Source: Acidobacteriota bacterium (GTDB lineage Bacteria > Acidobacteriota > Vicinamibacteria > Vicinamibacterales > UBA2999). From it: 52,489 nucleotides of DNA. A program made the position numbers and the translations under genes. A model generated the notes under the pieces. The model saw only the letters and a list, made by a program, of their open reading frames with translations, was not told the origin of the DNA and ran no database searches. The DNA lies in the NCBI GenBank assembly GCA_021730945.1, contig JAKFYH010000024.1, positions 1 to 52,489 on the forward strand. The letters are read 5' to 3'. Shown here piece after piece: positions 1 to 52,489 of the stretch (within the stretch, counting starts at the first letter, position 1; each line of letters starts with the position of its first letter).

Positions 1-633
1 CGCCTGACCAGCCCCACCCGCCCCAAGCAACGTGTTCTCGATGATCCAGATGACGCCGTCGATCACCTCGCCCAGGTTATGGGGCGGGATGTTGGTGGCC
101 ATGCCGACGGCAATGCCGGTGGAGCCGTTGACGAGCAGGTTTGGATACGTCGCCGGAAACACCGTCGGCTCGGTCGTGGTTTCGTCGAAGTTCGGAACGT
201 AGTCGACGGTGTCCTTGTCGAGGTCCTGCATCAGGCTCTCGGCAAGCGCCTCGAGCCGCGCTTCCGTGTAACGGTAGGCAGCGGGCGGGTCGCCGTCGAC
301 CGAACCGAAGTTACCCTGGCCGTCGACCAGGGTCTTGCGCATATTGAAGTCCTGCGCGAGACGGACCAGCGTGTCGTAGGCCGGTTGGTCGCCGTGCGGG
401 TGGTAGTTACCGATGACTTCGCCGATGACCTTCGCGCACTTGCGATAGGCGCGGTTCGAGGCCAGGCCCATCTGGCTCATGGCGTACAACACGCGGCGAT
501 GCGCCGGCTTGAGGCCGTCGCGGACATCTGGCAGCGCGCGCCCAATGATCACGCTCATGGCGTAATCCAGGTACGAGCGCTTCATCTCGTCTTCGATATT
601 GACGGGCGTACGGGTCTGCTCGGTCTGAGACAT
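1..633 (-). CDS. gyrA: DNA gyrase subunit A, N-terminal part (cut by window edge)
   Basis: The first 211 codons of GyrA are present and the rest lies outside the window. GyrA cuts and rejoins DNA in the A2B2 gyrase complex, which introduces negative supercoils. The translation carries the conserved start region, the HPHGD segment and the catalytic tyrosine in RYTE at residue 122, the same number as in E. coli. The position equivalent to E. coli Ser83 is Gln (GDQPAYDTL), within the region that governs quinolone binding. The ATG lies 6 nt beyond the gyrB stop codon on the same strand, so the two subunits are almost certainly co-transcribed. Confidence 0.97.
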
Positions 634-639
634 GCGTCG

Positions 640-4411
<3,772 letters not shown>

Positions 4412-4669
4412 AGCGCGGCGTACCTCTGTAATTAAGGAAGAAGCGAAGGACAATAAAGTATACAGGAAATAGGTCCTGTTTACGAAATTTCCAATGGGCG
4501 TAAACCCTTTTAAATCAACTATTTAAACTGTGCATTTTTCTGTGGGTAAAGTGCGGGTCGTCGGACGCCACTACCAGGGGCTTTCGCCCAATACGCGGGT
4601 CTCCACAAACCATGCACAGTTGGGCTTGTGGATAAACCCGGCGGAACCGAAGTTCCGCCATTCCTGGCA
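4412..4669. other. dnaA-dnaN spacer, possible origin subregion
   Basis: A 258-bp gap with an AT-rich stretch at about 4455-4540 (TTTTAAATCAACTATTTAAA) next to DnaA-box-like words: TGTGGGTAA at 4541-4549 and a perfect TGTGGATAA at 4627-4635. In many bacteria an origin subregion with the unwinding element lies in this spacer. It should also carry the promoter for dnaN-gyrB-gyrA. The origin role is inference. Confidence 0.5.
4627..4635 (-). promoter_or_regulatory. Consensus DnaA box
   Basis: TGTGGATAA reads TTATCCACA on the minus strand, an exact match to the consensus DnaA-binding 9-mer. It is just downstream of the dnaA stop codon. A near-match (TTACCCACA on the minus strand) lies at 4541-4549. 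Confidence 0.7.
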
Positions 4670-6037
4670 CTATTTGAACTGGTCCAGCAGGTTGCGGACC
4701 TGCTGATCAAAGTCATCACTTTTCTTTCGCATTTCCTCAATCTTCTTGATCGAATGAATCACGGTCGAGTGGTGCTTCCCGCCAAAGCTGCGCCCAATCT
4801 CGGGCAGTGAGGCGTGCGTGAGCGCCTTGCAAAGGTACATCGCAATCTGCCGCGGCATGGCCACCGACTTCGAGTTATTACGCGACCTGATCTCGGCCGG
4901 CTTCATCTGGTAGTAGTCAGCGACAAACTTCTGGATCTGCTCGATGGTGATCGCTTTCTCGTCGTGATCGATCACATTGCGCAACACATCGTGCGCCAGT
5001 TCGATCGTCAGCGGCTTGCCGGTAAGCGAGGCGTAGGCGATCAACCTGATCAGCGACCCTTCGAGTTCGCGAATGTTCGACTTGATGCGGCTGGCCATGT
5101 ACATCGCGACATGGTCGGGAAGCAGCAGCGCTTCTCCCTCGGCCTTCTTCTTGAGAATGGCGACTTTCGTCTCGAGATCGGGCGATTGGATGTCGGCAAT
5201 CAAACCCCACTCAAAGCGCGAGCGCAGCCGCTCTTCGAGAGCGGGAATCTCGTGGGGCGGACGGTCGCTGCTGATGACGATTTGCTTCTGAGCATCGTGA
5301 AGGGCGTTGAAGGTATGGAAGAACTCGTTCTGCGTGCCTTCCTTGCCCGAAACAAACTGGATGTCGTCGACCAGCAGGACGTCGACACTGCGATAGCGCG
5401 CACGAAAATCGAGAATGCGATCGAACCGCACGGCGTTGATCATCTCGTTCATGAAACGCTCGGACGAGATATAGGTGAGCACCAGTCCCGGGTGATGCTG
5501 GACGACGTAGTGCCCGATCGCGTGCATCAGGTGCGTTTTGCCCAGGCCGACACCGCCGTGAATAAACAGCGGGTTATAGGACCGCGACGGCGTCTCCGCG
5601 ACCGCCCGGCAGGCGGCGTGCGCGAACTGGTTTGACGACCCGACAATGAACGTGTCGAAGGTGTAACGAGGAATCAGGCTGCCGACCCGAAGAGGCTCCG
5701 GCTCGACGGTCTCAACGACCGGAGCCACGGGTTCAGGAGCCTCGTCTACGGGCCGCGCCGTGGCGGTCGGGCCCAGACTGTCGGCCTGGGCCGACCCTTC
5801 CGGCACGAACACCAGCTTGGCGTCGGGACGCCCCACCTCGCGCATGGCCTCGGCCAGCACCACGGAATAGTGTTTAGGGAGCCATTCGACGAACAAGAGG
5901 TTCGGGACGCGGATGGATAAGGTCTGGCCAGCGTCGGCCAGAAGCGACGTGGGCTTGAACCAGGTCGAGAAGCTGTGCCGGCCAACCCGATCTTCGATAC
6001 GGCTGAGGACCTGGTCCCAAATCGTCGCGCTCGGCAT
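4670..6037 (-). CDS. dnaA: Chromosomal replication initiator DnaA
   Basis: DnaA binds 9-mer boxes and, with ATP, melts the origin. The protein is 455 aa. Domain I is at residues 1-80 (WDQVLSRIEDRVG). A Pro/Glu-rich linker spans 90-118. The AAA+ domain starts with YTFDTFIVGSSNQFAH, with Walker A GGVGLGKTH at 161-169 and Walker B LLVDDIQF. The C-terminal DNA-binding domain carries the signature SLPEIGRSFGGKHHSTVIHS. The ATG is preceded directly by an in-frame GTG; the ATG is preferred. It diverges from rpmH across a spacer with three DnaA boxes, so DnaA probably regulates its own promoter. Confidence 0.97.
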   Translation of the reverse strand: MPSATIWDQVLSRIEDRVGRHSFSTWFKPTSLLADAGQTLSIRVPNLLFVEWLPKHYSVVLAEAMREVGRPDAKLVFVPEGSAQADSLGPTATARPVDEAPEPVAPVVETVEPEPLRVGSLIPRYTFDTFIVGSSNQFAHAACRAVAETPSRSYNPLFIHGGVGLGKTHLMHAIGHYVVQHHPGLVLTYISSERFMNEMINAVRFDRILDFRARYRSVDVLLVDDIQFVSGKEGTQNEFFHTFNALHDAQKQIVISSDRPPHEIPALEERLRSRFEWGLIADIQSPDLETKVAILKKKAEGEALLLPDHVAMYMASRIKSNIRELEGSLIRLIAYASLTGKPLTIELAHDVLRNVIDHDEKAITIEQIQKFVADYYQMKPAEIRSRNNSKSVAMPRQIAMYLCKALTHASLPEIGRSFGGKHHSTVIHSIKKIEEMRKKSDDFDQQVRNLLDQFK

Positions 6038-6086
6038 CACTACAAGATATTGATTATAAAGGACTTATCGTTACGGAATGCCGGGC

Positions 6087-6118
6087 TTTTCCACAAGCTT
6101 TTCCACAGGTGTGGAAAT
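6087..6118. promoter_or_regulatory. Cluster of three DnaA boxes, probable oriC
   Basis: The dnaA-rpmH spacer (6038-6314) holds TTTTCCACA at 6087-6095, TTTTCCACA at 6099-6107 and, inverted, TGTGGAAAT at 6110-6118. These are close variants of TTATCCACA, packed within 32 bp. Gene direction switches here, as expected for replication starting between dnaA and rpmH. The boxes may also repress dnaA. Confidence 0.65.
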
Positions 6119-6194
6119 CTCTGTAGCCGCCATGCGGCGAACCGACACTCTAGCATGAGCGGCCGGCCAGGGATCCCAAAGCCTCACGAAGATC

Positions 6195-6224
6195 TTTACA
6201 GCGTGAGAGTTAGCGGAACATAAT
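6195..6224 (+). promoter_or_regulatory. Predicted sigma-70 promoter for rpmH
   Basis: TTTACA (6195-6200) and CATAAT (6219-6224) are separated by 18 bp. Each differs from the consensus by one base. Transcription would start near 6231 and leave a leader of about 85 nt ahead of rpmH. Confidence 0.5.
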
Positions 6225-6265
6225 CGTAGGTTCGACCGACCCGCCTCCGCTGCGTCTAGTGACAG

Positions 6266-6287
6266 CTTCGGCGAGGTCTCGCCGGAG
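6266..6287 (+). other. Hairpin in the rpmH leader
   Basis: CTTCGGCGAG pairs with CTCGCCGGAG (one G-U pair) around a two-base gap, a strong stem 28 nt before the rpmH start. It may affect leader stability or translation. No known ribosomal-protein leader class was recognised. Confidence 0.35.
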
Positions 6288-6314
6288 CGCAAGACGCGAA
6301 GGCGGAGGAGAAGT

Positions 6315-6479
6315 ATGGCGAGATCCAAGAAGGGCAAGCGTACGTTTCAACCAAATACCCGGCGCCGAGCGAAAACGCACGGCTTCCTGGTTCGTATGGC
6401 AACCAAGGACGGGCGGCAGGTTCTGAAGCGCCGCCGCGCAAAGGGCCGCAAGCGGCTCACGGTTTCCGACGAGAAATAG
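6315..6479 (+). CDS. rpmH: 50S ribosomal protein L34
   Basis: A 54-aa, very basic protein of the large ribosomal subunit, starting [20 protein letters not shown] and ending [12 protein letters not shown]. It carries the L34 pattern ([34 protein letters not shown]). A strong Shine-Dalgarno sequence, AGGAG, lies 6 nt upstream. It is first in the conserved series rpmH-rnpA-yidD-yidC next to the origin. Confidence 0.97.
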
Positions 6480-6480
6480 G

Positions 6481-6542
6481 CTTGAGTCTTGGGACTTGAG
6501 GCTTGAGATTCAAGCCCAGGTCTCAAGCCACAGGCCCAAGCC
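6481..6542. repeat. Stuttered TTGAG/CAAGC repeat between rpmH and rnpA
   Basis: The spacer is built from short words: CTTGAG, GGGACTTGAG and GGCTTGAG, followed by the inverse forms CAAGCCCAGG, TCAAGCCACAGG and CCCAAGCC. It can fold back on itself. A similar run (CATCAAGCCCCAGGCCTCAA) lies inside dusB at 32040-32059. Confidence 0.55.
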
Positions 6543-6550
6543 AGCACGCT

Positions 6551-6886
6551 ATGGCCAGGTTCCTACCAGCCGAGCACGTTCGCAAGCGGGCTGACTTCGA
6601 GCTCATCTACAAGACAGGCTTCAAACGCTCCGGGCGCCTCATGACGATGTTCACGAGGAATCGCGAAGAGGGGCCGGCCCGGCTCGGAATTGCCGCGACC
6701 CGGAAGATGGGCGCGGCGGTCGAGCGAAACCGGGCGAAGCGGCTCACGCGCGAGCTGTTTCGTCACCACAAGCCCGAGGGACCCGTCGACGTCGTCGTGG
6801 TTCCCCGCCGTGAAATGCTCGACGCACCCTATGCCAGCCTCGAGTTGGAGTTCCGCGCCCTTCTTGCCAGGAGTAAATCCCGGTGA
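6551..6886 (+). CDS. rnpA: Ribonuclease P protein component
   Basis: Small basic protein (111 aa) that assists the RNase P RNA in cutting tRNA 5' leaders. The family signature is clear: LPAEHVRKRADFELIYKTG near the N-terminus, LGIAATRKMGAAVERNRAKRLTRE in the middle (the RNR motif), and DVVVVPRREM near the end. The ATG at MARFLPAEHV is preferred over an in-frame start 16 codons upstream, which would be encoded by the stuttered repeat. The stop codon overlaps the yidD start (GTGA). Confidence 0.95.
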   Translation: MARFLPAEHVRKRADFELIYKTGFKRSGRLMTMFTRNREEGPARLGIAATRKMGAAVERNRAKRLTRELFRHHKPEGPVDVVVVPRREMLDAPYASLELEFRALLARSKSR

Positions 6887-7152
6887 GTAGAGCTGCGCGC
6901 ATCGCCCTGGGCCTGGTTCGCGTATACAAACTAGTGTTCTCGCCGTTCTTTACCGGCAGTTGCCGCTACGTGCCGGGTTGCGCCGACTACATGACCGAGT
7001 CGATCACGCGTCACGGCCTGGTTCACGGCGGCTGGCTCGGAACCAGGCGCTTGTGCCGCTGCCACCCGTTTGGCGGCCACGGCTACGATCCGGTTCCCCA
7101 CTCACTCGATCACCCGATCGATCACCCAATCACCAAATCACCCGTTCATTAG
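6883..7152 (+). CDS. yidD: Membrane protein insertion efficiency factor YidD
   Basis: An 89-aa member of the YidD family, thought to help YidC-dependent membrane insertion. It has the usual VRVYKLVFSPFFTGSCRYVPGCADY segment (amphipathic start plus cysteines) and the RLCRCHPFGGHGYDPVP end motif. The GTG start overlaps the rnpA stop by 4 nt. The last 15 or so residues (DHPIDHPITKSPVH) lie beyond the family end and are encoded by an ATCACC stutter, so the C-terminus looks extended by repeat DNA. Confidence 0.93.
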   Translation: MSRAARIALGLVRVYKLVFSPFFTGSCRYVPGCADYMTESITRHGLVHGGWLGTRRLCRCHPFGGHGYDPVPHSLDHPIDHPITKSPVH

Positions 7153-7188
7153 CCTCGATCACCAGCTCACGAGATCAAGAAATCACAA
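7099..7188. repeat. ATCACC stutter across the yidD end and yidC upstream region
   Basis: Repeated words TCACTCGATCACCC, GATCGATCACCC, AATCACC, AAATCACCC, GATCACCAG, CTCACGAGATCAAG and AATCACAAG fill the last codons of yidD and all of the spacer up to the yidC ATG, leaving yidC without an obvious Shine-Dalgarno sequence. Confidence 0.5.
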
Positions 7189-7189
7189 G

Positions 7190-8968
7190 ATGGAACGCCG
7201 AGTCCTCATCGCAATCACCCTGTCATTTCTGGTGCTGTTTCTGTTTCAGCGCTTCGTGATGCCGCCGCCCGAGGCGCCGATCGCGACCCAGGGCGTGGCC
7301 ACCACCAACACACCTGCTGCACCAGCGGGCCCCGCGCCGGGCAGCATGGCCGCGCTGACGGCCGGGAGCAGCCAGTCGGCTCCGGCAGTGGCGCCGGCAG
7401 CTTTGCCGGTTACCCCGGCCGCCGGCCAGGTTGACCCGGCGACCGCAGGCACCACGTCGTCAGAGCCGGCCGTCACCGTCGGTGAAACCACGGATCGCGA
7501 GATCGTGGTCGAGACCGCGACGGTGCGGGCCACTTTTACCAATCGGGGCGGCCGCATCCTGCACTGGGTGCTGAAGGACTACCACAACGATGCCGGCTCG
7601 CTGCTCGACCTGGTGCCACAGACGATTGGCGCCGACGCGGTGAAGCCGTTCACGCTGGTTGTGGATGACCCGGCGGTGACCGCGCGCATCAACAACGGCT
7701 TGTACCGCGTGGTGGTGGCCGGCGGCGGTTCCAGCGCCACCAGTTCGAGCGACGCGATCGAGAAGCCACAGACCATCACGTTTGAACTGGCCGCCTCTGA
7801 TGGCCTCAGCGTCGCCAAGACCTTCACCATCGAGCCGCAGGGATACCAGGTCACTTTTGGCGCAGTGGTTCGGCTTGGACAAGCCCAACTGAATCCCGTG
7901 ATTCACTGGGGTCCAGGACTGGGCGACGAGATTGCCCACCGGCCGCCGTCATCGTTCTTCTCACCGAACAGCATTGTGCCGGCGCAGCCGATGATCTATA
8001 AGGACGGCGCGGTCGAACGCGTCCCGCACACGACCACGGGTTCGCAGGAAGGGCCGTTCCGATACGCGGGCGTCTCGGATCACTATTTCGCCACCTTGTT
8101 GTTGAACCAGGCGGCAGCGGTGCCCTTCCGCATCGACTACGCGCCGGTCAACGTGCCGATTCCAGACGATCCGACTCGCTTTGCGACCTACATGAGCTAC
8201 TCGGTGCGTTTCCAGGCGCCACAGGCAGAGTCACGGTTCTTTTTTGGACCGAAACTGATCGACAACCTCAAGGCGATTGACAGCGAGTTGGTGCGCTCCA
8301 TCCACTTCGGCATCTTCTCGTGGCTGGCGGTGCCTTTGCTGGGCGGCCTGAAGTGGGTGCACGGATATGTCGGCAACTGGGGTTGGGCGATCGTCGTCCT
8401 GACCATCCTGATCAACCTCGCGATGTTCCCGCTCCGGCACAAGAGCGTGGTGTCGATGAAGAAGATGCAGGAACTGCAGCCGCAGATGAAGGCGATCCAG
8501 GAGCGCTACGCCAAGTACAAGATCACCGACCCCGAGCGGCAGAAGATGAACACCGAGGTCATGGAGCTCTACAAGACCAGGGGCGTCAACCCGGCGAGCG
8601 GCTGCGTGCCGATGCTGCTGACCATGCCGTTCCTGTTTGCCTTCTACGCCATGCTGTCGGTGGCGATCGAGATCCGCGGCGCCGACTTCTTCGCGTGGAT
8701 TACCAACCTGTCGGCGCCCGATCCCCTGTTCATCACGCCGGTGCTGATGGGCGTGGCGCAGTTCTGGCAGACCAAGATGACCCCGACCACCGCCGATCCG
8801 GCGCAGCAGAAGATCATGATGTTTATGCCCATCATGTTCACCTTCATGTCGCTGTCGTTCCCGAGCGGGTTGGTGATCTACTGGCTGGTCAGCACGGTGT
8901 GGACCATCGGCCAGCAGTATGCGACCAACTATTTGATTGGCGCGCCGGCACGGCGCATTGCAAAATAA
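7190..8968 (+). CDS. yidC: Membrane protein insertase YidC
   Basis: Inner-membrane insertase, 592 aa, of the Gram-negative type. It has an N-terminal membrane segment (LIAITLSFLVLFLFQRFVM, residues about 5-22). An Ala/Pro/Gly-rich linker follows, then a large periplasmic beta domain (about 90-370). The conserved Oxa1-like core has five membrane segments (WLAVPLLGGLKWVH, WGWAIVVLTILINLAMFPLRHKS, CVPMLLTMPFLFAFYAMLSVA, FITPVLMGVAQF, FPSGLVIYWLVSTVW). The ATG at MERRVL begins just before the first membrane segment; in-frame upstream codons come from repeat DNA. Confidence 0.96.
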   Translation: MERRVLIAITLSFLVLFLFQRFVMPPPEAPIATQGVATTNTPAAPAGPAPGSMAALTAGSSQSAPAVAPAALPVTPAAGQVDPATAGTTSSEPAVTVGETTDREIVVETATVRATFTNRGGRILHWVLKDYHNDAGSLLDLVPQTIGADAVKPFTLVVDDPAVTARINNGLYRVVVAGGGSSATSSSDAIEKPQTITFELAASDGLSVAKTFTIEPQGYQVTFGAVVRLGQAQLNPVIHWGPGLGDEIAHRPPSSFFSPNSIVPAQPMIYKDGAVERVPHTTTGSQEGPFRYAGVSDHYFATLLLNQAAAVPFRIDYAPVNVPIPDDPTRFATYMSYSVRFQAPQAESRFFFGPKLIDNLKAIDSELVRSIHFGIFSWLAVPLLGGLKWVHGYVGNWGWAIVVLTILINLAMFPLRHKSVVSMKKMQELQPQMKAIQERYAKYKITDPERQKMNTEVMELYKTRGVNPASGCVPMLLTMPFLFAFYAMLSVAIEIRGADFFAWITNLSAPDPLFITPVLMGVAQFWQTKMTPTTADPAQQKIMMFMPIMFTFMSLSFPSGLVIYWLVSTVWTIGQQYATNYLIGAPARRIAK

Positions 8969-9024
8969 CCGGCTTACGCGGGGCCGCCCTTGAGGGGCGG
9001 CCGTCTTCAGGAGCAACCAACACT

Positions 9025-9468
9025 ATGGCGACAGCCGACATCACCGAATTCGTCCAGAAGGTCGTCGATGCGATGGACCTCGATCTCGAAGCCTCGGCCG
9101 AGGAGATGCCTGACGGCGTGCGCATCAACCTCAACGGCGAGGACGGCAACGTGCTAATCCGCCGCCAGGGCGAAGCCCTCGCCGCCCTCCAGCACATCGT
9201 CGCGGCGATCTACCGGCACGAGGCGGCCGAAGGCCGGCGACTGGTGGTCGACTGCATGGGCTATCGCAAGGGCAAGGACGATGAACTGAAGCAGATGGCA
9301 TTGTTTCTGGCCGGCAAGGCCAAGGACAGCGGCCTGGCGCAGGAGATTGGCCCGCTCAACCCGTACGAGCGGCGCATCGTGCATCTGGCGGTGGCCGAAG
9401 TCGACAAGGTGACGTCCGAGAGCATCGGCGACGCGTTCGAGAAGACGGTGATTATTTCGGTCAAGTAA
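9025..9468 (+). CDS. Jag/KhpB-like RNA-binding protein (KH and R3H domains)
   Basis: A 147-aa single-stranded nucleic-acid-binding protein of the Jag (KhpB, SpoIIIJ-associated) family. Residues about 30-75 form a KH-like domain (GEDGNVLIRRQGEALAALQHIV). The C-terminal part is an R3H domain with the defining Arg in PYERRIVHLAVAE. It lacks the separate N-terminal Jag-N domain of the Bacillus protein. Its place after yidC is the conserved one. The first ATG after GGAGCAACCAACACT is used as the start. Confidence 0.88.
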   Translation: MATADITEFVQKVVDAMDLDLEASAEEMPDGVRINLNGEDGNVLIRRQGEALAALQHIVAAIYRHEAAEGRRLVVDCMGYRKGKDDELKQMALFLAGKAKDSGLAQEIGPLNPYERRIVHLAVAEVDKVTSESIGDAFEKTVIISVK

Positions 9469-9498
9469 TAGGCGCGTGAGGCGGCGGTCGGGAGTCAT

Positions 9499-10986
9499 AT
9501 GTTCTCCACATCCGACACGATTGTTGCCATCGCGACCCCCGCCGGTCGAGGCGGACTGGGTGTGGTTCGGATTAGCGGACCCGCGGCCGCGCCGGTGGCG
9601 GGCGAACTGGCTGGCCGCGAGGAGCCGTTCCGGCCGCGATACGCGACCTTCGCCACCATCACACCCGCCGCGGGGGATGCGGCATCAGCGGTCGGCGACC
9701 AGGTCGTCATCACCTTCTTCCCCACACCCCATTCCTACACCGGTGAAGACGTCGTCGAGGTGTCGGCGCACGGCAGCCCGGTCGTGCTGTCGTCGCTGTT
9801 GCGACGCGCGATCGACGCCGGCGCGCGGCTGGCCGAGCCAGGCGAGTTCACCCTTCGCGCATTCCTGAACGGCAAGCTGGACCTGATTCAGGCCGAGGCG
9901 GTGGCTGATCTGATCGATGCGGTGACGCCGTTGCAGGCGCGAGTGGCGTTCGATCAGCTCGAGGGCACGCTCACCGGCGCCATCACCGCGATCGAGGGTG
10001 ATTTGTTTGACGTGATCGCCAAACTGGAAGCCTCGCTCGATTTTCCTGACGAGGGCTACCACTTCGTCGGCTCGGAGGAGGCCGGGGCGGCGCTGGCTTC
10101 GCTAGGCGATCGAATCGATCGGCTGCTGGGGGAGTCGGCCCGGGGACGGTTGATTCGAGAAGGAGCGCAAGTCGCGATCGTCGGCGCCCCGAATGTGGGC
10201 AAGTCGAGCCTGTTCAATGCGCTGCTGAATGCCAATCGCGCGATCGTGACGGCCGTTGCGGGGACGACCCGCGACTTGGTGACGGAGCGCGCCGATCTTG
10301 GCGGGTTGTCACTGGCTCTGATCGACACGGCCGGCGTGCGCGAGACCAGCGACCCGGTGGAGCGTGAGGGGGTGGCCCGCACGCGCGACGCGCTGCGAGT
10401 AGCAGACCTGGTGCTGGTGGTGCTCGACGGCTCGCGTGAGATGGGCGACGAGGACCGCGGCATCCTCGCCGAGACGGCCCATCTGCCGCGTGTCGTGGTG
10501 CTGAACAAGAGCGACCTAAAGGGGTCGGGGATCTTTTCCATAGCGCAGGGAGTATTGGGCCTGAATTGGTCAGCGACCTCAACGCAGGCAGGTCCAGGAG
10601 TGGAGCCGTTCGCGGAGAATGCGCCGCAACATAGGGAATCAAGGCTCGGGCGATCTGGAAAAGATCCCCGACCCCTTTTTTCAGTTTCGGCGCAGACCGG
10701 CGCAGGGTTGGACGATTTGATCGCGGGGGTCGCGGAGGCGCTGAGCACCGGCGGTATCGAGTTTCGCGACCAACCCGCAGTGAGCAACGTCCGGCACACC
10801 GCACTGCTCGCGCGTGCTCGCGGCGCACTGGCGCGCGCGACCGAGGCGTTAGAAGGCCAGGTCTCGGAAGAATTTCCGCTGCTCGATCTGCAGGAGGCGG
10901 CGCACGCGCTGCAGGAGATCACCGGCCGGCGCACGAGCGATGATCTGCTGCGGCATATTTTCGAGCGGTTCTGTATTGGGAAGTAG
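9499..10986 (+). CDS. mnmE: tRNA modification GTPase MnmE, with an inserted element
   Basis: MnmE, with MnmG, adds the carboxymethylaminomethyl group to wobble uridine 34. The protein is 495 aa against about 450 for the family. It has the N-terminal folate-binding domain (DTIVAIATPAGRGGLGVVRISG), G1 GAPNVGKSS near residue 230, the TTRD switch, DTAG, NKSD at 336-339 and the C-terminal FCIGK with the conserved cysteine. The excess maps to residues about 340-394, between the G4 and G5 motifs, and is encoded by an element with terminal inverted repeats at 10518-10678. All GTPase motifs remain, so the enzyme is probably active. A GGGAG sequence precedes the ATG. Confidence 0.95.
   Translation: MFSTSDTIVAIATPAGRGGLGVVRISGPAAAPVAGELAGREEPFRPRYATFATITPAAGDAASAVGDQVVITFFPTPHSYTGEDVVEVSAHGSPVVLSSLLRRAIDAGARLAEPGEFTLRAFLNGKLDLIQAEAVADLIDAVTPLQARVAFDQLEGTLTGAITAIEGDLFDVIAKLEASLDFPDEGYHFVGSEEAGAALASLGDRIDRLLGESARGRLIREGAQVAIVGAPNVGKSSLFNALLNANRAIVTAVAGTTRDLVTERADLGGLSLALIDTAGVRETSDPVEREGVARTRDALRVADLVLVVLDGSREMGDEDRGILAETAHLPRVVVLNKSDLKGSGIFSIAQGVLGLNWSATSTQAGPGVEPFAENAPQHRESRLGRSGKDPRPLFSVSAQTGAGLDDLIAGVAEALSTGGIEFRDQPAVSNVRHTALLARARGALARATEALEGQVSEEFPLLDLQEAAHALQEITGRRTSDDLLRHIFERFCIGK
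10518..10678. mobile_element. 161-bp element with perfect 22-bp terminal inverted repeats, in frame in mnmE
   Basis: Left end 10518-10539 begins AAAGGGGTCGGGGATCTTTT and right end 10657-10678 is its exact reverse complement over 22 bp. The right end continues into a run of T. The 117-bp interior encodes no recognisable protein and is read as part of MnmE. The size and palindromic ends suggest a non-autonomous element such as a MITE or a REP-type unit moved in trans by a transposase encoded elsewhere. That mechanism is inference. Confidence 0.75.
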
Positions 10987-10995
10987 ATCACGACG

Positions 10996-11037
10996 GGTTC
11001 AAGCACGATGGTTCAAGTGCGACGGTTTAATTTGGTT
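10996..11037. repeat. 14-bp imperfect tandem repeat between mnmE and mnmG
   Basis: GGTTCAAGCACGAT, GGTTCAAGTGCGAC and GGTTTAATTTGGTT follow each other in the spacer. The same first word (GGTTCAAGCACGGG) recurs at 47116-47129 between the EamA transporter gene and the YhaM-like gene. Confidence 0.5.
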
Positions 11038-11052
11038 ATTGAACTTATATAA

Positions 11053-12897
11053 ATGATAAGCAAATTAGATGTGATAGTCGTGGGCTCCGGGCATGCTGGG
11101 GTTGAGGCGGCGTGGGCGGCGGCGCGGTTGGGGTTGAGCGTTGGGTTGTGCACGCTTAGTCGAGACACCGTGGCTCATATGCCGTGTAATCCGGCTATCG
11201 GCGGTACCGCCAAAGGGCACCTGGTTCGCGAAATCGATGCTTTGGGCGGCCTGATGGCGCGCGCCATCGATGCGACGGGGATTCAGTTCAAGTTGCTGAA
11301 CCGGAGCCGTGGGCCGGCGGTGTGGTCGCCGCGCGCCCAGGCTGACAAGGGCCGCTATTCGGCGTGGGTCAAGGCTGCTCTGGAAGCTGAGCCAAACATC
11401 CATTGGATTATTGGCAGGGCCGGCCGAATCCTGCTCGATGGCGGCCGGGTTTCAGGATTGGCGTTGGAAGATGGCGCGGTCTTCCCGTGTGGCGCCCTTG
11501 TGATCACTACGGGCACTTTTTTGAATGGCGTGATTCATGTCGGCCAGGAGCAGCGGCCGTCCGGTCGAGCCGGCGAGCCGCCGTCGCGCGACCTGGCCGA
11601 ATCGATCAAGGACCTTGGGATGAAGTGGGGGCGGCTGAAGACCGGGACGCCGCCCAGGTTGGCGCGGCGCTCCATCGACTTCGAGCAGGGTGTCAAGAGT
11701 GGCGTGTTCCACGTGGAACATGGCGATTCCGAGCCAATTCCCTTTTCCTTCACGGCGACCCAGTCCCCGATGAACACCGCCGTCTGCCATCTGCTCCACA
11801 CGACCGATCGTGTGCATCAACTTGTGCGCTCGAACATCGGTGCGTCGCCGCTCTACAACGGCCAGATCTCCGGAATCGGACCCAGGTATTGCCCGTCGCT
11901 GGAAGACAAGGTGATGCGGTTTCCCGACCGTGAGCGCCACCAGTTGTTCCTCGAACCCGAGGGGCTCGACGTGGAAGAGATCTATGTCAACGGCTTCTCG
12001 ATGAGCCTCCCGGTCGAGACCCAGCGCGAATTGATTCATTCACTACCTGGTCTGGAGTCGGCCGAAATGCTCAGGCCTGGCTATGCGGTCGAGTATGACT
12101 TCGTCCAACCCACCGAGCTTCGCTCATCGCTCGAGACTCACCGAGTCGCGGGGCTGTTCTTCGCCGGCCAGATCAACGGAACGTCCGGCTACGAAGAGGC
12201 GGCGGGTCAGGGGTTGCTGGCGGGGGCCAACGCGGCTCGTTCAGTCCTGGGTCGTCCTCCGCTCGTACTCGGGCGCGAGGAGGCCTACCTGGGCATTCTG
12301 GTTGACGACTTGGTGACGAAGGGCTGTCTTGAGCCCTACCGGATGTTTACGTCCAGGGCCGAGTACCGGCTGCTGCTTCGCACGGACAACGCCGACCTCC
12401 GCCTGACGCCGCGAGGCCGCGAGGCCGGACTGGTGGACGATGAGCGGTGGGAGAGGTATGGGCGGCGCCGGAAGCGCTACGACACCAACCTGGACCGGAT
12501 CAGGAAGACCTGGGTGAGAGTCGAGGGCGGCGCCCGCGTTCCCGCGGCACAGGCGCTCAAGCGCCCGGAAGTGACGCTCGGGTCATTGGTCTCGGCCGGC
12601 GATGTGGTGCTCGAGACCACGCCGGATGACTTCGCCCTGGACACCTCATCGGTCGAGACGACAGTCAAGTACGAGGGTTACCTGGTGCGGCAGGAACAGG
12701 CCGTCGCCAGGGCTCAGCAAGCCGAGCGCCGCCGAATCCCTGAGGCGTTTCCATTTGAGCGTGTGCCTGGTCTCTCCCGAGAGATGGTTCAGCGCTTTTC
12801 TGAGACCAGGCCTGAAACGCTTGGCCAGGCCCAACGCATTCCCGGTGTGACGCCGGCCGCGGTTGCCGTGGTCGGTGCTTATCTGAACCGTTTCTGA
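11053..12897 (+). CDS. mnmG: tRNA uridine 5-carboxymethylaminomethyl modification enzyme MnmG
   Basis: FAD-binding partner of MnmE, 614 aa. The Rossmann motif DVIVVGSGHAGVEAAWAAARLG is at the start, followed by the signature MPCNPAIGGTAKGHLVREIDALGG. Later come the FAGQINGTSGYEEAAGQGLLAGANAA block and the C-terminal helical domain that contacts MnmE. Residues FHVEHG (about 219-224) are encoded by a perfect parS-like palindrome, listed separately. It precedes rsmG and parAB in the conserved order near the origin. Confidence 0.97.
   Translation: MISKLDVIVVGSGHAGVEAAWAAARLGLSVGLCTLSRDTVAHMPCNPAIGGTAKGHLVREIDALGGLMARAIDATGIQFKLLNRSRGPAVWSPRAQADKGRYSAWVKAALEAEPNIHWIIGRAGRILLDGGRVSGLALEDGAVFPCGALVITTGTFLNGVIHVGQEQRPSGRAGEPPSRDLAESIKDLGMKWGRLKTGTPPRLARRSIDFEQGVKSGVFHVEHGDSEPIPFSFTATQSPMNTAVCHLLHTTDRVHQLVRSNIGASPLYNGQISGIGPRYCPSLEDKVMRFPDRERHQLFLEPEGLDVEEIYVNGFSMSLPVETQRELIHSLPGLESAEMLRPGYAVEYDFVQPTELRSSLETHRVAGLFFAGQINGTSGYEEAAGQGLLAGANAARSVLGRPPLVLGREEAYLGILVDDLVTKGCLEPYRMFTSRAEYRLLLRTDNADLRLTPRGREAGLVDDERWERYGRRRKRYDTNLDRIRKTWVRVEGGARVPAAQALKRPEVTLGSLVSAGDVVLETTPDDFALDTSSVETTVKYEGYLVRQEQAVARAQQAERRRIPEAFPFERVPGLSREMVQRFSETRPETLGQAQRIPGVTPAAVAVVGAYLNRF
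11705..11720. promoter_or_regulatory. parS-like centromere site inside mnmG
   Basis: TGTTCCACGTGGAACA is a perfect 16-bp palindrome. It differs from the classic ParB-binding site TGTTTCACGTGAAACA by one symmetric base pair. It lies 5.6 kb from the DnaA boxes and 3.2 kb from parB, as expected for an origin-proximal parS. Confidence 0.72.
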
Positions 12898-12954
12898 CGC
12901 GGAATCAGCCGATTCTCAAGCTCATCTACCCACCAAGTGTGGTGAAATCGCCCG

Positions 12955-13614
12955 GTGGCGAATCGTGAGTTCAGGGAACGATTACAGCGACGGGCCAAAG
13001 TGGCCGGTGTCTCCCTCGCTCCAGCGTTGGTTGATGGTCTTGAAACCTACTACCAGCTCCTAACCAAATGGAACGCCACGATTAACCTCACGGCGTTCCG
13101 GCTGACGTCCTCAGGATCCGACGAAGCTGTCGATCGCCTGCTCATTGAGCCGGTCATTGCGGCCCGGTACATCCCGGAGAACGCCAGAACGCTGCTCGAT
13201 GCCGGTTCCGGCGGCGGATCGCCGGCCATTCCGTTGAAGCTGGCCAGCCCGAACCTCCATGTCCGCATGGTCGAAGTGAAAATGCGGAAGGCCGTGTTCC
13301 TGCGCGAAGCCGTCCGCACGCTGGGCATTCGCGACGCCGCGGTCGAGACCGCCAGATTTGAGGAGTTGTTGCCTCGCCCGGAACTTCACGAAGCCCTCGA
13401 TTTGGTGTCGGTGCGAGCCGTGCGTATTGAAACCCGCACGTTGCTCACCCTCCAAGCCTTCCTGCGCCCGGGCGGAAAGATCTTCCTCTTTCGCGGGTCA
13501 GGAACGAGCATCGTAGAAACAGAACCGCCTCCTCCCCTGGCGTGGATGGCAAGCTATCCGCTCGTCGACGCCCTCCACAGCAAGCTCGTCGTTCTCAGCA
13601 AGACCCGCGTCTAG
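12955..13614 (+). CDS. rsmG: 16S rRNA (guanine-N7)-methyltransferase RsmG
   Basis: Methylates G527 of 16S rRNA (E. coli numbering) using S-adenosylmethionine. The protein has 219 aa, the usual size. The family start (LETYYQLLTKWNATINLTAFR) is clear, followed by the cofactor loop LLDAGSGGGSPAIPLKLA and the later DLVSVRAV segment. The GTG start is chosen because no good ATG precedes the conserved region. It lies between mnmG and parA, its usual place. Confidence 0.95.
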   Translation: MANREFRERLQRRAKVAGVSLAPALVDGLETYYQLLTKWNATINLTAFRLTSSGSDEAVDRLLIEPVIAARYIPENARTLLDAGSGGGSPAIPLKLASPNLHVRMVEVKMRKAVFLREAVRTLGIRDAAVETARFEELLPRPELHEALDLVSVRAVRIETRTLLTLQAFLRPGGKIFLFRGSGTSIVETEPPPPLAWMASYPLVDALHSKLVVLSKTRV

Positions 13615-13648
13615 TCACAGTTACACGGGCGCATCTCGCCCCCAGCAA

Positions 13649-13866
13649 GTTCTGCGTCATCTGCGTCATCTGCGACCCTGTGGTAGGTCTGCGCCATCTG
13701 CGTCATCTGTGGCCCTGTGGAGGTCTGCGTCATCTGCGTCATCTGCGGCCCTGTGGTAGGTCTGCGTCATCTGCGTCATCTGCGGCCCTGTGGTAGGTCT
13801 GCGTCATCTGCGTCATCAGTGGCCCTGGGCAGGTCCGCGTCATCTGCGTCATCTGCGGCCCCTGGG
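13649..13866. repeat. Six-copy 36-37-bp tandem repeat between rsmG and parA
   Basis: The unit is built of two or three copies of TCTGCGTCA plus GCGGCCCTGTGGTAG. Successive GGTCTGCG starts are at 13686, 13722, 13759, 13796 and 13832, preceded by one diverged unit. Units abut directly with no spacers. A reverse-complement copy of one unit, matching at 32 of 34 positions, lies within parA at 14182-14215. This array fills most of the 353-bp gap 13615-13967; the rest holds a parS-like site. Confidence 0.85.
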
Positions 13867-13886
13867 TATAACCACAATCAAATCTG

Positions 13887-13902
13887 TGTTCCACGTGGAA
13901 CC
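13887..13902. promoter_or_regulatory. parS-like site upstream of parA
   Basis: TGTTCCACGTGGAACC matches the palindrome in mnmG at 15 of 16 positions. It lies 65 bp before parA, where bound ParB could mark the centromere and also influence parAB transcription. Confidence 0.7.
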
Positions 13903-13967
13903 TTGAGAGTGCTAATCTCTACATCCGTTGTCGCCATGGAATGCGTGTTTAGGTCAATGACCAAATA

Positions 13968-14939
<972 letters not shown>

Positions 14940-14942
14940 ACC

Positions 14943-15830
14943 ATGGAGAAACGACCCGCACTCGGCAAAGGCCTGAGCGCCCTGATTCCAGACGCGACCG
15001 CCGCGTCGGCCACGCCGCGCGCACCGCTCGAAGTCGACATCGACCAGCTCGAGCCCAACCGCTATCAGCCGCGCGGCCAGATGGACGCCGAGAAGCTCGA
15101 CGACCTGACGCGGTCGATCCGCGCCAACGGCGTGATCCAGCCGATCGTGGTTCGCCGCCTCGCCGGCACCGGCACCGCCCGCGACCGTTACCAGATCATC
15201 GCCGGCGAACGCCGCTGGCGGGCCGCACAACTCGCCGAACTCACCAAAGTTCCCATCGCCATCAAGGACGTGGCCAGCGGCGACAACAAGCGGCTTCTCG
15301 AAATGGCGCTGATCGAAAACATTCAGCGCGAGGACCTCAATCCGATCGAGGCCGCCGCCGGCTATCAACGGCTGGTCGACGAGTTTCATCTGAAGCAGGA
15401 GGACATCGCGACGCAGGTCGGCAAGGACCGCGCAACCGTCGCCAACTACCTGCGGCTGCTCAAGCTGCCCGACGAAGTGCGCGCCAACGTTGCGGCCGGC
15501 ACCCTCTCCATGGGACACGCCCGCGCCATCGTCGCCCTGCCGACCGACGGCGAGCAGAAGCGGTTGGCGCGCGACGTGGTGTCTCGCGGATTGTCGGTGC
15601 GCGAGACCGAGGCCTTGGTGAAGCGCGAACTGGGCCGCAAGCAACCCGACACCCCCAAGCCGGCAGCCGCCAAGAAGGATGTGCATGTTCGCGCCGCGGA
15701 AGAGCAGTTGCGCCTGTCGCTCGGCACGCCGGTCGAAATCAAGCGGCGCGGCAAGGGCGGCACGATTGCCATCACGTTCAACAACGAAACGGAATTGCAG
15801 AGAATCTACGAGTACTTGACCGGGAAATAA
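14943..15830 (+). CDS. parB: Chromosome partitioning protein ParB (Spo0J)
   Basis: ParB binds parS, clamps onto and spreads along DNA with CTP, and stimulates ParA. The protein has 295 aa. The N-terminal LGKGLSALI motif contacts ParA. The CTP-binding region includes YQPRGQ, IIAGERRWRAAQ and ENIQREDLNPIEAA. A helix-turn-helix follows (EDIATQVGKDRATVANYLRLLKLP), and the C-terminal dimer domain ends in ITFNNETELQRIYEYL. Two candidate binding sites are within 3.3 kb. No repeat insertion is seen, unlike its partner ParA. Confidence 0.97.
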   Translation: MEKRPALGKGLSALIPDATAASATPRAPLEVDIDQLEPNRYQPRGQMDAEKLDDLTRSIRANGVIQPIVVRRLAGTGTARDRYQIIAGERRWRAAQLAELTKVPIAIKDVASGDNKRLLEMALIENIQREDLNPIEAAAGYQRLVDEFHLKQEDIATQVGKDRATVANYLRLLKLPDEVRANVAAGTLSMGHARAIVALPTDGEQKRLARDVVSRGLSVRETEALVKRELGRKQPDTPKPAAAKKDVHVRAAEEQLRLSLGTPVEIKRRGKGGTIAITFNNETELQRIYEYLTGK

Positions 15831-15860
15831 GCCACAGAGAAAAGAGGCAGTGGATCTCTT

Positions 15861-16907
15861 ATGACTGAACAACAAAGGCGCCGGCTGACCGAGATGGTCA
15901 GCTGCGCGGGTTGAGCGAGCAAACTCGCCGCAGGCGAGCTCGCTCAGGTCCTGAGCGGCATACCAGTTCAAACCGACCCCCGTATCCTGGTTGACTACCG
16001 GACCGCGGACGATGCCGGTGTGTACGCGTGGGAGAGTGGACCGGCGCTGGTTCAGACGGTGGATTTCTTTACGCCGATTGTGGACGACCCATACCTCTAC
16101 GGGCAGATTGCCGCCGCCAATTCACTGAGCGACGTGTATGCCATGGGCGGCCGCCCACTGACCGCCCTGGCGATTGCCGGGTTCCCGCAAGACGGCCTCC
16201 ACGCCGACGACATCGCCCAGATCTTTCGCGGCGGTTTCGACAAGCTGCGCGAGGCCGGCGTGGCGCTGCTCGGCGGACACACCGTGCAGGATCGTGAGAT
16301 CAAGTTTGGCTACTCGGTCACCGGTTCAGTCGATCCCAAGCGCATCCTGACCAATGCCGGCGCGCGTGCCGGCGACCGCCTGATCCTCACCAAGCCGCTG
16401 GGCACCGGCATTGTCGGCACCGCGATCAAGTTCGGCCGTGCACCCGGCCCGGTGATGGACCACGCCGTGGCGTCGATGCGCGCCCTGAACAAGGCCGCTG
16501 CCGAAGCGGTCGTGAACTTCGATGGCGTGCACGCGTGCACTGACATCACCGGCTTCGGTCTGGCGGGCCACGCCTCGGAGATGGCGGCCGCCAGCCACGT
16601 CACTTTGGTGATCGAGGCCGCGGCGCTGCCGTTGATTCCTGGCGTCATCGACATGGTGGCCGCCAACAAGTCGGGCGGCCTCAACACCAATCGCGACCAT
16701 TTTGGAGCCGGGGTGGCGTTCGACACCGGCGTTACCGTCGAGCTCAGGGACCTGATCTTCGATCCTCAGACATCCGGTGGGCTGTTTGTTTCAGTAGCCG
16801 CCGACCAGGCCGATCGGGCGCTTGAAGCCCTGAAATCTGCCGGAGTTTCGGCCTGTTTGGTTGGATTGGTTGAGCCCGAGAGCGGTACGCGACTAAGAGT
16901 CCGCTAA
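15861..16907 (+). CDS. selD: Selenophosphate synthase SelD, a selenoprotein (in-frame TGA read as Sec)
   Basis: SelD makes selenophosphate from selenide and ATP, the selenium donor for selenocysteine and selenouridine. From the ATG at 15861 the frame reads RRRLTEMVSCAG, then TGA (codon 18), then ASKLAAGELAQVL. It continues without interruption into the DDAGVYAW, TVDFFTPIVDDPY, GGH and DPQTSGGL segments of SelD. The TGA sits exactly where SelD proteins carry their catalytic Cys or Sec, just before the conserved Lys. Read through, the protein is 348 residues, the family length. Starting at the GTG at 16020 would lose the catalytic residue. A stem-loop follows the TGA directly. Confidence 0.9.
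15912..15945 (+). promoter_or_regulatory. UGA selenocysteine codon and candidate bacterial SECIS hairpin
   Basis: TGA at 15912-15914 is followed by a stem: 15913-15920 pairs with 15938-15945 (8 bp), a small AAAC bulge, then an inner 5-bp stem (15925-15929 with 15933-15937) with a GCA loop. The apical loop lies 16-18 nt after the UGA, in the range needed by SelB. Loop sequence rules differ among bacteria, so the fold is only suggestive. Confidence 0.6.
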
Positions 16908-17012
16908 ATCTGTTGTTTGCCCTAAAACAAGCGCTGGTGCCGTAGGGGCAGCCCATGAACCCAGTGTGTCCACTGTGGCCCGAGTCCTTGGTGCCGTGAT
17001 ACATTTAGACGT

Positions 17013-17438
17013 TTGTTAACACCAGACATCACCACCCTTTGGGTCGTCGTCTTCCTGCTCCTGTGCACCTATTTATTGAACAGCCTGGTGTTCAAGCCAA
17101 TCCTGCAGGTCATCGAGCAACGTACCAACGCTGTTCGCGGGGCCCGCGAGCTGGCGGACTCGGCTGCGCAGAAGGCCACTGCGGCCACCGCGGAATACGA
17201 CCAGAAGCTCAACGCCGCGCGGGCCGAAGTTTATGGCCAGATGGACGAGACGCGCAAAGCCGCGCTCGACCAGCGCGCCACCCTGCTCGCAGCGACTCGC
17301 GCGACGGTGGACCAGGAACTGAAGACCGCCACCGCGCGAGTGCAGCAGGAATCACAAGCCGCGCGCGAAACCCTCGACCGCGATGCCAACAGCCTGGCCG
17401 GCGCCATTGTTAGCCGCGTGCTCGGCCGGGCCACTTAG
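17013..17438 (+). CDS. atpF': ATP synthase F0 subunit b-prime
   Basis: A 141-aa stalk protein with one N-terminal membrane helix (LWVVVFLLLCTYLLNSLVFKPIL, residues about 9-31) followed by a long, charged, coiled-coil helix to the C-terminus. It is the first of two b-type genes, the arrangement called b' and b, which form a heterodimeric outer stalk. The TTG start (MLTPDITT) places the helix at the expected distance; no ATG is near. The 105-bp gap from selD shows no clear promoter. It is the first gene of the ATP synthase cluster here; subunits a and c are not upstream. Confidence 0.85.
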   Translation: MLTPDITTLWVVVFLLLCTYLLNSLVFKPILQVIEQRTNAVRGARELADSAAQKATAATAEYDQKLNAARAEVYGQMDETRKAALDQRATLLAATRATVDQELKTATARVQQESQAARETLDRDANSLAGAIVSRVLGRAT

Positions 17439-17457
17439 TCATAAGGCAGGAACAGAA

Positions 17458-18126
17458 GTGCCGACCACATTCCTCGCCGCTTGTGAATTAAAGCGCAAAC
17501 TCCAGACCGCGCTCCTGCTCGCCGTGCTCGTCGGCCTCGCCGCACCCGCCGTCGCCCAGGCAACGTCGACCCAGCCCGCCGCTTCGGCGGAGCACGCTCC
17601 CGCCGGTGAACACGCCGCCGAAGGCGAACACGCCGGCGAACACAGCATCACCGACATGATTCTTGGCCTCGGATGGCCGATCGCCAACTTCATCATCTTT
17701 GTCGGCGTGATTTATTACTTCGGCAACGGCCCGATGAAGGACTACCTGGCCGCACGCAGCGCCGCAATCCGCAAGGACCTCGTCGAAGCCGCCGAACTCA
17801 AGGCCGCGGCCACGGCGCAACTGGCGACCATCGACCGGAAGCTGCAAGCCCTGCCGGGCGAGCTCGGCGCGTTGCGCGCGCGTGGCGCCGAGGAAATTGT
17901 CGCCGAGGAAAAACGCATCGCCCAGGCGGCCGAAGCCGACCGCGAACGCCTGCTCGAGCAGACGCGGCGTGAAATCGAGCTCCAGGTGCGGCTCGCCAAG
18001 AAAGCCATTCTCGACCACGCCGCCGACGTGTCGGTGCAACTGGCGACCGAGCGCATCAAGAAGGAAACGACCCCGGCCGACCAGGATCGCCTGGTCGACA
18101 ACTACTTGACGCAAGTGAAGCACTGA
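17458..18126 (+). CDS. atpF: ATP synthase F0 subunit b, with N-terminal signal-like segment
   Basis: The second b-type subunit, 222 aa, longer than usual. Residues 1-35 look like a signal peptide (LQTALLLAVLVGLAAPAVAQA). A His/Ala/Glu-rich region follows (AEHAPAGEHAAEGEHAGEH), then the membrane helix (ILGLGWPIANFIIFVGVIYYF), then a long amphipathic helix typical of the stalk. The GTG start has a GGCAGGA sequence about 10 nt upstream. A cleaved leader would put the acidic segment in the periplasm; this is inference from sequence. Gene order is b'-b-delta. Confidence 0.88.
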   Translation: MPTTFLAACELKRKLQTALLLAVLVGLAAPAVAQATSTQPAASAEHAPAGEHAAEGEHAGEHSITDMILGLGWPIANFIIFVGVIYYFGNGPMKDYLAARSAAIRKDLVEAAELKAAATAQLATIDRKLQALPGELGALRARGAEEIVAEEKRIAQAAEADRERLLEQTRREIELQVRLAKKAILDHAADVSVQLATERIKKETTPADQDRLVDNYLTQVKH

Positions 18127-18128
18127 CT

Positions 18129-18674
18129 ATGTCGTTAAGAACATCGGCCAACCGCTACGCCAAGGCGCTGTTCGACGTCGCCCTCGCCGAGAAGAACGAT
18201 CTCGGCCAGGTCGATCGCGATCTCCAGGCGGTCGTGGCGATGATGCACGAGAGTCCCGGGCTGGCGAGCGCCGCCGGCCGCACCGGCGTCACCGAAGCGG
18301 CCCGCAAGTCGCTGATGGAAGCGGTCGCCGACAAGATGGGCCTGAGCGCCCCGGTCAAGAAGTTGCTGGTGCTGCTGGCCGAGAGCCGCAAGCTGAACCT
18401 GGTTGCCGACCTCGCGGTGGCCTTTCGTGAACGGCTGCTTGCGCACCAGAACATCGTCCGTGCCGAAGTAACGAGCGCCGCGCCGCTGTCGCCGGAGACG
18501 TCTCAAGCCCTGGCCGCCAGCCTGGGCAAGGTCACCGGCAAGCAGGTTGAGTTGTCGATGACGGTCGACCCCGCCTTACTCGGCGGTGTCGTCGCCAAGA
18601 TTGGCAGCACGGTGTATGACGGCAGCGTCCGCACGCAGTTGGCGCGGCTGCGCCAGCAGTTGGTAGAGAAGTAG
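18129..18674 (+). CDS. atpH: ATP synthase F1 subunit delta
   Basis: The 181-aa subunit that joins the outer stalk to the alpha3-beta3 head. The N-terminal helical bundle starts with the typical [17 protein letters not shown]. The C-terminal part has [44 protein letters not shown], the family signature. It starts 2 nt after atpF and ends 4 nt before atpA, consistent with one transcript. Confidence 0.95.
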
Positions 18675-18678
18675 ACCT

Positions 18679-20214
18679 ATGAGCATAAAAGCCGACGAGA
18701 TTTCCAAGATCATCCGCGAGCAGATTGGCAGCTTTGCCGTCGCGGTCGACGTGGCCGAGACCGGCACCGTGGTGTCGGTGGGTGACGGCATTGCCCGCAT
18801 TCACGGCTGCCAGCGCGCGATGGCGGGCGAGATGCTCGAATTCCCGCATGGGGTATTCGGCATCGCCCTCAACCTTGAAGAAGACAGCGTCGGCACGGTG
18901 CTGCTGGGCGACTTCACGGTGATCAAGGAAGGCGATCCGGTCAAGCGCACCGGCCGCATCATTTCGGTGCCGGTCGGCGAAGAAATGCTGGGCCGCGTGG
19001 TCAACGCGCTGGGCCAGCCGATTGACGGCAAGGGACCGATTCTCACCAAGCAGTTGTCGCCGATCGAACGCATTGCCCCAGGCGTTGTCGATCGCCAGTC
19101 GGTGCGCGAGCCGATGCAGACCGGCCTCAAGTCGATTGACGGCATGGTGCCGATCGGCCGCGGCCAGCGTGAACTGATCATCGGCGACCGCCAGACCGGC
19201 AAGACCGCGGTCGCCCTCGACGCCATTCTGAACCAGAAGGACACCGGCGTCATCTGCATTTACAACGCGATCGGCCAGAAGCAGTCGACGGTGGCGCAGG
19301 TCGTGCGCACGCTCGAGGAAGCCGACGCCATGCGTTACACCATCGTGGTGGCCGCGACCGCCTCGGACCCGGCGCCGATGCTCTACATCAGCCCCTATTC
19401 GGCCACCGCGATGGGCGAGTACTTCCGCGACAGCGGCCGCCACGCGCTGCTGGTTTACGACGATCTCTCGAAGCACGCGCAGTCGTATCGTGAAATTTCG
19501 CTGTTGCTCCGCCGTCCGCCCGGCCGCGAGGCCTATCCCGGCGACGTCTTCTACCTGCACTCGCGGCTGCTGGAGAGAGCGGCGAAGCTCAACGACACGC
19601 TGGGCGGCGGCTCGCTGACCTCGTTACCGATCATCGAGACCCAGGCCGGCGACTTGTCGGCTTACATCCCGACCAACGTCATCTCGATTACCGACGGCCA
19701 GATCTTCCTGGAAGCCGACCTCTTCAACCAGGGCGTACGTCCGGCCATCAACGTCGGCAACTCGGTGTCGCGGGTTGGCGGCTCGGCCCAGATCAAGGCG
19801 ATGCGCCAGGTGGCCGGCACCCTGCGTCTCGACCTCGCGCAGTATCGCGAGCTGTCGGCGTTCGCGCAGTTTGGCAGCAGCGACCTCGACAAGGCGACGC
19901 AGAATCAGTTAAATCGCGGCGCCCGTCTGGTCGAAGTGCTGAAGCAGAAGCAGTATGCGCCGCTCGCGGTTGAGCAGCAGGTGACCATTCTCTACGCCGG
20001 CGTCAACGGCTACCTCGACAGCATCGCGGTCGCCGACGTCGGCGCCGCCCAGGACGAGCTGGTCAAGTTCATGCAGACGCGCCACGGCAACGTGCTGCAG
20101 GCGATCAAAGAGAAGAAGACCCTGGACGATGCGCTCAAGGCCGACTTGAATGCGGCGCTGAAGGAATTCGGCACCCATTTCGAAGCGGCCAAAGGCAGCC
20201 TCGCGAAGGCCTGA
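18679..20214 (+). CDS. atpA: ATP synthase F1 subunit alpha
   Basis: The regulatory nucleotide-binding subunit of F1, 511 aa. It shows the N-terminal beta barrel, Walker [14 protein letters not shown] (about 170-182), the [29 protein letters not shown] block with Walker B, and the signature [17 protein letters not shown]. Length and all key motifs are normal. It lies between atpH and atpG with short gaps. Confidence 0.98.
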
Positions 20215-20217
20215 CCG

Positions 20218-21105
20218 ATGCCATCACTTATAGACATCCGCCGGCGCGTGCGCGCGGTCAAATCGACGCAGCAGATTACGAAGGCCATGAAAATGGTCTC
20301 GTCGTCCAAGCTGCGCCGGGCGCAGGAGCGTATTCTCAAGAGCCGCCCCTACGCGCAGGAAATGCTGCGGGTGTTCAATAACCTGGCGACCCGCACCGAC
20401 CGGGCGGCGCATCCGCTGCTGAACGACGATCCGCGGGCGGCGCGCACGCTGCTGATCGTGATTACCGCGGATCGCGGCTTGTGCGGCAGCTTCAACACCA
20501 ACGTCGCCAAGGCGGCGCTGCAGTTCACGATCGACCAGCCGAAGTCGCCCGACGGCCGCGATGTCGCGATGGCGCTGGTTGGCCGCAAGGCCCGCGACTT
20601 CTTCCAGCGGCGCGGCTTCGACGTGATGTATGAAGAGATCGGGTTGTTCCAGAACGTGAAGTGGTCGCACGCCCAGGCGATTGCCTCCACCGCGATCAAG
20701 GAATTCCTCGGCCCGGACATCAGTTCGGTCTACCTGGTCTACAACGAGTTCAAGTCGGTCATCTCGCAGCGCGTCGTAATCGAGAAACTGTTGCCGATTC
20801 CGCGCCTTCGCGCCGAAGACACCGACGGCGGCGCTTCGGCCGGGCAAGCCGCGGACTACCTGTTCGAGCCGGACCCGGAGCAACTGTTGAGTACGCTGCT
20901 GCCCCTGCACGTCGCCGTGCAGGTCAATCGCGCGCTGCTCGAATCGTCGGCCGCCGAACATGCCGCGCGCATGCAGTCAATGGACAGCGCGACGCGCAAC
21001 GCCAAGGAAATGGTGGATCGCCTGACCCTCTACATGAACAAGGTCCGTCAGGCGGCCATCACGCGAGAAATTATCGAAGTGGTTTCAGGAGCGCAAGCGA
21101 CATAG
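20218..21105 (+). CDS. atpG: ATP synthase F1 subunit gamma
   Basis: The rotating central shaft, 295 aa. The N-terminal helix (LIDIRRRVRAVKSTQQITKAMKMVSSSKLRRAQE) and the C-terminal helix ending VRQAAITREIIEVVSGAQA form the coiled coil. ITADRGLCGSFNTNV is the family signature in the middle. It begins 3 nt after atpA. The 115-bp gap to atpD is filled by REP-like DNA. Confidence 0.97.
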   Translation: MPSLIDIRRRVRAVKSTQQITKAMKMVSSSKLRRAQERILKSRPYAQEMLRVFNNLATRTDRAAHPLLNDDPRAARTLLIVITADRGLCGSFNTNVAKAALQFTIDQPKSPDGRDVAMALVGRKARDFFQRRGFDVMYEEIGLFQNVKWSHAQAIASTAIKEFLGPDISSVYLVYNEFKSVISQRVVIEKLLPIPRLRAEDTDGGASAGQAADYLFEPDPEQLLSTLLPLHVAVQVNRALLESSAAEHAARMQSMDSATRNAKEMVDRLTLYMNKVRQAAITREIIEVVSGAQAT

Positions 21106-22675
<1,570 letters not shown>

Positions 22676-22677
22676 CC

Positions 22678-23094
22678 ATGGCGTTACCGACCAAGCTCAC
22701 GCTGCACATCGTCTCGCCCGACCACTCCATTTCGCAGGAAGTGGATGAGGTGTCGCTGCCCGGCGTCGAGGGCGATTTCGGCGTGCTGCCAGGGCACACG
22801 CCGTTCTTCACCGCGATCCGGACCGGCGCCATGTGGTACCGGCAGGGCGCGGAGAAGCACAGCCTGCTGGTGTCGGTGGGATTTGTCGAAGTGCTGCCCG
22901 ACAAGGTGTCGGTGCTGGCGCAGGTCGCCGAGCGGGCCGAGGATCTCGACCAGGCGCGGGCCGAAGCCGGCATGGCGCGGGCGGAAGAAGTGATGGGCAC
23001 CGTGCCCCACGAGATCGACTTCGAGCGTGCGCGGCTGGCCATGCTCCGCACGTTGCAGCAACTGCAGGCGGAAAGCCGCAGAGGCGGTGTTTAG
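22678..23094 (+). CDS. atpC: ATP synthase F1 subunit epsilon
   Basis: The 138-aa subunit that couples and inhibits the rotor. It has an N-terminal beta sandwich (LTLHIVSPDHSISQEVDEVSLPGVEGDFGVLPGHTPFFTAI) with the typical G-D-GVLPGH motif, and a C-terminal helical pair (AEDLDQARAEAGMARAEE). It starts 2 nt after atpD. The downstream exporter permease gene starts inside its last codons. Confidence 0.95.
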   Translation: MALPTKLTLHIVSPDHSISQEVDEVSLPGVEGDFGVLPGHTPFFTAIRTGAMWYRQGAEKHSLLVSVGFVEVLPDKVSVLAQVAERAEDLDQARAEAGMARAEEVMGTVPHEIDFERARLAMLRTLQQLQAESRRGGV

Positions 23095-23881
23095 CAGCCT
23101 CGCGAAGCTCGTTCGCTATCGCGGGCTGATCCAGACGCTGGTCGTCCGCGACCTCAAGGCGCGCTACCGGGGCTCGGTCCTCGGGTTCTTCTGGTCGTTC
23201 TTCAACCCGCTGATGCTGCTGCTGATCTACACCTTCGTGTTCACGAAGGTGATGGTCGGCATGCATTCGCCCGACATGGAGCCCTACGCCCTCTTCATGT
23301 TCTGCGGCATCCTGCCGTGGACGTGGTTCTCCTCGTCGCTGCTCGAAGCGTCGAACACGCTGATCGCCGGCGGCAACCTGATTAAGAAAGTGCTGTTTCC
23401 GGCCGAGGTGCTGCCGATCGTCACCGTGGTGGCCAACATGGTGCACTTCTTCCTCGGTCTGCCGATCCTGGCGGCGTTTATCCTTTACTACCAGCGTCCG
23501 GTCGACCCCATGGAGTTGCTGTGGTTCCCGGTGATCGTGCTGGTGCAGTTGGTGCTGACGACAGGGCTGGCCCTGTTCCTGGCGGCGTTGACCGTGCATT
23601 TCCGCGACGTCAAGGATCTGCTCGGCAACCTGCTGACCCTGTGGTTTTTTTCGACCCCGATCATCTACCCGATGATCGAAGCGCCTGAAGACCTGCGCTG
23701 GTGGCTCAACCTGAACCCGATGACGCACCTGATGACGTCCTATCAGGAGGTGCTGTTCTTTACCGGACCGCACGGCCATGCCAAGTGGCTTCTGGCGCTC
23801 GGCGCGGGCTCGATCGTGGTGTTCCTGGCCGGCTACTTCGTGTTCGACCGGTTGAGAGACAGCTTCGCGGAAGAAGTATGA
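23087..23881 (+). CDS. ABC-2 type polysaccharide export permease (Wzm-like)
   Basis: A 264-aa inner-membrane permease that would move O-antigen or similar lipid-linked glycan across the inner membrane with the following ATPase. The N-terminal amphipathic segment (YRGLIQTLVVRDLKARYRGSVLGFFWSFFNP) is the family signature. About six membrane helices follow, including LMLLLIYTFVFTKVMV, VLPIVTVVANMVHFFLGLPILAAFI, LVLTTGLALFLAALTV and IVVFLAGYFVF. The GTG start overlaps the atpC stop by 8 nt, so translation is probably coupled to the ATP synthase genes. The stop overlaps the ATPase start (ATGA). Confidence 0.9.
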   Translation: MFSSLAKLVRYRGLIQTLVVRDLKARYRGSVLGFFWSFFNPLMLLLIYTFVFTKVMVGMHSPDMEPYALFMFCGILPWTWFSSSLLEASNTLIAGGNLIKKVLFPAEVLPIVTVVANMVHFFLGLPILAAFILYYQRPVDPMELLWFPVIVLVQLVLTTGLALFLAALTVHFRDVKDLLGNLLTLWFFSTPIIYPMIEAPEDLRWWLNLNPMTHLMTSYQEVLFFTGPHGHAKWLLALGAGSIVVFLAGYFVFDRLRDSFAEEV

Positions 23882-25242
23882 AGCCCGCCATCGACGTCAT
23901 CAACGTCTCCAAGGTCTACCGCCGCTACGCGCGGCGGCGGCAGTTTGCCACGCTCAAGTCGGCGCTGCTCGACGGCAGCCTGCTGGGCGACTTGAAGCCG
24001 GACGAGACGTTCCAGGCGCTGCGCAATGTGTCGTTTTCGGTGCCGAAGGGCTGCACTTACGGCGTGATTGGCAGCAACGGCTCCGGCAAGAGCACGCTGC
24101 TCAAGTGCGTGGCCGGCATCACCCGGCCGACCGAGGGCGAAGTCAAGGTCGACGGCCGCATCTCGGCGCTGATTGAGCTCGGCGCCGGCTTCCATCCCGA
24201 GATCTCCGGCCGCGAGAACATCTTCATCAACGGCATCATGCTGGGGCTCACCAAGAAAGAGATCCTGCGCAGGTTCGACGAGATCGTCGACTTCGCCGAG
24301 ATGCAGGACTTCATCGACGCGCCGGTCAAGACCTACTCCTCGGGCATGTACATGCGCCTGGGGTTCGCGGTGGCGATTCACGTTGACCCCGAAGTGCTGC
24401 TGGTCGACGAAGTGCTGGCGGTTGGCGACCAGGGGTTCACGCACAAGTGCCTCGACAAGTTCTCGGAGTTCCGCCGCCGCAACAAGTCGATCCTCCTGGT
24501 GACGCACTCGCTCGACCTGGTCGAAAAGTTCTGCGACGAGGCGCATTGGCTCGACAAAGGTGTCTCCAAGGGCGAGGGTGACCCCAAGCGAGTGGTGGCC
24601 GCCTACGTCATCAACGTCGAGGACAGCGAAGAGAACGAGCTGGCCAAGGCCGAATCGGCCCGCGTCGCAGCGGCCGCCTCGGCGCCGATCGAGGCGCCGA
24701 CTGAACCGGGCGCCACGACCGATGCATCTGAGGAAGTCCCTCTCAAGCCGGTGGATGAGGCCGACGGACCGAAGGACGGTTTCAAGGCGACCGAAGGCCG
24801 GTGGGGCACCCGCGAGATCGAGATCACCCAGGTCACCATCTCCGGGCCAGACGGCGAGACCGGTCACGTGTTCCAGAGCGGCGATGCCGTCCAGGTGCGG
24901 ATGGCGGTGACGGCGAAGGAGCCAACCACCGACTTCGTGTTCGGCCTGGGACTGTTCAACGCCGATGGCGTGTGTGTCTACGGCACCAACACCAGTCTCG
25001 AAGAGTTCCAGCCGACCGCCATTGCCGGTGATGGCGTCGTCACGTTCGACATCGACAGCCTGGACCTGGTTGAAGGCACCTATCGCCTCGACCTGGCGGC
25101 GCACAAAGTCGACGGCTATCCGTACGATTACCACCGTCTGCTCTATACCTTCCGCATCAAGTCGCGCATCCGGGACGTCGGCATCTACCGTCCCGCCCAC
25201 CGCTGGTCGTTTGGCGGCGGTATTACCTTCAAGGCGGAATAG
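23878..25242 (+). CDS. Polysaccharide ABC exporter ATPase with C-terminal glycan-binding domain (Wzt-like)
   Basis: A 454-aa ATPase partner of the Wzm-like permease. Walker A GSNGSGKST is at residues 65-72. The ISALIELGAGFHPEISGRENIF segment typical of Wzt/TagH ATPases follows, then signature YSSGMYMRLGFAVAI, Walker B VLLVDEVLAVGD and the switch histidine in LVTHSL. After about residue 255 an Ala/Glu/Pro-rich linker leads to a beta-sandwich domain (about 300-454) like the Wzt C-terminal domain, which recognises the modified end of the glycan in O9a-type systems. This suggests export of a finished, end-marked polymer. Confidence 0.9.
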   Translation: MKPAIDVINVSKVYRRYARRRQFATLKSALLDGSLLGDLKPDETFQALRNVSFSVPKGCTYGVIGSNGSGKSTLLKCVAGITRPTEGEVKVDGRISALIELGAGFHPEISGRENIFINGIMLGLTKKEILRRFDEIVDFAEMQDFIDAPVKTYSSGMYMRLGFAVAIHVDPEVLLVDEVLAVGDQGFTHKCLDKFSEFRRRNKSILLVTHSLDLVEKFCDEAHWLDKGVSKGEGDPKRVVAAYVINVEDSEENELAKAESARVAAAASAPIEAPTEPGATTDASEEVPLKPVDEADGPKDGFKATEGRWGTREIEITQVTISGPDGETGHVFQSGDAVQVRMAVTAKEPTTDFVFGLGLFNADGVCVYGTNTSLEEFQPTAIAGDGVVTFDIDSLDLVEGTYRLDLAAHKVDGYPYDYHRLLYTFRIKSRIRDVGIYRPAHRWSFGGGITFKAE

Positions 25243-25700
25243 TGTCTCGAGACGAGGCCGTCCGGTTCGTCGAGCACGCACGCAGCGTGGGCCAGAGCGT
25301 CGTGTTCACGAATGGCGTCTTTGACGTGCTGCACCCCGGCCACGTTCGCTATCTCCGGGATGCCCGTGCTCTTGGCGACGTCCTGATCGTCGGTGTCAAC
25401 AGCGACCGCTCTGCGCGCGCGCTGGGCAAGGCGCCGGATCGTCCGATCAACCCGGAACCCGAACGCGCTGAACTGCTGGAAGCGCTGGCGTCGGTCGATG
25501 CGGTGGTGATATTCGACGAAGATACCCCGCACGCCATCATTACCGCCCTGCAGCCAGACATCCTCGTGAAGGGCGCCGACTGGGACGCCGGTGCCATCGT
25601 CGGCCGCGACGTCGTCGAGGCGCGCGGCGGCCGGGTCGTCCGCATTGCCTTGGCGCCAGGCTACTCGACGACGGCGATCGTCGAGCGCATCCGACGCTAA
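25242..25700 (+). CDS. rfaE2: D-glycero-beta-D-manno-heptose 1-phosphate adenylyltransferase
   Basis: A 152-aa nucleotidyltransferase that makes ADP-heptose precursor for the LPS core. The cytidylyltransferase-like motif FTNGVFDVLHPGHVRYL with HPGH is at residues about 21-37, followed by NSDRSARALGKAPDRPIN and ILVKGADW. The kinase half of two-domain HldE is absent, so it is the stand-alone type. The GTG start overlaps the stop codon of the exporter ATPase gene (TAGTG). Together they indicate a Gram-negative envelope with heptose-containing LPS. Confidence 0.92.
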   Translation: MSRDEAVRFVEHARSVGQSVVFTNGVFDVLHPGHVRYLRDARALGDVLIVGVNSDRSARALGKAPDRPINPEPERAELLEALASVDAVVIFDEDTPHAIITALQPDILVKGADWDAGAIVGRDVVEARGGRVVRIALAPGYSTTAIVERIRR

Positions 25701-25789
25701 CCGGGATCCGGGATCCGGGGTCCGGGATCCGGGCGAAAAAAGCTCTTGTGCGCGGACCCCGGGTCCCGGGTCCCGGATCCCGGATCCCG
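25701..25789. repeat. GGATCC-type composite repeat A (full element)
   Basis: The left arm is a run of CCGGGATC words (25701-25733), then a 22-nt core beginning CGAAAAAAGCTCTTGTGCGC (25734-25755), then a right arm of inverted words CCCGGGTCCCGGATCCCG (to 25789). The arms can pair into a long GC stem with the core as loop. The core is identical in copies E and L. Confidence 0.88.
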
Positions 25790-25815
25790 TCCGTGAGACA
25801 CTAGAAAGTTCGTGC

Positions 25816-29403
<3,588 letters not shown>

Positions 29404-29404
29404 A

Positions 29405-29433
29405 ACCTGGTCCTGGGTCCTGGGTGTTGGGAC
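29405..29433. repeat. Degenerate repeat C between mfd and surA
   Basis: CCTGGTCCTGGGTCCTGGGTG is a diverged version of the same 7-8-bp stutter; no core. It lies immediately after the mfd stop. Confidence 0.5.
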
Positions 29434-29462
29434 CAAAAGCGATAGAATCAGAGTTTAGCCCT

Positions 29463-30542
29463 ATGAAGAAAACAGCAACCGTCGCGGTCATCCTGGCAGT
29501 GTCGTGGCTTGCCCTTGGCGAGCGCTTGACCGGCGCGGCCGTGAACGCGCGAGTCGAGCGGGACATTCTCGAGCAGGTGTTGGTCAAGGTGAACGGCGAG
29601 ATCATCACCAAGACCGACCTCGAGCAACGGCAGATCGGCGCGCTACGGCAGCGCGATCCCAACTTCCGTCCTGACAACGACACCGCGCTCCAGCAGGCCC
29701 TTGCGGAAGTCACCCCTCAGGTAATCGTGGACGCGGTCGACGAGTTGCTCGTGGTGCAGCGCGGCAAGGAACTCGGCTTCTCGATGTCGGCCGAGCAGTT
29801 CACCAGCATTCTTGAGAACATCAAGAAAGAGAACAAAATCGAAACCGACGAAGCGCTGCAGGCCGCGCTCAAGCAGGAAGGCATGAGCATGGCCGACCTG
29901 CGAAAGCAACTGGAGCGGACCTCGATCGTCCAGCGCGTGCAGCAGCAGGAGGTCATGGCGAAGTTGCAGGTGACCGAGATCGAGATGCGGTCCTACTACG
30001 ACGCGCACCTCGACGAGTTCGGGACGGTACCGCAGGTGACGCTGCGGGAAATCACCGTCAACGTACCGACCACCGCCCAGGGCATCAACGTGGCCACCGA
30101 CGATGCCGCCCGCGCCAAGGCCGATGAAGTCCGGGCCAAGATCGTCGCCGGCGAACCGTTTCCGCGGCTGGCCGCCGAGTACTCTGATTCCGGCTCGAAG
30201 GCCAACGGCGGGCTGGTCGGTCCGTTGGCCAAGAGCGACCTTTCCGAAGACCTGCAGCAGGCGATCGCCGGCCTCACGGCTGGCGGCGTCACGCCGGTGT
30301 TGCGGACGACGCGCGGCTACCAGATCATCCGGATCGAGAACCTGCAGGACACCACAACCAAGCCGTTCGACGATGCCAAGACTGAGATCGCGGACAAGCT
30401 TGCGAACACCAAGCGCAAGGCCGAGTTCGACAGGTTCCTCGACAAGCTGCGCGCCGACGCCATCATCGACTGGAAGAACGCCGATCTCAAGAAAGCCTAC
30501 GACCTTGGCTTGAAGACCTTCCGCGGCACGTTTACACAGTAA
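29463..30542 (+). CDS. SurA-like periplasmic peptidyl-prolyl isomerase/chaperone
   Basis: A 359-aa exported folding factor. A signal peptide (KKTATVAVILAVSWLALGERLTGAA) is followed by a SurA-type N-terminal chaperone region (VLVKVNGEIITKTDLEQRQI). A parvulin domain lies at about 190-300 (VTLREITVNV, GEPFPRLAAEYSDSGSKANGGLVGPL, VLRTTRGYQIIRIENLQD). A C-terminal helix completes the chaperone fold. It probably helps outer-membrane proteins fold. The ATG directly precedes the signal peptide; in-frame upstream codons overlap repeat C. Confidence 0.9.
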   Translation: MKKTATVAVILAVSWLALGERLTGAAVNARVERDILEQVLVKVNGEIITKTDLEQRQIGALRQRDPNFRPDNDTALQQALAEVTPQVIVDAVDELLVVQRGKELGFSMSAEQFTSILENIKKENKIETDEALQAALKQEGMSMADLRKQLERTSIVQRVQQQEVMAKLQVTEIEMRSYYDAHLDEFGTVPQVTLREITVNVPTTAQGINVATDDAARAKADEVRAKIVAGEPFPRLAAEYSDSGSKANGGLVGPLAKSDLSEDLQQAIAGLTAGGVTPVLRTTRGYQIIRIENLQDTTTKPFDDAKTEIADKLANTKRKAEFDRFLDKLRADAIIDWKNADLKKAYDLGLKTFRGTFTQ

Positions 30543-30548
30543 CGGCAG

Positions 30549-30581
30549 GGGCCCGGCGACCCGGGTCCGGGATCCGGGATC
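30549..30581. repeat. GGATCC-type repeat D between surA and the NusG-like gene
   Basis: GGCCCGGCGACCCGGGTCCGG runs into GATCCGGGATC. A short copy without the core, 16 bp before the next start codon. Confidence 0.65.
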
Positions 30582-30596
30582 AAAGACTCAGGACAC

Positions 30597-31088
30597 ATGG
30601 AATCAGCCTGGTTCGCACTGTGGACGCGCTCGCGGCACGAGAAGCAGGTCCGCGACCAGTTGGAGAAGAAGGCGGTTGAGGTCTTCCTGCCGACGATTGG
30701 CAAGTGGAGCCACTGGAAGGACCGCAAGAAGAAGATCGACTGGCCGTTGTTCCCGGGTTACGTCTTCGCCCGTTTCGTGCCCGACGAGCGCATCGGCGTC
30801 CTCAAGGTCGATGGTGTCGTCCAAATCATCAGCAACAACGGCATACTGTCGTCGATTCCCGACGAAGAAATCGACAGCATCCGAACGCTGGTGGAAAGCG
30901 AACTGGCGTACGACCCGGTGCCGCTGATCAAGGAAGGGGACATGGTCAAAGTGACACACGGCCCGCTCAGGGGCGTGGTCGGCCGCCTGGTGCGCAAAGG
31001 CGCGCACGCGCGCCTCGTTCTCTCGGTAGACTTGATCGGGCAAGCGGTGGCGGTTGAAGTAGATGCGTCGGACGTGAAACCTTACTGA
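30597..31088 (+). CDS. NusG paralogue (UpxY/RfaH-like transcription antitermination protein)
   Basis: A 163-aa protein with a NusG N-terminal domain (WFALWTRSRHEKQVRDQLEKKAVEVFLPT, then LFPGYVFARFVPDER) and a C-terminal KOW domain (EGDMVKVTHGPLRGVVGRLVRKGAHARLVLSVDLIGQAVAVEVDASDV). NusG-family proteins bind RNA polymerase and limit pausing or termination. It is not in the secE-rplK context of housekeeping nusG, and the TRSRHEKQV start is typical of paralogues dedicated to long surface-polysaccharide operons. Genes for polysaccharide export and sugar synthesis lie on both sides, which supports that role. Confidence 0.82.
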   Translation: MESAWFALWTRSRHEKQVRDQLEKKAVEVFLPTIGKWSHWKDRKKKIDWPLFPGYVFARFVPDERIGVLKVDGVVQIISNNGILSSIPDEEIDSIRTLVESELAYDPVPLIKEGDMVKVTHGPLRGVVGRLVRKGAHARLVLSVDLIGQAVAVEVDASDVKPY

Positions 31089-31090
31089 TC

Positions 31091-31182
31091 CGGGGTCCGG
31101 GGCCCGGGGCCCGGGATCCGCGCACAAGAGCTTTTTTCGATCGGACCCCGGATCCCGGATCCCGGATCCCGGGATCCCCGGC
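31091..31182. repeat. GGATCC-type composite repeat E (full element, reverse core)
   Basis: Left arm GGGGTCCGGGGCCCGGGGCC, core at 31118-31139 as the reverse complement (GCGCACAAGAGCTTTTTTCG), right arm CCCCGGATCCCGGATCCCGG. The core matches copies A and L exactly over 22 nt. Confidence 0.88.
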
Positions 31183-31192
31183 AAGTAACACC

Positions 31193-32248
31193 ATGAAGAT
31201 CGGCAATATCGAACTCGACTCGCCGTTTGTCATCTCGCCCATGGCAGGGATGACCGATACGGCCTTCCGCCGCCTGGTGAAGCGCCAGGGCGGCTGCGGG
31301 CTGGTTGTGTCGGAGATGGTGAGCAGCGAGGGGTTGGTGCGCGGCATCGACCGCACCCTCGAGTACGCCGAATACACCGAAGAAGAGCGTCCCGTGTCGA
31401 TCCAGATCTTCGGCGGCGAACCCGCGAAGATGGCTGAGGCGGCGCGCGTGGTCGAAGCCATGGGCGCCGACATCGTCGACGTCAACATGGGCTGCCCGGT
31501 GCCGAAGATTGCCAGGCACAACGCCGGCTGCAGCCTGATGCGTGAGCCCCACCATGCCGCCGAGATCATTGCCGCCATGGCGAAAGCGGTCAAAATCCCC
31601 GTAACCGTCAAGATGCGCAAGGGCTGGGACGATGGCGAGGTGAATGCACCGGAGCTGGCCAAGCGGGTTGAGGCAGCCGGCGCCTCCGCGATTGCCGTGC
31701 ATGGCCGCACCGCGAAGCAGAGTTACAGCGGATTTGCCGATTGGGACGTCGTGGCCGGCATCGCCCGTTCGGTGAGCATTCCGGTGTTTGGGTCGGGCGA
31801 CTGCATCGAGCCCGAAGATATTGTTGCGCGCATGCGTTCGGGCGTCAGCGGTGTGTTCGTCGGCCGCGGCGTATTGCGCAACCCATGGATTCTCTCTCAG
31901 GCGCGCGATCTCATGGCCGGCTTGCCGGCCCGGCCGGTCACTGACGAGGATCGCGGTCGATTCCTGTTCGACTACCTGGCATTGTTGCTGGCCGACGAGA
32001 AGGGCGAGCAAGATGGCTTCAGGCACCTTGTTCTCCAGGCATCAAGCCCCAGGCCTCAAACCAGCAAGGATCGGTGGGTCGTCAACAAGCTGCGCGCCCT
32101 GTGCACCTGGTACACCAAGGGCTTCGAAGGCGGCTCGCAGTTTCGCACCGGCGTGAACGAGGCGAAGTCGGTGGCCGAAGTGGAACAGCTGATCGGGAGC
32201 TTCTTTCTCACGGGATCCCGGATCCCGGAACCCGGAACCCGGGCATGA
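31193..32248 (+). CDS. dusB: tRNA-dihydrouridine synthase DusB
   Basis: A flavoenzyme (351 aa) that reduces uridines in tRNA. The TIM-barrel start FVISPMAGMTDTAFRRL, the signature VDVNMGCPVPKIARHNAGCSLMRE with the catalytic Cys, KMRKGWDD, AVHGRTAKQSYSG and FGSGDC are all present. Residues about 279-289 (LVLQASSPRPQ) are encoded by a CAAGCC stutter and have no counterpart in the family. The last residues (GSRIPEPGTRA) are encoded by GGATCC-type repeat F, which replaces the normal end. The enzyme core is intact. Confidence 0.93.
   Translation: MKIGNIELDSPFVISPMAGMTDTAFRRLVKRQGGCGLVVSEMVSSEGLVRGIDRTLEYAEYTEEERPVSIQIFGGEPAKMAEAARVVEAMGADIVDVNMGCPVPKIARHNAGCSLMREPHHAAEIIAAMAKAVKIPVTVKMRKGWDDGEVNAPELAKRVEAAGASAIAVHGRTAKQSYSGFADWDVVAGIARSVSIPVFGSGDCIEPEDIVARMRSGVSGVFVGRGVLRNPWILSQARDLMAGLPARPVTDEDRGRFLFDYLALLLADEKGEQDGFRHLVLQASSPRPQTSKDRWVVNKLRALCTWYTKGFEGGSQFRTGVNEAKSVAEVEQLIGSFFLTGSRIPEPGTRA
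32211..32243. repeat. GGATCC-type repeat F, forming the 3' end of dusB
   Basis: CGGGATCCCGGATCCCGGAA and CCCGGAACCCGGG supply the last codons of dusB up to the ATGATGCC start of the next gene. Confidence 0.78.
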
Positions 32249-33282
32249 TGCCGGAAATTATCATCGGCGGACGAAGAGTCGGACCCGCCCAGGTTCCCCT
32301 CGTCGTGGCAGAGATCGGCATCAACCACGAGGGCAGCCTCGAGGTCGCGCGGGAGATGGTCGATGCCGCGGCGCGCGCGGGTGTCGAAGTCGTCAAGCAC
32401 CAGACTCACGTTGTCGACGACGAGATGAGCGGCGCGGCGAAGACGGTGGTGCCCGGCAACGCCGACGTTTCCATTTACGACATCATGGCGCGCTGCGCCC
32501 TGTCGGAAGATGACGAGCGCCAGCTCAAGGATTATGTCGAGTCGAAGGGCATGATTTTCATGAGCACGCCCTTTTCGCGCGCGGCCGCCGACCGGCTCGA
32601 GCGCCTGAACGTTTCGGCGTACAAAATCGGATCGGGCGAGTGCAACAACTATCCGCTGCTGCAGCACATTGCCGCGTTCGGCAAACCGACGATTCTCAGC
32701 ACCGGCATGAACACGATTGAGAGCGTGGCCAGGGCGGTGGCGATCTTCGAGCGCGCCGGCACGCCGTGCGCGTTGCTGCATACCACCAACCTCTACCCGA
32801 CGCCGCCGCACCTGGTGCGCCTCGGTGCGATGGTTGAACTGGGCCGGGCGTTTCCGCGCGCTGTGATCGGACTGTCGGACCACACCACCGACAACGTGGC
32901 TTGCATCGGCGCCATGGCGCTCGGCGCGTCGATTGTCGAGCGACACTTCACCGACCACATGTATCGCACCGGCCCGGACATCGTGTGCTCGATGGACGAG
33001 GCGCACTGCCGCGAGCTGATTGCCGCGGCCCGCACGTTGCACGCCGAACTTGGGGGAACCAAGGGACCGGTGAAGGAGGAACAGGTCACGATGGACTTTG
33101 CTTTTGCCACCGTGGTCACCATCCGGCCAGTGAAGGCCGGCGAAGCCTTTACGGCCGAGAACGTGTGGGTGAAGCGTCCAGGCACCGGTGGCGTGCCCGC
33201 GGCCCGCTACAGCGAAGTTCTGGGCAAGGCCGCCCGTCGCGACCTACCGGCCGATACCCACCTGGCGGCGGACGATCTCTAG
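32245..33282 (+). CDS. NeuB-family sialic-acid-type synthase
   Basis: A 345-aa enzyme of the N-acetylneuraminate/pseudaminate/legionaminate synthase family, which condenses phosphoenolpyruvate with an amino sugar to make nine-carbon acidic sugars for surface glycans. The barrel carries AEIGINHEGSLEVAREMVDAA, FMSTPFSRAAADRLE, YKIGSGECNNYPLL, GLSDHTTDNVACIGAMALGASIVERHFT and the metal-binding His in HFTDH. The last 60 residues are an antifreeze-like SAF domain (TIRPVKAGEAFTAENVWVKRPGTGG). The exact sugar cannot be read from sequence. The start overlaps the dusB stop (ATGA). Confidence 0.88.
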   Translation: MMPEIIIGGRRVGPAQVPLVVAEIGINHEGSLEVAREMVDAAARAGVEVVKHQTHVVDDEMSGAAKTVVPGNADVSIYDIMARCALSEDDERQLKDYVESKGMIFMSTPFSRAAADRLERLNVSAYKIGSGECNNYPLLQHIAAFGKPTILSTGMNTIESVARAVAIFERAGTPCALLHTTNLYPTPPHLVRLGAMVELGRAFPRAVIGLSDHTTDNVACIGAMALGASIVERHFTDHMYRTGPDIVCSMDEAHCRELIAAARTLHAELGGTKGPVKEEQVTMDFAFATVVTIRPVKAGEAFTAENVWVKRPGTGGVPAARYSEVLGKAARRDLPADTHLAADDL

Positions 33283-33331
33283 ACCCGTCCGAATGCCAGA
33301 AAACGGCCTAACCACACACAACCGGCTATTG

Positions 33332-33361
33332 AGTCATATTTTGTCATGTCAATATATGACT
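33332..33361. promoter_or_regulatory. Inverted repeat upstream of fcl
   Basis: AGTCATAT (33332-33339) and ATATGACT (33354-33361) form an exact 8-bp dyad with a 14-bp AT-rich spacer inside the 177-bp gap before fcl. It could be an operator; nothing in the window identifies its binder. Confidence 0.35.
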
Positions 33362-33459
33362 TGCGCGACTGTTGGCAAGTGTGGCAGGATGCCAATCCAA
33401 GGCTGATACGGCTCCCGCGGCATACGTTTGCGGGCGGTCGCCGCCGATAAGTAGCTGCG

Positions 33460-34422
33460 ATGGCTGAAATGCGCTTGAACTCACGGATCTACGTCGCCGG
33501 GCATCGCGGCCTCGTGGGATCAGCCATTGGCCGGCGTCTCGACCAACTCGGTTACGACAATGTCCTGACGGCGACTCGCGATCAGCTCGATCTGCGCGAT
33601 CAGGCCGCGGTGAACTATTGGTTCAAGGCCAACCGCCCCGAGTTCGTGTATTTGGTGGCGGGCACCGTCGGCGGGATTCTGGCCAACTCGACGCGGCCCG
33701 CCGAGTTCATCTACGACAACATGATGATTCATGCCACGGTGGTGCACTCGGCCCACCTGTTCGGCGTGACCAAGCTCCTTTACCTCGGCAGCTCCTGCAT
33801 CTATCCCCGGAACTGTCCGCAACCCATGCCGGAAGAAGCGCTGTTGACGGGCCAACTCGAGCCTACCAACGAGTCCTACGCGATCGCGAAGATCGCGGGC
33901 ATCAAATTGTGCCAGGCCTACCGCACGCAGTATGGCAGCGACTTCATCTCCGCCATGCCGACCAACCTGTATGGTCCGCACGACAATTTCGATCTCACCA
34001 GTTCACACGTGCTGCCGGCGATGATCCGCAAGTTCCACGACGCGAGGATGGACGGCCGGACCGAGGTCATGATTTGGGGGACGGGCTCGCCCCGGCGCGA
34101 GTTCCTTCACGTCGACGATCTGGCTGACGCGTGCGTGTTCCTGATGCAACGCTACCAGGATGCCATGCACATCAACGTTGGCACCGGCGAAGAGGTGGCC
34201 ATTGCCGACCTTGCCGATCTGGTCCGACGCATTGTGCACCCCGGCGCCACCATTGCCTACGACACCACCAAGCCAGACGGGACGCCGCGCAAGCTGCTGG
34301 ACGTCACGCGCCTCCACAACCTCGGGTGGCGTCACCGCACGGCCCTTGAAGAGGGCATCGCGGGCACCTACGCCTGGTTCCTCGAACATCACGCCCAGGC
34401 GCGTGGGGTCACGGTTTCGTAA
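33460..34422 (+). CDS. fcl: GDP-L-fucose synthase
   Basis: An epimerase-reductase (320 aa) converting GDP-4-keto-6-deoxymannose to GDP-L-fucose, a precursor for surface polysaccharide. It is an extended short-chain dehydrogenase: NADP-binding GHRGLVGSAIGRRL at the start, then LGSSCIYPRNCPQPMPEEALLTGQLEPTNESYAIAKIAGIKLC with the catalytic Ser, Tyr and Lys. FLHVDDLADACVFLM and the NVGTGEEV region complete the fold. The companion GDP-mannose dehydratase is not in the window. A second ATG 9 nt downstream is a possible alternative start. Confidence 0.94.
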   Translation: MAEMRLNSRIYVAGHRGLVGSAIGRRLDQLGYDNVLTATRDQLDLRDQAAVNYWFKANRPEFVYLVAGTVGGILANSTRPAEFIYDNMMIHATVVHSAHLFGVTKLLYLGSSCIYPRNCPQPMPEEALLTGQLEPTNESYAIAKIAGIKLCQAYRTQYGSDFISAMPTNLYGPHDNFDLTSSHVLPAMIRKFHDARMDGRTEVMIWGTGSPRREFLHVDDLADACVFLMQRYQDAMHINVGTGEEVAIADLADLVRRIVHPGATIAYDTTKPDGTPRKLLDVTRLHNLGWRHRTALEEGIAGTYAWFLEHHAQARGVTVS

Positions 34423-35153
34423 TGCCACTCCGCGTTGGATTCGATCTCGACGGCACCGTTGCTGACATGTACACGGCCCTGCACAAGGAAGCCCTGACGC
34501 TGTTTGGTGAAGAAGTGCTGGCGCAGTCCGACTACAAGAAGGCGCCCCCGAGCCCAGATGGCGCCGAGGCAGATACTGGCGAACCCGAGGACAGCACCGG
34601 CGCGCTCGCCATGGAGGAATTGCACCTCACGGCCCGCCAGCAGATGCAGCTGTGGGACCACGTCAAGAAGATCGAGAACTTCTGGACCACGCTACCCGAA
34701 CTGGAGCCGGGGATCATCGCGCGCATCGCCAAGACGGCGATGGAACGCCGGTGGGAGATCATCTTCCTGACGACCCGGCCGTCCACCGCGGGCGAGCTCA
34801 CCCAGTTGCAGTCGCAGCGTTGGCTCGATGCGCACGGGTTTCGCTATCCCAGCGTGATGGTGGTGCAACGCTCACGCGGCAAGATCGCCGATGCGCTGCA
34901 GCTCGACGCGTTCGTCGACGACCGTCCCGAGAACTGCCTCGACATTGCGGTGGAGTCGAAAGCGAAGGTCATCCTGGTCTGGCACGGCCACATGAAGGAT
35001 GTGCCGGCCGGCGCTCGCCGCCTCGGTGTCCGCCCGGTGCAGACAATATCGGAAGCGCTCGGCCTGCTCGAACAACTCGACGATGTTCGCAAGAAGCCCG
35101 GACTGCTGCGCTCCTTGAAGCGGGTACTCGGCCAGGAGCCGTCCGGCTCCTGA
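34422..35153 (+). CDS. HAD-superfamily hydrolase, 5'-nucleotidase (NT5C)-like
   Basis: A 243-aa HAD phosphatase. Motif I is FDLDGTVADMY at residues 7-17, motif II the TTR in FLTTRPS (about 126), and the Asp pair FVDDRPENC (about 165) is motif IV. The cap region and overall plan resemble the 5'(3')-deoxyribonucleotidase type. An acidic stretch (PSPDGAEADTGEPEDS, about 44-59) is unusual. The ATG overlaps the fcl stop (TAATG), so it is translated with fcl. The substrate is unknown; a sugar phosphate is possible given the neighbours. Confidence 0.75.
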   Translation: MPLRVGFDLDGTVADMYTALHKEALTLFGEEVLAQSDYKKAPPSPDGAEADTGEPEDSTGALAMEELHLTARQQMQLWDHVKKIENFWTTLPELEPGIIARIAKTAMERRWEIIFLTTRPSTAGELTQLQSQRWLDAHGFRYPSVMVVQRSRGKIADALQLDAFVDDRPENCLDIAVESKAKVILVWHGHMKDVPAGARRLGVRPVQTISEALGLLEQLDDVRKKPGLLRSLKRVLGQEPSGS

Positions 35154-35155
35154 AA

Positions 35156-35497
35156 TTACAGCAGGTCCCGAACCCCGCCGGGTTCTACAATCGTGAAGTC
35201 GTAGACCAGGGCGGCCGCGGCAGCCTCGAAGAAGCGCCGGCCCAAGTCCTGATGTTGAGGATGGTCTAGATAGACCCGCAAGTCTGCCTCGGAATCAAAC
35301 TCGAGGATGGCCGAGTACTCAAAATGCTCGGCCATTTGTGTCTCATAGGGCCGTCCGACCAGGATGCGGCGCCCGATGCGCACGCGCCTGATCTCGGCGA
35401 TGCTGGTGAAGGCGATGCGCATGGCGTCGAGCAGCGCTTCGCGCTCGGCCTCGCCGAGTGTGGACCGCGCCCTCAGCAATACGACGTGCGCGACCAT
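35156..35497 (-). CDS. Dabb-family (stress-responsive alpha/beta barrel) protein
   Basis: A 113-aa protein starting MVAHVVLLRAR. It has the pattern of Dabb dimeric ferredoxin-like barrels: an N-terminal beta strand with VxHVVL, a central SAILEFDSEADLRVYLDHPQHQDL and a C-terminal strand YDFTIVEPG. Members include enzymes and stress proteins, and the function here cannot be told. It converges on the HAD gene with a 2-nt gap. Upstream in-frame codons come from repeat G, so the start was set at MVAHVV. Confidence 0.75.
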   Translation of the reverse strand: MVAHVVLLRARSTLGEAEREALLDAMRIAFTSIAEIRRVRIGRRILVGRPYETQMAEHFEYSAILEFDSEADLRVYLDHPQHQDLGRRFFEAAAAALVYDFTIVEPGGVRDLL

Positions 35498-35501
35498 TAG
35501 A

Positions 35502-35530
35502 CCGGGATCCGGGATCCGGGATCCGGGATC
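35502..35530. repeat. GGATCC-type repeat G
   Basis: Three and a half copies of CCGGGATC with no core, filling the gap between the Dabb gene and the stop of the next minus-strand gene. Confidence 0.75.
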
Positions 35531-36638
35531 ACTTGTCGTCTCCCCCTTTACGTGGCTTGGCCGACCGCGAGCGGATGGCCTCCTTGAAGCGTCCCCACTT
35601 GGCCTTCTTCGCGTCCTTGTACTTCTGCTTGGGATCCTTGTGCTCGCCACCCGGGCGCCACTTGTCGTCGCGCTTGGCTTCAATGCCGAGCGACTTCTTG
35701 TACTCGGCCTTGGGCACCCATTTACGCTTGGGCGCGTCGGGATCACTCCTGGCGAAGCCGGCGTTGGGACCGCCCGGACGAGCATCCGCAGCGGGCGGCC
35801 GCCGGTCTTGCGAGGGTCGAGCCGTGGAGGCGCTCTTTGGCTTCCATTCGAGCTTGTCGGTCTTGCTCTGCGCCCGGGAGCCGCGCGTCATCCCATCATC
35901 AACCTTGGGTGTGTACGACTTTGGCCGGAATGACGCACGGGCTTGATCGCGCGCCGACCCCTTTGAAGGCTGCCACGACGGCTTGTCGTCGCGATCGGCG
36001 GCTGGACGGCGAGACGACGTCGAACCCTTCGGCTTCCACCCGGGTTTACCACCCGAAGCCTTGGCATAGGATGGCTTCTCGCCCCAGCCGGACGCATGAC
36101 CAGGCTCCCTCGGCTTGAACGTGCCCTTCGGCTTCCATTCCGGCTTGCGGTCGCTTCGCGCCTGACCAGAGGGTCTACGCTCCGACCTGTCCGCCGCCGT
36201 TGTTACGATGCCGGAAGCCTTGGCGAAGGAGGGACGATCGTCACGGTCGCCGAACGACTTGCGCGCAGCGCGGGGTTTGTCGTCGGACGGCGTGAACGAA
36301 CCCTTGGGTTTCCACTCGGGCTTGCTGTCCCGAGGTCCAGGGTCCGGGCGAAAAGCGCTCTTGTCCTTGGGTACCCATGCCGGCTTGGCGTCGGTGCGCG
36401 GATCCCGGACCCCAGGTCCCGAACCCCGGCTACCCTCGCGATCGCGTCCGCGGATGGACTCCTGGGCATCGTGGCGCGAGGCCCACAGCTTGCCATTCTG
36501 GAACCACTTCAGTTCAGCGGTGGGCTGCTTCTCCTTCAAGCGATTGAAGGTCGGCATGATGTCTTCGAGGGAACCGGCACGGAAGGCGGTCGGTTGGCCG
36601 TCAACGATGATCGTCCAATACACGTATCTAGGCGGCAC
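35529..36638 (-). CDS. Lys/Arg-rich repetitive protein of unknown function
   Basis: A 369-aa, strongly basic protein. Residues 1-55 look folded (YVYWTIIVDGQPTAFRAGS, DIMPTFNRLKEKQPTAELKWFQNGKLW). The rest is low-complexity, with at least eight variants of the motif KPEWKPKG and several RDDRPS words. Two copies of FAKASG or YAKASGG occur, and a segment encoded by GGATCC-type repeat H covers residues about 68-99. The tail KYKDAKKAKWGRFKEAIRSRSAKPRKGG resembles a nucleic-acid-binding tail; RNA or DNA binding is only a guess. The GTG start at 36638 is chosen because it leaves 18 nt to the divergent pgl start. Confidence 0.65.
   Translation of the reverse strand: MPPRYVYWTIIVDGQPTAFRAGSLEDIMPTFNRLKEKQPTAELKWFQNGKLWASRHDAQESIRGRDREGSRGSGPGVRDPRTDAKPAWVPKDKSAFRPDPGPRDSKPEWKPKGSFTPSDDKPRAARKSFGDRDDRPSFAKASGIVTTAADRSERRPSGQARSDRKPEWKPKGTFKPREPGHASGWGEKPSYAKASGGKPGWKPKGSTSSRRPAADRDDKPSWQPSKGSARDQARASFRPKSYTPKVDDGMTRGSRAQSKTDKLEWKPKSASTARPSQDRRPPAADARPGGPNAGFARSDPDAPKRKWVPKAEYKKSLGIEAKRDDKWRPGGEHKDPKQKYKDAKKAKWGRFKEAIRSRSAKPRKGGDDK
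36332..36437. repeat. GGATCC-type repeat H, inside the Lys/Arg-rich gene
   Basis: AGGTCCAGGGTCCGGGCG is followed by a degraded core (CGAAAAGCGCTCTTGT at 36349-36364), then, after about 30 bp, GCGCGGATCCCGGACCCCAG and GTCCCGAACCCCGG. It is read through as PGVRDPRTD and FRPDPGPRD. An in-frame, diverged full element. Confidence 0.68.
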
Positions 36639-36656
36639 AAAGTATCCTAGCTTGAA

Positions 36657-37361
36657 ATGGAGTTGGTGGTCGCCCGGATCGACGAGCTGCGCCCGCGGCT
36701 CACTGAGGCCTTCGAATCCTGGGCCCACGCAGATGTAGCGGTCACGCCGCAGTCGTGTGCGCTATCTGGTGGCGCCACCGCGTTGATCTTCCTTGGCGCC
36801 CTGCGAAACGCCAACGTCGACTGGTCGCGGATCGCGCTGTTCTGGGCCGACGAACGGGCCGTGCCGGCAGACGACCCGGAAAGCAACTACGGCGTGGCGG
36901 AGCGGATGCTGCTGGGGCCGCTCGGCGCCACGGCGCCGCAGGCGTTTCCGATGTCGTTCGACTTCGCGACGCCCGGCGCGACCAGCCTGGCCACGGCGGC
37001 GATGAAGTACGACGCGACCCTGGCCCGCGAGGTCAAGGGTTCGCTGGATCTCGCGCTGCTCGGTGTCGGGGAGGATGGCCATATCTGCTCGCTCTTCCCC
37101 GGCCACCGCGCCCTGATGGCAGACGACTCGCGGGTGGTCGCGGTCGAAGACGCGCCGAAGCCGCCGCCGCAGCGGCTGACGTTGTCACTGCCGTTTGTGC
37201 TCAGGACGAAGAAGATCTGGCTGATCGCGGTCGGTCCCCGAAAGCTGCCCGTCTTGCAGGCTGCGCTGTCGCGCACGCAACGGGCCACACCGCTGGACTT
37301 ACTCCTGCTCCAGGCCAAGGATGTGACGGTGTTTACGGACCAGGTGATTCGGAGGGTGTGA
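36657..37361 (+). CDS. pgl: 6-phosphogluconolactonase
   Basis: Hydrolyses 6-phosphogluconolactone in the pentose phosphate pathway. The 234-aa protein has LSGGATALIFLGAL near residue 38, WADERAVPADDPESNYGVAERMLL, and the signature LLGVGEDGHICSLFPGH with the conserved Asp and His. Length is normal. It diverges from the Lys/Arg-rich gene; no glucose-6-phosphate dehydrogenase gene is adjacent. Confidence 0.92.
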   Translation: MELVVARIDELRPRLTEAFESWAHADVAVTPQSCALSGGATALIFLGALRNANVDWSRIALFWADERAVPADDPESNYGVAERMLLGPLGATAPQAFPMSFDFATPGATSLATAAMKYDATLAREVKGSLDLALLGVGEDGHICSLFPGHRALMADDSRVVAVEDAPKPPPQRLTLSLPFVLRTKKIWLIAVGPRKLPVLQAALSRTQRATPLDLLLLQAKDVTVFTDQVIRRV

Positions 37362-37362
37362 A

Positions 37363-37409
37363 CCGGGACCCGGGATCCGGGATCCGGGATCCGGGATCCG
37401 GGATCCGGG
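37363..37409. repeat. GGATCC-type repeat I
   Basis: Five tandem copies of CCGGGATC after one diverged copy. It lies between the pgl stop and the stop of the four-helix-bundle gene. It faces repeat J in opposite orientation. Confidence 0.85.
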
Positions 37410-37411
37410 CA

Positions 37412-37783
37412 TCACGGCTGGTCTTCGCTCACTCCCAGCGAGGCAATCAGCTTGTTCAGCATCAGGCCCACTCGTGCGGCAAGTTCTCGTGTTGGTGCGA
37501 TCGACTCACGAGTTGCCAGGCCCAGCCGCACCGCGAGTTCAAGTTGAGTCTGCAGCTCCGCCTCCGATCCCCTCGCAACCCCGAGGTGATAGCAGTAGCT
37601 TCGCTGGCTCCGACAGTGACCCTCCGCGATGTTCGAAGGAATTGATACCGATGCCCTGCGGAGCTGAGACCTCAGGCCGAATGTCTCCGCTGGCGGAAAC
37701 CGCTCCGACAGCGCATAGACCCGCTCCACGAGCGTCATCGACACTTGCCACACTTCAAGGTCACGAAAGGATTTGATCTCCAT
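37412..37783 (-). CDS. Four-helix-bundle protein (S23/IVP family)
   Basis: A 123-aa protein starting MEIKSFRDLEVWQVSMTLVERVYAL, with SERFPPAETFGLRSQLRRASVSIPSNIAEGHCRSQ, the hallmark of the four-helix-bundle family first seen as an ORF in 23S rRNA intervening sequences and common in many genomes. Function is unknown, though the family often travels with repeats. It is flanked by inverted GGATCC-type repeats I and J. It lies on the minus strand downstream of the start of no obvious operon; the start is set at the conserved MEIKSF. Confidence 0.85.
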   Translation of the reverse strand: MEIKSFRDLEVWQVSMTLVERVYALSERFPPAETFGLRSQLRRASVSIPSNIAEGHCRSQRSYCYHLGVARGSEAELQTQLELAVRLGLATRESIAPTRELAARVGLMLNKLIASLGVSEDQP

Positions 37784-37904
37784 GCGCACGTGAGGGTGCA
37801 CGGTGGATGCCGTCAAGAATTGTTCGAGATCCGGAAGCCTCGAACCCGCGACATGGCCATTTCTGAGATCTGATGGAGCTCGAGTCGTGGCACTTTCTGA
37901 CATG

Positions 37905-37962
37905 CCCGGACCCCGGACCCCGGATCCCGGACCCCGGATCCCGGATCCCGGATCCCCGATCC
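37905..37962. repeat. GGATCC-type repeat J
   Basis: About seven copies of CCCGGATC or CCCCGGAC, the reverse orientation of repeat I, between the four-helix-bundle gene and the response-regulator stop codon. I and J enclose a 495-bp segment holding only that small gene. Confidence 0.83.
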
Positions 37963-39327
37963 CTACATCCTCTTCAGCTTCTCCACCAGAGTGGTTCGCT
38001 TCAACCCGAGCAGTCTCGCGGCGGCGCCACGGTTCTGCGCCGTTCTAAGCAGCGCGCGATCGATCAGGTCCTTCTCGATCTGGGCGATGAGTGCAGGCAG
38101 GTCGATTCCTGCTTCGGGCAGACCCAGCGACGGCGTGACCGACTCTTCTGCCGCGGCCTGCAAGTCGGGTGGCAAGTCGCCGACCTCAATCTGACTGCGG
38201 CCACCGAGCATGGCCATTGCGCGTTCGATGGCGTTTTCGAGTTGGCGGACGTTGCCCGGCCACGCGTGCGCCATCAAGCGGCGCATGGCTTCCTGCGACA
38301 CGGTCGGGATCCGGGGTCCGGCGTCCGGGTCGGAGAATTTCCGAACGAAGCTCTGCACCAGTGGCGGAATGTCGTCGGGCCGTTCGCGCAGCGGCGTGAG
38401 GTGCACGGCGATTACGTTCAACCGGTAGTAGAGGTCCTCGCGGAAGGTTCCCTCCTTCACCATCTTCAGGAGGTCGGCATTGGTGGCCGCGACAATCCGG
38501 ACATCAACCTTGATGGTGCGGTTCTCGCCGATGCGTTCGAATTCGCGCTCCTGCAGCACGCGCAACATCTTCATCTGCAGCGCCATCGGCATGGTGCCGA
38601 CCTCGTCCAGGAACAGCGTGCCCTTGTCGGCTTGCTCAAGCCGGCCCTGGCGCATGGCGACGGCGCCGGTGAAGGCGCCGCGCGCGTGGCCGAAGAGCTC
38701 GGCGTCGAGCAGCGTCTCAGGAATCGCACTGACGTTGATCGCGACGAACCGTTCGCGGTGGCGGGGACTGGTCTGGTGAACCGCGCGCGCCACCATCTCC
38801 TTGCCGGTGCCGGTCTCACCGCTAATCAGAATGGTCGCCGTGGTGGGCGCCACGGTCTCGATCAACTGGAACAGCGCGCGCATGGCGGCGCTCCTGCCGA
38901 CCATGGACCCCATGCCAAACCGCTCGTCAAGCTGCTGGTGGAGATAGGCGTTCTCGCTCTTGAGCCGCTTCTGCTCGAGCGCGTTGGTCAGCACGTGCAT
39001 CAGTTCGTCGAACTGAAACGGCTTCGCGATGAAGTCGGAGGCGCCGCGCTTGATGACGTCGACCGCGTCCTTCACGGTGCCGTAACCGGTGACGACAATG
39101 GCGACGATGCCCGGGTAGCGGGTGAGCGCGGCATCGATCACCTGGCGTCCGTCGACGCCCGGCAGGCGAAGGTCCGAGACGATGACGTCAAAGGCAAAGC
39201 CGTCGAGCGCGGTCAGCGCAGACTCGCCGTCCGCGGCCTGGACCACCTCGAAGCCGTGGTCGATAAGTCGTTCAGCTACAACACTTCGCAGCGATTCCTC
39301 ATCGTCTACGAGCAGGAGGTGGGGCAT
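37963..39327 (-). CDS. Sigma-54-dependent response regulator (NtrC/AtoC type)
   Basis: A 454-aa enhancer-binding activator. The receiver domain (1-120) has the phosphorylatable Asp in VSDLRLPGVDG and Lys in IAKPF. The AAA+ domain has Walker A GETGTGKE, the sigma-54 contact loop GAFTGA and Walker B GTLFLDEVG. The C-terminal Fis-type helix-turn-helix ends AARLLGLKRTTLVEKLKRM. Residues about 333-341 (FSDPDAGPRIP) come from GGATCC-type repeat K. A sigma-54-like promoter with upstream dyads lies 0.7 kb away before the sigma factor gene, a plausible target. The partner kinase may be the hybrid kinase downstream. Confidence 0.94.
   Translation of the reverse strand: MPHLLLVDDEESLRSVVAERLIDHGFEVVQAADGESALTALDGFAFDVIVSDLRLPGVDGRQVIDAALTRYPGIVAIVVTGYGTVKDAVDVIKRGASDFIAKPFQFDELMHVLTNALEQKRLKSENAYLHQQLDERFGMGSMVGRSAAMRALFQLIETVAPTTATILISGETGTGKEMVARAVHQTSPRHRERFVAINVSAIPETLLDAELFGHARGAFTGAVAMRQGRLEQADKGTLFLDEVGTMPMALQMKMLRVLQEREFERIGENRTIKVDVRIVAATNADLLKMVKEGTFREDLYYRLNVIAVHLTPLRERPDDIPPLVQSFVRKFSDPDAGPRIPTVSQEAMRRLMAHAWPGNVRQLENAIERAMAMLGGRSQIEVGDLPPDLQAAAEESVTPSLGLPEAGIDLPALIAQIEKDLIDRALLRTAQNRGAAARLLGLKRTTLVEKLKRM
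38304..38331. repeat. GGATCC-type repeat K, inside the response-regulator gene
   Basis: CGGGATCCGGGGTCCGGCGT followed by CCGGGT is read on the minus strand as DPDAGPRIP, at a variable point just before the C-terminal part of the AAA+ domain. A short copy, no core. Confidence 0.72.
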
Positions 39328-39426
39328 GGGTTGTCAGAATATTGACGGGGATGCACGCGGGTGTCAAGGCCTGCACGACTAATCTCAACTTGGCAGACTC
39401 CGATACACCCTTTGGAGGCAACCCCC

Positions 39427-39624
39427 GTGGAACGGCAAACAGTAAGCATCATGAAGGCATGCGAGATGGTCGGCGTCAGCCGGCGGACGATCTACAACTG
39501 GATCGCGGCAAACAAGGTTGAGTACTTGCGAACTGCTGGAGGCAGCATCCGCATCTTCGTCGACACCTTGTGGCGTGAACCGGATGGCACCAAGCATCCC
39601 AACAGCCCCGACGCGGTCGCGTAG
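39427..39624 (+). CDS. Small helix-turn-helix DNA-binding protein (excisionase/BldC-like)
   Basis: A 65-aa protein, RQTVSIMKACEMVGVSRRTIYNWIAANKVEYLRTAGGSIRIF, with the winged-helix fold of MerR/excisionase-type binding domains (HTH at about 8-27, wing at about 33-43). A GGAGG sequence 9-10 nt before the GTG favours this start. It diverges from the sigma-54 regulator. Such stand-alone domains act as developmental or stress regulators in some bacteria; the role here is unknown. Confidence 0.75.
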   Translation: MERQTVSIMKACEMVGVSRRTIYNWIAANKVEYLRTAGGSIRIFVDTLWREPDGTKHPNSPDAVA

Positions 39625-39658
39625 GCCGCCCAGCAGGGACGGCCTACGAGTGAAGACC

Positions 39659-39853
39659 ATGACATCCGTTGACTCGAAGGAGCTGTTGCACCGGCTCAAC
39701 AATCAGCTCGGCGTGATTCTCGCGCACGCCGAGTTGCTTGAGACCAAGGCCCAGGACGCCGCGCAAAAGGCGCGGGCGTCGCAGGTCGTGAGCGCCGCGC
39801 TCCAGGCGATGGCGGTATCGCGAGAGCTGCGCGAGACCGTCGCAGATCGGTAG
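39659..39853 (+). CDS. Orphan histidine-kinase dimerisation (DHp)-like domain protein
   Basis: A 64-aa protein, ELLHRLNNQLGVILAHAELLETKAQ, that resembles the H-box helix of histidine kinases (HxxNN followed by LGVILAHAELL) but has no ATP-binding domain. His14 is in the place of the phospho-accepting His. It could be a phosphotransfer or dimer-disrupting partner of the nearby two-component proteins. An in-frame GTG 9 nt upstream is an alternative start. It may be translated with the small HTH gene, 34 nt upstream. Confidence 0.6.
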   Translation: MTSVDSKELLHRLNNQLGVILAHAELLETKAQDAAQKARASQVVSAALQAMAVSRELRETVADR

Positions 39854-40014
39854 CGGCCGGCGCCCCTTGCCGGCCCCGCCCGTTCGGGCCGGCCGCCGCC
39901 GACTCGACCACCAAGGCACCCCCCAAGCAAGATCGTAAGTTCAGCCCCAAAATTAATTTCAGCGTCAAATATCAGACATCAACAGGCGAAGTTGCGTCAA
40001 TAATTTGGCGTCAC

Positions 40015-40036
40015 TGAGGTCATGCGGCTGACCTCA
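40015..40036. promoter_or_regulatory. Perfect dyad, candidate enhancer-binding site
   Basis: TGAGGTCA, a 6-bp spacer and TGACCTCA form an exact dyad centred about 144 bp before the predicted transcription start. This distance is typical of binding sites of sigma-54 activators. A second dyad (GTTGC, 5 bp, GCAAC) is at 40046-40060. Confidence 0.5.
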
Positions 40037-40142
40037 CATCCTTGCGTTGCACTGCGCAACCATGTGTAAGTATCAGACTTTACAGATAGTTAGGTCGCCT
40101 CAAGAGTGATGGTGCACACAGCTGCCGGCTGTTACACACCTC

Positions 40143-40158
40143 AGGCACACCATTTGCC
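40143..40158 (+). promoter_or_regulatory. Sigma-54 (-24/-12) type promoter
   Basis: AGGCACACCATTTGCC fits TGGCACNNNNNTTGCA closely. GG at 40144-40145 and GC at 40156-40157 have the required spacing. The start of transcription would be near 40169, leaving a 17-nt leader with ACGGAG before the ATG. Confidence 0.55.
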
Positions 40159-40185
40159 TTAGGTCAGGCAACGGAGATTCTTGAG

Positions 40186-41313
40186 ATGACCCCGATGACT
40201 GACAAAGCGAATCCGCGGGTAGAGGCCGGCATCCCTTTTGTGGAAGCTCTGGCCCGGCGCATGGCGGCGACCATGCCGCACTCGATCGACCTGAGCGATC
40301 TGGTGCAGGACGGCGTGATCGGCCTGATCGACGCGGCCCACCGCTTTGACGATTCACGCGGCATCAAGTTTGAGACCTTCGCCGAACGGCGCATCCGTGG
40401 CGCGATGATTGACGCGCTGCGCAAGGACGCCTGGCCACGCGGTGTCCGGCGGGTTCGGCGCGAACTGGAAGCCGCCCGCGAGAAGCTGCGCGCGTCACTG
40501 GGTCACGAGCCCTCGCTCGCGGACCTGGCCCAGGAGATCGGCTCCGACGAGAAGCGCCTGGGCAAGACCATCGTGCGGATCAACACCATTGAGTCGACTT
40601 CGCCGTTCTCGAGCGCCGAGAACGTGGACGAGTCGCAACTGCCCGCGGTGATGGTGCCCGCCGAGCCGGAGCGCCCCGACCTGCAGTACGAACGCGATGA
40701 GGTGAAGGGCCGCGTCCGCAACGCGATCGCCACGCTGCCACCGCGCGAGCAGCGCGTGATCGCGCTCTATTACTACAACGAAGCCACGATGAAGGATATC
40801 GGCTCGGAGCTGGGCGTGAACGAATCGCGGGTCTCGCAGTTGCACGCGCGCGCCATCAAGCGCCTGCGTGAAGCGCTGGGCGCCGAGACCACGCCGATCG
40901 CGGCGTCGGCTGCACTGCGCGAGGTGTTCGCGGCCTTCGAAGCCGGGAACGTCGTCGCCGCCGTCAAGTCGTCGCCGTTCACCGAGACCACCGGCGGCAA
41001 GTCGATGGCCAAGGCGTCGCTCCCCGCCGCCGCCGACCGTTACGGCGACCAGATCCGGGCCAGCGTCAGCGGGCCCGAGTCTGACACGCGCGTCTCACAC
41101 GCCGCGCAGCAACGCGCGGGGCTGGTGCTGGTGTCGCATCAGGACAGCGTATCGCGCGCGGCCCGCAGCAAGTCGCCCAGCCTGAAGGGCTTGGACAACC
41201 AGCGGCAAGCGGTCTCTTCGAGGAAGCGCTCAGCATCGGTGCCGGCGACGTCGCCGGTAACGAAAATGACGCGCCGCGCCAATGCCGGCGTGGCGGCGGC
41301 CATCGCGCGATAG
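40186..41313 (+). CDS. RNA polymerase sigma factor, FliA/WhiG/SigB-like, with long C-terminal tail
   Basis: An alternative sigma-70-family factor, 375 aa. Region 2 is DLVQDGVIGLIDAAHRFDDSRGIKFETFAERRIRGAMIDALRKDAWPR, characteristic of the FliA group. Region 3 follows, and region 4 is LPPREQRVIALYYYNEATMKDIGSELGVNESRVSQLHARAIKRLR, ending near residue 230. The remaining 145 residues are a low-complexity, Ser/Ala/Arg-rich tail not found in typical FliA. The last 58 codons overlap the convergent kinase gene. The tail may be real or a readthrough product of a lost stop. A sigma-54-like promoter precedes it, so it may be a middle tier in a sigma cascade. Confidence 0.88.
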   Translation: MTPMTDKANPRVEAGIPFVEALARRMAATMPHSIDLSDLVQDGVIGLIDAAHRFDDSRGIKFETFAERRIRGAMIDALRKDAWPRGVRRVRRELEAAREKLRASLGHEPSLADLAQEIGSDEKRLGKTIVRINTIESTSPFSSAENVDESQLPAVMVPAEPERPDLQYERDEVKGRVRNAIATLPPREQRVIALYYYNEATMKDIGSELGVNESRVSQLHARAIKRLREALGAETTPIAASAALREVFAAFEAGNVVAAVKSSPFTETTGGKSMAKASLPAAADRYGDQIRASVSGPESDTRVSHAAQQRAGLVLVSHQDSVSRAARSKSPSLKGLDNQRQAVSSRKRSASVPATSPVTKMTRRANAGVAAAIAR

Positions 41314-42677
41314 AACTGCATTCCGTCGATGCGCGGCATCTTCAGGTCGCACACGATCAGGTCGTAGCTGGCTTCGGTGAGGCGGGTCAGACCCTCCTCA
41401 CCATCGCCGGCGCGGTCGACACTGAACCCGGCGTCCTCCAGGGCCTCTGATACGGCCACCGCCAGGGCCGGCTCGTCTTCCACCACCAGCACGCGCAAGC
41501 CCTTGAACGCTTCAAGCGCGATCGGCTGCTGTGCCGCGCGCGCGGCCGGCGCATTCAAGTGCTGACCCGACACGGGCAGCTCCACAAAGAACGAGGTTCC
41601 CGGCTTCGCGTTTCGGCCTTCGGCTGGACCCTTCGGGCTGCCGACCGGCTTGGACTCGAGCCAGATGCGACCGCTGTGCTCCTGCACGATGGCGTAAGCA
41701 ACGGTCAGGCCCAGGCCGGTGCCCTGCCCGACTTCCTTCGTCGTAAAGAACGGATCGAAGACGCGGCCCTGCCTCTCCTCGACAATCCCCGGCCCATCGT
41801 CATTGACCTCGAGCACGGCCGAGCCACGATCGCTGTCATGCATGGTGCGAACGACGATGGTGCCTCGCCCGTTCGCGCCGAGGCAGGCCTGTTCGGCATT
41901 GATCAGGAGGTTGAGCAGCACCTGTTTGATCTGATGGCCATCGGCAAACACTTCAGGCAGGCCGCTGGCCAGTGCTTCGACCACCTGGATATTGTTGACC
42001 TTCTGTTCGTAGGCCCGTAGCGCCAGCGTCTCGCGCACGACCTGGTTGAGGTCGACCATGGCCCTGGTGGTTTGGCGCTTGCGCGCAAACGTCAACAGGT
42101 TGCGGACGATGCGCGCGGCACGCTCGGCTTCACCGAGGATCACTTCGAGGCCCTGGCGGGTCTTGTCGTCGACGCTGCGTTCGGCGAGCCGCTCGGCCCA
42201 CGACAGGATGGTGGCAAGCGGGTTGTTCAGCTCGTGTGCGACACCCGAGATGGTCTGCCCGAGCGCGGCCATCTTCTCGGCCTGCAACAGCTGGTAGCGG
42301 CCGTCTCGCGACTGGTCGTCGAGCTTCTTGCGTTCGCTGACGTCCCGAACAAGCGCCTCGAGGTGAAGGCTGTTGCCCTGCGCCGCCGGCACCGCGCTGG
42401 CCGTGACTTCGACCCAGATCGGCGCGCCATCCACGCGCCGCATCCGCAGCAAGTGATCGGCGACCTGTCCCTCGCGATCGAGCCGTTCGATGAACAGCGT
42501 GCGCGCTTGCGGGTCGACAAACCGCGACAGGTCGAAGGGTTGAACGAGGGCTTCGGCAGTCTCCAGCGGGTAGCCGAAGATCGTTTTCAGGTGAGGATTG
42601 GCCGACAGCGTCGAGGTGCTGGCCGTTAGGAGGGTGCCGACGTAGACGCCCTCGTGAACGGCCTGGAACACATCCAC
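41139..42677 (-). CDS. Hybrid sensor histidine kinase (PAS-HisKA-HATPase-receiver)
   Basis: A 512-aa cytoplasmic kinase without membrane segments. A PAS domain lies at about 1-115. HisKA is at 130-195 with the H-box in GVAHELNNPLATIL. The HATPase domain at 240-365 has N box LLINAEQA, G1 NDDGPGI, FFTTK and GTGLGL. A C-terminal receiver (about 390-512) has EDE, the Asp in VCDLKMPRIDG and Lys in LSKPF. It starts 3 nt after the PCYCGC gene stop. Its end overlaps the sigma factor gene by 175 bp on the opposite strand. It is a candidate phosphate donor for the nearby sigma-54 regulator. Confidence 0.93.
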   Translation of the reverse strand: MDVFQAVHEGVYVGTLLTASTSTLSANPHLKTIFGYPLETAEALVQPFDLSRFVDPQARTLFIERLDREGQVADHLLRMRRVDGAPIWVEVTASAVPAAQGNSLHLEALVRDVSERKKLDDQSRDGRYQLLQAEKMAALGQTISGVAHELNNPLATILSWAERLAERSVDDKTRQGLEVILGEAERAARIVRNLLTFARKRQTTRAMVDLNQVVRETLALRAYEQKVNNIQVVEALASGLPEVFADGHQIKQVLLNLLINAEQACLGANGRGTIVVRTMHDSDRGSAVLEVNDDGPGIVEERQGRVFDPFFTTKEVGQGTGLGLTVAYAIVQEHSGRIWLESKPVGSPKGPAEGRNAKPGTSFFVELPVSGQHLNAPAARAAQQPIALEAFKGLRVLVVEDEPALAVAVSEALEDAGFSVDRAGDGEEGLTRLTEASYDLIVCDLKMPRIDGMQFYRAMAAATPALARRVIFVTGDVAGTDAERFLEETACRWLSKPFRLGDLLRAARDTLS

Positions 42678-42680
42678 CAG

Positions 42681-43169
42681 CTACTTCTTGGGTGGAAACG
42701 GCGTGGGAGTCTTGCCGGCGGCATTGCCGGGCGTCCACTTCTTCTCGATGGCCGCGCGAATGGACACGACGTCGGCGCCCGAGGAGTAGAGCTGCATCGC
42801 TTCTCGCGCGACATCGACGCAGATGGCACAACCAAAGCCATGAGTGTCCCACTCAAGCACGTTGCCCTTGGCATCGCGACGAGCCACGAAGCACGACTCG
42901 TTGGCCTTGTGACCATCGGCGCCGCACCCGCAATAGCAGGGCACGAACTTCAGGATCTCGGGATGCTGCGCGGCAAAGTCGTAGGTCGCGCGCACGACGT
43001 TCATCGGCCGCACCGGTGCGAAGCCCATGGCCGGCAGCGGCGGCGCGGTCTTGCGGACGACGGCCGGTCTGGAACCGGCGGCCTGGGACCCGGCGGACAC
43101 GGCCACGGTGGCGACCAGCGCCAGCCCGGCCATTCCAAGCAAAAGCGTGAAGGGCTTGAGCGTCTTCAT
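42681..43169 (-). CDS. PCYCGC-motif exported protein
   Basis: A 162-aa protein with a signal peptide (FTLLLGMAGLALVATVAVSAGSQAA). Its conserved core is FVPCYCGCGADGHKANESCFV, then DTHGFGCAICVDVAREAMQLYSSG, with six cysteines. This matches the PCYCGC family, which is presumed periplasmic or surface-attached; a metal or redox role is guessed from the cysteines but not shown. It starts the unit PCYCGC gene-hybrid kinase, so it could be an input sensor for the kinase. It diverges from the diguanylate cyclase gene. Confidence 0.82.
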   Translation of the reverse strand: MKTLKPFTLLLGMAGLALVATVAVSAGSQAAGSRPAVVRKTAPPLPAMGFAPVRPMNVVRATYDFAAQHPEILKFVPCYCGCGADGHKANESCFVARRDAKGNVLEWDTHGFGCAICVDVAREAMQLYSSGADVVSIRAAIEKKWTPGNAAGKTPTPFPPKK

Positions 43170-43207
43170 GCCAATAACTTACACCACTCGCGGGGCGCTT
43201 TCTTTCT

Positions 43208-43235
43208 GGATACTCGCAAACGGATACTGGATACT
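43208..43235. repeat. GGATACT stutter before the diguanylate cyclase gene
   Basis: Three copies of GGATACT (43208, 43222, 43229) in the 78-bp divergent spacer, another 7-bp stutter like CCCTGAT at 50614. Confidence 0.45.
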
Positions 43236-43247
43236 GCAGCTGTCGTC

Positions 43248-44480
43248 ATGAAGTTGTTTGGCCGGCAGGACTTACTGCTCATCGGCGCCCTGACCACGGC
43301 CTTGATCGTGGTCTTTTCGGCCTCGATCTCGCGCCTGCTCGACTACGTGCGCGAGATCGAACGGCAGAGCGGCCTCACGCTCATGCCGGCCCTGGTGCTC
43401 TTGACGGCCGCCTTCCTGTTCCACCAGTACCGGCGCAATCACGTCGACCAGGCCAAGGCCGCCGCGGCCGAAATGGCGACCAAGGCCGCGCAACATCGCG
43501 CCATCGAACTTGAGCGCCTGGTCGCCTTTGGGCAGGCGCTCGGCCGCGCCCTCGATTTCGACTCCATCCGCACGGCGATCGGCCAGCACCTCTCGGCACT
43601 GGCCGACACCGAGAACGTCTGGGTGCTGGTCCGCGAAGGCACCGGGTGGCAGGCGCTGGCCGGCGATACCCGCGGCGCAGAAGACGTGCTGCAGTGGGGC
43701 GACCTCGCGGAACAACTGCTCGCCACCGGCTCTCCCGACAAGACGCCGACGACTCTCCCAATCTCGCGCGCCGTCGGCTTTCCGCTGATCGTTGGCGGCT
43801 CGGCCATGGGCGTGCTGGGTGTGCGTCCGGCGAACGGCGCGCTCGAGGCCGATCGCCGCCGCATCATTGAAGCGGCGGCGGCGCTGCTGGCGGTCTCGAT
43901 CAAGAACGCGCAACTCTTTCGTGAGGTGCGCGAGAACAGCGTTCGCGACGCCCTCACCGGGTGCTACACGCGAGGCCACGCGCTCGACGTGATCGACGCC
44001 GAGTTGCGGCGCGCCCGCCGCAGCCAGACACCGGTGTCGTTGATCATGTTCGACCTCGACCACTTCAAGGACGTCAACGATCGCCATGGCCACCTGTGCG
44101 GCGACGCGGTACTGAACGCCGTGGGCAAGCGCATGAAGGAAGTGCTGCGCGGCTCGGACTTGAAGTGCCGCTACGGCGGCGAGGAATTCCTGGTGCTCTT
44201 GCCGGAAACACCCCTCCACGGCGCGCGCCGTGTTGCTGAGACCCTGCGGCGCGAGATCGCCGAACGACCGGTACCGTGGTCGGGCGACGCGCTCACAATT
44301 ACCGCGAGCTTCGGCCTGGCGCAAACGCTGCCGGGCGAGGTCAACGTGCAGGCGGTCATCGCCCGCGCCGACCAGGCGCTCTATCGCGCCAAGGACGACG
44401 GCCGCAACTGCGTGCGGATTGCCGCCGACACCGCCACGGTGATCGTGGACGAGACCAGCCGCCAGAATCGCGTGGTCTAG
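43248..44480 (+). CDS. Membrane-bound GAF-GGDEF diguanylate cyclase
   Basis: A 410-aa enzyme predicted to make cyclic di-GMP. Two N-terminal membrane helices (LLLIGALTTALIVVFSASIS at about 7-26 and LMPALVLLTAAFLF at about 45-58) lead to a coiled coil. A GAF-like domain follows (about 85-225), then a GGDEF domain (about 235-400). It has the catalytic RYGGEEF and, five residues before it, RGSD, the product-inhibition site. All residues needed for activity are present. The ATG at MKLFGR begins just before the first helix. Its stop abuts the stop of the convergent MFS gene with no gap. Confidence 0.93.
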   Translation: MKLFGRQDLLLIGALTTALIVVFSASISRLLDYVREIERQSGLTLMPALVLLTAAFLFHQYRRNHVDQAKAAAAEMATKAAQHRAIELERLVAFGQALGRALDFDSIRTAIGQHLSALADTENVWVLVREGTGWQALAGDTRGAEDVLQWGDLAEQLLATGSPDKTPTTLPISRAVGFPLIVGGSAMGVLGVRPANGALEADRRRIIEAAAALLAVSIKNAQLFREVRENSVRDALTGCYTRGHALDVIDAELRRARRSQTPVSLIMFDLDHFKDVNDRHGHLCGDAVLNAVGKRMKEVLRGSDLKCRYGGEEFLVLLPETPLHGARRVAETLRREIAERPVPWSGDALTITASFGLAQTLPGEVNVQAVIARADQALYRAKDDGRNCVRIAADTATVIVDETSRQNRVV

Positions 44481-45713
44481 CTAGACCATCCGCCGTCCGC
44501 GGGTTTCCGGGATCCCGATCCACATGGCGGCGGCAATCAGAAACGCCACGGCGGTCAGCGTAAACGCCGTGCCAAAACCCCGGGACTGCGCGAGACTGCC
44601 AATCACGAAGGGTGCCGCGGCACTCAACAGGCGGCCACTGTTGTAAGTCACACCGAGAGCCGTCGCGCGAATCGCGGTCGGAAAGATCTCCGACGCCACC
44701 GCGCCGAACCCACTGAAGTAGCCGGTGCCGAAGAAGGCCACAAACGGTCCCAACACCAGCAGGAACACCGGTTCGCGGGTGGCGCCGTAGGCCCAGACCA
44801 GCAGCGCCGCAAGCACAAGGTAGGTCACATAGGTGGGCTTGCGGCCAAACCGGTCACTGATGAACCCAAAGGTCACATAGCCAAGCCACATCCCGACTTG
44901 CATGGCGACGACGAACATCGACATCGTGGTCGTGGACAGACCGATACCACCCTGATCCACGGGAAGCGAGAGGTACGACGGCACCCAGAGGTTCAAGCCC
45001 CACCAGGCGAACATCGTGGCCGCATTCATCAGGGTGAGTAGCGCCACGATCTTCAGTGGCACTCCCATACGGGAGGGCACTCCCATACGGGAGGGCACTT
45101 CTTGTCGGGAGGGCACCTCTTGTCGGGATCGGCGCCACATCTCGGGCTCTTCGAGGTTGCGGCGGATCCAGAGGGTGAAGACCGCCGGGACAATGCCGAC
45201 AAAGAACACCGCGCGCCAACCGTAGGCCGGCAGTACCAGCGCCACCACGACTGCCGCGGCGCCGTAGCCGATCGCCCAGCAGCTCTGCATCAGGCCCAAC
45301 GCCTTGCCACGATGCTTCTCCGGCCACGTCTCACTCACCAGCGTGGCCCCGCTGGCCCACTCGCCGCCCATGCCGATGCCGAGCAGGAAGCGAAAGATCG
45401 CCAACTGCCAGACGTTCTGCGCCAGGCCGCAGGCAAAGGTGAAGACCGAATACAACAGGATGCTGAACGACAGCGCCCGGGTGCGTCCCAGCTTGTCGGC
45501 GACCACCCCGAACACGAGGCCGCCGATAGCGGAAGCGGCCAGGGTCAGCGAGGCCAACTGACCACCCGTCGCCAGGCTCAAATCGAGGTCCTTCACCACG
45601 GCGGTCAGGACCAGGGCGTAGAGCATCACGTCGAAGGCGTCGAGCAACCAGCCCAAAGACGCCGCAATCAGAGCCTTCCTTGCCGCCGGTGACGCCTCGT
45701 GCCAGAAGTTCAT
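44481..45713 (-). CDS. MFS transporter (sugar/acid porter type) with minisatellite loop
   Basis: A 410-aa major facilitator with twelve predicted membrane helices. The first (AASLGWLLDAFDVMLYALVLTAV) contains the aromatic-acid/metabolite porter pattern GWxxDxFD. The loop-2 motif GVVADKLGRTRAL and its counterpart FISDRFGRKPTYV are present. The central cytoplasmic loop contains SRQEVP twice and SRMGVP twice, encoded by a 4 x 18-bp repeat. The substrate is probably an organic anion, but cannot be set from sequence. It diverges from an Lrp-type regulator 36 bp away, which probably controls it. Confidence 0.88.
   Translation of the reverse strand: MNFWHEASPAARKALIAASLGWLLDAFDVMLYALVLTAVVKDLDLSLATGGQLASLTLAASAIGGLVFGVVADKLGRTRALSFSILLYSVFTFACGLAQNVWQLAIFRFLLGIGMGGEWASGATLVSETWPEKHRGKALGLMQSCWAIGYGAAAVVVALVLPAYGWRAVFFVGIVPAVFTLWIRRNLEEPEMWRRSRQEVPSRQEVPSRMGVPSRMGVPLKIVALLTLMNAATMFAWWGLNLWVPSYLSLPVDQGGIGLSTTTMSMFVVAMQVGMWLGYVTFGFISDRFGRKPTYVTYLVLAALLVWAYGATREPVFLLVLGPFVAFFGTGYFSGFGAVASEIFPTAIRATALGVTYNSGRLLSAAAPFVIGSLAQSRGFGTAFTLTAVAFLIAAAMWIGIPETRGRRMV
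45058..45129. repeat. 4 x 18-bp minisatellite inside the MFS gene
   Basis: Units GGCACTCCCATACGGGAG (45058-45075 and 45076-45093), GGCACTTCTTGTCGGGAG (45094-45111) and GGCACCTCTTGTCGGGAT (45112-45129). The first type contains the palindrome CTCCCATACGGGAG. The frame is kept. Confidence 0.85.
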
Positions 45714-45749
45714 ATTGAACAAAATCCAGTTGTTGACTAATAATTCAGA
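45714..45749. promoter_or_regulatory. AT-rich divergent promoter region, MFS/lrp
   Basis: A 36-bp AT-rich gap with TTGTTGACTAATAATTCA. Both divergent genes must start transcription here or within each other's coding DNA. It is the likely binding site of the Lrp protein; no exact motif was recognised. Confidence 0.4.
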
Positions 45750-46247
45750 ATGATCGACGAAATAGACGGATCGATACTGGATATTCTCCAGTACAACGCT
45801 CGAACGACTCAGGCCGAACTCGCCAAGGCGGTAGGACTGGCGCCCTCGGCTGTCACCGAGCGCCTGAAGAAGCTCGAAGCGAAGGGCATTATCAAGGATT
45901 ACGTCGCCTTGATCGACCCCCATGTCGTTGACCGGGGGCTGCTGGCGTTTGTCTCGGTGCGCACGTCCGAGCATGGACCGGATATGCCGTCGGCGATCGA
46001 GCTCAGCCGTATTCCCGAAGTGCTCGAAGTGCATCACGTCGCGGGCGACGATTGTTACCTGTTGAAGGTGCGGGCGCGTGACGCCGAGCACCTTGGGCAG
46101 ATTCTCCGGCAGCAAATCGCATCGGCGCCGAGCGTCACATCGACACGAACGACGATCGTGCTCGAAACCGTGAAGGAAGACCCGCGCATTGCCATTCCAA
46201 AGGAAAAGACCCTGAGTCCATCGGCCGGGCCTGGAAACCCGTCGTGA
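45750..46247 (+). CDS. Lrp/AsnC-family transcriptional regulator
   Basis: A 165-aa regulator. The N-terminal winged helix (EIDGSILDILQYNARTTQAELAKAVGLAPSAVTERLKKLEAKGIIKDYVALID) and the C-terminal RAM domain (LAFVSVRT, IPEVLEVHHVAGDDCYLLKVRARDAEHL) are typical. It probably senses an amino acid or related ligand and regulates the flanking transporter genes. The EamA gene start overlaps its stop (GTGA), so the two are co-translated. A charged tail of about 15 residues follows the RAM domain. Confidence 0.92.
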   Translation: MIDEIDGSILDILQYNARTTQAELAKAVGLAPSAVTERLKKLEAKGIIKDYVALIDPHVVDRGLLAFVSVRTSEHGPDMPSAIELSRIPEVLEVHHVAGDDCYLLKVRARDAEHLGQILRQQIASAPSVTSTRTTIVLETVKEDPRIAIPKEKTLSPSAGPGNPS

Positions 46248-47116
46248 GCCTCGCCCACCTTTCCTTCATTGCCGTCTGCCTGATCTGGGGCACGACCTAC
46301 CTCGGGATTCGGGTCGCGCTCGAAACCGTGCCGGTGTTGCTGGTGGCCGGCTTGCGCTGGATGCTGGCGGGCGTGCTGCTGAGCGCTATCCTGTTGGCGC
46401 GCGGCCGCCGCCTGCCGCCACTGCGGATGTGGGGCGCGCTCGTCCTGCTCGGCTTCCTGATGAACATCGTCGGCAACGGCTTCGTGGTGTTTGCGCAACA
46501 GTACGTGGCCAGCGGGTTGACAGCGGTGTTGATTGCCACGACGCCGTTCTGGTCGGCGTTGACCGAGCGGTTGCTGCCCAACGGCGATCGCTTTTCGAAC
46601 CGGGCGTTGGCGGGCCTCAGTATCGGATTTTCCGGAATCGTGATCCTGGTGTGGCCTGAGATGTCGCAGGGTGGCGCCAGTGGCCGCGCCTTCGTGGGCG
46701 GGGTGATCGCGATTCAACTGGCATGTGTCGGCTGGGTAATCGGCACGGCCTACGCCAAGCGTCACGAACTGGGACAGGATCCCCTGCCGGCCACCGCGCT
46801 GCAGATGGTGTTCAGCGGCATCATGCTGCTGGCCGCGGCTACCGCGCATGGCGACTGGGCTGAACTGTCGTTCACGACCCGGACGACGGCGGCGATGCTC
46901 TACCTGGCGATTGCCGGCTCGCTGGTGGCCTACTCGGCGTACATCTACGCCATTCAGCACCTGCGGCTGTCGCTGGTTTCGCTCTACGCCTACATCAATC
47001 CGATTATTGCGGTAGCGCTCGGGACCGTGCTGCTCGGCGAACGCCTGTCTCCACGCATCGCGCTCGCCGCGCTACTTGTGCTTACGGGAACGTGGATTGT
47101 GGGGAGACGGACGTAG
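46244..47116 (+). CDS. EamA-family (DMT superfamily) transporter
   Basis: A 290-aa membrane protein with about ten helices in two EamA repeats: AHLSFIAVCLIWGTTYLGIRVAL at the start, and WVIGTAYAKRH starting the second half. The end segment LRLSLVSLYAYINPIIAVALGTVLLGERLSPRIALAALLVLTGTWIVG is the standard family ending. Such proteins often export amino acids or metabolites. Coupling to the Lrp gene suggests an amino-acid exporter controlled by that regulator (inference). GTG start. Confidence 0.9.
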   Translation: MSLAHLSFIAVCLIWGTTYLGIRVALETVPVLLVAGLRWMLAGVLLSAILLARGRRLPPLRMWGALVLLGFLMNIVGNGFVVFAQQYVASGLTAVLIATTPFWSALTERLLPNGDRFSNRALAGLSIGFSGIVILVWPEMSQGGASGRAFVGGVIAIQLACVGWVIGTAYAKRHELGQDPLPATALQMVFSGIMLLAAATAHGDWAELSFTTRTTAAMLYLAIAGSLVAYSAYIYAIQHLRLSLVSLYAYINPIIAVALGTVLLGERLSPRIALAALLVLTGTWIVGRRT

Positions 47117-47133
47117 GTTCAAGCACGGGGGTT

Positions 47134-48093
47134 CTATTGGTTGCCCTTGTAGAGGACGCGGCCGAGGCGTTTGTGCCAGGCGGTGAATTCGTCGCTGGCC
47201 GGGCTCTCGTTGATGGCGCGTCGGACCTGGTTGATCCGGGCGTCGAGTTCGTCGACTGATGCCAGGATGAAGGCCTCGATCGACTTGGGCTCGACCGGCG
47301 AACCGTATTCGCGCGACCCGTGGTGCGAGGCGATCAAGTGCTCGACCTGGGCGCGCAGTTCGACCGGGAAGCCCGAGATGCCGTTGATGGTCTCGCGCAC
47401 CAGCATCAGTCCCAGGGCAATATGGCCCACCATGTTGCCGTCACGGGTATAACTGCCGGCGCCGCCCTCGTAAGCCAGTTCCTGTAATTTGCCGATGTCG
47501 TGCAGCACGACGCCGGCCAGGACGATGTCGCTGTTGGCGCCGTAGCACTGCGACAGCAGCGCGCCGACCTCAGCCATCTTGGTGATGTGCTCGAGGAAGC
47601 CCCCGCGATAGGCATGATGAATCGTCTGCGCCGCCGGCCAGGTCTTGAGCTGCCCGGCGTGGTCGGCGACGATGCGGTTCAGCAGCACGCGGATGTGATC
47701 GTTCTTCACCGCACGCAGCCGCGCCTGCAGCTCCTCCCACATCTCGTCGATCGGCCGCGGCGCGCTCAGGATGCATTCGTCCTCGCGGAAGCCTTGCAGG
47801 CGGTCTTGATCCGGGTTGACCCGGCGAATGGTCGAGAGCACCAGCTGGACCTGGCCGTTGTAAAGACTGCCGCGGCCTTCCGCCCGCACGAACTCACCCG
47901 CCTCAAACTCTCCCTTGAAGCGATCGACGTCGGCCAGGATCTTCGCGGTGGCCTGGCCCGAAGCATCCTGCAGGTTCAGGATCACGAATTCGCTGCCGCT
48001 GCGGCCGGCGCGCAGCTCCTTGTAGGTGCAGAGGAAGAATCCCCAGCCGCTGTCGTCCGGGGTCAGCGCCGCCAGTTGAGGCAGGCGCGTCAT
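47134..48093 (-). CDS. YhaM-like 3'-5' exoribonuclease (OB-fold plus HD domain)
   Basis: A 319-aa protein. Residues about 20-105 form an OB-fold (FVILNLQDASGQATAKILADVD, FVRAEGRGSLYNGQVQLVLSTIRRV). An HD phosphohydrolase domain (about 155-300) contains FLEHITKMAE, VVLHDIGKLQEL with the HD pair, HIALGLMLV and HLIASHHG, metal ligands of the YhaM family. Known YhaM is a 3'-5' exonuclease on RNA and single-stranded DNA. The ATG overlaps the stop of the upstream FabZ-like gene by 4 nt. Confidence 0.88.
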   Translation of the reverse strand: MTRLPQLAALTPDDSGWGFFLCTYKELRAGRSGSEFVILNLQDASGQATAKILADVDRFKGEFEAGEFVRAEGRGSLYNGQVQLVLSTIRRVNPDQDRLQGFREDECILSAPRPIDEMWEELQARLRAVKNDHIRVLLNRIVADHAGQLKTWPAAQTIHHAYRGGFLEHITKMAEVGALLSQCYGANSDIVLAGVVLHDIGKLQELAYEGGAGSYTRDGNMVGHIALGLMLVRETINGISGFPVELRAQVEHLIASHHGSREYGSPVEPKSIEAFILASVDELDARINQVRRAINESPASDEFTAWHKRLGRVLYKGNQ

Positions 48094-48536
48094 TCCGACC
48101 CGAGGGCAAAGGTCATGGTGCCGTGGATGACCACCTTCTTGCCAACGCGCGCCCGGCCCTCGAGTACGCCCATCCGGCTCTTGAGCCGCTTGACGCGCGC
48201 CTCGATCACCACCTGGTCGCCGGCATGCACCGGGCCGCGAAAGCGGACGCGCTCCATGCCGCGGAAGAAGATCAACATCCCCTGGTTCTCGGGCTTGGCC
48301 AGGATCAGGATGGCGCCAACCTGCGCCACCGCCTCGGTCAGGATGGTCGGCGGCAAAGTCGGCCGACCGTTCAGGCCGGTCCGGTTCAAGTACGGCTCGT
48401 TAATCGACACATTCTTGATGCCGACAATTCGTTGGTCCGGCTCGAACTCGGTGATCCGATCGACGAGCAGGAACGGCGACCGGTGCGGCAAGATCCGCTC
48501 GATCGCCGCAGTGTCCAGCGGCAAGGCAATCTCCAT
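48090..48536 (-). CDS. FabZ-like hotdog dehydratase, divergent
   Basis: A 148-aa hotdog-fold protein, IERILPHRSPFLLVDRITEFEPDQRIVGIKNVSINEPYL. The active-site His is at 18 (LPHRSPF) and the conserved Glu at 68 (ILTEAVAQ), as in 3-hydroxyacyl-ACP dehydratase. The usual GHFPxxPxMPG segment before the Glu is altered to NRTGLNGRPTLPPT. That may change the acyl pocket, so it is named FabZ-like rather than FabZ. It lies upstream of the YhaM-like gene, not in a fatty-acid operon. Confidence 0.75.
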   Translation of the reverse strand: MEIALPLDTAAIERILPHRSPFLLVDRITEFEPDQRIVGIKNVSINEPYLNRTGLNGRPTLPPTILTEAVAQVGAILILAKPENQGMLIFFRGMERVRFRGPVHAGDQVVIEARVKRLKSRMGVLEGRARVGKKVVIHGTMTFALGSE

Positions 48537-48575
48537 GAAGAACAGAATTATACTTCGCCCGTTGGAGGCCTTGTG

Positions 48576-50612
48576 ATGCGCATGACCCTGGCAGTAGCGG
48601 CGTTTCTGGCGGCCCTGGCGACAAGCGCCGTCGCCCAAAGCCCGCGACCCGTGACATTTGACGATGTGCTGAACGTGAAGGCCGTGGGCAGCGCCACGAT
48701 TTCCCCGGATGCCACCCAGGTGTTGTACACCGTCCGCGAGTGGGTTGCCGAGAAGGACCGCATGGAGGCGCGGACGCACGTGTGGATGGTGGCGGCCAAC
48801 GGCAACACGCCAGCCCGCCAGATCACCTTTGGCGAGCGCGGCGAGAGCCAGCCGCAGTGGTCTCCCGACGGCCGCTTCATCAGCTTTGTCGCCGTCCGCG
48901 GCAGCGGCGCCGAGGACCGGCCCCAGCTCCACGTCATGCGAACGGACGGCGGCGAGGCGTGGCAGCTGACCACCGCCAAGGAGGGGTTGTCGAACCAGCA
49001 GGCGTATTCATGGGCGCCCGACAGCACCCGCATCGCGTTTGTCACCACCGACCCGCGAAGCATGAACGACGACGCGGCCATCAAGCGGCGCGACGACGAG
49101 CGCGTGTTCGAGGGCGATTTCCGTTACTCGCATGTCTGGGTGGTTGATCTGGCCACCAAGACCCACACACGCATCAGCGAAGGCACCGCCTACACCGTGT
49201 CGGGCGCGCCGTCCTGGGCGCCCGACAGTCAGCGTTTCGTGTTTGGCGCCGGCGACACGCCAATGCTGCGCGACAACCGCCGCGATATCTACCTGGCGAC
49301 ACTGTCGCCCCCGCGGATCGACAAGATCAGCACCAACTTTGGCAGCGACACCTCGCCGCGCTGGTCGCCCGACGGCAAGTCGATCGCCTGGACCGCCGAA
49401 CCGAACACCGGAGCGCCGTTGCCGGACGGCACCGCCCCTGGCGTGACCATGCAGTCGAAGTTGATGCTTTACGACGTGGCAGCGAAGACGATCAAGGATG
49501 TGTCGTCGCCGGGGTTTGATACCGATGCCGGCAACCCGGTGTGGACCGCCGAGGGCAATCGGGTGATGTTCGTGGCCGGCAAGCGCGCCTACAACGAAGC
49601 CTTCGCCTACGACCTCACGAGTGGCCGCTACACGCAGTTGAGCTCGAGGAAAACGCTGCAGGGCGCCTCCATCAGCAAGGACGGCCGCACCATTGCGCTG
49701 ACGATGGATTCCCCGAATTCCGCGTCAGAGGTCTACGTCACCGATCCGGCGTTCCAAACCTTTCGCAAGCTGACCAACACCAATCCCCAGCTGGCCGAGC
49801 TGGCGCAGGGCGAGACCGAAGTCGTCACCTGGAAGGGCGCGGACGGGATGGAAGTTGAGGGCGTGCTGCTGAAGCCGGTCGGCTTCCGCGCCGGCACTCG
49901 TTACCCGACACTAGTGGTGGCGCACGGCGGCCCGGCCGGCGCGTACGTCAACGGCTTCCGTCTCGGCGGCCTCGAGGGCGGACAAGTCTGGGCGAACAAG
50001 GGCTGGGCGGTGTTCTATCCCAATCCGCGCGGCAGCACGAACTACGGCGAGAAGTTCCTGCAGCACAACCTCAACGACTGGGGCGGCGGCGACTTCACGG
50101 ACATCATGACCGGCGTCGATGCGCTGGTTGCGCGCGGCATCGCCGACCCGGACAAGCTGGCGCACATTGGCTGGAGCTACGGCGGATATATGACGGCGTG
50201 GGTGATTACCCAGACCACTCGCTTCAAGGCGGCCATGGTCGGAGCCGGCCTGACCAATATGTGGAGCATGTACGGAACCAACGACATTCCCAGTGTGCTG
50301 ATCAGCTACTTTGGGGGCATCCCCAACGCCAAGACGCTGCCGCTCTACCTCAACCGATCAGCGATGACCCACATCGACAAGGTGACGACGCCAACCCTGA
50401 TTCTGCACGGGGCGCAGGATGAACGAGTGCCGGTCGGGCAGGCGCAGGAATTGTTCCGCGGCCTGAAAGATCGCGGCAAGACGACCGAACTGGTGTTTTA
50501 CCCGCGTGAAGGTCACGGCATTAGCGAGTACTATCATCAGAAGGACCGCATGCAGCGGATCTACGACTGGGTCACCAAGCACACCCTGGCCCCGTCGTCG
50601 AGCAGCCAATAG
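48576..50612 (+). CDS. S9-family prolyl oligopeptidase-like peptidase, exported
   Basis: A 678-aa serine peptidase. The signal peptide is MRMTLAVAAFLAALATSAVAQ. The N-terminal half is a WD40/TolB-like beta propeller (PDATQVLYTVREW, QPQWSPDGRFISFVA, SPRWSPDGKSIAWT), and the C-terminal half is an alpha/beta hydrolase. The catalytic triad reads Ser534 in GWSYGGY, Asp615 in QDERVP and His647 in EGHGI. It probably cleaves peptides (dipeptidyl or acylaminoacyl type) in the periplasm. GGAGG lies 7 nt before the ATG. It diverges from the FabZ-like gene across a 39-bp gap. Confidence 0.93.
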   Translation: MRMTLAVAAFLAALATSAVAQSPRPVTFDDVLNVKAVGSATISPDATQVLYTVREWVAEKDRMEARTHVWMVAANGNTPARQITFGERGESQPQWSPDGRFISFVAVRGSGAEDRPQLHVMRTDGGEAWQLTTAKEGLSNQQAYSWAPDSTRIAFVTTDPRSMNDDAAIKRRDDERVFEGDFRYSHVWVVDLATKTHTRISEGTAYTVSGAPSWAPDSQRFVFGAGDTPMLRDNRRDIYLATLSPPRIDKISTNFGSDTSPRWSPDGKSIAWTAEPNTGAPLPDGTAPGVTMQSKLMLYDVAAKTIKDVSSPGFDTDAGNPVWTAEGNRVMFVAGKRAYNEAFAYDLTSGRYTQLSSRKTLQGASISKDGRTIALTMDSPNSASEVYVTDPAFQTFRKLTNTNPQLAELAQGETEVVTWKGADGMEVEGVLLKPVGFRAGTRYPTLVVAHGGPAGAYVNGFRLGGLEGGQVWANKGWAVFYPNPRGSTNYGEKFLQHNLNDWGGGDFTDIMTGVDALVARGIADPDKLAHIGWSYGGYMTAWVITQTTRFKAAMVGAGLTNMWSMYGTNDIPSVLISYFGGIPNAKTLPLYLNRSAMTHIDKVTTPTLILHGAQDERVPVGQAQELFRGLKDRGKTTELVFYPREGHGISEYYHQKDRMQRIYDWVTKHTLAPSSSSQ

Positions 50613-50613
50613 A

Positions 50614-50648
50614 CCCTGATCCCTGATCCCTGATCCCTGATCCCTGAT
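50614..50648. repeat. Five exact CCCTGAT repeats directly before a start codon
   Basis: Five exact copies of CCCTGAT begin 2 bp after the S9 peptidase stop and end at the base before the ATG of the phosphatase gene, replacing any Shine-Dalgarno sequence. Confidence 0.85.
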
Positions 50649-52433
50649 ATGACTGAACCCGCGCCGCACGGCGCCGCCAGCAGCTCCGCCTCTGACGCGG
50701 AACTGCTGGCCATCCTCGCAGAACTCGGGCGCGAGGTCAGTTCCGTGCTCGACCTGGATGCCCTGCTCGAGCGAATCCCGCACCTGATATCGCGCCTCAC
50801 CAACTTCACCGTCTTTTCGGTCTACCTGCTGGACGAGGCGCGCGAAGAACTAAGCATTGCCTACGCGGTGGGTTATCCCGACGAGATTGTCAGGCACTTC
50901 ACCCTGCAGGTCGGCCAGGGCATCGTCGGCACGGCGGTCGCCGAGCAGCGGCCGATCCTGTTGAATGACGTCGATGCCGACGCGCGCTACCTGGCGGTGG
51001 TGCCGGGCGCCAAGTCGCAACTGGTGGTTCCGCTTCGCAACAAGGGCAAGGTCATTGGCGCGCTCAACCTGCTGAGCGACAAGGCCGGCGCCTTTACCGA
51101 GCGCGATGAGTGGATCCTGCGGCAGTTTGGCGCCCACGTCGCCCAGGGTATTGCCACCGCCCGCCTGTTCGAGTCGGAACGCGAGTACGCCGAGACGCTC
51201 GAAACGCTCGCCGAGATCGGCCGCGAGATGACGTCGATTCTCGATCCCGACGAATTGCTGACCCGGCTGGCGCACCTGATCAAGCGGGTGATCGACTACC
51301 GCATCTTCGGCATCCTGCTGTTGGACGACGATACCGGCGTCCTCGAGATGAAAGTGGCCATCAAGTACGGTGATGACCCGCGGGCGATGGATCCGGTCAA
51401 GCTGGGCGAAGGATTGGTGGGTCATGCCGCGCTCCACAAGGAAGTCGTGCTGGTTCCCGACGTGACCAAGGACCCCCGCTACATCCACGCCGTACCGGGC
51501 GTGCGATCAGAGCTGGTGGTGCCGCTGATGCTGAAGGACCGTTGCATCGGGGTGTTTGACCTCGAGAGTCCCGACCGCGACGCCTTCAACAAGAAGCACG
51601 TCAAGCTGTTGACCCTGCTGGCATCGGAAGCGGCGGTGGCACTTGAAAACGCCCGGCTCTACGAGTCGGTGCGCGCCAGCGAGGCCCGCTTCGAGAAGGA
51701 ACTGCGCTTTGCCCAGCGGGTGCAGATGGCCCTGCTGCCGCAGGAACTGCCCAAGCGCCTGCGCGGCGTGGACGTGGCCTGGCACTTCGACCCGGCGCGC
51801 GAGCTCGGTGGCGACCTGTGCGATTTCCTGTCGCCCGAGCCCAGCACGCTGGTCGTGGCGGTCGGTGACGTGTCAGGCAAGGGCGTGCCGGCGGCGCTCT
51901 ACAGCGCGGCGATCGGCGAAATGGTGCGTGGGCGCACGTTCCGGCGACGGCTCGAAAAAGCGCGCAGCACGCCCGCCACTGTGCTGGCCGGCATGAATCG
52001 CATTCTCCACGAGCGCAACCTCGAGGAGTATTACTGCACGCTGTGCTACGCGATGTTCGAGTTCAAGAAGCAGATCGTGACGTTCGCCAATTCCGGGCTG
52101 CCCTACCCGGTGCGCTGCACGGGTGGCAAGGCCACGCAAATTGACATGCCGGGTGTGCCGCTCGGTTCGTTCGGCAGTTCCTCCTACGACGAGGTGGAAG
52201 TGCCGCTTTCGCCGGGTGACGTGTTCGTGCTGTGCTCGGACGGTATCAGCGAGGCGTTTGACGAGGCGGGGATGGAATTTGGCGCGCCACGGTTGATTGA
52301 GGTGATCGAGCGCACGCACCTGCAGCCGGCGAAGGAAATCGTGGGCGAGATCTTCGCCGCCGTGCAGTTGTTTTGCGGTGACGCCGAACAGTCAGACGAC
52401 CGCACGGTGGTGGTCGTCAAGATCAATCAGTAG
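50649..52433 (+). CDS. GAF-GAF-PP2C (SpoIIE/RsbU-like) serine phosphatase
   Basis: A 594-aa signalling protein. Two GAF domains (about 20-175 and 190-345) are each preceded by LAELGREVSSVLD or LAEIGREMTSILD helices. A coiled segment (EARFEKELRFAQRVQMALLPQELP) leads to a PP2C-type phosphatase domain (about 375-590). Metal-binding acids are in ELGGDLCDF, VGDVSGKGVPAALYSA, LCSDGISEAFD and SDDRTVVVVK. Such enzymes usually dephosphorylate an anti-anti-sigma factor and so release a sigma factor. No anti-sigma gene is in the window. Confidence 0.93.
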   Translation: MTEPAPHGAASSSASDAELLAILAELGREVSSVLDLDALLERIPHLISRLTNFTVFSVYLLDEAREELSIAYAVGYPDEIVRHFTLQVGQGIVGTAVAEQRPILLNDVDADARYLAVVPGAKSQLVVPLRNKGKVIGALNLLSDKAGAFTERDEWILRQFGAHVAQGIATARLFESEREYAETLETLAEIGREMTSILDPDELLTRLAHLIKRVIDYRIFGILLLDDDTGVLEMKVAIKYGDDPRAMDPVKLGEGLVGHAALHKEVVLVPDVTKDPRYIHAVPGVRSELVVPLMLKDRCIGVFDLESPDRDAFNKKHVKLLTLLASEAAVALENARLYESVRASEARFEKELRFAQRVQMALLPQELPKRLRGVDVAWHFDPARELGGDLCDFLSPEPSTLVVAVGDVSGKGVPAALYSAAIGEMVRGRTFRRRLEKARSTPATVLAGMNRILHERNLEEYYCTLCYAMFEFKKQIVTFANSGLPYPVRCTGGKATQIDMPGVPLGSFGSSSYDEVEVPLSPGDVFVLCSDGISEAFDEAGMEFGAPRLIEVIERTHLQPAKEIVGEIFAAVQLFCGDAEQSDDRTVVVVKINQ

Positions 52434-52435
52434 AG

Positions 52436-52489
52436 GCGGGGTCCGGGGTCCGGACGAAAAAAGCTCTTGTGCGCGGATCCCGGGCCCCG
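52436..52489. repeat. GGATCC-type composite repeat L (cut by window edge)
   Basis: Left arm GGGGTCCGGGGTCCGGA, core at 52455-52476 beginning CGAAAAAAGCTCTTGTGCGC, and the start of the right arm GATCCCGGGCCCCG. The 22-nt core is identical to those of A and E. Confidence 0.85.

Follow-up and report, generated by a model that had tools for sequence, protein, structure and literature searches.

An S23-family gene between cognate heptamer arrays: a probable copy of a small IVS-like element outside rRNA

The locus described here raises the question of why a gene of the S23 family, known from the intervening sequences (IVSs) of 23S rRNA, should lie between two other protein-coding genes with inverted repeats at both of its ends, and whether gene and repeats together form a unit that can move. 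The window, i.e. the whole stretch of 52,489 nucleotides that was analysed, has the following features at this place:

36657..37361, plus strand: pgl (6-phosphogluconolactonase), left border of the putative insertion site (TIGR01198, 165.1 bits; orthologues in same-genus and same-family genomes)
37358..37413, plus strand: downstream heptamer array of the S23 gene; read on the S23 coding strand, it is C-rich (period-7 scan)
37412..37903, minus strand: S23 / 23S_rRNA_IVP four-helix-bundle ORF, 163 aa (PF05635, TIGR02436, AlphaFold model)
37903..37965, minus strand: upstream heptamer array of the S23 gene; read on the S23 coding strand, it is G-rich (GGGATCC) (period-7 scan)
37963..39327, minus strand: sigma-54 response regulator, right border (Pfam Response_reg, Sigma54_activat, HTH_8)

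A sequence-only reading had reported an S23-family gene bracketed by inverted repeats, and this was confirmed by profile searches and by the two opposed CCGGGAT arrays. The ORF scored 106.3 bits against PF05635 23S_rRNA_IVP (cut-off 33.8) and 99.9 bits against TIGR02436 (cut-off 24); it is the one PF05635 match in the window, and the whole genome has 8. The span first given for the gene, 37412-37783, covers the conserved domain when translation is taken to start at an inner ATG; the full ORF is 37412-37903 on the minus strand (163 aa). Similarly, the repeat first described as GGATCC-type does contain GGATCC within its rotations, but the actual unit of both flanking arrays is the heptamer CCGGGAT. 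The program TRF placed the upstream array at 37905-37963 (8.4 copies) and the downstream array, which is its reverse complement, at 37363-37409 (6.7 copies; inverted arms I2 and I3), and the inverted pair I2 has arms of 53 nt that are 91% complementary and 489 nt apart. The two arrays fill the space from the pgl stop codon to the stop codon of the response regulator. Since the upstream arm is G-rich and the downstream arm C-rich on the S23 coding strand, the two arms can pair in a transcript and leave the ORF in the loop of a long stem; RNA folding of the unit transcript gave such a stem (z -8.25 compared with 20 shuffles). A tandem repeat scan of the window found 9 arrays of period 7 and 4 of its harmonic, period 14; the remaining periods between 4 and 13 gave zero arrays, as did period 7 in 40 dinucleotide shuffles of the window. 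In the source genome, intergenic tandem heptamers occur in many copies, with 36 overlapping pattern matches over 9 contigs.

The link to rRNA IVSs drawn in the sequence-only reading holds for the architecture and not for the location. According to the available sections of PMC4990558, the 23S rRNA IVS of Coxiella burnetii has an S23p ORF, of the same protein family as the window's gene, in the loop of a terminal-inverted-repeat stem, an arrangement also found in the window unit, and tandem heptamers (GACAGAT) precede the Coxiella ORF. An IVS lies in an rRNA gene, whereas the window unit is intergenic, between pgl and the response regulator, and an Rfam scan of window positions 30000-45000 matched no family, rRNA included. 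The window unit also differs from an IVS in that its arms are long heptamer arrays and the same word occurs elsewhere in the genome.

An AlphaFold model of the 123-aa S23 domain consists of four helices (mean pLDDT 91.9), and its best structural matches were 2gsc (XCC0516 of Xanthomonas campestris) and 2rld (S23 family, Bacteroides). The paper on XCC0516 reportedly speaks of five four-helix bundles in its title. Weaker matches were obtained with the DGR accessory protein Avd (8ub7 and 4dwl; E-values 0.004-0.05, query TM about 0.74-0.81), so that the model suggests a common fold. The homology of PF05635 and Avd has already been noted, and Avd works with a reverse transcriptase (PMC10053308, available sections); the direct neighbours of the S23 gene, pgl and the response regulator, include no reverse transcriptase.

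Other S23 genes were checked for flanking repeats, as the sequence-only reading had proposed, and many were found to have them in the 37-locus, 80-locus and replicate sets described below; the arrangement of S23 gene and heptamer array is general across bacteria. The first set comprised the 8 loci of the source genome and 29 loci of relatives (one best per genome); a period-7 array lay within about 600 bp at 27 of these 37 loci, other periods reached at most 2 loci, the harmonic 14 excepted, and the same scan of control loci found arrays around PIN genes in 1 of 30 cases and around pgl in 5 of 29. A second set was drawn from GTDB species genomes and consists of the best 80 of 583 confirmed candidate loci, ranked by similarity to the window's S23 protein, a choice that favours close family members. 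These loci span Acidobacteria, Planctomycetes, Chloroflexi, Clostridia, Bacteroidetes, Proteobacteria, candidate phyla and others. Strict period-7 arrays were present within 300 bp at 44 of the 80 loci against 3 of 138 control windows 1.5 kb away; 17 loci had them on both sides and 36 had none, and among the other periods 8 was found at 8 loci, 16 at 6, 15 at 3, and 4-6 and 9-13 at no more than 1 each. At a looser threshold (15 of 21), arrays were detected in 107 of 153 S23 flanks and in 11 of 137 far windows, and within the intergenic gaps of the 80 loci they occupied 35 of 101 S23-adjacent gaps versus 17 of 231 others (Fisher p 3e-9). A location in rRNA was rejected as the explanation of the array-free loci, as an Rfam scan of 20 of these 36 loci returned two riboswitches and no rRNA.

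Ten plasmid loci, nine of them cyanobacterial, were picked among the 20 listed of 33 records; two-sided arrays were present at 8 of the 10 at a threshold of 17 of 21, and the strict threshold gave any array at 8 and arrays on both sides at 6. A replicate in the family of Pseudoxanthomonas wuyuanensis had arrays at 18 of 30 loci and at 0 of 58 far windows, which were placed 1.0 kb instead of 1.5 kb away because the replicate loci are shorter; one replicate locus (L346) coincides with L128 of the 80-locus set, and two others (L357 and L360) have identical arrays. Six relatives rich in S23 hits had an array at 11 of 40 loci, 6 of which are shared with the 37-locus set. The pooled set of 161 loci, from which 6 of those 40 loci were omitted as repeats of earlier ones, had an array at 81 of 134 loci with an HMM score of at least 80 and at 4 of 27 below 80; the association fades in distant family members. 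Some S23 genes have flanks of other kinds, such as GGCGC-rich repeats (L002), an inverted 8-mer (L110) and purine-rich runs (L116).

The arrays have, with few exceptions, a constant polarity. Upstream arrays were G-rich in 31 of 31 cases and downstream arrays C-rich in 33 of 35 in the 80-locus set, the corresponding counts being 12 of 12 and 17 of 17 in the replicate and 63 of 66 and 69 of 76 in the pooled 161 loci. Furthermore, the two arms of an S23 locus are reverse complements of one heptamer, and this heptamer varies among loci. The mean inverted alignment score of the arms was 29.8 at the 17 two-sided loci and 7.7 for mismatched loci; for the 42 arm pairs of the pooled set the values were 28.7 and 9.0, and in both tests 0 of 10000 permutations reached the observed value. 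In the pooled set, the cognate arm was the best match for only 24 of the 42 upstream arrays. In the 80-locus set, inverted flank similarity exceeded the 95% null in 59 of 72 full-flank loci and the 99% null in 35. Co-evolution of S23 protein and unit was considered and set aside, the correlation between protein and unit similarity being weak (Mantel rho 0.11, reached by 3 of 500 permutations).

The synteny of pgl and the regulator was then compared in relatives. The pgl search matched in 43 of 60 relatives, and the 9 best orthologues (from 7 same-genus and 2 same-family genomes) were examined; none had an S23 match near pgl. Wherever the stretch of a relative extends as far as the regulator, as in 8 of the 9, pgl adjoins it; the gap measures about 12 to 409 bp and is no longer than 63 bp in five relatives, and none of these gaps holds a strict period-7 array. 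The ninth relative (L021) has a short heptamer array and other sequence beside pgl, with no S23 match. Among the gaps, that of L022 contains a 14-base tandem repeat, two heptamers long and partly inverted, and that of L019 a palindromic sequence. Since S23 is absent from the surroundings of all 9 orthologues and pgl and the regulator are neighbours in 8, the S23 segment was probably gained at this site in the source genome; the unoccupied site thus lends comparative support to the earlier idea that the unit could move. A second unoccupied site was found in cyanobacteria: Nostoc edaphicum carries an S23 gene between nrdB and nrdA with heptamer arrays as its borders, and in Calothrix sp. NIES-4105 nrdB and nrdA are 40 bp apart with no heptamer array visible between them. 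Occupied and unoccupied states, the mark of a mobile element, were hence observed at two sites, the comparisons being between related genomes of different species.

For most of the units tested, the cognate word is in excess in the genome that carries it beside an S23 gene. Words were counted in 60 genomes as overlapping matches of three tandem copies, a measure in which long arrays weigh more, and the first three words (AGTAGGC, GGGATCA and GACGGCA) had been picked for clear arrays at their S23 loci. AGTAGGC had 180 matches in the genome with the corresponding S23 flank and no more than 10 in each of the 59 others (5 in G024, a genome without an S23 hit), and GACGGCA had 13 in its own genome and 0 in 59 others. 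GGGATCA had 130 in its own genome, the first of 60, 86 in G036 and 30 in G023, both with an S23 locus of this unit, and 28 in the source genome, whose 8 S23 loci have no GGGATCA arrays. CCGGGAT, the window's unit, came third of 60 with 15 matches (G006 had 40 and G034 17), which counts against a strict rule that the word is the genome's own; the cognate word ranked first for the other three of these four units. A 15-base pattern of a further unit, GGGGACC, had 100 and 25 matches in two genomes with that S23 flank and 0 in 10 others. The reversed-pattern control had 11 matches in G052 for GGGATCA and was uninformative for GACGGCA, as the reversed word is a rotation of GACGGCA.

The sampled genomes without S23 hits contain almost no arrays. 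In the contig starts of the first family, 18 genomes without an S23 hit had 1 array in 269 kb and 41 genomes with a hit had 33 arrays in 627 kb; with the 3 S23-flanking arrays removed the comparison was 30 versus 1 (binomial p 3e-4), and at least one array was present in 16 of 41 versus 1 of 18 genomes (Fisher p 0.011). In the second family, 20 of the 31 genomes that lack S23 matches were sampled and had 0 arrays in 342 kb, and 20 of the 29 that have such matches gave 6 in 341 kb; arrays were present in 0 of 20 versus 5 of 20 genomes (Fisher p 0.047). Over both families, S23-adjacent arrays excluded, there was 1 array in 610 kb without S23 hits and 36 in 968 kb with them; these densities leave out L256 and sample contig starts, and their statistics ignore kinship.

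Several known systems resemble parts of this picture. STRR are the heptamer repeats of cyanobacteria, and in the REP/REPIN system a RAYT gene is flanked by hairpin repeats that are also present throughout the genome. The window's repeat differs from that of the latter in being a tandem heptamer array, and no transposase, RAYT (Y1) or other, was recognised in the unit, where the S23 ORF matches PF05635 only and the two other overlapping ORFs have no match. The G-quadruplex heptamer repeats of Xanthomonas and Nostoc are, as here, intergenic heptamer arrays, with 70 and 75 convergent heptamer pairs in two Xanthomonas genomes (PMC4692102, available sections), and GGGATTC, a unit of the same type as that of Xanthomonas, flanks S23 genes in our replicate. 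The same sections describe the heptamers as generally not linked to mobile elements, leave their role open and contain no mention that we found of S23, helix bundles or XCC0516. The TAACTGA repeats of Beggiatoaceae are likewise intergenic heptamers, present in several phyla, and no mention of S23 or of a helix bundle was found in the available sections of that report (PMC4679880). In cas loci, 23S_rRNA_IVP genes have been described beside cas4 and cas6 in a paper whose available sections showed no mention of heptamers or tandem repeats (PMC3936711); the same location was found in our L108 and L113, where heptamer arrays are present on the flanks of the S23 copies. As far as the available sections go, earlier papers cover the two halves apart, namely heptamers upstream of the Coxiella IVS ORF and convergent pairs in Xanthomonas, and in searches of the open-licence literature no paper was recognised as joining S23 genes with heptamer arrays outside rRNA.

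We propose, with a probability of about 60%, that 37358-37965 is a copy of a widespread small IVS-like element outside rRNA, in which an S23 gene is held in a stem loop of its cognate heptamer. The heptamer would be the cognate word of the element, and gene-less arrays and hairpins would be its non-autonomous copies or traces, like the REP/REPIN hairpins that accompany a RAYT gene. The association of S23 gene and repeats is shown by the surveys above; we infer that the S23 protein acts on the repeats, and likewise the mode of movement: the protein, as a structural relative of Avd and XCC0516, may bind the heptamer in DNA or RNA, and such binding, together with host or trans-acting enzymes, may copy or seed the arrays. 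On this view, the IVSs of rRNA would be this element inserted into an rRNA helix. Several observations weigh against the proposal: no enzyme was recognised in the unit; CCGGGAT ranks third; GGGATCA and AGTAGGC have matches in the source genome and in G024, respectively, without a corresponding S23 locus; the association fades in distant family members, and 36 of the 80 loci are array-free; the cognate arm is often not the best match in the pooled set; hairpin loops in Pseudoxanthomonas look mostly unrelated; carA/carB is a shared and hence perhaps stable site; and unit similarity follows protein similarity weakly. A wider and more tentative proposal, to which we give odds rather below even, is that S23 proteins make and spread heptamers, one word each, without a transposase of their own, and that IVSs, STRR and the Xanthomonas repeats are one system. 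Each S23 protein would recognise one seven-base word and seed convergent arrays of that word genome-wide. The G-rich strand runs 3' towards the junction on both sides, a polarity that would fit a telomere-like process in which both 3' ends of a break are extended by G-rich repeats and then joined. If this is true, the function of the S23 protein and the origin of bacterial heptamer repeats become one testable problem, linking two unexplained genome features, the scattered seven-base repeats and the 23S-intervening-sequence protein; the pairing of array and gene would also predict, from sequence alone, a DNA or RNA target word for many S23 proteins.

The main rival reverses the order of events. 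Arrays would arise first, through slippage or otherwise, and form hairpins in whose loops a parasitic S23 gene settles; the S23 protein would not make the arrays, and the parallel would be the rRNA IVSs, which replace the tetraloop of rRNA helices. Gene-less hairpins are indeed common, rRNA IVSs do sit in former tetraloops (PMC4990558, available sections), Rehm et al. mention the proposal that heptamers stem from polymerase slippage (PMC4692102, available sections), and the short array beside pgl without S23 in L021, as well as the 14-base tandem repeat in the L022 gap, also speaks for this order. However, strict arrays are absent from the gap of the 8 other relatives, and no array can be seen between the two Calothrix genes, so that arrays and gene appear together at these two sites. 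In addition, the sampled genomes without S23 hits are almost array-free, and slippage leaves the constant polarity unexplained. We consider this order of events unlikely, although it is the strongest competitor of the IVS-like element.

It is less probable still that S23 is an ordinary RNA-binding protein of operons, with the arrays as its cis regulatory or processing sites, and that neither moves. What recommends such a role is the location of S23 genes between linked genes, together with a modelled fold that resembles a DGR subunit. In addition to the nrdB/nrdA pair, carA/carB is an S23 site in L126, L128 and L189 and in L343, L345 and L347 of the replicate (the neighbour families were confirmed by Pfam for L128), and S23 lies between cas6 and cas4 in L108 and L113; by Pfam, its neighbours are biotin-carrier and biotin-carboxylase genes in Dokdonella (L151), and in Azonexus (L137) they are the genes of phosphoglycerate kinase and pyruvate kinase. 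Nevertheless, the sites vary among genomes and unoccupied sites exist, the unit differs from locus to locus, and the heptamers of S23 flanks recur at many other places in the genome. As carA/carB is occupied in several genera, old insertions of the proposed element can be stable. Among the carA/carB loci, L189 differs in its heptamer (AGAGGCC) and clearly also in its S23 protein, and in L128 the heptamer array runs into the end of carA and supplies its last codons.

The sequence-only reading had also held that the unit could invert. Recombination between the inverted arrays, which are long inverted repeats, would flip the S23 gene, but the two further ORFs overlapping the unit matched no Pfam family, so that no recombinase was recognised and the claim is left unsupported; we regard inversion as very improbable. 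The constant polarity has no bearing on it, since inversion would keep the polarity of the arrays. Lastly, a chance meeting of an S23 gene with common intergenic repeats, suggested by the many heptamer arrays in the window, is rejected because separate samples show the arrays to be enriched at S23 loci, constant in polarity and paired as cognates, and because the shuffles are array-free.

Gene-less pairs of convergent arrays are frequent, and the window contains these further heptamer features, to which no strand was assigned:

25698..25791: gene-less hairpin in which two convergent arrays of the CCGGGAT type enclose the loop GAAAAAAGCTCTTGTGCGCG (period-7 scan)
31086..31177: second gene-less hairpin, with the loop GAAAAAAGCTCTTGTGCGCG in inverted orientation (period-7 scan)
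32210..32244: single heptamer array (period-7 scan)
35499..35533: single heptamer array (period-7 scan)
38305..38329: degenerate heptamer stretch, in frame, inside the response-regulator gene
50610..50651: single array with another unit, GGGATCA (period-7 scan)

The 20-base loop GAAAAAAGCTCTTGTGCGCG has 4 copies in the genome (25735-25754, 31119-31138 and 52456-52475 of the window, and positions 25-44 of contig C46), two inside heptamer hairpins and two near contig ends. The loops of the gene-less hairpins in Pseudoxanthomonas are, by eye, mostly unrelated, which is not expected of simple deletion derivatives; an origin of gene-less hairpins as deletion derivatives with conserved loops was therefore rejected as a general explanation. 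The degenerate stretch in the response-regulator gene falls in the interdomain linker of the protein, and in two relatives (L019 and L022) the same linker has in-frame insertions of approximately 25-27 residues with heptamer arrays in their DNA. Other tandem repeats in the window have longer units, i.e. 37 bases (also 73 and 110) at 13651-13861, and 18 bases at both 14208-14326 and 45058-45128.
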